The notes under the pieces were generated by a model. That model had not been told where the DNA came from. It ran no database searches and saw only the letters and a list, made by a program, of their open reading frames with translations. DNA of 64,000 nt from Agrococcus sp. SL85 (GTDB taxonomy: Bacteria; Actinomycetota; Actinomycetes; Actinomycetales; Microbacteriaceae). The translations under genes were made by a program, and so were the position numbers. The DNA is taken from positions 2,108,001-2,172,000 of the forward strand of contig NZ_CP113066.1 of NCBI RefSeq assembly GCF_026625845.1, given 5' to 3'. How positions within the stretch are numbered: the first letter of the stretch is position 1; each line of letters starts with the position of its first letter. This document shows positions 1 through 64,000 of the stretch, one piece after another.

Positions 1-982
1 CGCCGTCGGGCGTCGCGTTCATGAGGTCGCGGAGCGCGCCCTCGTGGTCCTGCTCGAGCAGCGAGTCCCACTCGCGGCCCCACACGACCTTGATGACGTT
101 CCAGCCCGCGCCGCGGAAGAACGACTCGAGCTCCTGGATGACCTTGCCGTTGCCGCGCACCGGGCCGTCGAGGCGCTGGAGGTTGCAGTTGATGACGAAG
201 TTGAGGTTGTCGAGGCCGTCGTTCGCCGCGAGCTGCAGCGCGCCGCGCGACTCGACCTCGTCCATCTCCCCGTCGCCGAGGAACGCCCACACCTGCGAGT
301 CGTTGTCCTTGATGCCGCGGTTGGCGAGGTACTTGTTCGCCTGCGCCTGGTAGATCGCGTCGATCGGGCCGAGGCCCATCGAGACGGTGGGGAACTGCCA
401 GAACGCCGGCATCGAGCGCGGGTGCGGGTAGGAGGGGAGGCCGTTGGGGGCCTTCGACTTCTCCTGACGGAAGCCGTCGAGGTGCTGCTCGCTCAGGCGG
501 CCCTCGAGGAACGCGCGGGCATACATGCCGGGGGAGGCGTGCCCCTGGAAGAAGATCTGGTCGCCGCCGCCCTCGTGGTCCTGGCCGCGGAAGAAGTGGT
601 TCAGGCCCACCTCGTAGAGCGACGCCGACGAGGCGTACGTCGAGATGTGGCCGCCCACGCCGATGCCGGGCGCCTGCGCGCGGTGCACCATGATGGCCGC
701 GTTCCAGCGGATCCAGCGGCGGTACGTGCGCTCGATCGCCTCGTCGCCGGGGAACTCCGGCTCGTCCTCGGCCGCGATGGTGTTGATGTAGTCGGTGGTC
801 GGCACCATCGGCACGCCCAGGTGCAGCTCCTTGGAGCGCTTGAGCAGGCTGAGCATGATCTCGCGACCGCGCTGCGGGCCGTTCGCCTCGACGAGCTGCG
901 ACAGCGACTCCTGCCACTCCGCGGTCTCGCTGGGGTCGGGGTCGCTCGTGTGGCCCGAGTAGGGGTCCTGGTCGTTCAGCAC
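1..982 (-). CDS. aceE: Pyruvate dehydrogenase E1 component, N-terminal part (cut by window edge)
   Basis: Homodimeric-type E1 of the pyruvate dehydrogenase complex; ThDP-dependent decarboxylation of pyruvate and reductive acetylation of the E2 lipoyl group. About 327 N-terminal residues of a protein that is usually about 900 are present; the 3' end lies left of base 1. Visible hallmarks are the stretch [19 protein letters not shown], then [18 protein letters not shown] and [16 protein letters not shown], the last being part of the ThDP-binding region (GDGEMDE). I start at GTG 982 (protein [10 protein letters not shown]...) because a GAGGAG ribosome site lies about 6 bases upstream and no in-frame ATG fits. 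A TAGAGT box near 1045 on this strand could be the -10. The 5' end faces away from the divergent peroxiredoxin gene. Identification is firm. Confidence 0.93.
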
Positions 983-1132
983 CGATGCTCCTCGTCGTGT
1001 GGGGGTGGGGCGCGGCCTGGGTGCGCGGCGCCCTCCGTCCACTCTAGTCCGGGCCCCGGACGTGCTCCGGCGTGCGCTCTGGCACGATGGAGCGGCGGCC
1101 GATCCGGGCCGCGCGCAGCGGCGGGAGGCCCC

Positions 1133-1615
1133 ATGGCGGAGCAGGTCATCGAGCAGCGGCAGGCGCCTGAGATCGGGGCGCTCGCGCCCGACTTCACGCT
1201 CAGCGACCACACGGGCGAGGCCGTGACGCTCTCCGAGCTCCGCGGCGCGCCCGTCGTGCTGGTGTTCTACCCGAAGGCCTTCACCGGCACGTGCACGGGC
1301 GAGCTCTGCGCGATCCGCGACGAGCTCGCCGCCTTCGAGGAGGCCGATGCGCACGTGCTCGCGATCTCGTGCGACACCTCCGCCTCGCTCGCCGTCTACG
1401 CCGAGCAGCAGGGCTTCCGCTTCCGCCTGCTCAGCGACTTCTGGCCGCACGGCGCGGTCGCCCAGGAGTACGGCGCCTTCCTTCCCGAGCGCGGCTTCGC
1501 CACGCGCGCCACCTTCGTCCTCGACCGCGAGGGCCGCATCGCCGCGCACTTCCGCGTCGGGCCCGCCGAGTCGCGCGACCTCGACGCCTACCGGGAGGCC
1601 CTCGCGCGCGTGTGA
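1133..1615 (+). CDS. bcp: Thioredoxin-dependent peroxiredoxin, Bcp/AhpE type
   Basis: Cytoplasmic AhpC/TSA-fold peroxidase of 160 residues that reduces hydroperoxides. The active-site motif [13 protein letters not shown] is at residues 47-59. Cys54 is the peroxidatic cysteine, and a second Cys59 sits five residues on, as in the atypical two-cysteine Bcp proteins; mycobacterial AhpE, which the PKAFTG wording also resembles, lacks that second cysteine. The start is ATG 1133 with GGGAGG about 6 bases upstream. It is divergent from aceE. Electron donor (thioredoxin or mycothiol/mycoredoxin) cannot be told from sequence. Confidence 0.9.
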
Positions 1616-1642
1616 CGTGCGGCGGGGCCCCGCCCCGCTGAC

Positions 1643-1716
1643 GAGCCTGTAGGCTCAGCTGGCAGAGCGCCTCGCTTACACCGAGGATGTCGGCGGTTCG
1701 ATCCCGTCCAGGCTCA
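1643..1716 (+). tRNA. tRNA-Val (anticodon UAC)
   Basis: A full cloverleaf can be folded. The acceptor stem GAGCCTG pairs with CAGGCTC, the D-stem is GCTC/GAGC, the anticodon stem CCTCG/CGAGG encloses loop CTTACAC with anticodon TAC, and the T-stem GGCGG/CCGTC encloses TTCGATC. Discriminator base is A and CCA is not encoded. 74 nt. Confidence 0.93.
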
Positions 1717-1754
1717 CGATCCGCGGCGTCGGCCGCGGCGACGAGGAGGTCGAT

Positions 1755-2519
1755 GTGGACATCAGCGGTGCATCCGCGCTCGTGACGGGCGCGGCGTCCG
1801 GGCTCGGCGCGGCGACGGCGGCGGCCCTCGCCGCGCGGGGCGCGCACGTGGTCGGGCTCGACCTGCCCGGCGCGGTCGAGCGCGCGGGCGGCGCGGCGCC
1901 CTCGGGCGTCGTGCTCGTCGCGGGCGACGTCACCGCCGAGGCCGACGTGCGGCGGGCCGTCGAGGCGGCCTCGGCGCGCGGACCGCTGCGGGTCGCGGTC
2001 TCGTGCGCGGGCATCGCGACGGGCGCGCGCCTCCTCGGCCGCGAGGGGCCGCACGACCAGGGCGCCTTCGAGCGCACGATCGCGGTGAACGTGCTCGGCT
2101 CCTTCCAGGTGCTGCGGCTCGCGGCCGAGGCGATCGCTGCGACCGAGCCCGTCGACGCCGACGGCCAGCGCGGGCTCGTCGTGCAGACGGCCTCGGTCGC
2201 GGCGTTCGACGGCCAGATCGGCCAGGTCGCCTACAGCGCCTCGAAGGGCGCCGTCGCGGCCATGACGCTGCCGGCCGCGCGCGAGCTGGCCCGCCACGGC
2301 ATCCGGGTGATGACGATCGCGCCCGGCGTCGTCGACACGCCGATGATGGCGGGCCTCGGCGACGACGTGCGGGCAGGGCTCGAGGCCACCGTGCCGTTCC
2401 CGGCGCGGCTCGCCCGGCCCGAGGAGTTCGCGGCGCTGGTCGGCATGCTCGTCGAGCACGACTACCTCAACGGCGAGACGATCCGCATGGACGGCAGCCT
2501 CCGGATGCCGCCGCGCTGA
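1755..2519 (+). CDS. SDR-family dehydrogenase, 3-hydroxyacyl-CoA dehydrogenase type II-like
   Basis: Short-chain dehydrogenase of 254 residues using NAD(P). The cofactor motif TGAASGLG is at residues 11-18, the catalytic YSASK is near residue 160, and IAPGVVDTPMM follows as in the HSD10 branch (3-hydroxyacyl-CoA or 2-methyl-3-hydroxybutyryl-CoA dehydrogenases). The run GQIGQVAYSASKGAVAAMTLP is typical of that branch, so a role in fatty-acid or branched-chain amino-acid degradation is likely but not proven. The start is GTG 1755, preceded by GAGGAGG at 1743-1749; the overlapping ATG 1753 is in another frame. It lies just after tRNA-Val. Confidence 0.85.
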   Translation: MDISGASALVTGAASGLGAATAAALAARGAHVVGLDLPGAVERAGGAAPSGVVLVAGDVTAEADVRRAVEAASARGPLRVAVSCAGIATGARLLGREGPHDQGAFERTIAVNVLGSFQVLRLAAEAIAATEPVDADGQRGLVVQTASVAAFDGQIGQVAYSASKGAVAAMTLPAARELARHGIRVMTIAPGVVDTPMMAGLGDDVRAGLEATVPFPARLARPEEFAALVGMLVEHDYLNGETIRMDGSLRMPPR

Positions 2520-2575
2520 GCCGCGCGTCGGCCTCGCCGGAGGAGCCCCGGCCGCGCATCCCTAGGATGGAGCGC

Positions 2576-3437
2576 ATGACCAGCGTCGCCGACGTACAGC
2601 GCGCGGTGGAGTCCCTCTGGCCCGCGGCGACCGCGGAGGAGTGGGACGCCGTCGGGCTCGTCGCGGGCGACCCCGCGGACGCCGTCCAGCGCATCCTGCT
2701 GGCCGTCGACGCCGTCGAGGCGACCGCGGCCGAGGCGCTCTCGCGCGAGGCGCAGCTGCTGCTCGTGCACCACCCGCTGCTGCTGCGCGGCGCCACGAGC
2801 GTCGCGGCGACGACGCCCGCCGGTCGGATCATCACGCGGCTCGTGCGCGGCCGCGTCGCGCTGCTCGCCGCGCACACGAACGCCGACGCGGTCGACCGCG
2901 GCACGAGCGGCGAGCCTCGCGCGGATGCTGGGCCTCGAGCAGCAGCGGGCGATCGTCGCGAACCGCGTCGACCCCGCGAAGGGCCTCGGCCGCGTCGGCG
3001 AGCTGCTGGAGGCCACGAGCCTCGGCGAGCTCGCGCGCCGCATCGCGGGCCTCCTGCCCCCGGTGGCGGGCGGCGTGCGCGCGGCGGGCGACCCCGCGCG
3101 CCCCGTGCGCCGCGTCGCCATCTGCGGCGGCGCCGGCGACTCGCTGCTGCGCGAGCCGGCGGTGCTCGACGCGGACGTCTACATCACGAGCGACCTGCGC
3201 CACCACCCGGCCTCAGACGCGCGCGAGCGCCACGCGGCCGGCGAGGGCCCCGCCCTCGTCGACGTCAGCCACTGGGCGAGCGAGTCGCTGTGGCTGCGCC
3301 CCGCCGCCGAGCAGCTCCGCGCGGCGCTGCCGGGCGTCGAGGTGCTGGTGAGCGACATCCGGACCGACCCGTGGGACCTCCAGGTGCCGCAGGAGCCGGT
3401 CGACCCGAGCCCCCAGGAGGAGCGAGCATGGCACTGA
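2576..3437 (+). CDS. Nif3-like dinuclear metal-binding protein (frame break at 2913-2917)
   Basis: NIF3/YbgI/GTP-cyclohydrolase-I-like family, a dinuclear metal protein of unclear biochemical role. The first part carries EEWDAVGLVAGDP and the metal-ligand region LLLVHHPLLLRG plus LLAAHTNADAV; the second part carries ADVYITSDLRHH and ends near VLVSDIRTDPWDLQ. The two halves are in different frames. Removing one C from AGCCT (2913-2917), which restores AGCT, joins them as GTSGELARMLGLE, which fits the family. I therefore treat it as one gene of about 286 residues with a sequence artefact. A TAGGAT box lies 7 nt before ATG 2576, and GGAG is also present. Its end overlaps the next gene by 10 bases. 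Confidence 0.82.
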
Positions 3438-4169
3438 AGGCCTCGAACCAGGATCAGCGGCTGCTGCTGGCGCTGCAGGAGGTGGACACGCGCATCGTGC
3501 GGCTCACGGCCAAGGCGCGCAACCTCCCGCAGACGAAGCGCATCGAGGAGCTCGACACGCTGCTGTCGCAGCTCGACCGCGCCGTGCTCGAGCGCCTCGG
3601 GGCGCACGACGACGCGGAGGCGGAGGTCGCGCGCATCGAGAGCGACGTGCGGACGGTCGAGGCGCGCCTCGCCCGCAACCGCGACCGCCTCCCCACGATC
3701 ACCGACGCGAAGACCGCGACCGCGACCGAGCACGAGATCGGCACCCTCGAGCGCCGCCGCAGCGACCTCGAGGACATGGAGCTCGAGGCCATGGAGCGCC
3801 AGGAGGAGGCTGCCACCGCGCTCGCCGCCGCGCGCGAGGAGGCGGGAGCCGCCCGCGCCGAGCGCGAGCGCCTCGCCGTCGAGCGCGAGGCGGAGGCCGA
3901 GGGCATCCGCGGCGAGCTCGAGCAGGCGCAGGCCGAGCGCGCCGAGCGCGCCGCGCCCGTGCCCGCGGAGCCTGCTGGCGCTCTACGAGCGCCAGCGCGC
4001 CCGCTACGGGATCGGCGCGACCCTCCTGCGGCGCCGCACCTCCGACGCCTCGGGCGTCGAGCTGACGGCCGCCGAGCTGCACGAGGTGCAGTCGGCCCCC
4101 GAGGACGACGTCATCCTCGACCCGAACTCCAGCGCGATCCTCGTGCGCACCGAGGAGAGCGGCCTCTAG
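3428..4169 (+). CDS. CT398-family coiled-coil protein, zinc-ribbon cysteines absent (frame break at 3969-3973)
   Basis: Long N-terminal coiled coil (residues about 10-175, rich in E, R and A), then the conserved stretch LLALYERQRARYGIGATLL and the ending AILVRTEESGL, which define the C4-type zinc-ribbon/CT398-like family next to nif3 in actinobacteria. Here all four zinc cysteines are replaced: the tail has no cysteine. The frame breaks at AGCCT 3969-3973; restoring AGCT gives PAELLALYERQ. ATG 3428 has AGGAGGAGCG immediately upstream and overlaps the end of the Nif3-like gene, so the two are probably translationally coupled. Function is unknown. Its TAG stop interlocks with the stop of the convergent transporter in CTAG. 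Confidence 0.8.
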
Positions 4170-5545
4170 CCCCGCGCGCCCCGCTCGGCGCCCGCTCCGG
4201 CACCCGCCCGCTCGGCGGCGTCCGGGCGGGCGCCGATCTCGTGCAGGGCGATGCCTCGGGTCTCGGGCATGCGCCAGACCGCGACCGCCGACGCGAGGCA
4301 CACGAGCACGAAGCACAGGATGAAGACCCACTGCAGACCCGCGCCCGTGAGCCACTGGTTGAGGTAGAGCACGCTTCCGCCGAAGATCGCGACCGACAGC
4401 GACATGGCGATGCCGATGCCGCGCGCCCGGTGCCGCGTGGGGAACTGCTCGGCGAGCAGCGCCGAGTAGATGGAGTTGCCGCACGCGACGAAGGCGAGCG
4501 CGATCGACTGCGCCACGAGGAGCGTCCAGGGCTCGGAGGAGATGAGCCCCATGAGCGGGAAGCTCAGCACCACGAAGCCGAGCGAGAACGCGAGCGCGAC
4601 GGGGCGCCGCCCCACGCGGTCGCTGAGCAGGCCCATGAGCGGCATGAGGCAGACGCACAGCGCCTGCGCGGCGAAGCTCGACGCGAGCGCCGCCGCGGGG
4701 TCCATGCCGTGCTGCGTCTGCGCGAGCGAGGAGGCCGCGGTCAGCCAGGTGTAGAAGACGATCGTGATGGCCGCGACGAACCAGAACACGCGCACCGACG
4801 CCCACCACAGCGAGCGGCGCTCGACGCGCGTGAGCGGCTGCGCGGCCTCGGCGTCGGCCTCGGGCGCGAGCTGCTGCTCGAACTGCTCGGTCTCCATCAT
4901 CGTGCGGCGCAGCACCATGACGACGATCGCGAGCACCGCGCCGATCGCGAAGGGCACGCGCCAGCCCCACTCGGTCATCGCCTCCGCCCCGAGGCCCGTC
5001 GTGAGCGCCCAGCCGAGGCCGCTCGCGAGCATCGAGCCCACGAGCACCCCCATGGCGAGCGTCGACGACCAGAGGCCGCGCCGGGCGGCGGGGGCGATCT
5101 CGGCGATGTAGGTGTAGCCGGCGGTCGACTCGGCGCCATGGGCGAGGCCCTGCGCGAGGCGCGCGACGAGGAGCAGCAGCGAGGCCCAGGCGCCGGCGGT
5201 CTCGAAGGTGGGCAGCACGGCGATGAGGAGCGACGCAGCGCTCATCGTCAGCATCGTCGTCACCATCACCCAGCGGCGGCCGAGGCGGTCGGCGAGGATG
5301 CCCGCGAGCATGCCGCCGAGCGGGCGGAAGACGAAGCCGACGCCGAAGATCGCGAGCGTCATGAGCAGCGCCGAGCCGGGATCGCCCTGGTCGAAGAGGT
5401 TCGCCGTGAGGTACGCCGTGAAGACGACGTAGATGTTCCAGTCGAACCACTCGAGGCCGTTGCCGACCGCGGAGGCGAGCATCGAGCGGCGACGGAGGGC
5501 GGGGGAGGCGGTGGCGTCGACGGAGGCGGGGGCGGAGGCGGTCAC
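4166..5545 (-). CDS. MFS transporter, metabolite:H+ symporter (MHS) family
   Basis: Twelve-helix inner-membrane symporter of about 459 residues, relative of the alpha-ketoglutarate/shikimate/proline-type MHS carriers. Seen: NGLEWFDWNIYVVFTAYL in helix 1, the loop motif ADRLGRRWVMV after helix 2 and the repeat LSDRVGRRPVAL in the middle, and a hydrophilic tail rich in A, G and E. Substrate cannot be read from sequence. The open frame runs far upstream into rnpB, so the start is judged from signals: GTG 5545 has a TATCGT box 7 nt upstream on the same strand and begins TASAPASVDAT. GTG 5554 is the alternative. Divergent from rnpB. Confidence 0.85.
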   Translation of the reverse strand: MTASAPASVDATASPALRRRSMLASAVGNGLEWFDWNIYVVFTAYLTANLFDQGDPGSALLMTLAIFGVGFVFRPLGGMLAGILADRLGRRWVMVTTMLTMSAASLLIAVLPTFETAGAWASLLLLVARLAQGLAHGAESTAGYTYIAEIAPAARRGLWSSTLAMGVLVGSMLASGLGWALTTGLGAEAMTEWGWRVPFAIGAVLAIVVMVLRRTMMETEQFEQQLAPEADAEAAQPLTRVERRSLWWASVRVFWFVAAITIVFYTWLTAASSLAQTQHGMDPAAALASSFAAQALCVCLMPLMGLLSDRVGRRPVALAFSLGFVVLSFPLMGLISSEPWTLLVAQSIALAFVACGNSIYSALLAEQFPTRHRARGIGIAMSLSVAIFGGSVLYLNQWLTGAGLQWVFILCFVLVCLASAVAVWRMPETRGIALHEIGARPDAAERAGAGAGAERGARG

Positions 5546-5552
5546 TCGCTCC

Positions 5553-5558
5553 ACGATA
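5553..5558 (-). promoter_or_regulatory. Candidate -10 box (TATCGT) of MHS transporter
   Basis: TATCGT on the minus strand, 7 nt before GTG 5545, compatible with a leaderless transcript. No clear -35 is seen. Confidence 0.4.
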
Positions 5559-5611
5559 TCTGCACCGGGGCCAGGAATCAGATCGGCAGCGGGCCGCGTA
5601 TCCTGGTGGCG

Positions 5612-5985
5612 GCGAATCGGTCGGCTAGGCGGTCGCGTCGCGGCCCGTCTCCTCGGAGGCGGTCCGCGCCGAGGAACGTCCGGGCTCCGCAGAGCAGGGC
5701 GGTGGATAACGTCCACCCGGGGCAACCCGCGAGCAAGTGCAACAGAGAGCAGGTCCACCGGCCGGGAGCGATCCCGGTCCGGCCAGGAGTGAAACGGTGG
5801 GGCAAGAGCCCACCAGCGTCGTGCGTGAGCACGGCGGCTAGGCAAACCTCGCCCGGAGCAAGACCAGACAGCGGATCACGGGGCTGCTCGTCCCATCCGC
5901 GGGTAGGTCGCTAGAGGGCCGCAGCGATGCGGTCCCGAGAGAGATGGCCGTCCACGACAGAACCCGGCGTATCGGCCGGCCGGTT
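5612..5985 (+). ncRNA. rnpB: RNase P RNA, bacterial type A
   Basis: Catalytic RNA that trims the 5' ends of tRNA precursors. The conserved core blocks are all present: GAGGAACGTCCGGGCTCC near 5673, AGAGCAGG, a hairpin around GTGGATAACGTCCACCCGGG, ACAGAGAGCAG near 5740, GTGAAACGGTGGGGCAAGAG near 5790 and GGCTAGGCAAACC near 5836. Helix P1 can be drawn between GGTCGGC (5619-5625) and GCCGGCC (5975-5981), which sets the ends to within a few bases. TATCCT at 5599-5604 is a candidate -10. The strong hairpin at 6004-6046 probably terminates it. Confidence 0.93.
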
Positions 5986-6003
5986 CGCCCCACGCGTCGC
6001 ACG

Positions 6004-6046
6004 CGACGGGGCCTCCCCGGGCAGCTGCCCGAGGAGGCCCCGTCGG
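6004..6046. terminator. Bidirectional hairpin terminator between rnpB and fruA
   Basis: A 13-bp GC stem (CGACGGGGCCTCC with GGAGGCCCCGTCG) encloses a second small hairpin. There is no T-tract, as is usual for high-GC actinobacteria. It serves rnpB and the convergent fru operon. Confidence 0.75.
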
Positions 6047-6064
6047 TGCGGTGCCCGCAGCGGC

Positions 6065-8047
6065 TCAGGCCGTCACGAGCGCGGGCTCGCGCTCGGGCGC
6101 GGCCGCCGCGGGGGCGCGGCGCACCCAGCGCTTCAGCGCGATGACGGCGAGGCCCGTGATGATCGCGCCGACGACGATCGCGACGAGGAACATCGCGAAG
6201 TTGCCGATCGCGAAGAACACGAACAGGCCGCCGTGCGGCGCCTGGCTCGTGACGCCCGTGGCCATCGTGATCGCGCCGGTGGTCGCCGCGCCGAGGATCG
6301 ACGCGGGGATGACGCGCAGCGGGTCGGCTGCCGCGAAGGGGATCGCGCCCTCCGAGATGAACGACGCGCCGAGCAGCCAGGCCGCCTTGCCGTTCTCGCG
6401 CTCGGCGGCCGTGAAGAGCTTCCGGTCGAGGAGCGTCGCGAGTGCCATGCCCAGCGGAGGCACCATGCCAGCGGCCATGACAGCAGCCATGATCATCCAC
6501 GGCGTGGGGTTGTCCGGGCTGCCCGCGCCGAGGCCGGCGACGGCGAAGCCGTAGGCCACCTTGTTGATCGGACCGCCCAGGTCGAACGCCATCATCGTGC
6601 CGAGCAGGAGGCCCAGGGCGATCACCGCGGCGCCCGTGAGGGACTCCAGCCAGCCCGTGAGGCCCGCCATGAGCGAGGCGATCGGGCCGCCGAGGAGCAT
6701 CACCATGAGGCCGGAGGCGAAGAGCGATGCCAGCAGCGGGATGATGACGACCGGCATGAGGCCGCGCATCCACTGCGGGACTCGCCACGTGCCGATCCAC
6801 CACGCGGCCAGGCCGGCGAGCAGACCGCCGACGAGGCCGCCGATGAAGCCCGCGCTCATGAGCAGCGCGACTGCGCCGGCGACGAACCCGGGCGCGATGC
6901 CGGGGCGGTCAGCGATCGCGTACGCGATGTAGCCGGACAGCGCCGGGACGAGGAAGCCCATCGACGCCGCGCCGATCGAGAAGAGCACCGCGCCGAGGTA
7001 CTGCGCGATGCCGCCCTCGGGCAGGTTCCACAGGGCGTTCTGCACGATGACGTCGCCCGCGGTCTCCGTGATGCGGTAGCCGCCGAAGAGGAAGCCGAGC
7101 GCGATGAGGAGGCCGCCGCCTGCGACGAACGGGATCATGTAGCTGACGCCCGTGAGCAGGGCGCGCTTCACCGTGCCGCCGAGCGACGACGAGGCCTGCG
7201 CCGCCGAGGGCTCCGACGATGCCGCACCGCCGGCGACGCGTGCGCCGCTCGGGTCGTCCGCGATCCGCAGCGCGTCGGCGATGAGCTGGTCGGGCGCGTC
7301 GATGCCCTTCTTCACCGGCACCTGCACGAAGGGCTTGCCCGCGAAGCGCCCGCGCTCGCGCACGTCGACGTCGACGGCGAAGATCGCGGCGTCGGCGTCG
7401 GCGATCACCGCGGGGTCGAGCTTCTTCGTGCCGCTCGAGCCCTGCGTCTCGACCACGACGCGGACGCCGGCGCGCTCGCCCGCGGCCTTCAGCGCATCCG
7501 CGGCCATGTAGGTGTGGGCGATGCCCGTGGGGCACGCCGTGACGGCGACGATGCTGCGCTGGCCCGCGGCCACGGGCGCGGGCTCCGCCTCGGGCTCGTC
7601 GGCGACGGCGCGGTCGACGAGCGCCACGACCTCCTCCGGCGTCGAGGCGGCGCGCAGGGCGCCCGTGAACTCCTCGTCGATGAGCGAGCCGGCGAGCTTC
7701 GACAGCACCGCGAGGTGCGTCTCGGCCGCGCCGTCGGGCGCCATGATGAGGAACACGAGGTCGGCGGGGCCGTCGGGCGCACCGAAGTCGACCGCGGGCG
7801 AGAGGCGCGCGAAGCCCAGGCTGGGCTCCGCGACCGCCGCGGTCTTCGCGTGGGGGATCGCGATGCCGCCGCCCATGCCGGTGGGCGTCATCGCCTCCCG
7901 GGCGAGCACGGCCTCGACGAGGCCGTCGGCGTCGAGGACGCGCGGCGTGCCCGCGGCGCGACGCGCGAGCGAGCGGATGACCGACTCCTTGTCGGCGCCG
8001 AGGTCGGCGTCGAGCAGCACGAGGTCGGGGGTGATGATCTGGGGCAT
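6065..8047 (-). CDS. fruA: Fructose PTS permease, fused EIIA-EIIB-EIIC
   Basis: Membrane phosphotransferase of 660 residues that imports fructose as fructose 1-phosphate. Order of domains: EIIA (about 1-150, phosphorylated His66 in GGGIAIPHAK), EIIB (about 165-270, phosphorylated Cys172 in VAVTACPTGIAHTY), EIIC (about 295-645, many helices, with AFDLGGPINKVAYGFA and FISEGAIPFA). It is the last gene of fruR-fruK-fruA: its ATG shares a base with the fruK stop (TGATG), so translation is coupled. Substrate follows from the EIIABC type and from 1-phosphofructokinase next door. Expression is probably under the adjacent DeoR-type regulator. Confidence 0.95.
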   Translation of the reverse strand: MPQIITPDLVLLDADLGADKESVIRSLARRAAGTPRVLDADGLVEAVLAREAMTPTGMGGGIAIPHAKTAAVAEPSLGFARLSPAVDFGAPDGPADLVFLIMAPDGAAETHLAVLSKLAGSLIDEEFTGALRAASTPEEVVALVDRAVADEPEAEPAPVAAGQRSIVAVTACPTGIAHTYMAADALKAAGERAGVRVVVETQGSSGTKKLDPAVIADADAAIFAVDVDVRERGRFAGKPFVQVPVKKGIDAPDQLIADALRIADDPSGARVAGGAASSEPSAAQASSSLGGTVKRALLTGVSYMIPFVAGGGLLIALGFLFGGYRITETAGDVIVQNALWNLPEGGIAQYLGAVLFSIGAASMGFLVPALSGYIAYAIADRPGIAPGFVAGAVALLMSAGFIGGLVGGLLAGLAAWWIGTWRVPQWMRGLMPVVIIPLLASLFASGLMVMLLGGPIASLMAGLTGWLESLTGAAVIALGLLLGTMMAFDLGGPINKVAYGFAVAGLGAGSPDNPTPWMIMAAVMAAGMVPPLGMALATLLDRKLFTAAERENGKAAWLLGASFISEGAIPFAAADPLRVIPASILGAATTGAITMATGVTSQAPHGGLFVFFAIGNFAMFLVAIVVGAIITGLAVIALKRWVRRAPAAAAPEREPALVTA

Positions 8048-9069
8048 CAGCGCTCCTGGTGATCGGCGGCCGGGGCCGCGGTGGTGCTGGCGGCGGTCGC
8101 CGCGAGGTGGGTGGCGGCAGGTGCCGCGAGCTGGATGGGTGCGACGGCGACGCGCGAGGCGTCGGCGTCGGCCGGGGTGGGGAAGCCCGTGCCGGGCATC
8201 GCCGCGGCGGCGGAGCCGTGCGCCACCGCCTGCGCGAGCCGGCCTGCGGCGTCGTCGCCGCGCGCGTCGGCGATGAGCAGCCCCGCGAGGCTCGCGTCGC
8301 CGGCGCCCACGGTGGAGCGGACGACGGTGGGCGGCGGGGAGGCCCGGTGCGCGCCGTGCGCGTCGGCGAGGATCGCGCCGTCGCCGCCGAGGGTGAGCAG
8401 CACGGCGGCCACGCCGCCGGCGACGAGCGCGCCGGCGGCGGAGGCCGCGGCCTCGTGGGAGTCGATCGTGCCGCGCGGCATGCCGAGCAGCTCCTCGAGC
8501 TCCTCGTCGTTGGGCTTCACGAGATCGACGCCGCCCGCGGCGACGGCGGCCTCGAGCGGCGCGCCCGAGCTGTCGACGGCGATCCGGATGCCGGGGGCCG
8601 CGGTGCGCGCGGCGCGCACGGCGTCGACGACGATCGACGCGCGTGCCCCGGCGGGGAGCGAGCCGGCGACGACGAACCAGGAGGCGCCGGTCGCGGCCGC
8701 GCGGACCGCCTCCAGCATGCGGGCGACGGCGGCATCGTCGAGCGGCGCGCCGGGCTCGTTCACCTTGGTCGTCGTGCCGTCCGGCTCGGTGAGCGCGAGG
8801 TTCGTGCGCACCGGGGCCCCGACGGGCACGCAGACGGCGTCGACGCCGTCGTCGGCGAGCAGCGCCGCGAAGCGGTCGTCGGGATCGGCCATGACGATCG
8901 CGCGGGCGGGCAGGCCCGCGGCAGCGACCACGCGGGCGACGTTGACGCCCTTGCCGGCGGCGACGTCGACGGCGGGCGCGGCCGTGCGCTGCACGGCGCC
9001 GCGCTCGAGGGGGGCGTCGAGCGCGACGGTGCGGTCGATGGAGGGGTTGAGGGTGAGGGTGACGATCAT
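8047..9069 (-). CDS. fruK: 1-phosphofructokinase
   Basis: PfkB-family sugar kinase of 340 residues converting fructose 1-phosphate to fructose 1,6-bisphosphate with ATP, in the cytoplasm. Visible are LTLNPSIDRTV at the N-terminus, AGKGVNVARV (substrate side), VKPNDEELEELLG and the signature STVGAGDASLAGLL with the catalytic Asp. A C-terminal tail of about 30 residues rich in Ala extends past the fold. The ATG overlaps the fruR stop in ATGA and its stop overlaps the fruA start, giving a tightly coupled operon for fructose uptake and entry to glycolysis. Confidence 0.94.
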   Translation of the reverse strand: MIVTLTLNPSIDRTVALDAPLERGAVQRTAAPAVDVAAGKGVNVARVVAAAGLPARAIVMADPDDRFAALLADDGVDAVCVPVGAPVRTNLALTEPDGTTTKVNEPGAPLDDAAVARMLEAVRAAATGASWFVVAGSLPAGARASIVVDAVRAARTAAPGIRIAVDSSGAPLEAAVAAGGVDLVKPNDEELEELLGMPRGTIDSHEAAASAAGALVAGGVAAVLLTLGGDGAILADAHGAHRASPPPTVVRSTVGAGDASLAGLLIADARGDDAAGRLAQAVAHGSAAAAMPGTGFPTPADADASRVAVAPIQLAAPAATHLAATAASTTAAPAADHQER

Positions 9070-9851
9070 GCGACGTGCACCTCGCAGCCCGCGGCCTCGA
9101 GCGCCGCGGCGAGCGCGGGCTCCGGCGCGGCGTCGGTGAGCAGCACGTCGAGCGCGTCGAGCTCGGCGAAGCGCACGAGCGAGGTGCTGCCGAGCTTCGC
9201 GCCGTCGGCGAGCACCGCGACGCGCCGGCCGCTCGCGACGATCGCGGCCTTCACCGCGGCCTCGTCGGGGTCGGGGGTCGAGGCGCCATCGCCGTCGACG
9301 CCGTTCGTGCCGAGGATGACGACGTCGGGGCGGAGCGCCGCGATCGCGAGCACCGTCTGCGCGCCGACCGCCGCGCCCGTGACGTTGCGCATGCGGCCGC
9401 CGATGGCGTGCACCTCGATCGAGGGGTGCGCGGCGAGGATCTGCGCGATGCCGGGGGAGTGTGTGGCCACGACGAGGCGGGGCCCACCTGCCTGCGGCCA
9501 GGTGGCGACGAGCTCGTGGGCGAGCGCCGCGGTGGTCGTGCCGGCGTCGAGCAGCGCGCTCGTGGCGCCGAGGGCCAGGAGGCGCTGGCAGGCCAGGCGC
9601 GCGATGGCGCGCTTGCCCTCGGCGTTCGCGCCTTCGCGCTCGGCGACCGCGGTCTCGACGAGGCTGACGCGCCCGGCGCCGACGGCGCCGCCGTGCACGC
9701 GCCGCGCGATGCCCGCCTGCTCCAGCGCGTCGAGGTCGCGTCGCACGGTCTCGGTCGTGATCCCGAGGTCCTTGGCGAGCTCGGTGACGAGCACGCGGCC
9801 GTCGGCGCGGAGCCGCGACGCGATCTCGTCGCGACGCTGCAGGGCGAGCAT
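9066..9851 (-). CDS. fruR: DeoR-family transcriptional regulator of the fructose operon
   Basis: About 261 residues. The N-terminal winged HTH reads LVTELAKDLGITTETVRRDL followed by LEQAGIARRVHGGAV, the classical DeoR signature; the C-terminal sugar-phosphate sensor has LLDAGTTTAALA and LGTNGVDGDG. Such proteins sense fructose 1-phosphate or another sugar phosphate and repress their operon. I chose ATG 9851 (MLALQRRDEI) because GGAAG sits 5 bases upstream and it matches the family's usual start; ATG 9863 has no ribosome site. First gene of the operon, overlapping fruK by four bases. The AT-richer region upstream holds repeats that could be its operator. Confidence 0.9.
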   Translation of the reverse strand: MLALQRRDEIASRLRADGRVLVTELAKDLGITTETVRRDLDALEQAGIARRVHGGAVGAGRVSLVETAVAEREGANAEGKRAIARLACQRLLALGATSALLDAGTTTAALAHELVATWPQAGGPRLVVATHSPGIAQILAAHPSIEVHAIGGRMRNVTGAAVGAQTVLAIAALRPDVVILGTNGVDGDGASTPDPDEAAVKAAIVASGRRVAVLADGAKLGSTSLVRFAELDALDVLLTDAAPEPALAAALEAAGCEVHVA

Positions 9852-9863
9852 CGGTGCTTCCAT

Positions 9864-9924
9864 GACGCAGACGATACGACATGAACGCAGATGAAACAAG
9901 ACAAAGACAGAAGTAAACGCAGAT
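9864..9924. promoter_or_regulatory. Candidate fruR-fruK-fruA operator repeats
   Basis: Three direct copies of (A/G)ACGCAGA occur at about 9864, 9885 and 9917, the last two extended to (G/A)AACGCAGAT, in a locally A-rich stretch upstream of fruR. They could be binding sites for FruR. The regulator assignment is inference from position only. Confidence 0.4.
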
Positions 9925-9971
9925 CCAGCGCGTCTGCGCGGCCGGTCGCGCCGATCCGCCGCCGCACGCAG

Positions 9972-10000
9972 CAGCGCCCCGGCCGAGGGCCGGGGCGCTG
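9972..10000. terminator. Hairpin terminator downstream of ppgK
   Basis: A perfect 13-bp stem, CAGCGCCCCGGCC with GGCCGGGGCGCTG, and a GAG loop. It lies about 20 bases after the ppgK stop in transcription direction and upstream of the fru promoter region. Confidence 0.8.
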
Positions 10001-10021
10001 GAGGGGCTGCGTGCGCTGAGG

Positions 10022-10789
10022 TCAGACCCCGCGCGCGAGCGCGGCCGCGCCGATGATCCCCGCGTTGTTGCGGAGCATCGCCGGCACGATGGGCGTCTCG
10101 AGCTGCAGCAGCGGCAGGAACTCGTCGGAGGACTTCGAGACGCCGCCGCCGACCACGAAGAGGTCGGGGGAGAAGAGGAACTCGAGGTGGCTGTAGTAGC
10201 GCTGCAGGCGCGCGGCCCACGCCTCCCAGCTGAGCCCCTCGGTCTCGCGCGCCTTGTTCGAGGCGCGGCGCTCGGCGATCTCGCCGTCGAGCTCGAGGTG
10301 CCCGAGCTCGGCGTTGGGGATGAGGGCGCCGTGGTAGATCAGCGCGCCGCCGATGCCCGTGCCGAGCGTCGTCATGACGACGAGGCCGTTCGCCTCCTTC
10401 GCCGCGCCGTAGTGGTCCTCGGCGAAGCCCGCGGCGTCGGCGTCGTTCACGAAGTGGATGTCGCGGCCGAGCGCCTGCTCGAAGAGCCGCTCCGCCTCGA
10501 GCCCGATCCACGCCTTGGAGACGTTCGACGCGCTCATGGTGCGGCCCTTGCGGACGATCGCGGGGAACGTCACGCCGATGGGGGTGTCGTCCTCGATGTC
10601 GAGCATGCCCACGAGCTCCACGACGACGTCGCGGATCGCATCGGGCTCGCCGCCCGCGGGGGTCGGGATCTTCACGCGGTCGCTGAGCAGCTCGCCGGTC
10701 TTCACGTCGACGAGGGCGGCCTTGACGCCCGTCCCGCCGATGTCGACGCCGACTGCCTGGTGCTTGGGCTTCGTCACCAGAGCATCCAA
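10022..10789 (-). CDS. ppgK: Polyphosphate glucokinase
   Basis: ROK-fold kinase of 255 residues that phosphorylates glucose using inorganic polyphosphate (and usually ATP), a trait typical of actinobacteria. The phosphate motif VGVDIGGTGVKAALVD lies near residues 13-28, the catalytic region is FVNDADAAGFAE, and the second phosphate loop reads TTLGTGIGGALI. The tail LRNNAGIIGAAALA is also typical. The start is uncertain by five codons: ATG 10789 gives the longest protein, while GTG 10774 (VTKPKHQAVG) has a weak TTGGAT box 6 nt upstream and would be leaderless. Single-gene unit between map and the fru operon. Confidence 0.93.
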   Translation of the reverse strand: MDALVTKPKHQAVGVDIGGTGVKAALVDVKTGELLSDRVKIPTPAGGEPDAIRDVVVELVGMLDIEDDTPIGVTFPAIVRKGRTMSASNVSKAWIGLEAERLFEQALGRDIHFVNDADAAGFAEDHYGAAKEANGLVVMTTLGTGIGGALIYHGALIPNAELGHLELDGEIAERRASNKARETEGLSWEAWAARLQRYYSHLEFLFSPDLFVVGGGVSKSSDEFLPLLQLETPIVPAMLRNNAGIIGAAALARGV

Positions 10790-10820
10790 CCACGTCCCGG
10801 ATGCGCCGGGAGACCGCCGC

Positions 10821-11687
10821 TCAGGAGGGCAGGGTGAGGATCTCGGCGCCCGTCTCGCGCACGACGATCGTGTGCTCGAACTGGGCCGTGATCGAGCGGT
10901 CGCGCGTGACGACCGTCCAGTCGTCGGCCCACATGTCCCACTCGTGGGTGCCCAGCGTGAGCATCGGCTCGATCGTGAAGACCATGCCCGGCTGGATGAC
11001 GTCGTCGTACCGGTCGGTGTCGTAGTGGGGGATGATGAGGCCCGAGTGGAACGACGTGCCCACGCCGTGACCGGTGAAGTCGCGCACGACGCCGTAGCCG
11101 AAGCGGTTCGCGTACATCTCGATCGCGCGGCCGATCACGTTCACGCGCCGGCCCGGCATCGCGGCCTTGATGCCGCGCTGCAGCGCGAGCTCGGTGCGCT
11201 CGACGAGCTGCGCGACCTCGTCGCTCGCCTGCCCGACGACGAAGGTGCGGTTGGAGTCGCCGTGCACGCCGTCGAGGTAGGCGGTGATGTCGATGTTGAC
11301 GACGTCGCCCTCGGCGAGCGCGGTGTCGTCGGGGATGCCGTGGCAGATCACCTCGTTGACGCTCGTGCAGCTCGACTTCGGGAAGCCTCGGTAGCCGAGC
11401 GTCGACGGGTACGCGCCCGCCGCCACGACCACCTCGTGCCCGATCGCGTCCAGCTCGTCGGTCGTGATGCCGGGGCGCACGGCCGCGCCGACCGCCGCGA
11501 TCGCGTCGGCGGCGACCCGCCCCGCCGCGCGGATGCGGTCGATGGTCGGCTCGTCGTAGACGTCGCCGCCGACGTGCTTCGCGGGGCCGGGGCGGCCCAC
11601 GTACTCCGGGCGCGCGATCGAGCGCGGCACCGGCCGCTCGGGGCCGATCCGGCCGGGGATGAGGTGACCGCTCGCGTCCTTGGGCAT
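10821..11687 (-). CDS. map: Methionine aminopeptidase, type I with N-terminal extension
   Basis: Removes the initiator methionine from nascent proteins; dinuclear metal enzyme. About 288 residues. The five metal ligands are visible in order: D in VVNIDITAY, D in VHGDSNRTF, H in FTGHGVGTSF, E in FTIEPML and E in QFEHTIVV. The first 40 residues, PGRIGPERPVPRSIARPEY, form the proline-rich extension of the actinobacterial MapB class. I start at ATG 11687 because a TAGGAT box ends 7 nt upstream; the ATG at 11696 lies inside that box. Divergent from the small gene whose 5' end is now the left attachment site. Confidence 0.94.
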   Translation of the reverse strand: MPKDASGHLIPGRIGPERPVPRSIARPEYVGRPGPAKHVGGDVYDEPTIDRIRAAGRVAADAIAAVGAAVRPGITTDELDAIGHEVVVAAGAYPSTLGYRGFPKSSCTSVNEVICHGIPDDTALAEGDVVNIDITAYLDGVHGDSNRTFVVGQASDEVAQLVERTELALQRGIKAAMPGRRVNVIGRAIEMYANRFGYGVVRDFTGHGVGTSFHSGLIIPHYDTDRYDDVIQPGMVFTIEPMLTLGTHEWDMWADDWTVVTRDRSITAQFEHTIVVRETGAEILTLPS

Positions 11688-11694
11688 GCGATCC

Positions 11695-11700
11695 ATCCTA
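11695..11700 (-). promoter_or_regulatory. Candidate -10 box (TAGGAT) of map
   Basis: TAGGAT on the minus strand, 7 nt before ATG 11687. This favours the second ATG as a leaderless start. Confidence 0.5.
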
Positions 11701-11748
11701 GGAGCGCGCGTCCGGGTGCCTCACGGAGCGCCGGGCTAGCATCCCCGC

Positions 11749-11780
11749 ATGAACGCTGCCGAGTACTGGTACAACCTCGA
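11749..11780 (+). repeat. Left attachment site (attL core)
   Basis: 32-bp perfect copy of 20119-20150. It is the first 32 bases of the coding start of the small conserved gene that is complete at the right end. Downstream the frame runs into element DNA and stops after 11 codons (TAG 11782-11784). A TAGCAT box (11737-11742) 6 nt before the ATG looks like the original leaderless promoter of the interrupted gene. Confidence 0.9.
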
Positions 11781-11793
11781 CTAGGCCCGGAAA

Positions 11794-12897
11794 TCAGCCG
11801 GATTCGGCGGTGCGGTCCGCAGGGAGTCCGCGAGACTCGCGCATCATGCCCGCTGCAGCCGCCCTCGTCTTGTCCTCCGCGGACGGCCAGAGGTGGCTGT
11901 AGGTGTTGAGCGTCGTGCTCGCCTTCGCGTGTCCGAGCGCGCGCTGCACGGTCACGACGTCGCAGCCGGCGGCGATGAGGCCGGAGGCGTAGAAGTGCCG
12001 GAGGTCGTGGAGTCGGAAGCGCTCGAGCGCGAGCTCGTCGAGGAGACGCCGCCAGCGGTTGCCCACGGCATCCTGGAGGGGCGGCTCGCCGGTCTTCGCC
12101 ATGAAGAGCCACTGCTCGCTGCCGCGCACGCCGACGTGCTCGACGTGCCAGGCGATCATCTCGACGAGCTCGTCGGGGAGCGAGACGGTGCGCTCGCTGC
12201 CGTGCTTCGGTGGCGTCGCCTGCACGGCGCCCGTCTCGTCGCGCTGGATCTGTCGCTGGACGTGCAGCTGTCGTCGGAGGAAGTCGACGTCGCCCAACTG
12301 CACGCCGGACGTCTCCCCAACGCGGAGGCCGGCGAACGCGCAAAGCGCGACGTAGAGCCGGAACCACTCCGGGGCACCGTCGACCACACGCCAGACGGTC
12401 TCGGGCGCGGGGATGGTCATCGCGTGTTCGCGGCGACGGAGGCGGGGGAGCGGGACGCCCTCGGCGGGGTCCTCGGCGAGCGCTCGATCGCGGACGGCGG
12501 CGCGCAGCATCGCGCGCACGTTCATCACGCGCGTGCGGATCGTCGACGGCGCGAGGCCCGCCTGAACCATGGACTTGACCCACGCCTCGACGTGCGACCG
12601 GCGCAGAGACGCGAGCGGGCGGTCGGAGAACGTGCAGGAAGTGAGCGCCCGCCGCATCGCGACGTGCGTGCCGGTCGCCCACAGTTGGCGCTGTGACCAG
12701 TCGTCGTAGAACTCCTCGAGCGTCGTGCGTGCCTTGGAGGGGTCGACGTAGCGGCCGGTGACGATGCTCGCGGTGACCTCGTCGAGCCATCGCTGCGCGT
12801 CGATCTTCCGCGGGAAGTGCCGGGCATGATCTCGGCCGTCAGCATCGCGGTAGCGAGCGCGCCAAGAGCCGTTCGGGCGCTTCTGCACGTTCGACAT
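11794..12897 (-). CDS. int: Tyrosine recombinase (phage-type integrase)
   Basis: Site-specific recombinase of about 367 residues. The N-terminal arm-binding region reads MSNVQKRPNGSWRARYRDAD; a SAM-like core-binding domain is at about 60-150; the catalytic domain follows. Catalytic residues seen: Arg in FAGLRVGE, Lys region TPPKHGSERTV, RLHDLRHFYASG (His-x-x-Arg), LGHAKASTT (His) and the nucleophile Tyr in LNTYSHLW. ATG 12897 has GGAGGAG about 7 bases upstream; longer in-frame starts overlap the repressor gene. Its 3' end reaches to within 14 bp of the attL core, the usual integrase position. It is co-directional with the repressor, four bases away, so the repressor promoter probably drives both. 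Confidence 0.94.
   Translation of the reverse strand: MSNVQKRPNGSWRARYRDADGRDHARHFPRKIDAQRWLDEVTASIVTGRYVDPSKARTTLEEFYDDWSQRQLWATGTHVAMRRALTSCTFSDRPLASLRRSHVEAWVKSMVQAGLAPSTIRTRVMNVRAMLRAAVRDRALAEDPAEGVPLPRLRRREHAMTIPAPETVWRVVDGAPEWFRLYVALCAFAGLRVGETSGVQLGDVDFLRRQLHVQRQIQRDETGAVQATPPKHGSERTVSLPDELVEMIAWHVEHVGVRGSEQWLFMAKTGEPPLQDAVGNRWRRLLDELALERFRLHDLRHFYASGLIAAGCDVVTVQRALGHAKASTTLNTYSHLWPSAEDKTRAAAAGMMRESRGLPADRTAESG
11811..11831 (+). repeat. Left arm-type repeat, 21 bp
   Basis: TGCGGTCCGCAGGGAGTCCGC, an exact match to 20006-20026. It contains GTCCGC twice as a direct repeat. It lies 30 bp inside attL, within the 3' end of the integrase gene. The position near each end suggests an integrase arm-binding site. 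Confidence 0.6.
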
Positions 12898-12901
12898 CGG
12901 T

Positions 12902-13576
12902 CTACTCCTCCCGCGCCGTCTGGATGCGCTCGCGGTCGAGCGCGGAGTTGTCGCTGCCGCGGTAGAGAGTCGAGCGCAGGTACGAGCCGGTGTGCGGCTC
13001 CACAGCGGCGGGCTCGTTGCTGCGGTCGCGCCGCAGAACGGCCGCGAAGAGCTCAATGGGGTCTCGCTCGTCGTCCAGCGCTGGGGCGTCACTGTGATTG
13101 AGCTCGTATCGGGCGGCGACGTCCAACGGACCGTCGTTCATCAGCGACATGACTCGGCCTGCCATGGAGTCCCCCTTCGTCTGCGTGTCTGCTTCCTCGG
13201 GGTTGAGGATGAGGTCGTCTGCCGCGAACGCGAGCTCGAGTCGCAGGCGGTTGTACTCCTCCATCTGGTCAATCAGCTGGTCGCGCATCGCCTCGAGCCG
13301 CGAAGCCGCTCGCGACACCTGAGTTCCGAGCTTCACGCCAGGCGCGAGCATCGAGCTCAATTGCGTCCCGAGGGCGTTCGCCAGCGCGACGGCCTCGTCC
13401 AGCCGCGGCGTCCGGCCGCCGCTCTCGAGTCGTGAGAGCCCGGACGCGTCGATTTGCAGTCCGTCGTCGACGAGGCGCGCTGCGAGCGCTCTCTGGCTGA
13501 GACCCAGGTCGCTCCGCGCTGCGGCGACCGCGGCTCCGAAATTGCGTCCGACGTGGTCGTAGTTCGACTGCTGCAC
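12902..13576 (-). CDS. XRE/CI-type repressor of the integrated element
   Basis: About 224 residues. The N-terminal helix-turn-helix reads DLGLSQRALAARLVDDGLQI with IDASGLSRLESGGRTPRLDEAVALANALG, a Cro/CI fold; a helical region (about 90-135) may serve for dimerisation; no peptidase-type autocleavage domain is obvious. I start at GTG 13576, which follows a TACGAT -10 by 6 nt, so the mRNA would be leaderless; TTG 13612 gives a longer frame but lies in the operator. Together with the divergent excisionase this is a lysogeny-type switch. The integrase follows after four bases. Confidence 0.85.
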   Translation of the reverse strand: MQQSNYDHVGRNFGAAVAAARSDLGLSQRALAARLVDDGLQIDASGLSRLESGGRTPRLDEAVALANALGTQLSSMLAPGVKLGTQVSRAASRLEAMRDQLIDQMEEYNRLRLELAFAADDLILNPEEADTQTKGDSMAGRVMSLMNDGPLDVAARYELNHSDAPALDDERDPIELFAAVLRRDRSNEPAAVEPHTGSYLRSTLYRGSDNSALDRERIQTAREE

Positions 13577-13582
13577 GCTCGC

Positions 13583-13612
13583 ATCGTAGTGCGCCTTGAC
13601 AACACTCGACAA
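13583..13612 (-). promoter_or_regulatory. Repressor promoter (leftward) of the switch
   Basis: TTGTCG (13612-13607), an 18-bp spacer, then TACGAT (13588-13583), 6 nt before GTG 13576. Its -35 shares bases with the opposite promoter's -35 region. Confidence 0.65.
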
Positions 13613-13625
13613 CCGAATCTACGAT
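13596..13625 (+). promoter_or_regulatory. Excisionase/early operon promoter (rightward) with operator
   Basis: Consensus-like TTGACA (13596-13601), an 18-bp spacer and TACGAT (13620-13625). The 17-bp imperfect dyad TTGACAACACTCGACAA (13596-13612) covers the -35 of both divergent promoters and is the best candidate for the repressor operator. Confidence 0.7.
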
Positions 13626-13671
13626 GCATGCACACAACACGATGCAAGACTGCAACACACAGGAGGAACCG

Positions 13672-13857
13672 ATGGCGACTCGACTGCTGACCGTCAGCGA
13701 GGTGGCGGCGCGGCTCAACCGCAGCGTCCAAGCGATCCGCTGGCAGATGCACAAGGGCGAGCTCAAGTTCGGCACGGTGGCAGGCAGACGGGTGATGCGC
13801 GAGTCCGACCTCGAGGCGTACATCGATGCGGCATTCGAAACCGAGGCGGCGTCGTGA
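13672..13857 (+). CDS. xis: Excisionase-like MerR-type HTH protein
   Basis: 61 residues, almost entirely one winged-helix DNA-binding domain: LLTVSEVAARLNRSVQAIRWQMHKGELKFGTVAGRRVMRESDLEAYID. This is the helix-turn-helix/excisionase type that bends DNA at attachment sites. ATG 13672 has AGGAGG 5 bases upstream; an in-frame ATG at 13624 lacks one. First gene of the rightward operon, opposite the repressor. Its stop overlaps the next start in GTGA. Confidence 0.85.
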   Translation: MATRLLTVSEVAARLNRSVQAIRWQMHKGELKFGTVAGRRVMRESDLEAYIDAAFETEAAS

Positions 13858-14237
13858 TTGAGGCGCTGACGGAGAAGGCCCCCGCCGAGGTGAAGGTCGG
13901 CGAGGGCCAGGAGAACGCACCTGCTGAGGCAACGAATCTCGCTGAGATCGTACCGGCGTGCGAGTCGCGCTGGCACAGCGAGGACCACGAGGGACATGGC
14001 CCCGGCAATGCGACGCACGCCGTGTTAGTCGAGTGTCCCTGGCGCTGCAGCGAGCCGCGCTGGGTGCTCCTCTGCGCCGGCAAGGTCAGCGCGACGCTCG
14101 TCCGGGCGGCTCTCGGTCGATCGGTGCGCTGCGCCCGGTGCGACCGCTCCGCCGGTGTGTGGTCGTTCTGGGCCCGCCTGGTCTCGCTCGCTTCGCTCGA
14201 GGTCGTCGCGGCGCGGCCTGACGGGCGGACGCGATGA
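13854..14237 (+). CDS. Hypothetical cysteine-containing protein of the element
   Basis: 127 residues, not recognised. It begins with GTG overlapping the xis stop (GTGA), so it is translationally coupled. The acidic, alanine-rich N-terminus is followed by a segment with seven cysteines, among them ECPWRC and RCARCDRS, spaced like a possible metal-binding knuckle. It ends in ATGA with the next gene. Expressed with the early operon; function unknown. Confidence 0.6.
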   Translation: MIEALTEKAPAEVKVGEGQENAPAEATNLAEIVPACESRWHSEDHEGHGPGNATHAVLVECPWRCSEPRWVLLCAGKVSATLVRAALGRSVRCARCDRSAGVWSFWARLVSLASLEVVAARPDGRTR

Positions 14238-14617
14238 GCGTCGAGGGGGTCGGCTACCGCGTCGGCCCGCGAGGCGAGTCCCAGCCCGTCGTCCAGTACA
14301 GCGACGCGCTCATCCCGCCCGTCCCAGAGCGGAGCGCTCCGGGCGCGCTGCTCGGACCTGGGGCGATTGTCACCAGTCGGCACCTCTCGGGGCGCGGTTC
14401 GTTCGTGCTGCAGGGCTTCGAGCGCGACGGCGAGCTGCGGCGCGCGGTCCTCGTGCCGCTCGGAGTGGCGGCCGAGCTCGCGCCCGGTGTCGAGGCGCCA
14501 GCCGAGCATCGCCACCTGGTCGCGCCGACATCGCTCGAGCCATCACCGTGGGCCGTCGTGCCGACGGCGAAGGGATCGAACCGAGGAGGCGCTCTTGCCC
14601 GACAGCAGACTGCCTGA
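14234..14617 (+). CDS. Hypothetical protein of the element
   Basis: 127 residues, not recognised. Start ATG 14234 overlaps the preceding stop by four bases (ATGA). The sequence is proline- and glycine-rich at the N-terminus, with a central beta-like stretch (GRGSFVLQGFERDGELRRAV) and no transmembrane segment. It overlaps the next gene by 23 bases. Existence is supported by the chain of coupled overlaps rather than by homology. Confidence 0.55.
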   Translation: MSVEGVGYRVGPRGESQPVVQYSDALIPPVPERSAPGALLGPGAIVTSRHLSGRGSFVLQGFERDGELRRAVLVPLGVAAELAPGVEAPAEHRHLVAPTSLEPSPWAVVPTAKGSNRGGALARQQTA

Positions 14618-15137
14618 CCGGTGGCTGCACGACGTCGATCTGATGACTCTCTCGCCGGCCGCGTGGCAGTTCTTCACCGTCGCGCTCATGTTCTGCAACG
14701 CGCGTGAAAGCGATGGTTCGCTCCGCGACGCCGAGCTCCGCATGCTGCCGATCGACCCGCGACCCGAGGCGATCGCCGAAGTCGTCGCGACCGGCCGCAT
14801 CCAGCGAACCGAGGGTGGCTACCAGTTCGTCGGCTGGGACAAGTCCCTGGGGCAGACCGCCGCGGCCGCACTGGAAGCCCGTCGAGACGCGAACCGGGCT
14901 CGACAGGCAGCCAAGCGTGCACGCGACGCGCGAGCCGCTGAGAGCGCGCCGGTCACCCGTGAGTCACGGGCGCCGTCACGGCGTGATTCACGCATGACGC
15001 CTAAGGAGAGGACAAGGCAAGGCCAGGACGAGGAAGCGACAGCAACCACGGGCTGGCCGACCGCGACTCCCGGCAGCGGCAGCACCTTCCCCCTCCCGCC
15101 CTACGACGGCACCGACCCCCGAAAGGACGCAGCATGA
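14595..15137 (+). CDS. Phage-type replication/helix-turn-helix-like protein
   Basis: About 180 residues starting at TTG 14595, chosen because GAGGAGG (14583-14589) stands 5 bases upstream. The N-terminal region LPDRWLHDVDLMTLSPAAWQFF resembles the winged-helix start of replication-associated proteins common in actinophages and small islands. The middle is a charged helix (ALEARRDANRARQAAKRARDAR) and the tail is low-complexity. A role in element replication is inferred from type and position only. Confidence 0.55.
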   Translation: MPDSRLPDRWLHDVDLMTLSPAAWQFFTVALMFCNARESDGSLRDAELRMLPIDPRPEAIAEVVATGRIQRTEGGYQFVGWDKSLGQTAAAALEARRDANRARQAAKRARDARAAESAPVTRESRAPSRRDSRMTPKERTRQGQDEEATATTGWPTATPGSGSTFPLPPYDGTDPRKDAA

Positions 15138-15376
15138 CCACCGCCACCCTCAGCTCGATTGGAGACCGGCTCGACGCCGCTCGCCGCGACCTCGGCATGA
15201 CCTGGCCCGACCTCGCCGTGGCCACGCAGATGACCGAGCCGATCCTGCGCCGCAGACTCCACCGGCCCGCCGGCATGACGCTCGCGGAGCTCGACGTGAT
15301 CGCGCGAGCGCTCGACGTCGTGCCGGCGAGGCTCTTCGGTGAGGTCGGCCGCCCCACGGAATTGCCGCATGGCTGA
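15134..15376 (+). CDS. Small XRE-like helix-turn-helix protein
   Basis: 80 residues. RLDAARRDLGMTWPDLAVATQ, MTEPILRRRLHRPAGMTLAELDVIARALDV and the ending PARLFGE follow the layout of a Cro/CI helix-turn-helix. ATG 15134 overlaps the previous stop in ATGA. It could be a Cro-like regulator or an activator in the early operon. Confidence 0.7.
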   Translation: MTTATLSSIGDRLDAARRDLGMTWPDLAVATQMTEPILRRRLHRPAGMTLAELDVIARALDVVPARLFGEVGRPTELPHG

Positions 15377-15590
15377 GGTGCTCTACCTCGTGATCCCGCC
15401 CGGGGAGACCTCGGAGCGGCAGATGGTCGTCAACCACCCGTGGACGGGACCCACGACGACCATGGCGCCGAACATCAAGGTCATCTGGGCGCCGCTCATG
15501 ATCAACCCCTCTAGCGGCGAGCTCGCCCACGGTTGGGACCAGTGGCGTCTCGACGGCGGTGTCCTCTACCAGGTGCGAGCGAAGTCATGA
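15369..15590 (+). CDS. Small hypothetical protein
   Basis: 73 residues, starting with ATG 15369, overlapping the preceding gene by eight bases. It is not recognised and has no obvious domain; aromatic residues (HPWTGPTTTMAPNIKVIWAP, DQWRLDGGVLYQV) suggest a small beta-rich fold. Last gene before the hairpin at 15629-15658. Confidence 0.55.
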   Translation: MAEVLYLVIPPGETSERQMVVNHPWTGPTTTMAPNIKVIWAPLMINPSSGELAHGWDQWRLDGGVLYQVRAKS

Positions 15591-15628
15591 CCGGCGAGCA
15601 CTAGCGCGCCAGCGGCCCGGGAAGAGAT

Positions 15629-15658
15629 GTGGCCCGGTCGCTGCATCGACCGGGCCAC
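15629..15658 (+). terminator. Hairpin terminator ending the early operon
   Basis: A perfect 12-bp stem, GTGGCCCGGTCG with CGACCGGGCCAC, and a six-base loop. It separates the early genes from the capsid unit. Confidence 0.75.
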
Positions 15659-15716
15659 CACTGATCCTCAAGGAGGTGCTCCAAGCCTCCCACACCCCAC
15701 CCACACGGAGGCCACC

Positions 15717-16013
15717 ATGACCGATGATCCGACACCCACTGACGACCCCGCGATCGTGCTCCTCGCCCTCCGCATCGTCGACGCCACCCGGCTCGATGAT
15801 CAGTCGGCGTTGCGACGCGCTCTCCTCGATGCGATCGAGTCGCGCCAGACAGCATCCGTGCTCCGGTCGATCGCGGCGCTCGCGGCCGAGCTCGTGCGAG
15901 CGCTGCCCGACGCCGACGAGCGCATGGCGAGATGGCTGCTCGCGACCGACCTCGAGATCCCCGCCCGCGACACCCCGCCCGACGCCAATGCGTCGACGCC
16001 GGATCGCCGATAG
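15717..16013 (+). CDS. Hypothetical helical protein upstream of capsid gene
   Basis: 98 residues, mostly predicted alpha-helix (DDPAIVLLALRIVDATRL, RRALLDAIESRQTASVLRSI, ALAAELVRALPDADERMARW). Not recognised. ATG 15717 has CGGAGG a few bases upstream. Its place just before the capsid gene would suit a scaffold, capsid-size or packaging-redirecting factor, as satellites often encode such helpers, but this is only inference. Confidence 0.6.
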   Translation: MTDDPTPTDDPAIVLLALRIVDATRLDDQSALRRALLDAIESRQTASVLRSIAALAAELVRALPDADERMARWLLATDLEIPARDTPPDANASTPDRR

Positions 16014-16065
16014 ACTCGAACCAACGTTCGAAGCGACGTCGCAACCGGCAGCCAGCACCGAGGAG

Positions 16066-16170
16066 CCCCACGGGGCCAAGGCGCTCGACTCCCCACGGGG
16101 ACCTGCACACCGGCCGACCAGCCCGAACGCGAGTGACGGCGTAGATCCGAAGCCGCCCACCCCCACGGGG
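16066..16170. repeat. Three copies of the palindromic motif CCCCACGGGG in the capsid leader
   Basis: Copies at 16066-16075, 16091-16100 and 16161-16170 in the 248-bp gap before the capsid gene. Each can form a tiny hairpin. No other gene is seen in the gap. Possible protein- or RNA-binding sites; function unknown. Confidence 0.5.
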
Positions 16171-16261
16171 GCCAGGGCCGCGAGCGCATCCGCCACGAGT
16201 CGCGGAACCCTCTCGCCGTGCGTCCGCGCGGCGGATTCCAGTCACTCTCAGGAGACACCAC

Positions 16262-17434
16262 ATGTCGAAGAACACCGGCTCCACCACCGCCCTGCGCGAG
16301 GAGCTCACCGCCATCCAGAAGAAGATGCAGGCCACCATCGGCTCCGCCAAGGGCGCAGGCCGCGCCATCACCCCCGCCGAAGCCCAGCAGGTCGAGAAGC
16401 TCGGCGAGGAGGCGCTCGAGCTCAAGGGCCGCATCGACAGCATCGAGCGCTCCGAGTCCCAGTTGAAGGAGCTGCTCGACCTCGGCAAGGGCTCGAGCGG
16501 CGACGGCTCCAAGTACCTCTCCCTCGGCGGCCGCGGCGCCAAGGCCGCCGGCAAGGTCATCGGCGACACCTTCCGCGAGCGCGACGACGTCCGCTCCAAG
16601 GGCATCGTCGCCGCCGGCTCGCAGCTCAGCCCCATGCCGCTCGTCGAGGCCAACCCCGTCGAGCTCGGCATGGCGCCCGCCTCGATCGTCAACCTCATCC
16701 CGGCCGTCGAGCAGACGAGCCCGACCTACAAGTACCTCCGACAGACGGAGTACACGAACAACGCTGACGTCGTCGCCCCGGGCGAGCTCAAGCCGACGTC
16801 GACGACGACGGTCGAGTCCGTCGAGAACGAGCTCAAGGTCATCGCCCACCTGTCGGAGCCCGTTGACATCTACCTCCTCAACGACAACAGCACCCTCGAC
16901 TCGTTCATCGAGCGACAGCTCCTCTGGGGCATCCAGTCGAAGCTGCAGCAGCTCGTCGTCGCGGGTCAGGAGGCCGACGAGATCCAGGGCATCCTCACCA
17001 CCACCGGCGTTCAGCAGCAGCCGTTCCGAGCCGACGCGATCACCACCCTCCGCGCCGCGGTCACCCGCCTCGAGAACCTCGGCTACAAGGCTGGCGCGTT
17101 CGTCCTCAACCCGGACGACTGGGAGGCCATTGAGACGAACCGCATCACCAGCGGCAGCTTCGACCTCGGCGGCCCCATCGACCGCGGCGAGCGCAAGGCC
17201 TGGGGCGTCCCCGTCGTCACGAGCCCCGACATCGCCGCCGGCACCGCGTTCGCCCTCGACCTCACCGCCGTCGGTGTCCGCTACGGCGCAGAAGGCATCA
17301 AGATCCGCTGGGACGGCGGCGGCGCTCTCTTCGAGCGCAACCAGGCGCGAGCGCTCGTCGAGGGCCGCTTCGCGATCGACGTCCTCCGCCCCCGCGGCAT
17401 CGTCACGATCGAGCTCACGGCCACCACGCCGTAG
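16262..17434 (+). CDS. HK97-family phage major capsid protein
   Basis: 390 residues of the phage_capsid (HK97 gp5) fold. Residues about 5-100 are a charged coiled-coil delta-type domain (ALREELTAIQKKMQ; EEALELKGRIDSIERSESQL) that a protease usually removes. Residues about 120-390 are the capsid core: TSPTYKYLRQTEYTNNA, an E-loop-like segment, LLWGIQSKLQQLVVAGQ, FVLNPDDWEAIE, GVPVVTSPDI, and FAIDVLRPRGIVTIEL at the end. GGAG lies about 8 bases before ATG 16262. No portal, protease or terminase gene is nearby, which is unusual. It could coat element DNA with help from a helper phage, or build altered capsids that interfere with one. Confidence 0.93.
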   Translation: MSKNTGSTTALREELTAIQKKMQATIGSAKGAGRAITPAEAQQVEKLGEEALELKGRIDSIERSESQLKELLDLGKGSSGDGSKYLSLGGRGAKAAGKVIGDTFRERDDVRSKGIVAAGSQLSPMPLVEANPVELGMAPASIVNLIPAVEQTSPTYKYLRQTEYTNNADVVAPGELKPTSTTTVESVENELKVIAHLSEPVDIYLLNDNSTLDSFIERQLLWGIQSKLQQLVVAGQEADEIQGILTTTGVQQQPFRADAITTLRAAVTRLENLGYKAGAFVLNPDDWEAIETNRITSGSFDLGGPIDRGERKAWGVPVVTSPDIAAGTAFALDLTAVGVRYGAEGIKIRWDGGGALFERNQARALVEGRFAIDVLRPRGIVTIELTATTP

Positions 17435-17451
17435 CCCACGCCCAGCAGCAG

Positions 17452-17486
17452 CGGAGGGGCCGAGCGCATGAGCGCCGGCTCCTCCG
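17452..17486. terminator. Hairpin between capsid gene and DUF4145 gene
   Basis: Inverted repeat CGGAGGGGCCG with CGGCTCCTCCG, with one mismatch. It lies between two convergent genes. Confidence 0.6.
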
Positions 17487-17504
17487 TTCGTCGAGCGACG
17501 GTGA

Positions 17505-18242
17505 CTAGCTGGCGCTCGCCTCGGGCTCTGCATGCTCGGCAGCAGCGGCCGCGAGCTTCCGCACGCCATCGACCTGCCCCTCGACGTAGTCCCGCTTCGC
17601 CTTCGGGATCGCGTTGTAGATCCGCTCGGCTCGCTTCGGGACCGCGATGAGCGCCTCGCACGCTTCGTTCACGACCGTGATGATCGTTTCGGCGATCTCC
17701 GCATCGTCCTCGTCGAGGTAGACGGCGACGAGCTCGGGCGCACCTTGCTCGTCGTGAAGGGTGGAGTTGCCGAGGACTCGGAGCGACGTGAGCAGCTGGA
17801 AGAGCGCCCACGGCACCTCAGACTCCGTGTTGACGATCAGCTCGGAGAGATCCCGTCCCTCCACCCCGGCGTGCCGCAGCAGGCGCTCGAGCGCTCCGCG
17901 CGCGAGAGCCGCCGCCGCACGTCGTGAGTGTGGGAAGACCGCCGCTGCCTCGCTGTAGAGCTGCAGCGCCTCCGGGGGCATGTCCTCATGCGGGCCAGGG
18001 AGGGTGGAGGCTGTGGGGTAGATCATCTGGTTGTCGTGCCAGACGGCGATGTTCTCGCAGACGCCGCAGCGTGAGAACGACCACTGCGCGATCGAGCGAG
18101 GGTCACGCCGGCTCCTGCTCGTCAGGACCGTGCCCGTGCCCTCCTTGACCAGGCGGGAGTCGCTCTGCTGAGCGAGCACGCCGCAATGCGGACAGTAGAA
18201 CGACTTCTTGCCCTGCGCGGGCTTGCCATCAGGCTGCGACAT
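17505..18242 (-). CDS. Zinc-ribbon and DUF4145-type protein (possible defence cargo)
   Basis: 245 residues. The N-terminal zinc ribbon has FYCPHCGVL and CGVCENIAV (two CxxC pairs, about 40 residues apart). The rest is helical: PPEALQLYSEAAAVFPHSRRAAAALARGALERLLRH, then LRVLGNSTLHDEQG, the arrangement of DUF4145 proteins. That domain often occurs alone or fused to nucleases in restriction and defence loci. The gene is on the opposite strand to the capsid unit, the usual place for accessory cargo. There is no nuclease motif here. A defensive role is inference. Confidence 0.75.
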   Translation of the reverse strand: MSQPDGKPAQGKKSFYCPHCGVLAQQSDSRLVKEGTGTVLTSRSRRDPRSIAQWSFSRCGVCENIAVWHDNQMIYPTASTLPGPHEDMPPEALQLYSEAAAVFPHSRRAAAALARGALERLLRHAGVEGRDLSELIVNTESEVPWALFQLLTSLRVLGNSTLHDEQGAPELVAVYLDEDDAEIAETIITVVNEACEALIAVPKRAERIYNAIPKAKRDYVEGQVDGVRKLAAAAAEHAEPEASAS

Positions 18243-18518
18243 GTGCCGAGCCTACGAGAGCCCGCTGACGGCGCGGACGGCGCCCGCCCGCCTACCGACG
18301 CTCCTGGGCCCGCACGCCGCCTCCGAGAGCCGCCTCGACCCTCATCCGGGCCGAGCAACGGGGGGAGGGGGCGTTCGGATCTTCGGAGACCCGACGGCCG
18401 GAACACTCCCCGCCGCGAGGCTTCCTCTCTCCCCGACTCCGCGACGGTAGGGGGGGTCGCGCGCGCGAGGCGTCGCCTCGGCGCGCCGCGTGTCGGGGGC
18501 CAGGGCTACCGTCGGCGC

Positions 18519-18995
18519 ATGACCCAGTCTGCAATCACCCGCCGCGACGTCGCGGCACGCCTCCACGACCTTGACCCCTCCTGGATGGACGTTTGGTCGA
18601 GCGACAACGCACATATGCACCGAACCCTCGAGCTGGCAGCGTCACTCCTCGGCGATCAGCAGCCGCGGTACGCCGAGGTTCAAGCAGGCGTCGCTGCACC
18701 GAAGTTCGTGCTCGTCGTGATCGCGGACGACCGCGTCGTTCGCGTAGACGGTGCTGTCGACGGCGGTTGGCCGCGGGCCACGGTGGTGCCGCGTCACGAG
18801 CTGCGCGCGCTCACGCTGCTCGAGACTCCGCATCAGCCATTGGACTTCGGCGAGTTGAGCAGCGATTCGGTCGCTGTCGCTCTCGACTTCGGTGCCTTCA
18901 CTGTGGAGCTCCCCAGCAAGCGCAACGGCCGGCGCGGTCGCGTCCTGGCGGAGCTACTGCCTTCGCTTCTCGCCGACCGTGTGAGCGCTAGGTGA
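18519..18995 (+). CDS. Hypothetical protein with leaderless-type start
   Basis: 158 residues, not recognised. TACCGT (18507-18512) lies 6 nt before ATG 18519, so transcript and coding start may coincide. There is a beta-rich middle (KFVLVVIADDRVVRVDGAV; RATVVPRHELRALTLLE; VAVALDFGAFTVEL) and no membrane segment, perhaps a small PH-like domain. It stands alone between two genes of opposite strand. The 276 bp before it hold no gene I can support. Confidence 0.55.
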   Translation: MTQSAITRRDVAARLHDLDPSWMDVWSSDNAHMHRTLELAASLLGDQQPRYAEVQAGVAAPKFVLVVIADDRVVRVDGAVDGGWPRATVVPRHELRALTLLETPHQPLDFGELSSDSVAVALDFGAFTVELPSKRNGRRGRVLAELLPSLLADRVSAR

Positions 18996-19017
18996 CTTGG
19001 TCGATACTCGGCAAGGC

Positions 19018-19314
19018 TCAGACCCACCGCGACGCTAGCCCCTCCTCGGCCCCAGCGGGAGCAGTGCTGGGCGGGAGCGCAAGCGTGCGCGCCGGCAGCG
19101 GCTGATCGGTGCGGGCCCGGCGCTTCGACTCGATCCACATCACGACGTCCGTCAACTCGTACACGATCGTCTTTCGCGTCACGGCGGAGTAGACCGGCCC
19201 GCCGCCTGCGTAGCGGAGCTGCGCGAGGTTGCCTGTGGTGAGCCCGGGGACCATGTCTGCCATCTGCGCCGCGCTCAGGTACGTCGGGGGCCATGCCAGT
19301 GGGAGCGAGTTCAT
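19018..19314 (-). CDS. AlpA/excisionase-like HTH protein
   Basis: About 98 residues. YLSAAQMADMVPGLTTGNLAQLRYAGGGPVYSAVTRKTIVYELTDVVMWIESKR fits the short winged-helix domain of AlpA/HTH_17 proteins, which act as excisionases or activators in mobile elements. The tail is proline-rich. ATG 19314 is chosen because the domain begins shortly after it; the ribosome signal is poor and the frame continues upstream, so the start is uncertain. Confidence 0.65.
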   Translation of the reverse strand: MNSLPLAWPPTYLSAAQMADMVPGLTTGNLAQLRYAGGGPVYSAVTRKTIVYELTDVVMWIESKRRARTDQPLPARTLALPPSTAPAGAEEGLASRWV

Positions 19315-19393
19315 CCCTTCAGGCTTCCAGAAGAACCGGTCGAAACCTGCGGCTAGGCCGCCTCGACCGGCTGCACGGCGCCAGGATGGGGCC

Positions 19394-19837
19394 ATGAGCG
19401 AGACTCCGTCCGGCTACCTCGATCGCTCCGCTGCTGCGGCGCGAGTCGACCGCTCTGAGCGGACCATCTTCCGATGGGTCGAGCGCGGCGAGATCACCGC
19501 GATCATGGGCTTGTTCCGCGAGACCGACCTGCTCGAGGTCGACCGGACGATGCGGCTCCGCCGCGGGCGACCAGGCAAGCCGCGCGGGCAGTCGAAGCCG
19601 GAGTTGCAGCTGGGCGGCATGGCGGGCGCCGAGGGGCACGGCCCGCTCGCCGTCGCCGACGAGGCGGCCGAGGACGTCGTCGACGCACTCCGCGATCTCA
19701 TGTTCGTGCTCGAGGACGTCGAGAACGGAACGGTGGAGCTGCCGGCACACTACGCCGTCGCGCTCACCGACGCACGGCTCGTGCTCAGCCGTCTCGCGGA
19801 ACTGGTGCCGGATGCGGCCGAAAGCCTCGCAGCATGA
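19394..19837 (+). CDS. HTH-domain protein of the element
   Basis: 147 residues. The N-terminal YLDRSAAAARVDRSERTIFRWVERGEITAI is a MerR/HTH_17-like recognition domain; the C-terminal part is acidic and helical (EDVVDALRDLMFVLEDVENG; DARLVLSRLAELVPD). The preceding CAGGAT box, 5 nt before ATG 19394, may be a leaderless promoter. It is divergent from the AlpA-like gene and overlaps the next start in ATGA. Confidence 0.65.
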   Translation: MSETPSGYLDRSAAAARVDRSERTIFRWVERGEITAIMGLFRETDLLEVDRTMRLRRGRPGKPRGQSKPELQLGGMAGAEGHGPLAVADEAAEDVVDALRDLMFVLEDVENGTVELPAHYAVALTDARLVLSRLAELVPDAAESLAA

Positions 19838-19968
19838 CGCCGGAGAAGCGACCGACTCGTGACGAAGCGATCGCGGCCGCCGCGCTCGTCGTCTCGGAGT
19901 GGGCGGCCAGCCTGACTGACGAGGAGTACGCGGACCTCGCCGAGAGGGCCTCGCGCAATCCGGGCTGA
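19834..19968 (+). CDS. Very small protein, 44 residues
   Basis: Starts at ATG 19834 overlapping the preceding stop by four bases. MTPEKRPTRDEAIAAAALVV is followed by LTDEEYADLAERASRN, i.e. two helices. Unknown; the coupled start is the main support. It is the last gene before the right end; the 150 bp after it hold the right arm repeat and a promoter box. Confidence 0.5.
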   Translation: MTPEKRPTRDEAIAAAALVVSEWAASLTDEEYADLAERASRNPG

Positions 19969-20005
19969 GCGCTCGCGGGCCATCGGTGGCCGGCGCTGGG
20001 GATCT

Positions 20006-20026
20006 TGCGGTCCGCAGGGAGTCCGC
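20006..20026 (+). repeat. Right arm-type repeat, 21 bp
   Basis: Exact copy of 11811-11831, 92 bp inside the right attachment site, in intergenic DNA. Same orientation as the left copy. Confidence 0.6.
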
Positions 20027-20104
20027 AAGAACCTCAGCCGAGGGCGAATGATGCAAACTCCTCACCAACACAAATTGCCTGAGAATCCGCGGATCCCCGA
20101 CCCC

Positions 20105-20110
20105 TACAAT
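20105..20110 (+). promoter_or_regulatory. Element-borne -10 box (TACAAT) reading across attR
   Basis: TACAAT lies 8 nt before ATG 20119. It is inside the element and replaces the host TAGCAT box left behind at 11737-11742. No good -35 is visible. Confidence 0.5.
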
Positions 20111-20118
20111 CGGGCGCT

Positions 20119-20150
20119 ATGAACGCTGCCGAGTACTGGTACAACCTCGA
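20119..20150 (+). repeat. Right attachment site (attR core)
   Basis: 32-bp perfect copy of the left core. It forms codons 1-10 and part of codon 11 of the intact small gene. Confidence 0.9.
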
Positions 20151-20316
20151 GACGGGCGTCGTCGAGGAGGGCATGGTCTCGCCGGGCTACGACCGCGCGG
20201 GGCCCTTCGCCACGCGCGAGGAGGCCGCCCGTGCACCCGAGATCATCGAGCAGCGCTCGAAGCAGTGGGCCGCCGAGGACGCCGCGGACGACGACTGGGG
20301 CGGCGCGAAGCAGTAG
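20119..20316 (+). CDS. Small conserved protein used as integration target
   Basis: 65 residues: it opens with MNAAEYWYNLETGVVEEGM and continues SPGYDRAGPFATREEAARA, ending in an acidic tail with DDDWGGAKQ. Short proteins of this type are recalled from other Microbacteriaceae; no function is known to me. The element lies exactly at the initiation codon and keeps the reading frame intact, so the protein sequence is unchanged while the promoter is exchanged. Before insertion it lay divergent to map. Confidence 0.8.
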   Translation: MNAAEYWYNLETGVVEEGMVSPGYDRAGPFATREEAARAPEIIEQRSKQWAAEDAADDDWGGAKQ

Positions 20317-20419
20317 CCCGGGCGAGCGATCGATCGGTCTCAGCGCTCGGCGAGTCGCACTATGCGGCTCGTGCTGCGCTCAGCCCGGTCCTGCGCGGAG
20401 CAGGTCGAGCGCGCGCGAC

Positions 20420-20929
20420 CTAGGCGGCGGCGAGCACCTTGCGCAGCGTGCGCAGGTTGCGGGTGGTGACGCGATCCTTCGCGGTGCGCTCCAGCGCCTT
20501 CGCGAACGGGCTCGTGAGCGTCGTGCCCCTCGGGTTCGACCAGTAGACGAGCTCGCGGCCGCCCGCGAGTGCCTCGCCCTCGCCCGGCTCGAGCGCCGCG
20601 AGCGCGGGCGCGACGCCCGCCTCGAGGGCGAACACGACGTACGGCGTGTGCGCGTCGTCCTCGGCGTGCGGGTACGCGTCGACGACCGTCCGGAGCGCAT
20701 CGACCCCGATGCCGTGCAGTCGGATGCGTCGCCCGTAGCGCGCCTCGAGCGCCGCCTCCGCGGTCGATGCCGCCGCCGCGACGGAGGGCGCGGTCACGAC
20801 CGCGTTGCCGCTCGCGAGCACCGTCGTGACGTCGCCGAGCCCGGCCTCCGACAGCAGCGCGCGCAGGTCGGCCGAGCGCACCGTCACCCCGCCGACGTTC
20901 ACGCCGCGCAGCAGCAGGGCGACGCGCAC
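20420..20929 (-). CDS. DUF1697 family protein
   Basis: 169 residues. The opening MRVALLLRGVNVGGVTVRSA, then LASGNAVV and YWSNPRGTTLTSPFAKALE, are typical of DUF1697, a conserved family of unknown function with a ferredoxin-like fold. It starts four bases after the panB stop and is thus probably co-transcribed and coupled with it, although no functional link is known. Confidence 0.88.
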   Translation of the reverse strand: MRVALLLRGVNVGGVTVRSADLRALLSEAGLGDVTTVLASGNAVVTAPSVAAAASTAEAALEARYGRRIRLHGIGVDALRTVVDAYPHAEDDAHTPYVVFALEAGVAPALAALEPGEGEALAGGRELVYWSNPRGTTLTSPFAKALERTAKDRVTTRNLRTLRKVLAAA

Positions 20930-20933
20930 GGCG

Positions 20934-21794
20934 CTACTCGTACTCGTGCTCGGGCGCGGGGTAGGCGCCGGAGGCGACGTCCTCGCGGAAGGCGACGGCC
21001 GCCGCCTCGAGGTCCTTGCCGATCTGCGCGTACTGCTTGACGAAGCGCGGGATGCGGCCGGTGGCGAGCCCCGCCCAGTCGGTCCAGACGAGCAGCTGGC
21101 CGTCGCAGTGCGGGCCCGCGCCGACGGAGATCGTGGGTATCTCGAGCGCCTCGGTCACCGCCTTCGCGGCGTCGGAGGGCACCATCTCGAGCACGACCGC
21201 GAAGGCGCCCGCGGCCTGCACGGCGCGCGCGTCGCGCAGCAGCTGCTCGGCCCCGGCCTCGCCGCGGCCCTGGATGACGTGCCCGCCGAGCCCGTGCTCC
21301 GACTGCGGCGTGAAGCCGATGTGCGCCATGACGGGGATGCCGGCCTCGACGATGTGCCGGATCTGCTCGGCCGAGCGCTCGCCGCCCTCGAGCTTCACCG
21401 CGTGCGCGCCAGTCTCCTTCATGAAGCGGATGGCCGTGTGCACGGCCTCGCGCGGGTTCGTCTCGTAGGAGCCGAAGGGGAGGTCGGCCACGACGAGCGC
21501 GCGCTGCGCGGCCCTCGCGACGGCGCGCGTGAGCGGGATGAGCTCGTCGACGGTGACGGGCAGCGTCGTGTCGTAGCCGAAGACCGTGTTGCCTGCGGAG
21601 TCGCCGACGAGCAGGAAGTCGATGCCGGCGCGGTCGAAGATCTGCGCCGAGAGGAAGTCGTAGCTCGTGAGGCCCACGATGGGGTGCCCGTCGCGCTTCG
21701 CCTGCAGGAAGTGACGCGTGCGCACGCGCCTCGGTCCGCCGCTCGTGCCGCCGCCGTAGGGCGCGGCGACCTCGCCGCTCTCGCTCGCTGCCAT
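20934..21794 (-). CDS. panB: 3-methyl-2-oxobutanoate hydroxymethyltransferase
   Basis: First committed step of pantothenate/CoA synthesis: transfers a hydroxymethyl group from methylene-tetrahydrofolate to ketoisovalerate. 286 residues. Seen: [31 protein letters not shown] (substrate and metal Asp), [22 protein letters not shown] and [27 protein letters not shown]. An N-terminal tail of about 25 residues precedes the barrel. A TAGGCT box (plus-strand 21801-21806) lies 6 nt before ATG 21794, suggesting a leaderless transcript. Confidence 0.95.
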
Positions 21795-21800
21795 GCTCCG

Positions 21801-21806
21801 AGCCTA
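21801..21806 (-). promoter_or_regulatory. Candidate -10 box (TAGGCT) of panB
   Basis: TAGGCT on the minus strand, 6 nt before the panB ATG; leaderless arrangement. Confidence 0.5.
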
Positions 21807-21917
21807 GCCCCGCGCGCCTCCGCGGCCGGCCCGCTCAGGCCGCCCCGCCCCGCGCCCCGCCTCTCAGGCGCGCCGACGCGGGGGCACTAGCCTGGGAGCA
21901 GGCAGAGAGGGGCCGGG

Positions 21918-23249
21918 ATGGACAAGCAGCGGGACTTCGTGCTCCGGACGATCGAGGAGCGCGGCATCAAGTTCGTGCGGCTCTGGTTCACCGACGTGCT
22001 CGGCACCCTGAAGTCGGTGGCGATCGCCCCGGCGGAGGTCGAGGGCGCGTTCACCGAGGGCCTCGGCATCGACGGCTCGTCGATCGAGGGGCTCTCGCGC
22101 TCCTCCGAGGCCGACGTCATCGCGAAGGCCGACCCCTCGACGTTCCAGATCCTCCCGTGGCGCGGCGAGATCGACCCGACCGCGCGCATGTTCTGCGACA
22201 TCTCGACGCCCGACGGCGAACCGGCGGCGGCCGACCCGCGGCACGTGCTGAAGCGCACGCTCGCGAAGGCCGCCGACCTCGGCTTCAGCTTCTACACGCA
22301 CCCCGAGTGCGAGTTCTACCTGCTGAAGTCGGCCGACGTGCAGAACCCCGAGCCCGTCGACCGCGCCGGCTACTTCGACAACGTGCCCGGCGGCTCCGCC
22401 CACGACTTCCGCCGTGCGAGCGTGCGGATGCTCGAGGACCTCGGCATCTCGGTGGAGTTCAGCCACCACGAGGCCGGCCCCGGCCAGAACGAGATCGACC
22501 TGCGCTACGCCGACGCGCTCTCGACCGCCGACAACCTCATGACCTTCCGCACGGTCGTCAAGGAGGTCGCGATCTCGCAGGGCGTCTACGCGACCTTCAT
22601 GCCGAAGCCCTTCGCCGACGCGCCCGGCAGCGGCATGCACACCCACATGTCGCTCTTCGAGGGCGAGCGGAACGCCTTCTACGACGCCTCCGGGCAGTAC
22701 CGGCTGTCGAAGATCGGGCGGCAGTTCGTGGCGGGCCTGCTGCGCCACGCGCCCGAGTTCACGGCCGTCACGAACCAGTTCGTCAACTCCTACAAGCGGA
22801 TGTGGTCGGGCGACGAGGCGCCGAGCCACATCTCCTGGGGCCACAACAACCGCTCCGCGCTCGTGCGCGTGCCGCTCTCGAAGCCCAACAAGGCGCAGTC
22901 GGCGCGCGTGGAGTACCGCGGCCTCGACTCCGCCGCGAACCCCTACCTCGCCTTCTCGGTGCTGCTCGCCGCGGGCCTCAAGGGCATCCAGGAGGGCTAC
23001 GAGCTGCCCGAGGAGGCCACCGACGACGTGTGGCAGCTCTCGGACCGCGAGCGCAAGGCGCTCGGGTTCCAGCCGCTGCCCGCGAGCCTCGACCGCGCGC
23101 TCGGCGCGATGGAGGAGTCGGAGCTCGTGGCCGAGACGCTCGGCGAGCAGGTCTTCTCCTACTTCCTGCGCAACAAGCGCGAGGACTGGAAGCGCTACCG
23201 CGCCCAGGTGACGCAGGTCGAGCTCGAGTCGAACCTGCTGCTGCTCTAG
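21918..23249 (+). CDS. glnA2: Glutamine synthetase, GlnA2 type (no adenylylation site)
   Basis: ATP-dependent ligase joining ammonia to glutamate. 443 residues. Motifs: DGSSIEG (52-58), the metal-binding PECEFYLL and ISVEFSHHEAGPGQNEIDLR, the ammonia/ATP loop PGSGMHTHMSLFEG and NRSALVRVP. The length and lack of a clear [14 protein letters not shown] adenylylation segment place it in the I-alpha GlnA2 class. It is followed four bases later by glnE, the usual actinobacterial pair. A TAGCCT box (21890-21895) is the possible -10 and GAGAGGGG a weak ribosome site. Confidence 0.92.
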   Translation: MDKQRDFVLRTIEERGIKFVRLWFTDVLGTLKSVAIAPAEVEGAFTEGLGIDGSSIEGLSRSSEADVIAKADPSTFQILPWRGEIDPTARMFCDISTPDGEPAAADPRHVLKRTLAKAADLGFSFYTHPECEFYLLKSADVQNPEPVDRAGYFDNVPGGSAHDFRRASVRMLEDLGISVEFSHHEAGPGQNEIDLRYADALSTADNLMTFRTVVKEVAISQGVYATFMPKPFADAPGSGMHTHMSLFEGERNAFYDASGQYRLSKIGRQFVAGLLRHAPEFTAVTNQFVNSYKRMWSGDEAPSHISWGHNNRSALVRVPLSKPNKAQSARVEYRGLDSAANPYLAFSVLLAAGLKGIQEGYELPEEATDDVWQLSDRERKALGFQPLPASLDRALGAMEESELVAETLGEQVFSYFLRNKREDWKRYRAQVTQVELESNLLLL

Positions 23250-23253
23250 CGCG

Positions 23254-26163
23254 ATGCGCATCCCCTCGCCCCGGGCCCGGCTCGCGCGGCTGGGCTTCCG
23301 GGAGCCCAGCCGCGCCGAGGCGCTGCTCGCCGAGGTGCCGGAGGTGCTGCAGCCGCTGCTCGAGCACGCGCGCGAGGCCGCCGACCCCGACACGGCCCTG
23401 CAGATGCTCGTGCGGCTCGTGCGCGCGGAGGCCGACCTCGCGCCTGCGCGCCGCGACGAGGGCGCGGCCGCCTCGCTGCTGCGGGTGCTGGGCGGATCGC
23501 TCGGCACCGCCGAGCACCTGGAGCGGCACGGCGAGGACCTCGACGTGGCGATGGCGCCGAGCGCGCCCGTCGGGGCCGACGCCTACCGCGCGAGCCTGCT
23601 GGAGGCCGTGCAGGAGCAGGGCGGCGCCTCGACCCTCCCGCGGGAGGCCGCCGTCGCCGCGCTGCGCGGTCGGTACCGCCGGCACGTCACCGAGCTCGTC
23701 GCGTGGGACCTCGCGCTCGCATCGCCCGAGGCGCACGTCGACCGCGTCGCCGCCGCGCTCGCCGACCTCGCGGCCGCGGCGCTCGAGGCCGGGCTCGCCG
23801 TCGCGCGGGCGACCGCGCGAGCGCGATTCGGCGAGGACGCCGACCGCGTGCGCCTCGCGGTCATCGGCATGGGCAAGACCGGCGCGCGCGAGCTCAACTA
23901 CGTGAGCGACGTCGACGTCATCTGGGTCCACGAGGCCGACGAGGGCCTCGACGACAGCCGTGCGACCACGATCGCGACGCTGCTCGCCCGCGAGACCGCG
24001 GCCGCGTGCGCCGAGTTCCAGAAGGCGCCGCCGCTGTGGGAGGTGGATGCGAACCTGCGCCCCGAGGGCAAGGACGGCGCGCTCACCCGCACCCTCGCCT
24101 CGCACCTCGCCTACTACGAGCGGTGGGCCAAGTCGTGGGAGTTCCAGGCGCTCCTGAAGGCACGCCCCCTCGCGGGCGACGCCGCGCTCGGCGCCGCCTA
24201 CGACGAGGCGGTGCGCGCCAAGGTGTGGGAGTCGTCGAGCCGCGAGGGCTTCGTCGAGTCGGTGCAGCGGATGCGCGAGCGCGTCACCGAGCACATCCCG
24301 GCCGACGAGGTCGACCGCCAGCTGAAGCTCGGCCCCGGGGGCCTCCGCGACATCGAGTTCACGGTGCAGCTGCTGCAGCTCGTGCACGGCGCCGACGACG
24401 AGGGGCTGCGCCAGCGCGGCACGCTCGACGCGCTCGACGCGCTCGCGGCGCGCGGCATCATCGGGCGCGCCGAGCGCGACGAGTTCAGCGCGCACTACCG
24501 GGTCCTGCGCACCATCGAGCACCGCATCCAGTTCTGGCGGATGCGTCGCACCCACCTCATGCCCGAGGGCGACGACGACCGCCGGCGGCTCGCCCGCACC
24601 GCGGGGCTCGCCGACGCCGCGGCGCTCGACGCGCGGTGGCAAGCGGTGCGGCGCTCGGTGCGGACGCTCCACGAGCGGCTGTTCTACCGCCCGCTCCTCG
24701 GCGCGGTCGCCTCGCTCGACCACGACGCCGTGCGCCTCACGCCCGAGAGCGCGATGCGCCGCCTCGAGGCCTCCGGCTACGCCGATGCGCGCGGCGCGCT
24801 CGCGCACATCGCCGAGCTCACGGGCGGCGTCTCGCGCCGCGCGCAGATCCAGCGGCTGCTGCTGCCGGTGCTGCTCGGCTGGTTCGCCGAGGGCGCCGAC
24901 CCCGACATGGGCCTCCTCGCCTTCCGCAGGCTCTCGGAGTCGCTCGGCGAGAGCCCGTGGTTCCTGCGCATGCTGCGCGACTCGCCCGTCGCGGCGCAGC
25001 GACTCACGAGGCTCCTGGCGTCGTCGCGCCTCATCGCGGCGCTCATGGAGAAGGTGTCGGAGGCCGCGTCGTGGCTCGACGACGACGACCAGCTGCGACC
25101 GCGCTCCGAGGCGGCGCTCCGCGAGGAGGCGGCCGCGGTGCTCGCGCGCCACGAGGAGCCCGCTGCCGTGCGCGAGGCGCTGCGCACCCTGCGCCGGCGC
25201 GAGCACCTGCGGGTGGCGATGGGCAGCGCCCTGCAGCGCATCGACGAGACGCAGGTCGGCGCCGCGCTCACCGCGATCGCCGCGGCGATGGTCGATGCGG
25301 CGCTGACGCTCCACGCGCAGGACGGCGTCGAGCTCGCGACCATCACGATGGGCCGCACGGGCGGGCGCGAGATCGGCTTCGGCAGCGACATCGACGTCAT
25401 GCACGTCGTGCGGGGCGAGGGCGACGTCGTCGCGGCCGCGACCGGGATCATCCGGAAGGTGGGCGAGACCCTCGCCGACCCGTTCCTGCCGTTCGAGATG
25501 GATGCGGGCCTCCGCCCCGAGGGCAGGCAGGGCCCGATCGTGCGCACGCTCGAGAGCTACCGCGCCTACTACGACCGCTGGTCGGAGCCGTGGGAGGCGC
25601 AGGCGCTGCTGCGCGCCGGCTCGTTCGCGGGCTCCGCGCCGCTCGCCGCCGAGCTGCTCGCGATCATCGACGAGCGGCGGTACCCGAAGGACTTCCCGGC
25701 CTCGTCGGTGCGGGAGGTGCGGCGCATCAAGGCGCGCGTCGAGGCGGAGCGGCTGCCGCGGAGCGCCGACCGCCGCCGCCACCTCAAGCTCGGCGACGGC
25801 TCGCTGAGCGACGTCGAGTGGCTCGTGCAGCTCGTGCAGCTGCGGCACGCGGGCGCGGAGCCGAGCCTCCGCACCACGTCGACGCTCGAGGCCCTGGCCT
25901 CAGCCGCGCGCGCGGACCTCGTGGGCGACCGGGACGCCGAGGTGCTGCGGGAGGCGTGGACGCTCGCGACCCGCATCCGCAACGGGCTCGCGCTCGCGCG
26001 GGCGCGCACGATCGACCTGCTGCCCGTCGACCGCATCGAGCTGGAGGCCGTCGCGCGGCTCATCGGCATGCCCGCCGGTTCCGCGAACGCGCTCGAGGAG
26101 CAGTACCTCGCGACGACCCGCAGGGCGCGCCGCGTCTTCGACCGGCTCTTCTACGAGGCCTGA
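23254..26163 (+). CDS. glnE: Glutamine synthetase adenylyltransferase/adenylyl-removing enzyme
   Basis: Bifunctional regulator of glutamine synthetase, 969 residues, the full family length. The N-terminal nucleotidyltransferase (adenylyl-removing) domain has LAVIGMGKTGARELNYVSDVDVIWVH around residue 205-230; the C-terminal adenylylating domain has TITMGRTGGREIGFGSDIDVMHV around 695-715; each is followed by a helical GlnD-PII-uridylyltransferase-like domain (LRDIEFTVQLLQL; LSDVEWLVQLVQL). The likely target is GlnA1, encoded convergently 0.6 kb downstream. It is co-transcribed with glnA2. Confidence 0.95.
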   Translation: MRIPSPRARLARLGFREPSRAEALLAEVPEVLQPLLEHAREAADPDTALQMLVRLVRAEADLAPARRDEGAAASLLRVLGGSLGTAEHLERHGEDLDVAMAPSAPVGADAYRASLLEAVQEQGGASTLPREAAVAALRGRYRRHVTELVAWDLALASPEAHVDRVAAALADLAAAALEAGLAVARATARARFGEDADRVRLAVIGMGKTGARELNYVSDVDVIWVHEADEGLDDSRATTIATLLARETAAACAEFQKAPPLWEVDANLRPEGKDGALTRTLASHLAYYERWAKSWEFQALLKARPLAGDAALGAAYDEAVRAKVWESSSREGFVESVQRMRERVTEHIPADEVDRQLKLGPGGLRDIEFTVQLLQLVHGADDEGLRQRGTLDALDALAARGIIGRAERDEFSAHYRVLRTIEHRIQFWRMRRTHLMPEGDDDRRRLARTAGLADAAALDARWQAVRRSVRTLHERLFYRPLLGAVASLDHDAVRLTPESAMRRLEASGYADARGALAHIAELTGGVSRRAQIQRLLLPVLLGWFAEGADPDMGLLAFRRLSESLGESPWFLRMLRDSPVAAQRLTRLLASSRLIAALMEKVSEAASWLDDDDQLRPRSEAALREEAAAVLARHEEPAAVREALRTLRRREHLRVAMGSALQRIDETQVGAALTAIAAAMVDAALTLHAQDGVELATITMGRTGGREIGFGSDIDVMHVVRGEGDVVAAATGIIRKVGETLADPFLPFEMDAGLRPEGRQGPIVRTLESYRAYYDRWSEPWEAQALLRAGSFAGSAPLAAELLAIIDERRYPKDFPASSVREVRRIKARVEAERLPRSADRRRHLKLGDGSLSDVEWLVQLVQLRHAGAEPSLRTTSTLEALASAARADLVGDRDAEVLREAWTLATRIRNGLALARARTIDLLPVDRIELEAVARLIGMPAGSANALEEQYLATTRRARRVFDRLFYEA

Positions 26164-26252
26164 CCCGCTGGAGCCCCTCCGGACGCCCGGGACGGTCGTC
26201 CGCGCTGGCGTCGCGGCGGAGGCGCGCAGGCGCCTCCGCTCCACGCTCCAGC

Positions 26253-26396
26253 GCGCAGCGCAGCCGCTCGCGTCCGCCCGCTGGTCGAGGAGCGCGCGGC
26301 GCAGCCGCTCGCGTCCGCCCGCTGGTCGAGGAGCGCGCGGCGCAGCCGCTCGCGTCCGCCCGCTGGTCGAGGAGCGCGCGGCGCAGCCGCTCGCGT
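26253..26396. repeat. Tandem repeat, 41-bp period
   Basis: Near-identical copies begin at 26281, 26322 and 26363, with a partial copy before 26281. The unit starts CTGGTCGAGGAGCGCGCGGC. Such CTGGTCGAGGAGCG units are known as extragenic repeats in Microbacteriaceae. It fills most of the 279-bp gap after glnE; no gene is seen there. Confidence 0.85.
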
Positions 26397-26430
26397 CACG
26401 AGGCCACAGCCCCGCCCTGCGGGCTGCCCC

Positions 26431-26436
26431 TAGCCT
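26431..26436 (+). promoter_or_regulatory. Candidate -10 box (TAGCCT) of zinc-ribbon gene
   Basis: TAGCCT, 6 nt before ATG 26443; leaderless arrangement. Confidence 0.5.
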
Positions 26437-26442
26437 GGCTGC

Positions 26443-26646
26443 ATGCTCCTCATCTTCGGCGTCTCCGACAAGCGCGAGGACCTCGGCCCGGGCCAGACCC
26501 GCACGTGCCCGCGCTGCGGCAACACGACCGCGTGGGCGCGCATCCGCACGTCCCGCCGGTTCACGCTCTTCTTCATCCCGGTCATCCGCTGGGGCCGCCA
26601 GGAGCTCGAGGCATGCACGATCTGCGGCGAGGCGGCGCGGGCGTAG
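26443..26646 (+). CDS. Small zinc-ribbon protein
   Basis: 67 residues. MLLIFGVSDKREDLG is followed by the first zinc knuckle TCPRCGNT, a basic-aromatic stretch (RRFTLFFIPVIRWGRQE) and the second knuckle ACTICGEA. This matches the short zinc-ribbon proteins common in actinobacteria, of unknown role. It stands alone and ends 33 bases before a strong hairpin. Confidence 0.8.
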   Translation: MLLIFGVSDKREDLGPGQTRTCPRCGNTTAWARIRTSRRFTLFFIPVIRWGRQELEACTICGEAARA

Positions 26647-26678
26647 GGCAGCCTCCGCCAGGCCCCCGCGCACGGAGA

Positions 26679-26709
26679 GGGGCCGGGTCCCCCCAAGGAA
26701 CCCGGCCCC
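26679..26709. terminator. Bidirectional hairpin between zinc-ribbon gene and glnA1
   Basis: A 10-bp stem, GGGGCCGGGT with ACCCGGCCCC. The genes converge on it. Confidence 0.75.
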
Positions 26710-26738
26710 CGTCTGGTCGCCGTCAGGCGCTCAGCGCA

Positions 26739-28163
26739 TCAGACCCCGTAGTAGAGCTCGAACTCGAACGGGTGCGGACGCTGCGCCATCGGCAGGATCT
26801 CGTTCTCGCGCTTGTACGCGATCCACGTCTCGATGAGGTCCTTCGTGAACACGTTGCCCTCGAGGAGGAACTCGTGGTCCTGCTCGAGCGCGACGAGCGC
26901 CTCCTCGAGCGTGCCGGGCACCTGCGGGATGCCCTTGGCCTCCTCGGGCGGCAGCTCGTAGAGGTCCTTGTCGACCGGCTCGTGCGGCTCGATGCGGTTC
27001 TTGATGCCGTCGAGGCCGGCCATCATCTGCGCAGCGAACGCGAGGTAGGGGTTCGACGAGGCGTCGGGCGCGCGGAACTCGATGCGCTTCGCCTTCGGGT
27101 TCGAGCCCGTGATCGGGATGCGGATGGCCGCCGAGCGGTTGCCGGCCGAGTAGACCAGGTTGACCGGCGCCTCGAAGCCCTTCACGAGGCGGTGGTACGA
27201 GTTGATCGACGGGTTCGTGAAGGCGAGCACCGCGGGAGCGTGCGCGAGCAGGCCGCCGATGTACCAGCGGGCAGTGTCGGAGAGGTTGCCGTAGCCGTGC
27301 TCGTCGAAGAAGAGGGGCTTGCCGTCGAGCCACAGCGACTGGTGCGTGTGCATGCCCGAGCCGTTGTCGCCGAAGAGGGGCTTCGGCATGAAGGTGGCCG
27401 TCTTGCCCCACTCCTCTGCCGTGTTCTTGACGATGTACTTGAAGGCGAGGATCTCGTCCGCGGCCTTCACCATCGTGTTGAAGCGGTAGTTGATCTCGGC
27501 CTGGCCGCCCGTGCCGACCTCGTGGTGGCTGCGCTCGACCGCGAGGCCGATGGCCTCGAGCTTGAGCACGATGTCGTCGCGGAGATCGGCCTGCTTGTCG
27601 ACGGGGGAGACGGGGAAGTAGCCGCCCTTGTAGGGCGTCTTGTTGCCGAGGTTGCCGCCCTCCTCGACGCGACCCGAGTTCCAGGCGCCCTCCTCGGAGT
27701 CGACGACGTGGAACGACTGGTTCTGCGTCGTCGAGTAGCGCACGTCGTCGAAGACGTAGAACTCGGCCTCGGGCGCGAAGAACGCGGTGTCGGCGATGCC
27801 GGTGGAGGCGAGGTACTGCTCGGCCTTGTGCGCCACCTGGCGGGGGTCGCGGTGGTAGATCTCGCCCGTGCGCGGGTTGTAGATGTCGAAGATCATGACG
27901 AGCGTCTTGTGCTCGCGGAAGGGGTCGACGTACGCCGTCGTCACGTCGGGGATGAGCTGCATGTCCGACTCGTGGATGTTCGCGAAGCCGCGGATCGACG
28001 AGCCGTCGAACAGCTGGCCGACGGTGAAGAACTCCTCGTCGACGGTCGACGCGGGGATGTTGAAGTGCTGCTGCACGCCCGGCAGGTCCGTGAAGCGGAT
28101 GTCGAGGAACTTCACCTCCTCGTCCTTGATGTAGGCGAGGACCTCGGAGGAATCCTTGAACAT
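26739..28163 (-). CDS. glnA1: Glutamine synthetase, type I-beta (adenylylated)
   Basis: The main ammonia-assimilating enzyme, dodecameric, 474 residues. Seen: [71 protein letters not shown] and the adenylylation site [10 protein letters not shown] with Tyr402. GlnE, encoded nearby, would modify this tyrosine. The upstream region carries two adjacent GlnR-type boxes (28223-28260) and a TAGCGT -10 (28212-28207), so nitrogen control is likely. AGGAGCATC precedes ATG 28163. Confidence 0.96.
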
Positions 28164-28222
28164 GATGCTCCTGACTGGTTGGGGGTAGGCGGATGCCGTG
28201 GCATCGACGCTACGCAGGAGCG

Positions 28223-28260
28223 GTTGCCCTCCGGTGACGCCGATGTTTCGGCGGTGTTAC
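28223..28260 (-). promoter_or_regulatory. Double GlnR-type operator upstream of glnA1
   Basis: On the minus strand the four half-sites GTAAC, GAAAC, GTCAC and GCAAC follow each other, each separated by exactly six bases. This is the arrangement known for the GlnR binding region in actinobacteria (GTNAC-n6-GAAAC repeated). It ends about 60 bases before the glnA1 start and lies upstream of a TAGCGT -10. Confidence 0.8.
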
Positions 28261-28261
28261 G

Positions 28262-28951
28262 TCAGCGGGGGCGGCCGGGCCGCACTCGGCGGGGATCGAT
28301 GCCCTTCGGGATGGGCAGGCTCACCTGGCCGAGCGAGGTGAGGCGGTTGGCCACGGCCATCACCTCGGCCCTCGTGAGCGTGCGCTTCAGGCGCCGCATC
28401 GAGCGCGTGAGGCGCCGCAGCTCGAGCTCGGAGTCGGGGCCGATCGCGAGCACGTGCACGGGCACGTTCGGCACGATCCGCTTCACCTTGCGCTGCTCGT
28501 CGGCGAGGATGCGCGCGACGCGCTCCCGCGGGCCCTCGGCGATGAGCACGATGCCGGGGCGGCCGACCGCGCGGTAGATCGCGTCCTGCGTCTTGGGGTT
28601 GACCGCGACGGGCATCTCGCTCGACGTCCACGAGCCGCGGAGGCCGTTCTTCAGCACGGCGCCGACCGCGCCGGGGCGGCCCTCGATCTGGCCGAAGGCG
28701 ATCTTCTCGGCGCGGTTCGTGAGCACCATCATCATGAGCATCAGGCCCACGAGCAGGCCCGAGATGATCCACAGCACCAGGAACAGCACGTCGCTGCCGA
28801 GCACGATCGGCAGCACGATCGAGAGGACGACGGGGGCGAGGAACGCGAGCAGCATCAGCGGCAGCGCGACCTTGTCGTTCCTGCGGGTCATCTGGAAGAT
28901 GGACCACATCGTCTTGAGCCTGCCCGGCTCCTTCTCGGTCTCGCGTGCCAT
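28262..28951 (-). CDS. DUF4191 family membrane protein
   Basis: 229 residues, actinobacterial conserved family of unknown function. The cytoplasmic start MARETEKEPGRLKTMWSIF is followed by two membrane helices (about 30-75: PLMLLAFLAPVVLSIVLPIV and FLVLWIISGLLVGLMLMMM), then a soluble domain with RPGIVLIAEGPRERVARIL and VHVLAIG. A TATCGT box on the minus strand (28964-28959) lies 7 nt before ATG 28951. It ends two bases from the glnA1 operator. Confidence 0.85.
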   Translation of the reverse strand: MARETEKEPGRLKTMWSIFQMTRRNDKVALPLMLLAFLAPVVLSIVLPIVLGSDVLFLVLWIISGLLVGLMLMMMVLTNRAEKIAFGQIEGRPGAVGAVLKNGLRGSWTSSEMPVAVNPKTQDAIYRAVGRPGIVLIAEGPRERVARILADEQRKVKRIVPNVPVHVLAIGPDSELELRRLTRSMRRLKRTLTRAEVMAVANRLTSLGQVSLPIPKGIDPRRVRPGRPR

Positions 28952-28958
28952 GGCGTCC

Positions 28959-28964
28959 ACGATA
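28959..28964 (-). promoter_or_regulatory. Candidate -10 box (TATCGT) of DUF4191 gene
   Basis: TATCGT on the minus strand, 7 nt before ATG 28951; leaderless arrangement. Confidence 0.5.
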
Positions 28965-29045
28965 CCGGGGGCGGGGGCCGCCGCTCTCCACACCTCGTCG
29001 CCCGATCGGCCCGGGCGGCGCGGACCTCGGGGCATCCTCGCCCGC

Positions 29046-30444
29046 ATGGACGACGCGCGCACCACCATCGCCGGCCATCCCCTCGTGCGGCTGCTGCGGC
29101 GCGACGACGAGCGGGAGGTGTGGGTCGCCGCGGCGGAGGACGGCGCGGGCGTCGAGCCTGCACCGCGGGCTCGGGGCGGGCGCCGCGGCGATCGCGCGCG
29201 AGGCGGAGGCGGTGGCGGCCGCGGCCCACCCCCATCTCGTGCCCGTGCTCGACCAGGCCGCGGACGGCGGCGCGGTGCTCGTGCTGCCGCTGCTGCCCCG
29301 CGACCTCGCGAGCTGGCTCGTGGCGCGCGGTGCCCCGGAGACGGGGAGGCGGTGACGGCTCTCGCGCCCGTCGCGGCGGCGCTCGGCGCCCTGCACGCGG
29401 TGGGTGCGGCCGCTCGCGGCATCGCGCTGCAGGACGTGCGGCTCGATGCCGACGGGGCGCCGCTGCTGCTCGCGGCGGGCGCCGCGATCGAGACGAGCGC
29501 GCCGACCCGAGCCTGGCGGGATGCGAGCGAGGCCGTGGCGCGCGACGTCGCCGCGTGGCGCGACGTCGCCGAGGCGGTGCTCGACGCCGCGGGCGCCGCC
29601 CTGCCGCCTGCCGTCGAGACGGCGCTGGCCGAGCGCGACCTCGCCGCGGCGGGCGAGGCGCTGCTGGAGGCGTGGCCGGCGCTGCCGCTCGCGCTCGAGC
29701 CCCCGAGGCGCGCGGTGGAGCTCGACCCGCGCGCGCCGATGCGGCGCCGCGATCGCTCGGCGGCGGAGCGCTCGGCCGGCATCGGGGCGCTGTGGGAGCG
29801 CGTCGCGGCGCTGCTCGACCGCGCGCTGGCGCGCGGCGCCGCCCGATCGGTGCGCGAGCCTGCTGCGGGCGCCGGCGCGGGCCGCCCGAGCGGTGCGGCC
29901 GCGGTTCTGGATCGCCGCCGGCTCCGCAGCGGTCGCGCTCGCCCTCGCGGGCGGGCTCGCGGCGGCGGCCGACGGCGGCCCGCCTGCGCCCTCGCCACCG
30001 GTCGCGGCCTCCGCCGCACCGGCACCGAGCAGCGCTCCGCCCGCACCCCCGCCACCGGCCCCGCTGTCGCCGTCCTCCGAGGCTCCGTCGCCCGCGCCGC
30101 CCCAGAGTGCCGCGTCGACGCAGAGCGCCGCGCCGACGCCGACCGACGCCGCGGGGGCCGCCGCGCCGGCAGACCCGGCTGCGGCGACGGAGGCGCTGCT
30201 CGCGGAGCGCGAGGCGTGCCTCGACGCGGGCGACGCGGCCTGCCTCGTCGCGCTGCACGATCCGGCCAGCCCGCTGCTGGCGGCTGAGGAGCCCTGGCGC
30301 ATGCCTGCCGACGGGCGCGCCGAGCCGGTGCAGCGGCTCGGCGAGGCGTGGCTGCTGCGCATCGTCTCGGAGACGGCACCGGCCTCGGTGCTCGTGATGA
30401 GCACCGAGGCCGGCTGGGTCCTGCGGGACGCCTGGTCGGACTAG
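29046..30444 (+). CDS. Kinase-like membrane protein with degenerate kinase fold (three frame breaks)
   Basis: Reconstructed across AGCCT at 29155-29159 and 29857-29861 (extra C in AGCTGC) and one lost base near 29340. The protein of about 465 residues starts with a protein-kinase-like region: [20 protein letters not shown] resembles a nucleotide loop, then [10 protein letters not shown] and [20 protein letters not shown] in place of the catalytic loop, without HRD or DFG residues, so a pseudokinase at best. A single membrane helix [21 protein letters not shown] is followed by a long Pro/Ala/Ser linker and a C-terminal domain with a [10 protein letters not shown] pair. With two AGCT breaks plus one other, real decay cannot be excluded. 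Confidence 0.6.
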
Positions 30445-32258
30445 ACCTCGAAGGCGCCCGACTCGAGGCGCGCCTTGACCTGGCCCAGGTAGCGGGCCGC
30501 GTCCGCGCCGTCGATGATGCGGTGGTCGTACGACAGGGCGAGGTAGACCATCGAGCGGATCGCGATCGAGTCCTGGCCGTCGACCGAGACCACCACGGCG
30601 CGCTTCACGACCGAGCCCACGCCGAGGATGGCGCGCTGCGGCTGGAACACCACCGGGGTGTCGAACAGCGCGCCGCGCGAGCCCGTGTTCGTCAGCGTGA
30701 AGGTGCCGCCGGCGAGCTCGTCGGGGCTCAGCTTGTTGTCGCGCGTGCGCTGGGCGAGATCGGCGATCTCGGCCGTCAGCTCGCGGATGCTCTTCGAGCC
30801 CGCGTCGCGGATCACCGGCGTGAGCAGTCCGCGCTCGGTGTCGACCGCCATCGAGAGGTTCTCGACCTCGGGGTAGGTGATCTGCTCGCCGTCGTCCGTC
30901 GAGTTGATGATCGGGTGCGACTTGAGCGCCTCGACCGCCGCCTGCGTGAAGAACGGCAGGAAGGTGAGCTTGTTGCCCGTCTCCTGCTGGAACGCCGCCT
31001 TCTTGGCCTCGCGGAGCTGCGCGACCTTCGTCACGTCGACCTCCACGACCGTCGTGAGCTGCGCGAGCTGCTGCATCGACTCGACGGCGCGCTTCGCGAC
31101 GACCTTGCGCAGTCGCGTGAGCGGTGCCGAGGTGCCGCGGAGCTCCGAGACCTCGGCCTCGACCGGCGCGGGTGCAGCCGCCGACGACGCGGGAGCGGCC
31201 TTCGCCGCGGCGAGGACGTCCTCCTTGCGGATGCGGCCGCCGACGCCCGTGCCGGTCACCGACGCGAGGTCGACGCCCTGCTCGTTGGCCAGCTTGCGCA
31301 CGATCGGCGTCACGTAGACCGAGCCGCCCGACTGGGGCGCCGCGGCAGCGGGCTTCGCCGGGGCGGCAGCGGACTTCGCCGCAGGCTCGGCCGGCTTCGC
31401 GGGCGCCGCAGGCGCGGGCTTCGCGGGTGCGGCGGCGGGCTTCGCAGGCGCCGCCGGGGCGGAAGCCTGCTCGGGCTCCGGGGCCTTCGCGGGCTCCGGC
31501 TGCTCGGTGGAGGGCTGGGCGGGCGCGTCCTGCTCGGCCGGCGCGGCGTCCTGCTCCTGGGCGCTGCCCTCGGAGGCCGCGGGCTCGTCGGCGGCGGGCG
31601 CCTGCTCGGCCGGCGCTGCGCCGGCCTCGCCGACGCGCGCGATGATCGCGCCCACCTCGACGGTCTCGTCCTCGGCCGCGAGGATCTCGGTGATCGTGCC
31701 TGCGACGGGCGAGGGCACCTCGGTGTCGACCTTGTCGGTCGACACCTCGACGATGGCCTCGTCGACGGCGACCTCGTCGCCGACCTGCTTCAGCCAGCGC
31801 GTGATCGTGCCCTCCGTGACCGACTCGCCGAGCGCGGGGAGCGCGATCTCGGCGCCGCCGCCCGCGGCCGGCTTGGCCTCGGCCTGGGGCGCGGGCGCCT
31901 CCTCGGCGGCGGGCTCGGCCGGAGCCTCCTCGGCCGGTGCCTCGTCAGCGGGTGCCTCCTCAGCGGGCGCCTCCGCAGCGGGCTCCTGCTCCTCGGCAGG
32001 GGCGTCGCCCTCGGGCGCGTCGCCCGCGTCGCCGACGCGCGCGATGACGGCGCCGACCTCGACGGTGTCGTCCTCGCCCGCGAGGATCTCGGTGATCGTG
32101 CCCGCGACGGGCGAGGGCACCTCGGTGTCGACCTTGTCGGTCGAGACCTCGACGATGGCCTCGTCGACGGCGACCTCGTCGCCGACCTGCTTCAGCCAGC
32201 GGGTGATCGTGCCCTCGGTGACGCTCTCGCCCAGGGCGGGGAGCTGGATGTCGGTCAT
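30441..32258 (-). CDS. sucB: Dihydrolipoamide acyltransferase (E2), two lipoyl domains
   Basis: E2 core of a 2-oxo acid dehydrogenase complex, 605 residues. Two nearly identical lipoyl domains (about 1-80 and 125-205) each carry the lipoylated Lys in [13 protein letters not shown], joined by Ala/Pro/Glu-rich linkers; the E3-binding domain [19 protein letters not shown] follows, then the catalytic domain with [19 protein letters not shown] and the active-site [16 protein letters not shown]. Actinobacterial proteins of this kind serve as the shared E2 for pyruvate and 2-oxoglutarate dehydrogenase. It follows lpdA by 22 bases. Its stop interlocks with the convergent gene in CTAG. Confidence 0.93.
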
Positions 32259-32280
32259 TGCGTGTCTCCTGTGGCTTCGA

Positions 32281-33654
32281 TCAGATGGCGTGGAGCGGGG
32301 TGCCGGCGAGCTTGAGGTGCGTCTCGCCGAGCGACTCGTTCTGCGTCGGGTGCGCGTGGATGAGGTGCGCGACGTCCTCCGGGTAGGCCTCCCAGTTGAC
32401 GATGAGCTGCGCCTCGCCGACGAGCTCGCCCACGCGGCGGCCGATCATGTGGATGCCGACGACGGGGCCGTCCTTGACGCGCACCGCCTTGACCGAGCCG
32501 GTCGTGCCGACGATCTCGCTCTTGGCGTTGCCGCCGAGGGAGTACTCGTACGACTCGATCGCGTCGGCGCCGAACTGCTCCTTGGCCTTCGCCTCCGTGT
32601 AGCCGACCGATGCGACCTCGGGGTCGGAGTAGGTGACCTTGGGGATGTTGATGTCCTCGACCATGCGCGGCTCGAGGCCCGCGATCTGCTCGGCCACGAA
32701 GATGCCCTGCTGGTAGCCGCGGTGCGCGAGCTGCAGGCCCGGGACGATGTCGCCGACGGCGTAGACGCCGGGCACCGAGGTCTGGAGGGTCTCGTCGACC
32801 GTGACGAAGCCGCGGTCGAGCTGCACGCCGACCTCCTCGTAGCCGAGCCCGGCCGTCACGGGGCCGCGGCCGACGGCCACGAGCAGCAGGTCGGCGTCGA
32901 TCGTCTCGCCGGTCTCGAGCGAGACGTGCACGCCCGACTCGTCCTGCGTGACGCCCGAGAAGCGGGCGCCGAGCTTGAACTGGATGCCGCGCTTCTTGTA
33001 GGCGCGCTCGAACTGCTTCGAGACCGACTCCTCCTCGTTCGGGACGAGGTGGGGGAGGCCCTCGATGATCGTCACCTCGGTGCCGAACGAGCGCCAGACG
33101 CTCGCGAACTCGACGCCGATGACGCCGCCACCGAGGATGGCGACGCGCTCCGGGATCCAGTCGAGCTTCAGCGCCTGCTCGCTCGTGATGACGTTGCCGG
33201 TGATCTCCAGGCCCGGGAGCGACTTCGCGTAGGAGCCCGAGGCGAGCACGATGCTCTTGCCGGTGAGCGTCTGGTCGCCGACCGTGACGGTCGTGGGGGA
33301 GGCGAGCTTGCCCTCGCCGGCGACGACGGTGATGCCCTTCGCCTTGATGAGGCCCTCGAGGCCCTTGAACTTCTTCGCGATGATGCCCTCGCGGAAGGCC
33401 GTGACGCGCTCGATGTCGATGCCCTTGAGCTCGGCGTCCACGCCGGCCTCGCCGGACTCGCGCACGACGTCGGCGACCTCGGCCGAGTGCAGCATCGCCT
33501 TCGTCGGCACGCAGCCCCGGTGGAGGCAGGTGCCGCCGAGCTTGTCCTTCTCGACGATCGCGACGGTCTTGCCGAGCTGCACGGCGCGCAGCGCGACGGC
33601 GTAGCCCGCGCTGCCTCCGCCCAGGACGACGATGTCAAAGCTCTGATCGGACAC
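32281..33654 (-). CDS. lpdA: Dihydrolipoamide dehydrogenase (E3)
   Basis: FAD flavoenzyme, 457 residues, that reoxidises the lipoyl groups with NAD+. Redox disulfide in [19 protein letters not shown] motif [19 protein letters not shown] motif [20 protein letters not shown]-side VYAVGDIV and the C-terminal HAHPTQNES with the catalytic His-Glu. GTG 33654 is chosen: AAGGAG lies 7 bases upstream and the protein begins [13 protein letters not shown]; an ATG 14 codons upstream lacks this. First gene of lpdA-sucB. Confidence 0.95.
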
Positions 33655-33808
33655 GCACTCGCTCCTTCTGAGTCCCGTTGCCGAACCGGTGGGCACGGCT
33701 GTGCACGGCGAAGCGCTGCCGGTGCGGAGCCCTCGCCTGTGCCCAGCCTATCCCGATGCGGCTGACCGCCCGGGGACGCGGCGGCGCGTTCGCCGACGGC
33801 GTCGGGCG

Positions 33809-35260
33809 CTACTGCGCGGTGCCGCGCGCCATGCCCGCGACCGCGCGGAGCACGCCGCGCACGGCAGCGCCCGTGGCGCCGGAGGGCGTGTGGCCGTGCG
33901 GCGCGCCCGTGTTCATCGAGGGGCCCGCGATGTCGACGTGCGCCCACGGGATGGGGGAGCCGTCGCGCTCGCCGACGAAGTGCTCGAGGAACGCCGCCGC
34001 GAGCAGCATGCCGCCCGAGCGGTTGCCGACCTTCGCGTTCATGAGGTCGGCGACCTGGCTGTCGAGCATGGGCCGCATCTCCTCGGGGATGGGCATGGGC
34101 CAGGCGTGCTCGCCGGCCTCCGTGCAGGCGGCGACGACGCGCTCGACGAGCGCCTCGTCGTTGCCCATGACGCCCGAGACGCGGTCGCCGAGCGCGACGA
34201 CCTGCGCGCCGGTGAGCGTGGCGACGTCGATGATCGCGTCGGGCTGCGCCTCGGAGGCCAGCACGAGCGCGTCGGCCATCACGAGGCGGCCCTCGGCGTC
34301 GGTGTTCGTGACCTCGACCGTGGTGCCGCCGCGCATCGTGATGACGTCGTCGGGCCGCGTGGAGGTCGAGGAGACCATGTTCTCGGCGAGGCAGAGGTGC
34401 GCGGTGACGCGGATGGGCAGCTGCAGCGCGGCCGCGGCGACGGCGACGGCGTAGACGACGGCGGCGCCGGCCATGTCGTACTTCATGTGCTGCATCGAGG
34501 CCGCGGGCTTCAGCGAGAGGCCGCCGGAGTCGAAGGTGATGCCCTTGCCCACCAGGACGACGTGCTTCGTCGCGCCCTCGGGCGCGTGCTCGACGGTCAC
34601 GAGGCGCGGCGGCCGGCTGGAGCCCTGGCCTACGCCGATGAGGCCGCCGAAGCCCTCGCGGCGAAGGCGGTCCTCGTCGCGCACGGTGACCGAGAGGCCG
34701 GTGCTCGCGGCCTCGGCGACGACGCGGTCGGCGAAGGCGACGGGGCTCAGGAGGTTCGGAGGGGTGTTGGCGAGGTCGCGCGTGGTCCACACGGCCTGGG
34801 CCGCGACCGTCGCGTCCGCGACGAGCGAGCCCGTGACCTCCGCGTCGCCCGCGACGACCGCGATCTCGCAGAGCGCGAGCGGCTCCTGCTGCTTCTGCCC
34901 CTCGTAGCGGTAGGCGCCGAGGGCCGCGCCCTCGAGCACCGCGAGCACGTCCTCGCTCGAGGCGACCGGCAGCGCGATCGCGAGCGACGGCACGTCGCGC
35001 AGGGCGCGCACCGCGGCGCCCGCCACCTCGCGCAGCCGCACGGCGTCGACGCGGTCGCCGAGCCCGACGAACGCGACCCGGCGGCCGTCGACCACGGCGC
35101 GCGCGAGCTGCTCCCGCTTGCCGGTGACGCCCAGATCGGCGAGCAGCTGCGGGTCGAAGCCCGGCGCCTCCGGGGTCTCGCCGGCGAGCACGCCGTGCAC
35201 CGTGAGCGATGCGGTCGCGTCGTCGGTGCTGGGGATGATGGAGAGCGCAGGGATCGGCAT
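33809..35260 (-). CDS. pepA: Leucyl aminopeptidase (M17)
   Basis: Cytoplasmic dinuclear zinc exopeptidase, 483 residues. The catalytic C-terminal domain has LVGKGITFDSGGLSLKP with the metal Lys/Asp, MKYDMAGAA, and the signature NTDAEGRLVMADALVLAS; the N-terminal macro-like domain is diverged. TATCCT on the minus strand, 8 nt before ATG 35260, may make the mRNA leaderless. Roles in peptide turnover and glutathione/mycothiol conjugate processing are known in the family, not shown here. Confidence 0.95.
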   Translation of the reverse strand: MPIPALSIIPSTDDATASLTVHGVLAGETPEAPGFDPQLLADLGVTGKREQLARAVVDGRRVAFVGLGDRVDAVRLREVAGAAVRALRDVPSLAIALPVASSEDVLAVLEGAALGAYRYEGQKQQEPLALCEIAVVAGDAEVTGSLVADATVAAQAVWTTRDLANTPPNLLSPVAFADRVVAEAASTGLSVTVRDEDRLRREGFGGLIGVGQGSSRPPRLVTVEHAPEGATKHVVLVGKGITFDSGGLSLKPAASMQHMKYDMAGAAVVYAVAVAAAALQLPIRVTAHLCLAENMVSSTSTRPDDVITMRGGTTVEVTNTDAEGRLVMADALVLASEAQPDAIIDVATLTGAQVVALGDRVSGVMGNDEALVERVVAACTEAGEHAWPMPIPEEMRPMLDSQVADLMNAKVGNRSGGMLLAAAFLEHFVGERDGSPIPWAHVDIAGPSMNTGAPHGHTPSGATGAAVRGVLRAVAGMARGTAQ

Positions 35261-35344
35261 GGGTCACGAGGATACCGGCGCGGGTCGGGGCCGCCTGCAC
35301 CGCGCGCGGCCGCGCCCGCGAGGCGGGGCGGATGCCCGCGGGCG

Positions 35345-35389
35345 CCGCTCACCAGGCTGCCGCTCACCAGCCTGCCGCTCACTAGGCTG
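35345..35389. repeat. Three tandem 15-bp repeats carrying a -10 box
   Basis: CCGCTCACCAGGCTG, CCGCTCACCAGCCTG and CCGCTCACTAGGCTG in a row. Only the third has TAGGCT (35383-35388), the probable -10 of the next gene; the other two read CAGGCT and CAGCCT. Confidence 0.8.
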
Positions 35390-35394
35390 GGAGC

Positions 35395-36315
35395 GTGATC
35401 GAGCCGAGCGACCTGAGCATGGATCTGGAGGACCTCTCGAGCGTGCCCCGGGGGCTCGACCTCGTCGTGGCGATCCACGGCTTCGTCGACGCGGGCCAGG
35501 CGGCCGAGGCCGCGGCGGCCGCGGTGCTCGACACCCTCCCGCACCGCCCGGTCGTCGCCTTCGACACCGACCTGCTCATCGATCACCGCTCGCGCAGGCC
35601 CCGCATGCTCTTCAACGAGGATCGCGTCGAGGAGTACCTGCCGCACTCGCTCTCGCTGCTGCTCGTCGAGGACGACGCGGGCGCGCCCTTCCTGCTGCTG
35701 ACGGGCCCGGAGCCCGACTGGCTGTGGGAGCGCTTCACCGACCGCCTGCTCGAGCTGCTCGACGAGCTCGAGGTCGCCTCGACCACGATCATCACCTCCA
35801 TCGGCATGCCGGTGCCGCACACGCGGCCGCTCACGACCACGGTGTCGGGCAACCGCGCCGACCTCATCGAGCAGTACTCCGCCTGGCGGCCCGTCTCGTC
35901 GGCCCCGGCCTCGGTCATCCACCGCATCGAGCACCGCCTGCACCCGCAGTCGCCGGTCGCGACCTTCACGGTGCTCGTGCCGCACTACGTGGGGGAGTCG
36001 GGCTCGGCCGGGCCCGCGCTCACGGCGCTCGAGGGCGTCACGAGCGCGACGGGGCTCGCGTTCCGCACCGAGGAGCTGCGGCAGGCGGATCGCGAGTTCC
36101 AGCAGCTCGTCGCGCAGCAGATGGAGACGAACGAGGAGCTGCAGCGCGTCGTCACGACGCTCGAGGCCCGCTACGACGCGTTCATGGCGCAGTCGTCGGT
36201 GCGCTCGCCGCTCACCGACGAGGACGGCTCGGTGCCGAGCGCCGACGAGATCGCGGAGGAGCTCGAGCGCTACCTGCGCGAGCGGCGCGGCGGGGACGGC
36301 GACCGGCTGCTGTGA
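35395..36315 (+). CDS. PAC2-family protein
   Basis: 306 residues, PAC2 (proteasome assembly chaperone-like) superfamily found in actinobacteria. Seen: LDLVVAIHGFVDAGQAAEAA, RPRMLFNEDRVEEY, LLLTGPEPDWLWERF, TTIITSIGMPVPHTRP, FTVLVPHYVGES and a C-terminal helix pair. The GTG start follows TAGGCT by 6 nt (leaderless). Precise function is unknown; actinobacteria of this family usually lack a proteasome, so a different role is possible. Confidence 0.88.
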   Translation: MIEPSDLSMDLEDLSSVPRGLDLVVAIHGFVDAGQAAEAAAAAVLDTLPHRPVVAFDTDLLIDHRSRRPRMLFNEDRVEEYLPHSLSLLLVEDDAGAPFLLLTGPEPDWLWERFTDRLLELLDELEVASTTIITSIGMPVPHTRPLTTTVSGNRADLIEQYSAWRPVSSAPASVIHRIEHRLHPQSPVATFTVLVPHYVGESGSAGPALTALEGVTSATGLAFRTEELRQADREFQQLVAQQMETNEELQRVVTTLEARYDAFMAQSSVRSPLTDEDGSVPSADEIAEELERYLRERRGGDGDRLL

Positions 36316-36325
36316 GCGCGCGCCG

Positions 36326-37660
36326 ATGAACAGCGCGCGGTCCTGGGTGGTGTGGAGCGTCGCGGCGCTCGCCTACATCGCCGCGATCCTCCACCGCTCC
36401 TCGCTCGGCGTCGCGGTGCCGGACGCCGCGGAGCGCTTCGACGTGCAGGCGGGCCTGCTCTCGACGCTCGGCGCCGTGCAGCTCGCCGTCTACGCCGTCA
36501 TGCAGATCCCCGTGGGCGTGCTGCTCGACCGCTACGGCCCGCGCATCCTCATCGCCGCAGGCGCCGGCACCATGGCCGCGGGCCAGCTCGTCGTCGCGCT
36601 CGCGGAGGATCTGCCGGTCGCCGTCGTCGGCCGCGTGCTCGTGGGCCTCGGCGACGCCGCGACCTTCATCTCCGTCATCCGGCTGCAGGCGGGATGGTTC
36701 CGCGGCCCGATCGTCGCGCAGATGTCGCAGTGGGTCGCGACCGCCGGGCAGCTCGGGCAGCTGCTCTCGGTGGTGCCCTTCGCCTGGCTGCTGCACCAGG
36801 TCGGGTGGACGCTCTCGTTCGGCTCGCTCGCGGTCGTCGGCGTCGTGGCGCTCGTGCTCGTGCTGGTCGTGGTGTTCGACGCCCCCAAGGGCGAGCCGCC
36901 GCTCGCGACGGGCTCGATCGAGCTGCCCGAGGGGTGGTGGCCGCGGCTGCGCTCGACCCTGCGCCGCCCCGGCACGCAGCTGGGGCTCTGGACGCACTTC
37001 TCGCTGCTCGCGACGCCCAACATGTTCATGCTCTTCTGGGGCTACCCGATGCTCGTCGACGGGCTCGGCTACGACCGCGCCGCTGCGGCCGGCCTGCTCT
37101 CGATCACGGTGCTCACGGGCATCGTCGTGGGGCCGATCGTGGGGATCGCGACCGCGCGCTTCCCGCTGCGGCGCTCGAACCTCGTGCTCGGCATCGTCGG
37201 GCTGCTGGTCGTCACCTGGTCGGTCGTGCTCGCGTGGCCCGCCGAGCCGCCGCTGTGGCTCCTGGTCGCGCTCGTGGTCGTGCTCGGCATCGCCGGGCCG
37301 GGCTCGACGGTCGGCTTCGACTTCGCGCGCACCTTCAACCCCCTCCGCACGCTCGGGGCCGCGAACGGCGTCGTCAACGTCGGCGGCTTCTTCGCGAGCT
37401 TCGCGATGCTGCCGGTCGTCGGCCTCCTGCTCGACCTCGTGCAGCACGTGCGGCTCGACGCGGGGGAGGACGCGGGGCTCTACGACTGGACGGGCTTCCG
37501 CATCGCGCTGAGCGTGCAGCTGCTCGTCCTGGCCCTCGGCGCCGCGATGATCGTGCGCGCGCGGCGCCGCACCCGCGTGCAGCTGCGCGAGGAGGAGGGC
37601 ATCGAGGTGGGCCCCGTGTGGCGCGCGATCGCCGCGTGGCTGCGACGGCGCCGGGGCTGA
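36326..37660 (+). CDS. MFS transporter, unknown substrate
   Basis: 444 residues with about twelve hydrophobic segments. Loop 2-3 has [16 protein letters not shown] (typical MFS motif A), helix 4-5 has [14 protein letters not shown]. The cytoplasmic tail is basic and short ([15 protein letters not shown]). Relatives are annotated only as nitrate/nitrite-type or general MFS carriers, so no substrate can be given. It starts ten bases after the PAC2 gene and is probably co-transcribed. Confidence 0.85.
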
Positions 37661-37935
37661 GGCCTGCGGCGAGGTCCGAGCCGATCGCTGCGGCGAGGTC
37701 GCGGCGCAGGCCGTTCGCGACCGGCGCGCCGCGCGCGACGCGCCGGTCCGGTCCCTGGACGCGGGCCGGGAATGCGTATGCCACACGAGGCGCTACACTG
37801 TCAAGACCGACCCAGTCGAGACCGCGCCCCGGCGCAGGACTTGACATGGGTCATTCGACTGCCCTGAGATCGCCCCGCGATCCCGAGGAGCCCGTGAGCA
37901 CCAGCACGCAGGCGCCCGACCCGACCGGAGGACCC

Positions 37936-39387
37936 ATGCCAGCCAAGGAGACCACCACGGCCGCGCGCCGCGCCTCGGCGACGTCCGACGCCGCGGAGAC
38001 CGCGACGAAGGCTGCCCCGAAGTCGGCCGCGTCGTCGACGAAGACGACCGCGGCGAAGACGACCGGAGCCAAGACGACCGGAGCCAAGACGACCGCTGCG
38101 AAGACGACGGCGACGAAGACCGCTGCCGCGAAGACGACCACCGCGAAGACGACGGCCGCGAAGACCACCGCTGCGAAGGCCGCGGCGCCCAAGGCGGCCG
38201 CGAAGACGACCGCCACGAAGGCGAAGGCGACGCGCGCCAAGGCCGCGGCGAAGGACGAGGACGAGGACGGCGTGACCGCCGCCCCCGCCGCGAAGCCCGC
38301 GCGCGGCGGCCGGAAGAAGGCGCCGGACCCCGTCGACGAGGCCCAGGCCGACGAGTCGGTCGAGGTCGAGGAGGAGCAGGACGAGGAGGAGAAGGTCCAC
38401 GTCGAGAAGCTCCCCACGGGAGCCCTCCGCCTCTCCGGCGACGACGACGAGCCCGCGCCGACGCAGATCACGGGCGCCACGGCCGACCCGGTCAAGGACT
38501 ACCTGAAGCAGATCGGCAAGGTCGCGCTCCTCAACGCCGAGCAGGAGGTCGACCTCGCCATGCGCATCGAGGCGGGCCTGTTCGCCGAGGAGCGCCTCTC
38601 GCTCGAGGGCGACGACCTCGACTGGCAGCTGAAGCGCGACCTCACGCGCATCGCCCGCGACGGCCAGCGCGCGAAGTCGCACCTGCTGGGCGCGAACCTC
38701 CGCCTCGTCGTCTCGCTCGCGAAGCGCTACACGGGTCGCGGCATGCAGTTCCTGGACCTCATCCAGGAGGGCAACCTCGGCCTCATCCGCGCGGTCGAGA
38801 AGTTCGACTACACCAAGGGCTTCAAGTTCTCGACCTACGCGACGTGGTGGATCCGCCAGGCCATCACCCGCGCCATGGCCGACCAGGCCCGCACGATCCG
38901 CATCCCCGTGCACATGGTCGAGGTCATCAACAAGCTCGCGCGCGTGCAGCGCCAGATGCTGCAGGACCTCGGCCGCGAGCCGAGCCCGGAGGAGCTGGCC
39001 CGCGAGCTCGACATGACCCCCGAGAAGGTCATCGAGGTGCAGAAGTACGGCCGCGAGCCGATCTCGCTGCACACGCCGCTCGGCGAGGACGGCGACAGCG
39101 AGTTCGGCGACCTCATCGAGGACACCGAGGCGGTCGTGCCGGCCGACGCGGTGGGCTTCACGATGCTGCAGCGCCAGCTCGAGTCGCTGCTCGACTCGCT
39201 CTCGGAGCGCGAGGCGGGCGTCATCCGCATGCGCTTCGGCCTCGGCGACGGCATGCCCAAGACGCTCGACCAGATCGGCGACACCTTCGGCGTGACGCGC
39301 GAGCGCATCCGCCAGATCGAGTCGAAGACGATGGCCAAGCTGCGGCACCCCTCGCGCTCGCAGCAGCTGCGCGACTACCTCGAGTGA
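37936..39387 (+). CDS. sigA: Primary sigma factor RpoD/SigA
   Basis: Housekeeping sigma-70 factor, about 483 residues. The N-terminal 130 residues are a low-complexity tail of AKTT/GAKTT-type repeats (38037-38260) followed by an acidic stretch. Then region 1.2 [29 protein letters not shown], region 2 [20 protein letters not shown] with [20 protein letters not shown], and region 4.2 [21 protein letters not shown] 37936 has CGGAGGA 4-6 bases upstream; GTG 37894 with GAGGAG is an in-frame alternative. A TACACT box (37794-37799) may be its -10. Confidence 0.96.
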
Positions 39388-39415
39388 TCGACGCCTGATC
39401 CACGTCACGGATCGC

Positions 39416-39451
39416 CACGAGGCCGCCCGGGAATCTCCGGGCGGCCTCGTG
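39416..39451. terminator. Hairpin terminator after sigA
   Basis: A perfect 15-bp stem, CACGAGGCCGCCCGG with CCGGGCGGCCTCGTG, loop GAATCT, 28 bases after the sigA stop. Confidence 0.85.
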
Positions 39452-39491
39452 ACGTTCTAGGATGTGTCTATACCCCCAAGAAGGAGTGCTC

Positions 39492-40322
39492 ATGCCTCGC
39501 GCCCGCACGCGTCTGTCCCGCATCGCCCCCGTCGCCGCCGTCGCGGCCGCGTCGATCGCCCTCGCCGGCTGCTCGTCGGCCGCCGACCCCGCGCCGACCG
39601 AGAGCGCCGCGGGCCTGACGCTCGCCGAGGTGCAGGAGGCGGGCACGCTCGTCGTCGGCACCGAGGGCACGTACTCGCCCTTCTCGTTCCACGAGGACGG
39701 CGCGGGCGAGCTGACCGGCTACGACGTCGACGTCATCACGGCGGTCGCCGAGGAGCTCGGGGTCGAGGTGGAGTTCCAGGAGACCCAGTGGGACGCGCTC
39801 TTCGCGGCCCTCGACTCGGGCCGCATCGACGTCATCGCCAACCAGGTCTCGATCACGCCCGAGCGCCTGGAGCGCTACGCGTTCTCGACGCCGTACACGT
39901 ACTCGCCGGGCGTGCTCGTCGTGGCCGAGGACAGCGACATCCAGTCGTTCGACGACCTCCAGGGCCGCACGAGCGCGCAGTCGCTCACGAGCAACTGGGC
40001 GACCGTCGCGACCGACGCGGGCGCCCAGGTCGAGGAGGTCGAGGGCTTCGCGCAGGCCGCCGAGCTGCTCGCCGCCGGCCGCGTCGACGCGACCGTCAAC
40101 GACCGCCTGACCTTCCTCGACTACGAGCAGTCGCAGGGCGGCCAGACGGGTCTCCGGGTCGCCGCCGAGACCGACGACACGAGCGAGAACGCGCTCGCCT
40201 TCCGCGGCGGCAGCGACGACCTCGTCGCGGCCGTCGACGAGGCGCTCGCTGCGCTCGCGGCCGATGGCACGCTCGCCGAGATCTCGGCGCAGTACTTCGG
40301 CGAGGACGTCTCGCAGCCGTGA
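39492..40322 (+). CDS. Polar amino-acid ABC transporter, substrate-binding lipoprotein
   Basis: 276 residues. A signal peptide with lipobox SIALAGCSS (lipidated Cys27) anchors it outside the membrane. Family 3 solute-binding fold: LVVGTEGTYSPFSFHEDGAG, LTGYDVDVITAVAEELGVEVEF, LDSGRIDVIANQVSITPER, ISAQYFGED at the end. Relatives bind cystine or other polar amino acids; the exact ligand is not determined. AAGGAG lies about 6 bases before ATG 39492. First of an SBP-permease-ATPase set, but a hairpin separates it from the permease, so its expression can exceed that of the rest. Confidence 0.92.
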   Translation: MPRARTRLSRIAPVAAVAAASIALAGCSSAADPAPTESAAGLTLAEVQEAGTLVVGTEGTYSPFSFHEDGAGELTGYDVDVITAVAEELGVEVEFQETQWDALFAALDSGRIDVIANQVSITPERLERYAFSTPYTYSPGVLVVAEDSDIQSFDDLQGRTSAQSLTSNWATVATDAGAQVEEVEGFAQAAELLAAGRVDATVNDRLTFLDYEQSQGGQTGLRVAAETDDTSENALAFRGGSDDLVAAVDEALAALAADGTLAEISAQYFGEDVSQP

Positions 40323-40338
40323 CGGACGCCACCGCACG

Positions 40339-40366
40339 CGCGGCCCGGGCAGCAGCCCGGGCCGCG
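40339..40366. terminator. Hairpin between binding protein and permease genes
   Basis: A 12-bp stem, CGCGGCCCGGGC with GCCCGGGCCGCG, loop AGCA. It probably gives partial termination so that the binding protein is in excess, as usual in ABC operons. Confidence 0.75.
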
Positions 40367-40405
40367 TCGGCGTGCGCGCTCGGGCGCGCAGCGGTCGGAC
40401 TGGCC

Positions 40406-40411
40406 TAGGGT
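40406..40411 (+). promoter_or_regulatory. Candidate -10 box (TAGGGT) of permease gene
   Basis: TAGGGT, 6 nt before GTG 40418; leaderless arrangement for the permease-ATPase pair. Confidence 0.5.
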
Positions 40412-40417
40412 CGACAG

Positions 40418-41074
40418 GTGGACTGGGACCTCGTCGCGTCGTCGATCGGCCCGATCGTGCTGGGCGCCATCCAGGGCACGATCCCGCTGACCGCGGCCTC
40501 GTTCGCGCTCGGCCTCGCGATCGCCGTGCTGCTCGCGCTCGCGCGCATCTCCGGCGTCGCCGTGCTCTCGGGCATCGCGCGCGCCTACATCTCGATCATC
40601 CGCGGCACGCCGCTGCTCGTGCAGCTCTTCGTGATCTTCTACGGCATGCCTCAGATCGGCATCACGCTCGATCCGTGGCCGAGCGCGATCATCGTGCTCT
40701 CGATGAACGTCGGCGGCTACGCGGCCGAGATCATCCGCGCCTCGATCCTGTCGATCCCGCGAGGCCAGTGGGAGGCCGCGGCGATGATCGGCATGCCGCG
40801 CGGCCAGGCGCTCGTGCGCATCGTGCTGCCGCAGGCGGCGCGGGTGTCGGTGCCGCCGCTGTCGAACACGCTCATCTCGCTCGTGAAGGACTCGTCGCTC
40901 TGCTCGCTGATCCTCGTGACCGAGCTCTTCCGCGTCGCGCAGCGCATCGCCGCCCCGAGCGGCGAGTTCCTGCTGCTCTACGCGATCGCCGGCGCCGTCT
41001 ACTGGGTGATCTGCCTCGTCCTGGCGTTCGGCCAGGACCGCCTCGAGGGGAGGCTCGACCGCTATGCCGTCTGA
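40418..41074 (+). CDS. Polar amino-acid ABC transporter permease
   Basis: 218 residues, HisM/GlnP type with about five membrane helices. Seen: AYISIIRGTPLLVQLFVIFYG after helix 2-3, and the ATPase-contacting EAA loop GQWEAAAMIGMPRGQALVRI followed by VLPQAARVSVPP. It overlaps the ATPase gene by 11 bases. Confidence 0.93.
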   Translation: MDWDLVASSIGPIVLGAIQGTIPLTAASFALGLAIAVLLALARISGVAVLSGIARAYISIIRGTPLLVQLFVIFYGMPQIGITLDPWPSAIIVLSMNVGGYAAEIIRASILSIPRGQWEAAAMIGMPRGQALVRIVLPQAARVSVPPLSNTLISLVKDSSLCSLILVTELFRVAQRIAAPSGEFLLLYAIAGAVYWVICLVLAFGQDRLEGRLDRYAV

Positions 41075-41852
41075 CCAGCCCGGCACCGCCGCCGAGGGCC
41101 CGCTGCTCTCCGCGCGCGGCCTGCACAAGTCGTTCGGCGACAACCACGTCCTGCGCGGCGTCGACCTCGAGATCGACGCGGGCACCGTGCACGCGCTCAT
41201 CGGACCGTCCGGCTCCGGCAAGACGACGGTGCTGCGCTCGCTCAACGGGCTCGAGACGCCGGACGCCGGCTCGCTCCGCATCGGCGACCTGTCCCTCGAC
41301 TTCGCGCGGCCGCCCGGCCGCCGCGATCGCGCGGCGCTGCACCGCGCCTCCGCGATGGTCTTCCAGCAGCACCACCTCTTCCCGCACCTGACGGTGCTCG
41401 GCAACGCCACGATCGGCCCGATCCGCGTGCAGGGCCGCGCGAAGGAGGAGGCGACCGAGGCGGCGCTCGCGCTGCTCGACCGCGTGGGGCTGCGCGAGAA
41501 GGCCGACGCCTACCCGTCGTCGCTCTCGGGCGGCCAGCAGCAGCGCGTGGGCATCGTGCGCGCGCTCGCGCTGCAGCCCGCGATGCTGCTGTTCGACGAG
41601 CCGACCTCGTCGCTCGATCCCGAGCTCGTGGGGGAGGTGCTCGCCGTCATGAGCGAGCTCGCGGCCGACGGCTGGACGATGGCGGTCGTGACGCACGAGC
41701 TGGGGTTCGCGCGCGAGGTCGCCGATCAGGTGTCGTTCTTCGACGGCGGCATCGTCGTCGAGCGCGGCACCCCCGAGCAGGTCTTCGAGGCCCCGCAGCA
41801 CGAGCGCACGCAGCGCTTCCTGCAGCGGATGCGCGGTCCCTTCGGCGGCTGA
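41064..41852 (+). CDS. Amino-acid ABC transporter ATP-binding protein
   Basis: 262 residues. Walker A GPSGSGKTTVLRS, Q-loop VFQQHHLFPHLTVL, signature LSGGQQQRVGIVRAL, Walker B AMLLFDEPTSSLDPE and switch His in VVTHELGFAREV. It energises import by the preceding permease. ATG 41064 lies inside the permease gene, indicating translational coupling. Confidence 0.95.
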   Translation: MPSDQPGTAAEGPLLSARGLHKSFGDNHVLRGVDLEIDAGTVHALIGPSGSGKTTVLRSLNGLETPDAGSLRIGDLSLDFARPPGRRDRAALHRASAMVFQQHHLFPHLTVLGNATIGPIRVQGRAKEEATEAALALLDRVGLREKADAYPSSLSGGQQQRVGIVRALALQPAMLLFDEPTSSLDPELVGEVLAVMSELAADGWTMAVVTHELGFAREVADQVSFFDGGIVVERGTPEQVFEAPQHERTQRFLQRMRGPFGG

Positions 41853-41873
41853 CGCCGCACGCCCCGCACGCGA

Positions 41874-41904
41874 CGAGGCCCGCCCCGGATGGGGGCGGGC
41901 CTCG
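41874..41904. terminator. Hairpin terminator after the ABC operon
   Basis: A 13-bp stem, CGAGGCCCGCCCC with GGGGCGGGCCTCG. It also faces the convergent DUF7455 gene. Confidence 0.8.
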
Positions 41905-41926
41905 TGAGCGTCAGGGGGAGACGGGC

Positions 41927-42148
41927 TCAGCGCTCGTGGAGCTTCGCCGTCTCGTCGTGCCACACGGTCGCGACCGGCTCGAGGGCGTCGCGGTGCTTGG
42001 CGGCGTGGTGCGCGCAGAAGAGCAGCGTGCCGCTCGCCATGGTCGCGCGGACGTACGCCTGGGCACCGCAGCTGTCGCAGCGGTCGAGACCGGTGAGCGG
42101 GGCTCGAGCCTCGTCCACCTCGAGCGTCGGGGTCTGGATGTCGTTCAC
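41927..42148 (-). CDS. DUF7455-like small zinc-binding protein
   Basis: 73 residues: LDRCDSCGAQAYVRAT, LLFCAHHAAKH. One CxxC and one C-x2-H-type pair could hold zinc. It is a family conserved across actinobacteria, of unknown function. GTG 42148 is the start, with GAGGAGG a few bases upstream. Its 5' side faces parE; the 243-bp gap between them holds no gene I can support. Confidence 0.8.
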   Translation of the reverse strand: MNDIQTPTLEVDEARAPLTGLDRCDSCGAQAYVRATMASGTLLFCAHHAAKHRDALEPVATVWHDETAKLHER

Positions 42149-42391
42149 AGGGCCCTCCTCTGATTCGTCCTGACCACCAGTCTCCCATGCGGGCGCCCCG
42201 GGAGGGCCCAAGGTCGACCCAGGTTCGCCAGCGGCAGAACGCGGCTGCCGCGCCGCGCGCCCTGCCCTGCTGCGGGTCCGGCCGGGCCTAGGCTGGCCTG
42301 CGGCGCGCCGCACCGAGCGGTCCCGAGCGGGGGCCGGGCGCACGACGGGCGCCGGCAGGGAGCGCGCGGCGCGCGCAGCGAAGGGGGACCG

Positions 42392-44470
42392 GTGGCATCC
42401 GCGGCATCCGACTACTCGGCGAGGCACCTGACGGTCCTCGAGGGCCTCGAGGCCGTGCGCAAGCGCCCCGGCATGTACATCGGCTCGACCGACTCGCGCG
42501 GCCTCATGCACTGCCTGTGGGAGATCATCGACAACTCGGTCGACGAGGCGCTCGCCGGGCACGGCCGCGAGATCTCGGTGATCCTGCACGCCGACAGCTC
42601 GGTGGAGGTGCGCGACCGCGCCCGCGGCCTGCCCATCGACGTCGAGCCCCGCACGGGGCTCACAGGCGTCGAGGTGATCTTCACGAAGCTGCACGCGGGC
42701 GGCAAGTTCGGCGGGGGCGCCTACGGCTCCTCCGGCGGCCTGCACGGCGTCGGCGCCTCGGTCGTGAACGCCCTCTCGGAGCGCCTCGACGTCGAGGTCG
42801 ACCGCGACGGCGCCACCTGGGCGATGAGCTTCCACCGCGGCGAGCCTGGCGAGTTCCTCGACGCCGACGGCCCCGACCCGAAGGCCACGTTCGTGCCGTT
42901 CGTGGATGCGTCCCGGCTGCGGAAGGTCGGGCGTGTCGCGAAGGCGACCACGGGCACGCGCGTGCGCTACTGGGCCGATCCGCAGATCTTCACGAAGGAC
43001 GCCGCGTTCCTCGCCGACGAGCTCGCGCGCCGCGCGCGCCAGACCGCCTTCCTCGTGCCGGGGCTCGGCATCGAGATCGTCGACGAGCGCGGCGACGAGC
43101 GCACGGTGCAGGAGTTCCGCTACGACGGCGGCATCTCGGAGTTCGCCGAGTACCTCGCGCCCGACGCCGCGATCGCCGGCACCTGGCGCCTCACGGGCGA
43201 GGGCGGCTTCACCGAGACCATCCCGGTGCTCGACGAGCAGGGCCACATGGTCAGCCGCGAGGTGGAGCGCATCTGCGAGGTCGACGTGGCCCTGCGCTGG
43301 GGCACCGGCTACGACACGACGGTGCAGTCCTTCGTCAACATCATCGCGACGCCCAAGGGCGGCACGCACCTGGCTGGCTTCGAGCAGTCGCTGCTGAAGC
43401 TCATCCGCGAGCAGGTGGCCGCGAACGCGCGCAAGCTCAAGGCCGGCAGCGACCGGGTCGAGAAGGACGATGCGCTCGCGGGCCTCACCGCCGTGGTCAC
43501 CGTGCGCCTGCCGGAGCCGCAGTTCGAGGGCCAGACGAAGGAGGTGCTCGGCACCCCCGCGGTGCGCCAGATCGTCGCGCAGGTGGTCGCGCGCGAGCTG
43601 GGCGCGATCCTCACGTCCACGAAGCGCGACGAGAAGGCGCAGGCAGCGCAGCTGCTCGAGAAGGTCGTGAGCGAGATGAAGGCGCGCATCTCGGCGCGCT
43701 CGCTCAAGGAGACCGCGCGGCGGAAGACCGCGCTCGAGTCGTCGTCGCTGCCGACCAAGCTCGTCGACTGCCGCTCGAACGACGTCGCGCAGACTGAGCT
43801 CTTCATCGTCGAGGGCGACAGCGCGCTCGGCACCGCCAAGCCCGCGCGCGACAGCGAGTTCCAGGCGCTGCTGCCGATCCGCGGCAAGATCCTCAACGTG
43901 CAGAAGGCGTCGATGGCCGACATGCTCGGCAACGCCGAGTGCGCCGCGATCATCCAGTCGATCGGCGCCGGCTCCGGCCGCACCTTCGACCTCGACGCCG
44001 CCCGCTACGGCAAGATCATCGTGCTCTCCGACGCCGACGTCGACGGCGCCCACATCCGCACGCTGCTGCTGACGCTCTTCTACCGCTACATGCGGCCGCT
44101 CGTGGAGGCCGGTCGCGTCTACGCGGCCGTGCCGCCGCTGCACCGCGTGCAGGTGAAGCACCGCGGCAAGCCGGACGAGTTCATCTACACCTACAGCGAC
44201 CGCGAGCTGCACGAGACGCTCACGCGCCTCAAGCGATCCGGCAAGAGCTGGGTGGAGCCGCCGCAGCGCTACAAGGGCCTCGGCGAGATGGACGCCGATC
44301 AGCTCGCCGAGACGACGATGGACCGCTCGCACCGCACGCTGCGCCGCGTGGGCATCGCCGACGTCGAGCGGGCGAGCGCGGTGTTCGAGCTGCTCATGGG
44401 CAACGAGGTCGCCCCGCGCCGCGAGTTCATCGTCACCTCGCAGCCGGATCGCGAGCGCATCGACGTCTGA
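42392..44470 (+). CDS. parE: DNA topoisomerase IV subunit B
   Basis: ATPase subunit of a type IIA topoisomerase, 692 residues. GHKL fold: [26 protein letters not shown], then the loop normally DNGRGIP, which here reads [25 protein letters not shown] follows. The TOPRIM part has [13 protein letters not shown] and [22 protein letters not shown]; the end has [17 protein letters not shown] start is used (42392) with GGGGGACCG upstream. Assignment to ParE rather than GyrB rests on length, wording and the partner gene next door. The Gly-to-Ala change in the ATP loop is unusual. Confidence 0.92.
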
Positions 44471-44497
44471 CGCCCGCGGCAGCCGCGGTCTGCCGAC

Positions 44498-44640
44498 GCC
44501 GAGCGGTAACTCCCGCCCGCTCGCACTGTCGAGCGGTCGCTCGCGCACCCGAGGGCCGCCGAGCGGTCACTCCCGCCCGATCGCACTGTCGGGCGGTCCC
44601 TCGCGCACCCGAGGGCTGCCGAGCGGTCACCGACGGTCGC
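44498..44640. repeat. Tandem repeat, 60-bp period, between parE and parC
   Basis: Two near-identical 60-bp units start at 44498 and 44558, a partial third at 44618. Each contains GCCGAGCGGT, TCGCACTGTC and TCGCGCACCCGAGGGC. The unit lies between convergent genes and could act in termination or protein binding; no gene is seen. Confidence 0.8.
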
Positions 44641-44710
44641 CGAGCGGCCGACCGGCCAGCCGTTCGTGACCGCTGGCGGCTCGAGCGACCGGTCGGCGAC
44701 CTGCCGGGCG

Positions 44711-47144
44711 TCAGCCGCCCAGGCGGCTGCCGATCGCGCCGATCGCGCCGTCGATGGCGACGCCCGAGCCCGTGCGCGGCGCGCCGCCCGGAGGCAAGCT
44801 GTCGCTGCGCGCCGTCGGCGCCCACGGCGAGCGGCGCGGGGCCGGCCCAGGCGAGCGAGATGCCCACCTCGCCCTTGAGCAGGCGGTGCGCGGCGACGCC
44901 GCCGGTGCCGCGGCCCTTGGCGGGGAACTCCTCGAGCGCCGACACCTTCACGCGCGGCTCGTCGAGGCCCGCGAGCGTCTCGGCGGTCTCGGTGACGGTG
45001 ACGACCTCGGCGTCCTCGCCGACGACGCCCGCGAAGCGCACGAGCGCGGAGCCCTTGAGGCCGATGCCCTTCATGCCGCCGGCGCCGGGGCCCTGGGGGT
45101 TCACGCCGGAGGCCTGGAAGCGCAGCAGCTGGGCGTCGGAGGTGACGAGCACGATCCAGGCCTCGTCGGCCGCCGGTGCGACGCCGATGACGCGGTCGCC
45201 GGCCTTCAGCGCGATGAGCGCCTCGCCCTCGCGGTCGCGCAGCTCCGCGGGCTTCACGCGCTTCACGATGCCCTGGGCGGTCGCGACGAGCCACGGCGAC
45301 TCATCGGCGACGTCGACGATGCCGACGACCTCCTCGCCGCGGCCGAGCTGCACGAGGTCCTTGAGCTTGACGCCGGCGGTCAGGCCGATCGAGGCCGGCG
45401 GCACCGAGGGCAGGTCGAGCGGGGTGAGCCGGTGCACGACGCCCGAGGAGGAGACGAGGCCGTAGGCGCCGCGCGTGGTCGTCGTCACCGTGCCGCGGAT
45501 GGCGTCGTGGCGGCTGCGGCGCGCCGGCACGGGGATGGGCTCCTCGCCGTCGACGCGCACGAGGCGGCCCGTGGCCGAGAGGATCACCGTCGTGGGCGCA
45601 TCCGCGACCTCCGCCTGCACGGCCGCGGCCTTGCCGCGCGTCGGCGTCGCGCCGCCCTCGGTGAGCGCGGTCCGCCGGGGCGTGCCGAATCGATCGGCGA
45701 CCTCGTCGAGCTCGTGCGCGACGAGGTCGTGCAGCACCTGCTCGGAGCCGAGGATGCGCTCGAGCTCGGCGATCGCGGCGCGCAGCTCGTCGGCCTCGGC
45801 CTCGAGCTCGATGCGCGAGAACCTCGTGAGGCGGCGCAGGCGCAGCTCGAGGATGTACTCGGCCTGCGGCTCGGAGAGGTCGAACACGTCGCGCAGGCGC
45901 GTGCGGGCCTGCTCGGCGTCGTCGCTCGAGCGGATGAGCTGGATCACCTCGTCGATGTCGACGATGGCGATGAGGAGGCCCTCGACGAGGTGCAGGCGCT
46001 CCTGCTTGCGCGCGAGGCGGTAGGCGGTACGCCGGCGCACGACGCCGACGCGGTGGTCGAGGTAGACGCGCAGCAGGTCCTTCAGGCCCAGCGTCTCCGG
46101 CACGCCCTTGACGAGCGCGACCGCGTTGATCGAGAAGCCGTCCTCGAGGGGCGTGTAGCGGTAGAGCAGCTGCAGCACTGCCTCGGGGTCGAAGCCCGTC
46201 TTCACCGGGATCACGAGGCGCAGGCCGTGCTTGCGGTCGGTGAGGTCCTGCACGTCGGCGATGCCCTGCAGCTTCTTCGCCTGCACGCCGTCCTTGATCT
46301 TCTCGATGATCCGCTCGGGGCCGACGAGGTAGGGCAGCTCGGTGATGACGATCTGCGTCTTGCGGCCCTGGCGCTCGATCGAGGCGCGGGCGCGCGTGCG
46401 GAACGAGCCGCGGCCGGTCTCGTAGGCGTCGCGGATGCCGTCGAGGCCCACGATGACGCCGCCGCCCGGCAGGTCCGGCCCGGGGACGTGCCGCATGAGG
46501 TCGGCCGTCGTCGCCTGCGGGTGGGCGAGCAGGTGCTTCGCCGCCTGCACGACCTCCACGAGGTTGTGCGGCGCCATGTTCGTGGCCATGCCGACCGCGA
46601 TGCCGGAGGCCCCGTTCACCAGCAGGCTCGGGTACGAGGCGGGCAGCACGTCCGGCTGCTGGAACTGGTTGTCGTAGTTGGGCACGAAGTCGACGACGTC
46701 CTCGTCGAGGCCCTCCGTGAGCGACAGGCCGGCGGCCGCGAGGCGCGCCTCCGTGTAGCGGGGCGCGGCAGGGCCGTCGTCGAGCGAACCGAAGTTGCCG
46801 TGGCCGTCGACGAGCGGCAGGCGCAGCGTGAAGTCCTGCGCGAGGCGCACGAGCGCCTCGTAGATGGCGGAGTCGCCGTGCGGGTGCAGCTTGCCCATGA
46901 CCTCGCCGACGACGCGCGCGCACTTCACGTGGCCGCGGTCGGGGCGCAGGCCCATCTCCGCCATCTGGAAGAGGATGCGGCGCTGCACGGGCTTCAGGCC
47001 GTCGCGGGCGTCCGGGAGCGCGCGGGCGTAGATGACGGAGTAGGCGTACTCGAGGAACGAGTCCTGCATCTCGCTCGCGAGATCGATGTCGTCGATGCGC
47101 TCGGCGTCGGGCGCGGTGCTGTCGATGGGAGGCGTGGCGTTCAT
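44711..47144 (-). CDS. parC: DNA topoisomerase IV subunit A (frame break at 44796-44800)
   Basis: DNA-cleaving subunit of topoisomerase IV, about 810 residues. Seen: [45 protein letters not shown], catalytic Tyr130 in [24 protein letters not shown], then a coiled-coil/dimer region and a C-terminal beta-pinwheel with GYGxxK-like blades ([23 protein letters not shown]). The last 30 codons are in another frame: minus-strand AGCTT in CAGCTTGCC should be CAGCTGCC, after which the reading gives [13 protein letters not shown] and ends at 44711. ATG 47144 has AGGAG upstream. Convergent with parE. Confidence 0.9.
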
Positions 47145-47224
47145 GGGCTCCTGGCACGCTACCGACGACGCGCCGCGCGCGCTCGGAGGCGCACCGCCGC
47201 GCGCGCGAGGCGGCCGTTGCCCGG

Positions 47225-47230
47225 TAGCGT
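47225..47230 (+). promoter_or_regulatory. Candidate -10 box (TAGCGT) of phosphodiesterase gene
   Basis: TAGCGT, 6 nt before ATG 47237; leaderless arrangement. Confidence 0.5.
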
Positions 47231-47236
47231 CGCAGC

Positions 47237-48321
47237 ATGCTGCCCGCACGCCGCGCCGACGCGCCCGCCCTCGCCGACGTGCTCGTGAGCGCCGCCGCCG
47301 CCATGCGCGGCGAGCAGGGCGCGATCCGGCTGCCGCGGGTCGCGGGCGCCGTCGTGCTCCTCGTCGACGGCCTGGGCGCCGCGCAGGCTGGGCCAGCGCT
47401 CGGGCCACGCCCGCACGATCGCCGCGGCGCCCGGCGGCTCGATCGACGCCGGCTTTCCCTCCACGACCGCGTCGGCCCTCGCCTCGCTCACCACGGGCGC
47501 GCTGCCGGGGCAGCACGGCATCGTCGGCTACGACGCGCTCGTGCCGGGTGCCGGCGTGCGCAACCAGCTGCGCGACTGGGGCGGGCCGATGGACCCGGCC
47601 ACCTGGCAGCGCCGCCGGACGGCGTTCGAGACCACGCCGTCGATCGTCGTCGCCGAGCCCAAGCACGCGGCCTCCGGCTTCACGCAGGGCGTGCTGCGCG
47701 GCGCCGAGTACCGCGGCGGCCGCACCGTCGCCGAGCGGTTCGCGATCGCCGCCGAGGCGGCGCGCGAGCGCTCGCTCGTCTACCTCTACGTGCCCGAGCT
47801 CGACCGCATCGGCCACGACCGCGGCTGGGGCGACGGCGCCTGGATCGACGCGCTGGAGGCGGTCGACGGCGAGGTGGCGGGCCTCGTGCGCGGCCTGCCG
47901 CGCGACGTCGGCCTGCTGCTCACCGCCGACCACGGCATGGTCGACGTGCCCGCCACCGCCCACCTCGTCGTGCCGGCCGAGCTCCTCGAGCACGTCGCGC
48001 ACGTGGCGGGGGAGCCGCGCGCGCTGCAGCCTGCACGTGGCCGACGGCGCCGACGCCGCCGCGCTCGCCGAGCGCTGGCGCGGATGGGCTGGCGACGCCG
48101 CCTGGGTCGCGACGCGCGAGGAGGTCGCCGCCGCCGGCTGGCTGGGGGAGCTCGACCCGGAGGTCGCGCCGCGCTTCGGAGACGTCGTCGTCGCCGCTCG
48201 TGGCCGGTACGCGCTCTACCTCGACGAGGCGGATCCGGCGCGCGGGATGGTCGGCCAGCACGGCTCGCTCACGTCCGAGGAGCTGCGGGTGCCGCTGCGC
48301 CGCTTCGGCGCGTTCGCCTGA
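47237..48321 (+). CDS. Alkaline-phosphatase-superfamily phosphodiesterase (two frame breaks)
   Basis: About 360 residues after correction at 47395-47399 (AGGCT) and 48028-48032 (AGCCT), each a true AGCT with an extra base. The family of nucleotide pyrophosphatase/phosphodiesterases is recognised by [16 protein letters not shown] (metal Asp), [16 protein letters not shown] (nucleophile Thr in the FPSTT motif), [15 protein letters not shown] and [12 protein letters not shown]. Likely cleaves phosphodiester or pyrophosphate bonds; the substrate is unknown. Leaderless-type start at ATG 47237. Confidence 0.83.
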
Positions 48322-48468
48322 GCCTGCGGAGATGCCGCGCGGATCCGTGACGGATCGGCCGGCCGTGACGTCTCAGTGGTGCGGGCGCGCAGGGTGCCGC
48401 CCGTCGCGTCCGGCACGAGGCCGCTCGCGCGACCGCGCGGCCTGGACCGCGCACGAGGAGGAGATCCC

Positions 48469-48597
48469 ATGCGCCGCTGGCTCATCACGACCGTCGTCAC
48501 CGCCGTCGCAGGCTTCATCGCGAACCGCCTGTCGGACCGAGCCGAGAGCCGGGGACGCGGGCCGCAGGGCCGCCGGAGCCGCGGCCGCCGCCGCTGA
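48469..48597 (+). CDS. Small basic membrane-anchored protein, 42 residues
   Basis: MRRWLITTVVTAVAGFIANR has one short hydrophobic helix, followed by a strongly basic tail (RGRGPQGRRSRGRRR). A very good ribosome site, GAGGAGGAG, stands 5-8 bases before ATG 48469. Unknown function; short proteins of this layout recur in actinobacteria. Confidence 0.65.
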   Translation: MRRWLITTVVTAVAGFIANRLSDRAESRGRGPQGRRSRGRRR

Positions 48598-48606
48598 GCC
48601 GCGCGG

Positions 48607-49720
48607 CTAGCAGCGCACCACCTGCCGGATCGCGCGCCCCTCGGCGAGCGTGTCGAGCGCCTCGTTGAGGCCCTCGAGCCCGATCTCGCTCGTCACGAGC
48701 GCCTCGACGGGCAGGCGTCCCTGGCGCCACAGCTGCTCGTAGCGGGGGATGTCGCGCGAGGGCACGGCGGAGCCGAGGTACGAGCCCACGACCGTGCGGG
48801 CCTCCGCCGTCATGACCAGCGGTGAGAGCGACGACCGCGCGTCGGGGTGCGGCAGGCCCACGGTGACGGTCGTGCCGCCCGGCGCCGTGAGCGCGAAGGC
48901 GGTCTCGAAGGCCTTCGGATGGCCCGCCGCCTCCACGACGACCGGGGCGCGCAGGCCCTGCTCGAGCGCCGCCTCGGGCGTGAGCGCGAGGTCGGCGCCG
49001 AGCTGGCGCGCGGACTCGAGCTTCGCGGGCACGGCGTCGACGCCGATGACACGGCCGAGGCCGAGCGATCGCGCGGCGAGCAGGGCCGCCATCCCGACGC
49101 CGCCGAGGCCCACGACGACGACGTCGTCGCCCTCGCGCGGGCGCCCGGCGTTCACGACGGCCCCGCCGCCCGTGAGCATCGCGCACCCGAGGACGGCGGC
49201 GACCGCCGGCGGCACGTCGGCGCCCACGGGCACCACCGAGCGGCGATCGAGCACCGCGTGGGTCGCGAAGGCCGAGACGCCCAGGTGGTGGTGCACCGGC
49301 GTCGAGCCGTCGCCGTCGACCTCGTGGAGGCGCCGCCCGCCGCCGAGCAGGCTCGCCCGCGCCGTTCGAGGCGGAGCCGCGCTCGCAGGGCAGCCGCCCG
49401 TCGGTCGCGCACGCGGCGCAGTCGCCGCAGCGGGGGAGGAACGTCGTCACCACGCGCGTGCCGATGGCGAGGTCCACGCCAGGGCCCACGGCCTCCACGA
49501 TGCCCGCGGCCTCGTGGCCGAGCAGCATCGGCACCGGCCGCGGCCGCGCGCCGTCGACGACCGACAGGTCGGAGTGGCACAGGCCCGCGGCCTCGATGCG
49601 CACGAGCAGCTCACCGGGCCCCGGCTCGTCGAGCTCGAGCTCGACGAGCTCGAGGGGTCGCGACGTGACGAACGGGCGCTCGGCGCCGATCGCCCGCAGC
49701 ACCGCGCCGCGGATCCGCAT
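48607..49720 (-). CDS. Zinc-dependent alcohol dehydrogenase, class III-like (frame break at 49349-49353)
   Basis: About 370 residues after restoring AGCT at 49349-49353 (plus-strand AGGCT). Catalytic zinc ligands Cys in GLCHSDLSVV, His-Glu in LLGHEAAG; the structural zinc loop has four Cys in RCGDCAACATDGRLPCERG. NAD motif VVVVGLGGVGMAALLAARSLG. It resembles mycothiol-dependent formaldehyde dehydrogenase and relatives; the alcohol is unknown. Its ATG shares one base with the stop of the 3-hydroxyisobutyrate dehydrogenase gene (TGATG), so both are coupled, perhaps for alcohol or branched-chain compound oxidation. Confidence 0.85.
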
Positions 49721-50634
49721 CAGCGGCCGTCCCAGCCCTCGACGGCGCCGTCGGGGCTCGCCTCGCGCACCACGAGCGTGCAGTCCTTGCCGCCGAGGCC
49801 GTCGTCGAGGAGCCGCTGCAGCTGGTCGCGGATCAGCGTCGCGGCCGGCACCGCCACGCCCGTCGCCTCGGCGCCCGCGACCGCGAGCGCGACGTCCTTG
49901 TGCGCGAGCATCGCCGAGAACGAGGCGTCGAAGTTGTCGTCGGCCGCGGAGCCGGCGACGACCCCCGGGACGGGGTACCAGGTGCGCACCGCCCAGGAAT
50001 CGCCGGAGGAGACGCGCGCGACGTCGAAGAAGGCCTTGGGATCCAAGCCGAGCTGCTTCGCGAGCTGCGAGCCCTCGCTCATCGCGAGGATCGAGATGCC
50101 GAGCATCATGTTGTTCACGAGCTTCGCCGCGATGCCGTGCGTCGCCTCGCCCACGGCGAAGACGTTGCCGGCCATGGGCGTCACGACGGCGCGGGCGTCC
50201 TCGACGTCGGCGGCGTCGCCGCCGAGCATGAACGTGAGGGTCGCGGCCGCTGCGCCCTGGATGCCGCCGGAGACCGGCGCGTCGACGAAGCGCAGCCCGC
50301 GCGAGCCCGCCTCGTCGTGGCACCAGGCGGAGGTCTCGACGTCGACGGTCGAGGTGTCGAGCACGAGCGTGCCGGCGGCGGCGTGGGCGAAGACGCCCTC
50401 GGCGCCCGCGAGCACCTCGCGCACGTGGTCGCCCTTCGGCAGCGAGAGGATCACGACCTCCGCGCCCTCGACGGCCTCCGCGATCGAGGCCGTGGGCGTG
50501 ATCCCGTGCTCCGCGGCGCGTGCGCGCAGCGCCTCGACCACGTCGAAGCCGCGCACGTCGTGCCCCGCCGAGACGAGGTGCGCCGACATGCGGCTGCCCA
50601 TGTTGCCGAGCCCGATCCAGGCGATGGACGTCAT
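49720..50634 (-). CDS. mmsB: 3-hydroxyisobutyrate dehydrogenase
   Basis: 304 residues of the beta-hydroxyacid dehydrogenase family; oxidises 3-hydroxyisobutyrate to methylmalonate semialdehyde in valine breakdown, using NAD. Seen: IAWIGLGNMGSRM (NAD), ILSLPKGDHV, FVDAPVSGGIQGAAAATLTFM (substrate) and the catalytic Lys in GIAAKLVNNMMLG. Its wording fits mmsB but related tartronate or succinate-semialdehyde enzymes are possible. Coupled with the alcohol dehydrogenase. Confidence 0.85.
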   Translation of the reverse strand: MTSIAWIGLGNMGSRMSAHLVSAGHDVRGFDVVEALRARAAEHGITPTASIAEAVEGAEVVILSLPKGDHVREVLAGAEGVFAHAAAGTLVLDTSTVDVETSAWCHDEAGSRGLRFVDAPVSGGIQGAAAATLTFMLGGDAADVEDARAVVTPMAGNVFAVGEATHGIAAKLVNNMMLGISILAMSEGSQLAKQLGLDPKAFFDVARVSSGDSWAVRTWYPVPGVVAGSAADDNFDASFSAMLAHKDVALAVAGAEATGVAVPAATLIRDQLQRLLDDGLGGKDCTLVVREASPDGAVEGWDGR

Positions 50635-50760
50635 CGTCGATTCCCTCCGTTGGGTTGTGCTCCCACGCTATCGCCGGGGAGCAGGACGGGCGGCGAGGGT
50701 GCCCTCGCCGCCCGCGGTGCCGGGGCACGCGTCAGCCGCGCGTCCCGGGCGAACGGTCGC

Positions 50761-52128
50761 TCAGACCGTGCCCTTCTCCTGCAGCAGACGCTCGCGGTCG
50801 GCGTCGTCGACGTCGTGGAGCGAGATGCCCTTGGTCTCCTTGAGCGCGAGCACGGCGATGAGCGTGATCGCGCAGCAGATGACCAGATAGATCGCGACCG
50901 GGACAGAGCTGCCGAACTGGCCGAGCAGCGCGGTCGCGATGATCGGCGCGAGCGAGCCCGCGACGATCGACGTCACCTGGTAGCCGAGCGAGACGCCCGA
51001 GTAGCGCATGCGCGTCGGGAAGAGCTCCGCCATGATCGCCGGCTGCCCGGCGTACATGAGGGCGTGGAAGGCCAGGCCGATGATGATCGCGGCGAGGATG
51101 ACGACGTCGTTGCCCGACTCGAACATCGGGAAGGCGAAGAAGCCCCACGTCGCGCCGAGCAGGGTGCCGACGAGGTACATGGGCTTGCGGCCCACGCTGT
51201 CGACGAAGCGGCCGACGATCGGCACGAAGACGAAGTGCGCGACGTGCGCGATCGCCATGAGGCCGAGGATGCGCGCGACGTCGTACTCGAGGTACGTGCG
51301 CAGGTACACGATCGAGAACGTGACGACGAGGTAGTAGAGCACGTTCTCCGCGAAGCGGAGGCCCATGGCCGTGAGCACGCCCTTGGGGTAGCGCTTCAGC
51401 ACCTCGAGCACGCCGTACGACTGCGCCTTCGACTCCGCGACCTCCTCGCGGACGGACTGGAAGATCGGCGCGTCCTCGACGCGCGTGCGGATGTAGTAGC
51501 CGACGCCGACGATGACGACCGAGAGCCAGAACGCGATGCGCCAGCCCCAGCCGAGGAAGTCCTCGTCCGAGAGGGTCCACTGCAGCACGAGCAGCACGAG
51601 GGTCGCGAGCAGGTTGCCCGCGGGCACCGCCGCCTGCGGGAACGACGACCAGAAGCCGCGCTCCTTGTTGGGCGAGTGCTCGGCCACGAGCAGCACGCCG
51701 CCGCCCCACTCCCCGCCGACCGCGAAGCCCTGGGCGAAGCGCAGCAGCACGAGGAGCGCGGGCGCCCAGTAGCCGATCTGGTCGAAGGTCGGCAGGCAGC
51801 CCATGAGGAAGGTCGCGACGCCCACGAGGATGATCGCGAACTGCAGCAGCTTCTTGCGACCGAACTTGTCGCCGAAGTGCCCGAAGACGATGCCGCCCAG
51901 CGGGCGGGCCACGAAGCCCACCGCGTAGGTGAGGAATGCGGCGATGATCGGCGCGTAGGGGTCATCCGACGGCGGGAACATGATGACGTTGAAGACGATC
52001 GTCGCTGCCGTCGCGTACAGGAAGAACTCGTACCACTCGACGACCGTGCCGGCCATCGCGGCGGTGACGACGCGGCCGAGGCCGGAGCGCGTGTTGTCGC
52101 GCTGCGCCTCTCGCGTGGGTGCTGTCAT
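50761..52128 (-). CDS. MFS transporter, metabolite:H+ symporter (MHS) family
   Basis: 455 residues, twelve helices. Loop 2-3 reads FGHFGDKFGRKKLLQFAI and the repeat RFVDSVGRKPMYLVG; helix 1 has VVEWYEFFLYATAATIVF; further on LRFAQGFAVGGEWGGGVLLV. This is the ProP/ShiA/KgtP-like branch; the substrate is not determined. ATG 52128 has GAGGAGG 5 bases upstream. It is upstream of the mmsB-adh pair on the same strand, 126 bases apart, so a shared catabolic role is conceivable. Confidence 0.9.
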   Translation of the reverse strand: MTAPTREAQRDNTRSGLGRVVTAAMAGTVVEWYEFFLYATAATIVFNVIMFPPSDDPYAPIIAAFLTYAVGFVARPLGGIVFGHFGDKFGRKKLLQFAIILVGVATFLMGCLPTFDQIGYWAPALLVLLRFAQGFAVGGEWGGGVLLVAEHSPNKERGFWSSFPQAAVPAGNLLATLVLLVLQWTLSDEDFLGWGWRIAFWLSVVIVGVGYYIRTRVEDAPIFQSVREEVAESKAQSYGVLEVLKRYPKGVLTAMGLRFAENVLYYLVVTFSIVYLRTYLEYDVARILGLMAIAHVAHFVFVPIVGRFVDSVGRKPMYLVGTLLGATWGFFAFPMFESGNDVVILAAIIIGLAFHALMYAGQPAIMAELFPTRMRYSGVSLGYQVTSIVAGSLAPIIATALLGQFGSSVPVAIYLVICCAITLIAVLALKETKGISLHDVDDADRERLLQEKGTV

Positions 52129-52258
52129 GCCTACCTCCTCGTAGGTGCACGGGGCGTCGGTGCCCGGGACTGTGCGCCGCGAATCTAACATGACGAGCGA
52201 GTCAGGTGCGTCGCCCGGCGTGCGACACGCCACGGGTCGCGCCTCGAGCACGCCGGAC

Positions 52259-52296
52259 GCGAGGAGGGCGGAGCCCCTCGGCCCCGCCCTCCTCGC
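52259..52296. terminator. Hairpin terminator after sepH
   Basis: A 13-bp stem, GCGAGGAGGGCGG with CCGCCCTCCTCGC. It lies downstream of sepH on the minus strand. Confidence 0.8.
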
Positions 52297-52318
52297 CGCG
52301 CTGCGGCGCGCTGCTGCG

Positions 52319-53621
52319 TCAGCGGTCGTCGTCGGCGCGCGAGCCGAAGACGATCTCGTCCCAGGCTCGGCATCGCCGCGCGCGAGCCGCGCTTGCGCGC
52401 GCCCACGGGGCCCGTCGCGCCCGCCGTGCGGCGCTGCGGCTCCTCCTGCTCGGGCAGCGCCTCGGGCTCGGGCGCCGCGGGGCCGGTCTCCGCGGTGCGG
52501 AGGGCGTCCTCGCGCTCGCTGCGGCGGCGGCGGAGCGCGTCGAGGAGCTCGGCCGTGTGGTTCGGCTGCGCGCTCGCGGCCGAGCGGTTGATCGCGGCCG
52601 CCTGCACGCCCTCGGGCTGCGTGCCCACCTCGCCGGTGCGGCGGCGCAGCCACGGGTTGTCAGCGCGCGTCGCCTCCTGCCGGTCCTCCTCGGGCGAGCG
52701 GCGAGCGCCGTCGACCGCGTCCTCGAGGCCCACGCCGGGCTCGACGGGAGCCGGCGCCGAGCGGCGACCGCGCTCGATGGTGCGGAAGGCGTCGGAGTCG
52801 AAGCGGCCGGTGTCGGTGCGGGCGGCGTCGACGCGACCGGTGTCCGAGCGAGCGGCGTCCGGACGACCGGATCCGGCAGCCCCGCCGCCCTGGCCGAGGT
52901 CGATGCGGCCAGAGTCGCCGCGGCGCTCGGCGGGGCGCCGCTCCGCGCGCTGCTGGATGGGAGGCGCGGCGTCGGCGGCCGGGGCGGAGGCGGCACCGGT
53001 CGATCCAGGGGCCACCGGACGCGCCTGGCGGTCGATCGCGCGGAGGCGCGGCACGAGCACGCTCGACGCGTCGCCCGACTGGCTCAGCGACGTCGCCTCC
53101 TTGCCGCGCGGCAGGAGCGAGGCCTTCTTCGGCTCCCACGCCCACGTGGCCTCGTGCTGGATGCCCTCGGTCGTGAAGCGCAGGCGCACCGTCCAGGCAC
53201 CGCCCTCCGTGTCCTTCCAGGCCGCCCACTCGCGGTCGGAGGCGCGCAGGTCGTCGAGCCGGTCGTCCATCGCGGCGCCGAAGCTCGTCTCGCCCGCGAG
53301 CGGATCGATGTCGCCCGTGGCGACGGGGATCGAGAGCGCGCTGTCGAGCATGTGAGCGCGCTCGGCGAGCACGGGGCCCTCGAACCGCTGCACGTAGGCG
53401 AGCTCCTCGCCGGTGGAGGCGGCGACCTCCTCGGCGGTCATGCCGCCGCGGATGAGGGCCTGCACGTCGCGCGGGCTGGCCTTGCGCTCGCGCGCCGGGA
53501 TGGCGCTCGGCCGCTTGCTGCGCTCGGGCAGCGCGGAGACGGGGACGCGGTAGCGCTCGCCCGACTCGGACTCGAGGACGAGCTGGTCGTCCTCCACGCC
53601 GATGACGCTCAGCTGCTGCAT
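52319..53621 (-). CDS. sepH: Cell-division protein SepH (frame break at 52363-52367)
   Basis: Actinobacterial FtsZ-binding protein (DUF3071) that promotes Z-ring assembly. About 433 residues. N-terminal domain with QLSVIGVEDDQLVLESESGE, HTH-like ARERKASPRDVQALIRGGMTAEEVAAST, YVQRFEGPVLAER and WTVRLRFTTEGIQHEATWAW; then a long disordered middle with SDTGRVDAARTDTGRFD repeats. The conserved C-terminal motif MPSWDEIVFGSR is reached only if the minus-strand AGCCT at 52363-52367 is read as AGCT; then the stop is at 52319. ATG 53621. Confidence 0.9.
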
Positions 53622-53805
53622 GATCCGCCGGTCCTTCCTGCTGCGGGTGGGGTCGTGCGACAGCCTCCCACGCGGGCCGCACGCGGCTCGGGAATGCGCC
53701 GGGCGCGCCGCGCGTTCCGTCGGGTGCGGGGCTCGAACCGGGCTCGGATCCACCGGGCCCCGTCCCTCCGTCGGCCGAGCCCGATGCACGTCTCGGATAT
53801 CTGAT

Positions 53806-53834
53806 TTGCCTCTGAGGTCGCAGTCGTGCAGAAT
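53806..53834 (+). promoter_or_regulatory. Promoter of the DUF4193 gene
   Basis: TTGCCT (53806-53811), a 17-bp spacer and CAGAAT (53829-53834). It gives a leader of roughly 35 nt before ATG 53877. The rest of the 255-bp gap after sepH holds no gene. Confidence 0.55.
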
Positions 53835-53876
53835 GTGCGCCGACGCACGCTGGAACCCCATCGCAAGGACTGCCGA

Positions 53877-54164
53877 ATGGCCACCGACTACGACGCCCCG
53901 CGCAAGACCGACGACGACTCGAACGAGTCGATCGAGGCCCTCAAGGAGCGCGTCCCCGCGAAGAGCGTCGCGACGGACGACGACGCCGACAACCCGGGCA
54001 GCTTCGACCTCTCCGCCGCCGACCTCGCCGACGTCGAGCTCGACGTCGTCGTGCTGCCGCCGCAGGAGGACGAGTTCACCTGCGTGAGCTGCTTCCTCGT
54101 GAAGCACCGCCTGCAGTTCGACCACGAGTCGAAGCTCGGCCCGATCTGCCGCGAGTGCTCCTGA
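53877..54164 (+). CDS. DUF4193 family protein
   Basis: 95 residues. The acidic N-terminal half (DDDSNESIEALKERVP; FDLSAADLADVELDVVVLPP) is followed by a zinc-finger-like C-terminus EFTCVSCFLVKHRLQ and GPICRECS. This is a highly conserved actinobacterial family next to sepH; function unknown. AAGGAC stands about 6 bases before ATG 53877. Confidence 0.9.
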   Translation: MATDYDAPRKTDDDSNESIEALKERVPAKSVATDDDADNPGSFDLSAADLADVELDVVVLPPQEDEFTCVSCFLVKHRLQFDHESKLGPICRECS

Positions 54165-54178
54165 CCGAGCCCCGCAAC

Positions 54179-54219
54179 CACGACGACGCCCGCGCCACCA
54201 CGGCGCGGGCGTCGTCGTG
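54179..54219. terminator. Long hairpin terminator between DUF4193 and DUF3093 genes
   Basis: An 18-bp perfect stem, CACGACGACGCCCGCGCC and its complement, with a five-base loop (54197-54201). It lies between convergent genes. Confidence 0.85.
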
Positions 54220-54234
54220 CGCGGGGGAGCGCGG

Positions 54235-54684
54235 TCAGGGGCGAGCGGCCTCGATCGCCGCGGCGAGCGCCGCCGGCCGGCGCGTGCTGACGAGCCACGC
54301 GGTCGTGGGATCGGCCTCGTCGACGACGCTCGCGCGCACGAGCGCGCGCGTCCACGGCACGGTCACGTGGTGGGCCGCCGCGTCCCAGCCCGTGCGCATC
54401 GCCTCGCGCGCGGCGTCGGCCTCGAGCGGCTCCGCGACGCCGAGGTGCACCACCTCGATGCGCGCGCGGCCCGCGCGCAGCGCGCCCTCCGCGACCTCGA
54501 CGACGGGCGACGACAGCCACAGGATCGCCACGACGAGCGCGTAGATCGCCACCGCGACCACCGCGCCCCAGGCGAGGCTGATCGGCAGGAACACCGCGAG
54601 CACGGCGGGCACGATGAGCAGCAGGACGACGAGCAGCCACAGCGGCGGCGCGAGCCGCTCGCGGTAGGAGATGGAGGAGGCCAT
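54235..54684 (-). CDS. DUF3093 family membrane protein
   Basis: 149 residues. [20 protein letters not shown] and [19 protein letters not shown] are two membrane helices; the soluble rest holds [17 protein letters not shown] and a beta-rich domain ending [16 protein letters not shown]. Conserved in actinobacteria beside dut; unknown function. GGAGG stands 3 bases before ATG 54684. Divergent from dut. Confidence 0.88.
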
Positions 54685-54775
54685 GCCTCCATCATCCCGC
54701 GCCGGTGGGCCGCGCCGCGCCCGCGCGACGACCGTCGTCGCGGCCCGCCGATTCCGCCTCCCGGCCCCGCTCCAC

Positions 54776-54781
54776 TACCGT
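54776..54781 (+). promoter_or_regulatory. Candidate -10 box (TACCGT) of dut
   Basis: TACCGT, 7 nt before ATG 54789; leaderless arrangement. Confidence 0.5.
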
Positions 54782-54788
54782 GGGGACG

Positions 54789-55241
54789 ATGGAGCAGGTC
54801 GAGGTCCTCATCACCGGCGCGCCGGTGCCGCGCTACGCGCACCCGGGCGATGCCGGTGCGGACCTCCACGCGGCCGAGCCGGTCGTGCTGGAGCCCGGCG
54901 CCCGCGCGCTCGTGGGCACGGGCGTCGCGATCGCGCTGCCGGACGGCTTCGCCGCCTTCGTGCACCCGCGCAGCGGGCTCGCCGCGAAGCACGGCATCAC
55001 GATCGTGAACGCGCCGGGCACGGTCGACGCGGGCTACCGCGGCGAGATCAAGGTCAACCTGCTGAACACGGGCGACGAGCCGCACCGCATCGAGGCGGGC
55101 GACCGCATCGCGCAGCTGGTGGTCCAGCGCGTCGAGCGCGTGCGCTTCGTCGAGGTGGAGCGGCTGCCCGGATCGGACCGCGGCGAGGGCGGGCACGGGT
55201 CCACCGGGCTCCGCGCAGCGACGGAGGGGAGCGGTCGATGA
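54789..55241 (+). CDS. dut: dUTP diphosphatase
   Basis: Trimeric enzyme that hydrolyses dUTP to dUMP, keeping uracil out of DNA. 150 residues. Motifs: [10 protein letters not shown] (I), [11 protein letters not shown] (II), [20 protein letters not shown] (III), GDRIAQLVV (IV) and the C-terminal [10 protein letters not shown] (V). Its stop overlaps the next start in ATGA, beginning a three-gene run with DUF3710 and DUF3159. Confidence 0.96.
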
Positions 55242-55835
55242 CCGACACGACGAACGACGAGGCATTCGAGGCCGACGAGGAGCTCATCGAGAAGAGCGCC
55301 CCGAGCGACCGCGGCGAGGCGGGCCCGCTCGACGAGTCCGAGGCGCCCGTGCGGCCCTACGTCGATCTCGGCGGCCTGCGCATCGTGCCCCGCCCGGGCA
55401 TGCAGATGCGCCTCGAGGTCGAGGAGAAGACGAAGCGCATCGTGGCCGTCACCCTCGAGCACGAGGGCTCCACAGTGCAGCTGCAGCCGTTCGCGGCGCC
55501 GCGCAGCGAGGGCATCTGGGCTCCGGTGCGCGAGGTGCTGCGCGCGCAGCTCGAGCGCCAGGGCGCCACGGTCGACGAGGCCGAGGGCCTCCTCGGCCCC
55601 GAGTCTCCGCGCCCGTCTGCAGTCGGGCCCCGACGGCGCGCCGCGCGCGGTGCGCATCGTCGGCGTCGACGGGCCGCGCTGGATGCTGCAGGGCCTCATC
55701 GGCGGCCAGGCCGCGATCGACGACGAGCGCGCCGCGCTCGCGATCGAGCTCTTCCGCTCGACCGTCGTGTGCCGCGGCCAGGAGCCCATGCCGCCGCGCG
55801 AGCTCATCACGCTCACCGCGCCCAAGCCGGTCTGA
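55238..55835 (+). CDS. DUF3710 family protein (frame break at 55602-55606)
   Basis: About 198 residues after correction: AGTCT at 55602-55606 should be AGCT ([14 protein letters not shown]). The N-terminal tail is acidic; then [54 protein letters not shown] and [21 protein letters not shown], which are the recognised family features. Actinobacterial protein of unknown function, coupled to dut upstream and DUF3159 downstream (overlapping start/stop). Confidence 0.88.
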
Positions 55836-56626
55836 TGGTCGAGCGCGACGAGCGGACCCCCGAGGAGCGGCCCGCGGGCGCCGGCGAGGACGGCGCCCCG
55901 GAGGCGTCGTTCTCGGAGCAGGTCGGCGCCGCGATCCGCGGCTCGCGCCTCGGCCAGCTGGACCCGCAGGCGGCGCCGAGCGCCGGTGCGCTGCTCGGCG
56001 CGATGGGCGGCGTGCGCGGCTTGATCGAGTCGCTGCTGCCCGGCATCCTCTTCCTCGCGCTCTTCACGCTCACGAGGGACGTGGCGATCGCGGTGCTCGT
56101 GCCGCTGGGGGTCTCCGTGGCCTTCGTGCTCTGGCGGGTGCTGCAGAAGGGGCAGCCGGCGCTCGCGTTCGCCGGCCTCATCGGCGTCGGCATCTCGGCG
56201 GTCGCCGCGCTCCTGACTGGCCAGGGCGAGGACAACTTCCTGTGGGGCTTCACGGTCAACACGATCGTGGTGCTCGTCCTGATCGGCTCGATGCTGGCGC
56301 GGAAGCCGCTCGTCGGCATCGTCGTGGGCGCCCTCACCGGCAGGCCCCACGCCTGGCGCACCGAGCGGGCGAAGCGGACCGTCGCCTGGCGCGCCACGGT
56401 GCTCTGGCTCGGCGTCGTCGCGGCACGCCTCGCCGTGCAGGTGCCGATGTACCTCGCCGCCGACGCTGGGACGCCCGGCGCCGTCGAGGCCCTCGCGGCC
56501 ACGAAGCTGCTCATGGGCGTGCCGCTCTACCTCGCCGCGATGTGGGTGACGTGGCTCATGGTGCGCACGGTGCTCGACACGCCCGATCCGGCCGCCTCGG
56601 CCCCGAGCGACGCCCAGCCGCGCTAA
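55835..56626 (+). CDS. DUF3159 family membrane protein
   Basis: 263 residues with about six hydrophobic segments, e.g. LIESLLPGILFLALFTL, VAIAVLVPLGVSVAFVLW, LAFAGLIGVGISAVAALLTG, NTIVVLVLIGSMLARKPL. The conserved loop GALTGRPHAWR identifies DUF3159. Possibly a transporter-like membrane protein; function unknown. ATG 55835 shares the A of the preceding TGA stop. Last of dut-DUF3710-DUF3159. Confidence 0.9.
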   Translation: MVERDERTPEERPAGAGEDGAPEASFSEQVGAAIRGSRLGQLDPQAAPSAGALLGAMGGVRGLIESLLPGILFLALFTLTRDVAIAVLVPLGVSVAFVLWRVLQKGQPALAFAGLIGVGISAVAALLTGQGEDNFLWGFTVNTIVVLVLIGSMLARKPLVGIVVGALTGRPHAWRTERAKRTVAWRATVLWLGVVAARLAVQVPMYLAADAGTPGAVEALAATKLLMGVPLYLAAMWVTWLMVRTVLDTPDPAASAPSDAQPR

Positions 56627-56630
56627 GGTA

Positions 56631-56644
56631 TCTTGACGTCAAGA
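56631..56644. promoter_or_regulatory. Perfect palindrome upstream of acn (candidate operator)
   Basis: TCTTGACGTCAAGA, a 14-bp perfect palindrome, five bases after the DUF3159 stop and 100 bases before the acn start. It includes a TTGAC that could double as a -35. MarR-type regulators bind this sort of site; in Streptomyces coelicolor the MarR protein TamR controls aconitase. Which regulator acts here is unknown. Confidence 0.55.
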
Positions 56645-56743
56645 CATCTCGTCGCCGAGCGGCGGCGCACCCCTGTGCGCGGCGGATCGGCGGCGTAGGC
56701 TCGTCACGCCCCAGCGCACCCGCGAACCCCGGAGGAGACCACG

Positions 56744-59548
<2,805 letters not shown>

Positions 59549-59570
59549 GCAGCACCGGCAGCAGCCTGAT

Positions 59571-59606
59571 CGACGGCCCGTCCTCCGCCCGGAGGGCGGG
59601 CCGTCG
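59571..59606 (+). terminator. Hairpin terminator after acn
   Basis: CGACGGCCCGTCCTCCG pairs with CGGAGGGCGGGCCGTCG with one mismatch. Confidence 0.8.
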
Positions 59607-59697
59607 TCGTGCGTGCAGGTCGCCCGTTCCGCGCGGCCCGCACCGGGCGCAGCGTGCAGCCAGCGGGCAGCGGAGCGGCCCGCGGGGCGGAGCTGCC

Positions 59698-60694
59698 ATG
59701 CGCACGATCGAGGACGACGCGGAGGCTGTGGCCGAGCGGATCCTGCAGGCTCGCTGGGCGCGATCGACGTGCTCGCGATCCACCTCGGCGACCGGCTGGG
59801 GTGGTACCGGAGCCTCGCGGACGACGGACCCGCCACCGCGCCCGAGCTCGCCGCCCGCACCGACACGGACGCGCGCTACGCGCGGGAGTGGCTCGAGCAG
59901 CAGGCGGTCACGGGGCTGCTGGCGCTCGAGCCGGGGGAGGACGCCGCCGGCAACCGCTACCGGCTGCCCGCGGGCGCGGCGGAGGTGCTGACCGACGCCG
60001 AGAGCCTCGCGCACCTCGCCCCGCTGCCGCGCATGCTCGCCGCCGCCGCGGCGCAGGCGCCCGCGCTCCTCGAGGCGTACCGGCACGGCGGCGGCGTCTC
60101 CTGGGCGCAGCTCGGCCCGGACGCGCGCGAGTCGCAGGCCGACATGAACCGGCCCTGGTTCGCGAGGCTGCCCGAGGCGCTCGCCACCGTGCCCGCGCTC
60201 GCCGCGCTGCTCGCGCGGGACGGGGCGCGGGTCGCGGACGTCGGCTGCGGCGCAGGGCACGCGGCCGTCGCGCTCGCGCTCGCGCATCCGGGGCTCCGCG
60301 TGGACGGCATCGACGTGGACGCGCCCTCGCTCGAGCTCGCGAGGGCGCACGCCGCCGAGGCCGGCGTCGACGACCGGGTCGCCGTCGACCTCGAGGGCGG
60401 CGCCGCGCTCGCCGCCCGAGGGCCCCACGACCTCGCCCTCGCGCTCGAGTGCGTGCACGACATGCCCGATCCCGTGCCCGTGCTCGCGGCGATGTTGGCG
60501 GCGATGGGGGAGCGCGGCGAGGTCGTCGTCATGGACGAGGCCGTGGCGGCCGCGCTCGAGGCGCCGGGCGACGACCCCGAGCGCCTCGTGCACGGCTTCA
60601 GCCTGCTCGTCTGCCTGCCCGACTCGTGCTCGGGCTCGAGGCGCTGCCGATCGAGGGCTTCGGCGCGTTCCGCTGCTCCCGCCTGCTGCGGTGA
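59698..60694 (+). pseudogene. Class I SAM-dependent methyltransferase (two frame changes and a missing segment)
   Basis: Winged-helix N-terminus (AIDVLAIHLGDRLGWYRSLA; ARTDTDARYAREWLEQQAVTGLL), then the SAM-binding [20 protein letters not shown] and ECVHDMPDPVPVLAAM. The first frame change is at AGGCT 59737-59741, where AGGCCT would restore QASLGAID. The second is near 60630: HGFSLLVCLPDS is followed in another frame by GLEALPIEGFGAFRCSRL, and about 20 residues of the family (the MRPDTLRRYA region) are missing between them. The first fits the motif-linked artefact; the second may be a genuine deletion or a misassembly. Family members methylate small molecules or proteins; substrate unknown. 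Confidence 0.65.
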
Positions 60695-60773
60695 CCGGGA
60701 TGCACGTCCGCTGAGGCCGCTCCCAGCCCGGCGCGGGGCCTCCCAGGGGCGCGCGCCGTAGCATGGGAGGCCC

Positions 60774-62783
60774 ATGAGCATCCTCGAGCAGATCCGCGGC
60801 CCTCGCGACCTCGACCGCCTCTCGCGCGCCGAGGTGCGCGAGCTCGCGGCCGAGATCCGCGCCTTCCTCATCCGGGAGGTGTCGCGCACCGGCGGCCACC
60901 TGGGCCCCAACCTCGGCGTCGTCGAGCTGACCATCGCGATGCACCGGGTCTTCGACTCGCCGCGCGACGCGTTCGTCTTCGACACGGGCCATCAGTCGTA
61001 CGTGCACAAGCTGCTCACGGGCCGTCAGGACTTCTCGCGGCTCCGCCAGCGCGGCGGCCTCGCCGGCTACCCGCAGCGCGCCGAGAGCGAGCACGACATC
61101 GTCGAGTCGAGCCACGCGTCCTCGTCGCTGTCCTGGGCCGACGGCATCAGCCGCGCCTTCGACATCACGGGCCAGCACGACCGATCGGTCGTCGCGGTCG
61201 TCGGCGACGGCTCGCTCACGGGCGGCATGACGTGGGAGGCGCTCAACAACATCTCCGACGACAACCGGCGCCGCCTCGTCATCGTCGTGAACGACAACGG
61301 GCGCTCCTACGCGCCGACGATCGGCGGCATGGCTCGGTTCCTCAACGGCGTGCGCACGCGCACCTCGTACCGCAGCCTGCGCGGCTCCTCCGAGCGGCTG
61401 TTCTCGCACCTGGGGCACCCGGGCCGGGCCTTCTACCGCGGCGTGCGCGGCGCGACCCACGGCTTCCTCTCCCGCTTCGTCAACAACGAGGCGCTCTACT
61501 CGAACCTCGACATCAAGTACCTCGGCCCGATCGACGGGCACGACCCCGAGGCGCTCGAGGTGGCGCTGACGCAGGCGCGCGACTTCGGCGCGCCCGTCAT
61601 CGTCCACGTGATCACGCAGAAGGGCCAGGGCTTCGACCCGGCCATCAACGACGAGGCCGACCAGTTCCACGCCGTCGGCCAGATCGACCCCGAGACCGGC
61701 GAGCCGATCGCGAGCGCGGGGCGCCCCGCCTGGACCTCGGTGTTCGCCGACGAGCTCGTGCGCATCGCGCGCGCCGACCAGCGCGTCGTGGGGATCACCG
61801 CGGCGATGCTGCGCCCCACGGGCCTCGACCGCCTCGCCGCCCTCGACCCGAGCCGCGTGCTCGACGTGGGCATCGCCGAGCAGCATGCCGTCACGACCGC
61901 GGCGGGCCTCGCCTACGGCGGGCTCCACCCCGTGGTCGCGATCTACGCGACCTTCATGAACCGGGCCTTCGACCAGGTGCTCATGGACGTCGCGCTGCAC
62001 CGCGCGGGCGTCACCTTCGTGCTCGACCGCGCCGGCGTCACCGGCCCCGACGGCCCCAGCCACCACGGCATGTGGGACCTCGCGCTCCTGCAGTTCGTGC
62101 CCGGCATCCGGCTCGCGGCGCCGCGCGACGCGCTGCGCCTCGAGGAGGAGCTGCGCGAGGCGATCGCCGTCGACGACGCGCCCACGGTCATCCGCTACCC
62201 GAAGGGCTCGGTGCCCAACCAGCTCGACGCCGTCCGTCGCACCGACGACGGCGTCGACGTGCTCGTCGAGGCCGCGCACCGCGACGTGCTCATCGTCGCC
62301 ATCGGTGCCTTCGCGCACCTCGCGATGGACGTCGCGCAGCGCGTGCAGGCGCAGGGCATCGGCGTGACCGTCGTCGACCCGCGCTGGGTCGTGCCCGTGC
62401 CCGAGACGGTCGTCGAGCTCGCGCGCGAGCACCGCATCGTCATCACGCTCGAGGACGGCGTGCGCGTGGGCGGCATCGGCACGCGGATCCGCCAGGACCT
62501 GCGCGCCGCGGGGGTCGACACGGCCGTGGACGAGCTGGGCCTGCCGGACGCGTTCATCGACCACGCCGAGCGCGGCGAGATCCTCGAGGACGTCGGGCTC
62601 TCGGCCCAGGCGATCGCGCGGGACATCGTGCAGCAGGTGCTGGGCGCGGGCAAGCTGCCGGTGGCGCGACCGCTGCCGGACGAGCTGGAGCTGCGCGTGG
62701 ACGCCTCGGTCGTCGACGCGGCGGTCATCGACGCGACGACCGAGGCCGAGGAGCCCGCGGAGGGCGTGCAGCGCGACGCCTAG
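60774..62783 (+). CDS. dxs: 1-deoxy-D-xylulose-5-phosphate synthase
   Basis: First enzyme of the MEP isoprenoid pathway; condenses pyruvate with glyceraldehyde 3-phosphate, ThDP-dependent. 669 residues. Seen: TGGHLGPNLGVVELT, FVFDTGHQSYVHKLLTGR, ThDP motif VVGDGSLTGGMTWEALNN with VIVVNDNG, YLGPIDGHD, the second-domain DVGIAEQHAVTTAAG and GPDGPSHHGMWDLALL. GGGAGG stands 3 bases before ATG 60774; a TAGCAT box lies 9 nt upstream. Single gene. Confidence 0.96.
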   Translation: MSILEQIRGPRDLDRLSRAEVRELAAEIRAFLIREVSRTGGHLGPNLGVVELTIAMHRVFDSPRDAFVFDTGHQSYVHKLLTGRQDFSRLRQRGGLAGYPQRAESEHDIVESSHASSSLSWADGISRAFDITGQHDRSVVAVVGDGSLTGGMTWEALNNISDDNRRRLVIVVNDNGRSYAPTIGGMARFLNGVRTRTSYRSLRGSSERLFSHLGHPGRAFYRGVRGATHGFLSRFVNNEALYSNLDIKYLGPIDGHDPEALEVALTQARDFGAPVIVHVITQKGQGFDPAINDEADQFHAVGQIDPETGEPIASAGRPAWTSVFADELVRIARADQRVVGITAAMLRPTGLDRLAALDPSRVLDVGIAEQHAVTTAAGLAYGGLHPVVAIYATFMNRAFDQVLMDVALHRAGVTFVLDRAGVTGPDGPSHHGMWDLALLQFVPGIRLAAPRDALRLEEELREAIAVDDAPTVIRYPKGSVPNQLDAVRRTDDGVDVLVEAAHRDVLIVAIGAFAHLAMDVAQRVQAQGIGVTVVDPRWVVPVPETVVELAREHRIVITLEDGVRVGGIGTRIRQDLRAAGVDTAVDELGLPDAFIDHAERGEILEDVGLSAQAIARDIVQQVLGAGKLPVARPLPDELELRVDASVVDAAVIDATTEAEEPAEGVQRDA

Positions 62784-62876
62784 GGCCGCTCGGCCCGCCT
62801 GTCTCGCAGGGTCGTTCTCCACAGCGCGCCGAGGAGTCGCCGCGAGCATGTCGCCGGATGGCGTTCCCTGCGCGGC

Positions 62877-63324
62877 ATGGATGACCTCTCCCGCAGCGAT
62901 CTGCCCGCTCCCGACCTCCTCGCCCTCGGCGACCTCCCGCTCGCCGACGACGACGCGCTCCTGGAGCGCGCCCGCAGCCTCCTCGGCGAGGGCATCGTGC
63001 CGCGGCTCTGGCTGCTCCTGCTCGACCACGAGGGTCGGCAGCTGCCGCTCCTGCCGCAGATCGAGGGATCGCCCCGCACGCCGGACGCCGCCGCGCCCAT
63101 GACCGTGCGCACGACCCTCGGCGTCGTCGCGCAGGTCGCGGCCCAGGTGGCGGTCGTGCTCGAGCGGCCGGGGCCCGCCAGCCCGACGCCCGACGACCTC
63201 GCGTGGTGCGACGCGATCCGGCGTGGCGCGCGCGGCCTGGAGGTCGAGCCTGCGCGCCGTGCTGCTCGCGCACGGCCGCGGGGTGGATCGCCTCTGGCCC
63301 GTGCCCACGGGCGCCGCGGCCTGA
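62877..63324 (+). CDS. Hypothetical protein (frame break at 63247-63251)
   Basis: About 148 residues once AGCCT 63247-63251 is read as AGCT (VELRAVLLAHGRGVDRLWPV). Not recognised by name. The layout is a helical N-terminus (DALLERARSLLGEGI), a beta segment (PRLWLLLLDHEGRQLPLLPQIEG), then MTVRTTLGVVAQVAAQVAVVLERPG and SPTPDDLAWCDAIRRGARG. Such short proteins in actinobacteria belong to a DUF group of unknown role. The start at 62877 has no strong ribosome site. Confidence 0.65.
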
Positions 63325-63342
63325 GCGCACGGGAGGCGCGGG

Positions 63343-63348
63343 TATCGT
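63343..63348 (+). promoter_or_regulatory. Candidate -10 box (TATCGT) of nnrD
   Basis: TATCGT, 6 nt before ATG 63355; leaderless arrangement. Confidence 0.5.
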
Positions 63349-63354
63349 CGCCGC

Positions 63355-64000
63355 ATGAGCTGGCTGCGCGCGCCCGGACCGGAGGACGACAAGCGGACCA
63401 TGGGCGTGCTCGGCGTCGTCACGGGCTCCGAGCGCTACCCGGGCGCAGCGGTGCTGGGGGTCGAGGCGGCCTGGCGCACCGGCGTCGGCACGGTGCGACT
63501 GCACGCCCCGCGGCGCGTGCAGGACCTCGTGCTCGCGCGCAGGCCCGAGACCGTGTGCGTCGACCTCGACGAGGCGCCCGCCGAGGTCGACGCGTGGCTC
63601 GTGGGCTCCGGGCAGGATGCCAGGGAGCGCTCGCCGCGGCTCCGCGCGCTGCTGGCCGAGGCGCTCGGCTCCTCGGCGCCCGCAGTCGTCGACGCGGGCG
63701 CCCTCGACCTCGTGCGCCCGCGCGGCGCCGCCACCGTGCTGACGCCGCACGCCGCGGAGGCTCGCTCGCATGCTCCGCGAGCTCGGCCGCGACGCGGACG
63801 CGCGGTCCGTGCGCGCGGACCCTGCAGCCTCCGCCGCGCACGTCGCCGAGGCGCTCGGCGCCGTCGTGCTGCTGAAGGGCGCGACGACGCTGGTCGTGGC
63901 GCCGGGCGCCCAGGCGCTCGAGGTCGTCGCACCGACGCACCGGCTCGCGGTCGCCGGATCCGGCGACGTGCTCGCGGGCCTGCTGGGCGCCGCGCTCGCG
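63355..64000 (+). CDS. nnrD: ADP-dependent NAD(P)H-hydrate dehydratase (cut by window edge; frame break at 63758-63762)
   Basis: Repairs hydrated NAD(P)H; ribokinase-like fold, stand-alone NnrD type without the epimerase domain. The first 215 residues or so are present. Seen: GVLGVVTGSERYPGAAVLG, AVVDAGALDLV, VLTPHAAELARMLRELG (after restoring AGCT at AGGCT 63758-63762), GAVVLLKGATTLVV and the catalytic VAGSGDVLAGLLGAAL. The 3' end lies beyond the window. Leaderless-type start at ATG 63355. Confidence 0.9.
   Translation, partial: MSWLRAPGPEDDKRTMGVLGVVTGSERYPGAAVLGVEAAWRTGVGTVRLHAPRRVQDLVLARRPETVCVDLDEAPAEVDAWLVGSGQDARERSPRLRALLAEALGSSAPAVVDAGALDLVRPRGAATVLTPHAAEARSHAPRARPRRGRAVRARGPCSLRRARRRGARRRRAAEGRDDAGRGAGRPGARGRRTDAPARGRRIRRRARGPAGRRAR

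Follow-up and report, generated by a model that had tools for sequence, protein, structure and literature searches.

The window analysed here, a 64-kb stretch of the chromosome of Agrococcus sp. SL85, contains an integrated element of 8.37 kb (11749–20150) with exact 32-bp direct repeats at both ends, which we read, with a probability of roughly 0.6, as a phage satellite that builds its shell from its own protein and would borrow its protease, portal, terminase, and tail from a helper phage. The two repeat copies are identical, lie on the plus strand of the window, and start at 11749 and 20119. The set known from classical phage-inducible chromosomal islands (PICIs) was found, namely an integrase, divergent regulators, a replication gene, and att repeats, together with a single HK97-type major capsid protein (MCP). 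The features of the element and its borders are as follows:

11749..11780, plus strand: attL, a 32-bp copy of the start of a small host gene (exact direct repeat)
11794..12897, minus strand: tyrosine integrase, 367 aa (PF00589, 1.8e-22; phrog_1, 3.9e-62)
11811..11831, plus strand: left copy of a 21-bp inner repeat, with GTCCGC-N5-GTCCGC inside, in the 3' end of the integrase gene (repeat search)
12902..13612, minus strand: XRE-type repressor candidate (PF01381, 9.4e-9; phrog_4, 8e-8)
13672..13857, plus strand: excisionase/AlpA-like HTH_17 protein, divergent from the repressor (PF12728, 5e-10; phrog_66, 1.3e-6)
13854..14237, plus strand: early ORF A, cysteine-rich, no family; its start overlaps the preceding stop
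14234..14617, plus strand: early ORF B, no family
14595..15137, plus strand: replication-initiation-like protein, 180 aa (phrog_2447, 7e-13)
15134..15376, plus strand: Cro/C1-type HTH protein, HTH_26 (PF13443, 1.2e-5)
15369..15590, plus strand: small ORF C, no family
15717..16013, plus strand: ORF D, 98 aa, upstream of the MCP gene (homologues known from two places, the G064 element and an 8314-bp contig)
16262..17434, plus strand: HK97-type MCP, 390 aa, with delta domain (PF05065, 4e-22)
17505..18242, minus strand: zinc-ribbon and DUF4145 protein with a PD-T7-4 match (PDLC04109, 5.6e-39; PF13643, 1.1e-7)
18519..18995, plus strand: ORF E, 158 aa, no family
19018..19314, minus strand: small HTH/excisionase-like protein (tblastn; phrog_66, 0.0099)
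19394..19837, plus strand: HTH_17-like DNA-binding protein, 147 aa (phrog_2474, 2.8e-4)
19834..19968, plus strand: ORF F, 44 aa, no family; overlaps the preceding stop
20006..20026, plus strand: right copy of the 21-bp inner repeat (repeat search)
20119..20150, plus strand: attR, the same 32 bp, opening the intact host gene (exact repeat; site empty in relatives)
20119..20316, plus strand: host 65-aa gene, the integration target (23 of the 24 same-genus genomes have it, our own included)

A first-pass annotation of this DNA had described an 8.4-kb island with 32-bp terminal repeats, an integrase, a repressor/excisionase switch, a coupled early operon, a clean HK97 MCP gene, and a DUF4145/zinc-ribbon gene, and all of these were borne out by the exact repeat and the empty sites in relatives, by matches in Pfam and PHROGs, and by the start/stop overlaps that couple the early genes. 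The reading frames and att sites of the element are intact. The replication-initiation-like gene is an addition to that gene list, and the 21-bp inner repeats, which may serve as integrase arm sites and have counterparts of a similar kind in three relatives (L031, L082, L087), likewise add to the earlier description. The protein encoded at 19018–19314 is common to the elements in L026, L027, L031, and L034 (tblastn). An ORF D homologue sits upstream of the MCP gene in the G064 element; a role of ORF D as a constant companion of the MCP was nevertheless dropped, as its matches were significant only in that element and one 8314-bp contig, with look-alikes elsewhere falling below significance. 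The product of the gene at 17505–18242 matches the PADLOC model for PD-T7-4 across residues 8–222, which makes it a likely anti-phage gene, a family membership not noticed previously; the PD-T7-4 defence gene described in the available text of PMC9519451 belongs to a different host and acts on different phages.

Besides the MCP, no virion or packaging family was matched at E ≤ 0.001 in Pfam (10 ORFs) or PHROGs, and locally built profiles run across 9500–22500 returned the MCP as their sole match, which upholds the earlier claim of only one structural gene. A protease was not found in the element with Pfam, PHROGs, or the local profiles, whose protease profile detected 6 of 8 positive loci, nor was a packaging signal or small terminase found within it. 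The protein at 19394–19837 was considered as a small terminase and not accepted, given a phrog_57 match at E 0.1 only. Likewise, no gene for redirecting capsid size or packaging was recognised with Pfam or PHROGs in the element, several of whose ORFs belong to no family. On prophage loci, the local profiles recovered TerL and portal in 8/8 cases and protease in 6/8, although the 8/8 recovery is no independent control because the profiles were refined on those same loci. Their sensitivity drops with distance, as five new prophage loci yielded portal in 5/5, TerL in 3/5, and protease in 3/5, and the endolysin profile, which matched nothing anywhere, is therefore uninformative on lysis genes.

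The 32-bp repeat corresponds to the first 32 bp of the host 65-aa ORF at 20119–20316. At 16 of the 22 other same-genus loci of this target gene, the joined flanks align in one piece, indicating an empty site; at two (L046, L048), both flanks align with a short gap between them, at three (L044, L049, L050), the alignment covers one side of the junction only, and at one (L065), it ends short of the junction. The three one-sided sites (G411, G402, G409) are occupied by ordinary host genes, judged by eye from the gene names, and the presence of a prophage at them was rejected. None of these 22 loci, one of which (L065) could not be judged, showed a full-length prophage at the target site, in keeping with the earlier proposal of a satellite and not a degraded prophage.

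The first-pass annotation had also proposed looking for relatives with the same gene set, and integrase-plus-capsid elements proved widespread. Single-sequence scans of the genome and viral contigs returned nothing, while an alignment-based search returned 16 loci in the genome contigs and one in the viral contigs. Among 398 genomes of the family, 11 carried an MCP around which no head or packaging module was detected, with an integrase in view in 10 of them, and further MCPs of the same module-free kind were found in other Actinomycetes. An integrase or recombinase was in view at 25 of 26 relative loci, none of which gave a TerL or portal match with the local profiles; flanking repeats of at least 22 bp bracketed the MCP in 13 of the 26, with a spacing of 6.9–9.7 kb in 11 of those 13. 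A protease is present in some relatives (L083, L089, L133, L134, L145) and a tape measure gene in two (L027, L097), and a protease is also carried by phiRv1. The protease match in L082 was rejected, as the frame matched is the MCP itself. The L095 MCP, split across two frames, and the loci whose contigs are short or end nearby (L096, L033, L016, L036, L147) were not used as proof.

The MCP lineage of the elements is mostly separate from phage MCPs. The main lineage comprises 29 element rows (support 100/96), with none of the 17 phage or prophage rows inside, and the element label takes three changes on that tree, where three elements fall among the phages and the attachment of three others is weak. 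Within the 29-row lineage, L080 also has a head–tail adaptor match and was counted as an element with 14.7 of its 22.5 kb examined. An earlier MCP tree with other rows gave a 30-row clade (support 100/98); sixteen of the island rows in that tree were database proteins with their genomic context not seen. The earlier tree had required one label change (89/93), and the claim that all island MCPs form one clade was dropped when the new rows raised this to three. The same-genus locus L097, whose very divergent MCP has neither Lys113 nor the cross-link residues, was included in the earlier tree and excluded from the later one.

Public contigs bearing such MCPs are in excess at 8–10 kb (19/35 versus 4/51 in the control, p ~3e-6), taking the longest contig per cluster from 105 of 106 MCP rows and 119 of 120 control rows with our own genome dropped; the control consisted of the best 120 of 2951 matches, and homologues were counted without knowledge of their gene context. 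Such a pile-up is expected if these are free small genomes. A sibling MCP (92%) and a sibling ORF D (68%) are both on 8314-bp contigs, the unit length of our element being 8370 bp. Together, the recurrent gene set and the public contigs of about 8–10 kb suggest a wide distribution of such elements among Actinomycetes.

The predicted structure of the MCP (AF2, pLDDT 85.5) had as its best Foldseek matches the phage capsids D3, phiXacJX1, and HK97, with E-values down to 3.5e-20, consistent with the phage-type capsid first proposed; the encapsulin 9fy6 was also matched (E 5e-13), behind the phage capsids. The model is predicted to have the HK97 fold, with the N-terminal delta domain and the E-loop lysine kept. 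Residues K177, N360, and E367 align to K169, N356, and E363 of HK97 (alignment to 3qpr), which are the cross-link residues in HK97, and Lys113 is, from the HK97 cleavage position, presumably the boundary at which the delta domain is cleaved. Lys113 and the three cross-link equivalents are invariant in 29/29 aligned rows, this alignment covering 29 of 106 MCP homologues. They are present in 25 of 26 rows of a set including prophage MCPs, the exception being L097, and since phage MCPs have them too, they may mark ancestry rather than present use. Crude dN/dS values (NG86 with biased codons) were 0.26–0.62 in five element pairs and 0.70 in one prophage pair, suggesting that element MCPs are kept under constraint.

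These residues bear on several other readings of the element. The island MCP might form no shell of its own, instead co-assembling with the helper MCP and forcing a smaller shell, in the manner of the scaffold-like factors of SaPIs and P4. Satellites commonly redirect the capsid size of their helper, according to the available text of PMC6893505, and neither a portal nor a protease was found in the island. We consider this unlikely, as an identity of about 28% to the resident prophage MCP makes a shared lattice improbable and a full MCP with a delta domain and cross-link residues exceeds the needs of a modifier. The chances are slimmer that the MCP serves, when a phage infects, to spoil the head assembly of the helper, as a defence beside the PD-T7-4-like gene, which matches a defence family. 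That the cleavage boundary and the cross-link residues are retained across the aligned lineage appears to speak more for a functional shell than for a poison subunit, and relatives with added protease or tape measure genes fit particle building.

An HK97-type MCP and phage-type early genes, with no terminase found, could also be what a decayed prophage had by chance retained alongside its integrase. This is very improbable: the frames and att sites are intact, a set this small turns up in many genera, for the most part with an MCP lineage of its own, no full prophage was found at the site, and contigs are in excess at 8–10 kb. Still less credit is given to a plasmid-like or integrative element whose MCP forms a compartment like that of encapsulins, with no relation to phage particles, even though encapsulins share the HK97 fold (9fy6), because phage capsids outrank them structurally and the delta domain and E-loop lysine are kept.

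If the element is a satellite with its own shell, it would remain repressed in the chromosome, then excise and replicate once a helper phage is active, and produce its own HK97-type shell protein. The portal of the helper would nucleate the island shell, its prohead protease would cleave at the conserved Lys and so remove the delta domain, its terminase would pack the 8.4-kb DNA, and its tail would join; the small genome would presumably give a small shell. Between mobilisations, the PD-T7-4-like gene, judging by its family, might guard the host against other phages. We infer induction, packaging, shell size, and helper identity for this element. A candidate helper is resident in the same genome: a prophage of siphovirus type, in which TerL, portal, protease, and tail genes were recognised. 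Its MCP is only about 28% identical to the island MCP, so its portal and protease may not suit the island shell. A packaging site shared by the two was rejected, as blastn of the island against 60 kb around the prophage gave short matches only, the best by E-value being 28 bp within the two MCP genes and the longest (38 bp, 87%) falling outside the island. Among 18 MCP-bearing genomes, eight had no portal, protease, or TerL match anywhere and thus no visible resident helper, in a search whose TerL model missed the TerL of our own prophage as well. As one 2.7-Mb contig contains both an element that looks complete and a prophage that could be its helper, the idea is directly testable.

More tentatively, and at somewhat less than even odds, these elements may be old, class-wide actinomycete satellites that have their own capsid apart from phages and rent all other virion parts, including the maturation protease, with some relatives adding single plug-in parts (a tape measure protein, or a protease that is either fused or encoded next door). 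Were this true, helper protease and portal must handle a foreign shell protein, here only about 28% identical to the MCP of the resident prophage, and it would show to what extent distant phages can exchange virion parts and which features of an MCP are recognised by portal and protease. Such a lineage would differ from the satellites of the literature, which, in the text available, either borrow the shell of the helper or bring a whole head-and-packaging kit.

The closest kind are the Mycobacterium candidate PICIs, including phiRv1 and phiRv2, which in the available text of PMC10654092 are defined by integrase and MCP, are small, integrated, and att-flanked at tRNA or other sites, and have helper mobilisation described as not demonstrated. 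Some of them are said to have terminase or scaffold genes, whereas here the MCP alone was found, and the host genus differs (PMC10654092). The element in SL85 likewise has an integrase and an MCP without a full prophage module. Because such elements have already been published, the architecture itself is not new (PMC10654092), while its description as little known in Microbacteriaceae holds within the open-licence papers searched. Capsid-forming PICIs also encode their capsid protein but, as far as the text of PMC10690885 and PMC12409344 goes, carry protease, portal, connectors, small and large terminase, and HNH genes and need only a tail, in contrast to the MCP alone found here. The Streptomyces phage satellites MulchRoom and MiniFlayer are likewise capsid-coding actinomycete satellites; the part of PMC10690885 available lists terminases, portal, scaffold, and adapter with no obvious replicases, compared with an MCP and a replication-initiation-like gene in our element. 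With SaPI/PICI and P4 satellites, as the available text of PMC6893505 and PMC10803314 presents them, the element shares an integrase, a regulator switch, a replication-type gene, and a proposed helper dependence, and it falls in the same size class (average PICI 9.5 kb, P4 10 kb; PMC10803314). Those satellites use the MCP of the helper, whose size many of them redirect, and are not presented in these texts as encoding an MCP (PMC6893505, PMC10803314), whereas the element of SL85 encodes its own.

The element is bounded by two exact 32-bp direct repeats, as the first-pass annotation had read it, and the repeat, duplicated exactly at both element ends, corresponds to the first bases of a host ORF of 65 aa. 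The integrase, regulator/excisionase switch, coupled early genes, capsid gene and DUF4145 gene that it had described were all recovered by gene calls and family scans, and start and stop codons overlap throughout the early genes.

Features of the element (in gene order, window coordinates) and of related loci
11749-20150: element, between two exact 32-bp copies spaced 8370 bp apart
11811 and 20006: 21-bp inner repeat, just within both element ends
first gene, (-): tyrosine integrase
second, (-): XRE regulator
next, (+): HTH_17 excisionase-like protein
next: two small unknown ORFs
next: replication-initiation-like protein (phrog_2447, 7e-13)
next: Cro/C1-type HTH protein
next: two small ORFs
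16262-17434, (+): HK97-type major capsid protein (MCP), 390 aa
17505-18242, (-): DUF4145 gene
next: four small ORFs, two of them HTH-like
own genome, about 1432.6-1466 kb: siphovirus-type prophage with large terminase (TerL), portal, protease and tail genes; endolysin by eye
G000:C1 (own genome), about 1467316-1467429: small gene with a VGPRGE(S/T)xPVV motif, right end of the resident prophage
locus L027 (Compostimonas), 11115-13241: tape measure protein (phrog_991, 8.8e-83)
locus L097 (same genus as the window), 11056-13875: tape measure protein (phrog_9228, 1.6e-47)

The 65-aa target gene was present in 23 of 24 same-genus genomes, our own included, and the site was empty in 16 of the 22 other loci, where one-piece alignments ran over the joined flanks. 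The remaining six comprised two with both flanks and a short gap, three with one-sided alignments, in which ordinary host genes occupied the site, and one that ended short. The 21-bp inner repeats look like putative integrase arm sites, and comparable repeats were found in the elements of L031, L082 and L087. By eye, the element seemingly brought a -10-like box, TACAAT, just 5' of the split-off host gene (20095-20119), in place of the native TAGCAT, which stands before the left end (11733-11749).

Virion profiles derived from four annotated phages were refined on the same loci that serve as positives, so their recovery in those prophage loci (TerL 8/8, portal 8/8, protease 6/8) is no independent control. 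Across window positions 9500-22500 these profiles detected nothing but the MCP, and no further virion or packaging family matched the island ORFs in Pfam and PHROGs at E 0.001 or better, which bears out the reported absence of terminase, portal, protease and tail genes. When the same fixed profiles were applied to five later-fetched prophage loci, they recovered the portal in 5/5, TerL in 3/5 and the protease in 3/5; because TerL and protease were each missed in two of the five, negatives are weaker in distant relatives than in the window.

Relatives with the same gene set were sought in 398 family genomes, 18 of which had an MCP match. Six were prophage loci carrying TerL and portal by the virion profiles, and one (G113), with a protease directly before its MCP, could not be classed on its contig of 3.3 kb. 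In the other eleven, window included, the virion profiles detected no head/packaging module; ten had an integrase or recombinase in view, two (G367 and G324) were near contig ends and one (G060) carried a tape measure gene. Portal, protease and TerL had no match genome-wide in 8 of the 18. An MCP alignment search of GTDB genomes returned 16 loci (Microbacterium, Leucobacter, Curtobacterium, Compostimonas, Microcella, Arthrobacter, Rhodococcus, Tomitella, Gordonia, Nocardioides, Streptomyces and one Hyphomicrobiales MAG), two of the loci lying on the G060 and G366 contigs, and none had a TerL or portal match with these profiles. The class-wide search matched 35 of 394 genomes; of 16 loci read, five were prophage-like and 11 lacked a TerL or portal match, ten of these with an integrase or recombinase. 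Such a gene occurred in 25 of 26 examined element loci, some tyrosine matches probably being host Xer genes beside serine-recombinase elements. Flanking repeats were likewise found in relatives: direct repeats of at least 22 bp bracketed the MCP in 13 of the 26 loci (11 spaced 6.9-9.7 kb), repeats of at least 23 bp lay 8.5-13.0 kb apart in 8 of 11 later class loci, and many resembled tRNA 3' ends by eye. In G592, two elements with related MCPs (L139, L140) had tRNA-like repeats 12.5 and 13.0 kb apart. By eye in translations, comM/dprA-like genes hold or adjoin the serine-recombinase elements L029, L030, L088, L092 and L094.

Some relatives carry one further virion part, namely a protease, tape measure or adaptor. 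The protease was fused to or adjoined the MCP in L083, L089, L133, L134 and L145; fusions with the prohead protease were seen in L133, L134, L089 and database proteins P0053, P0055, P0056 and P0059. Tail genes beyond the tape measure were not detected in L027 and L097 by virion profiles or PHROGs, hinting that some satellites set tail length too, and the profiles gave an adaptor match in L080. Putative tape measure genes are published for cf-PICIs and PLE-like elements (PMC12987554). HNH endonuclease genes adjoin the MCP in L092 and L030 (backed by PHROGs) and in L028 and L036 (by eye).

In a 58-MCP tree the window fell inside a 30-row clade (support 100/98) without phage rows. A second tree of 52 MCPs, including 16 new loci, gave a clade of 29 element rows (100/96) holding 0 of 17 phage or prophage rows. 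Three other elements (L145, L147 and L148) were placed among phages and another three (L032, L033 and L036) joined weakly, which suggests more than one origin of capsid-bearing elements. All 409 isolated-phage records were below 60% identity to the window MCP, and at most about 30% among the 20 listed; its nearest relatives were the database proteins P0002 (92%) and P0003 (52%) and the MCP of G064 (51%). Among contigs of 8-100 kb (longest per cluster, own genome left out), 19 of 35 with MCP homologues ended at 8-10 kb versus 4 of 51 in a control that took the MCP of the resident prophage as query (best 120 of 2951 matches; Fisher p 2.7e-6), an excess that would be expected of free small genomes. 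The sibling MCP (92%) lies on a contig of 8314 bp, as does a sibling of ORF D (15717-16013; 68%), presumably on one and the same contig; the window unit measures 8370 bp.

The capsid comparison with HK97 proposed earlier was made with an AlphaFold2 model (pLDDT 85.5), in which N-terminal helices 8-31 and 38-75 precede the capsid core and whose best solved matches were the phage capsids D3, phiXacJX1 and HK97. The HK97 cross-link is made by K169, N356 and E363, which profile alignment to gp5 (3qpr) paired with window K177, N360 and E367 (counted by hand), invariant in 29/29 aligned rows drawn from 106 homologues. Lys113, which sits at about the end of HK97's delta domain and has a small residue after it, was likewise invariant, a pattern shared by the MCP of the resident prophage. 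Mainly because an element with no recognisable protease keeps this cleavable-looking boundary, we propose that a helper's protease would mature the shell protein. Phage MCPs have the same residues, so ancestry is an alternative reason for their retention; dN/dS of the MCP lay at 0.26-0.62 for five pairs of elements, compared with 0.70 for one pair of prophages. The resident siphovirus-type prophage is a candidate helper; DNA comparison showed no packaging site common to it and the island. The VGPRGE(S/T)xPVV motif of its right-end gene also occurs, by eye, in early ORF B (14234-14617).

The DUF4145/zinc-ribbon product matched the PD-T7-4 defence model (5.6e-39), and among the loci searched a homologue lay beside the MCP in the G076 element (L032) alone. 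DUF4145 is a HEPN-type domain according to PMC3710099.

The expectation that this architecture is little described in Microbacteriaceae holds within the open-licence literature, where the sole report judged relevant on actinobacterial, Microbacterium and Streptomyces satellites concerned MulchRoom/MiniFlayer (PMC10690885). Own protease, portal and terminase are features of cf-PICIs; all three were sought in the window element and none was found, so it is not a cf-PICI. The integrase-plus-MCP type is known from Mycobacterium, whose candidate PICIs are defined by these two genes (PMC10654092), and by that definition the window element is of the same kind. What is new, as read from sequence, is that the apparently shell-only form makes up a lineage spread across the class, in which maturation features are conserved.
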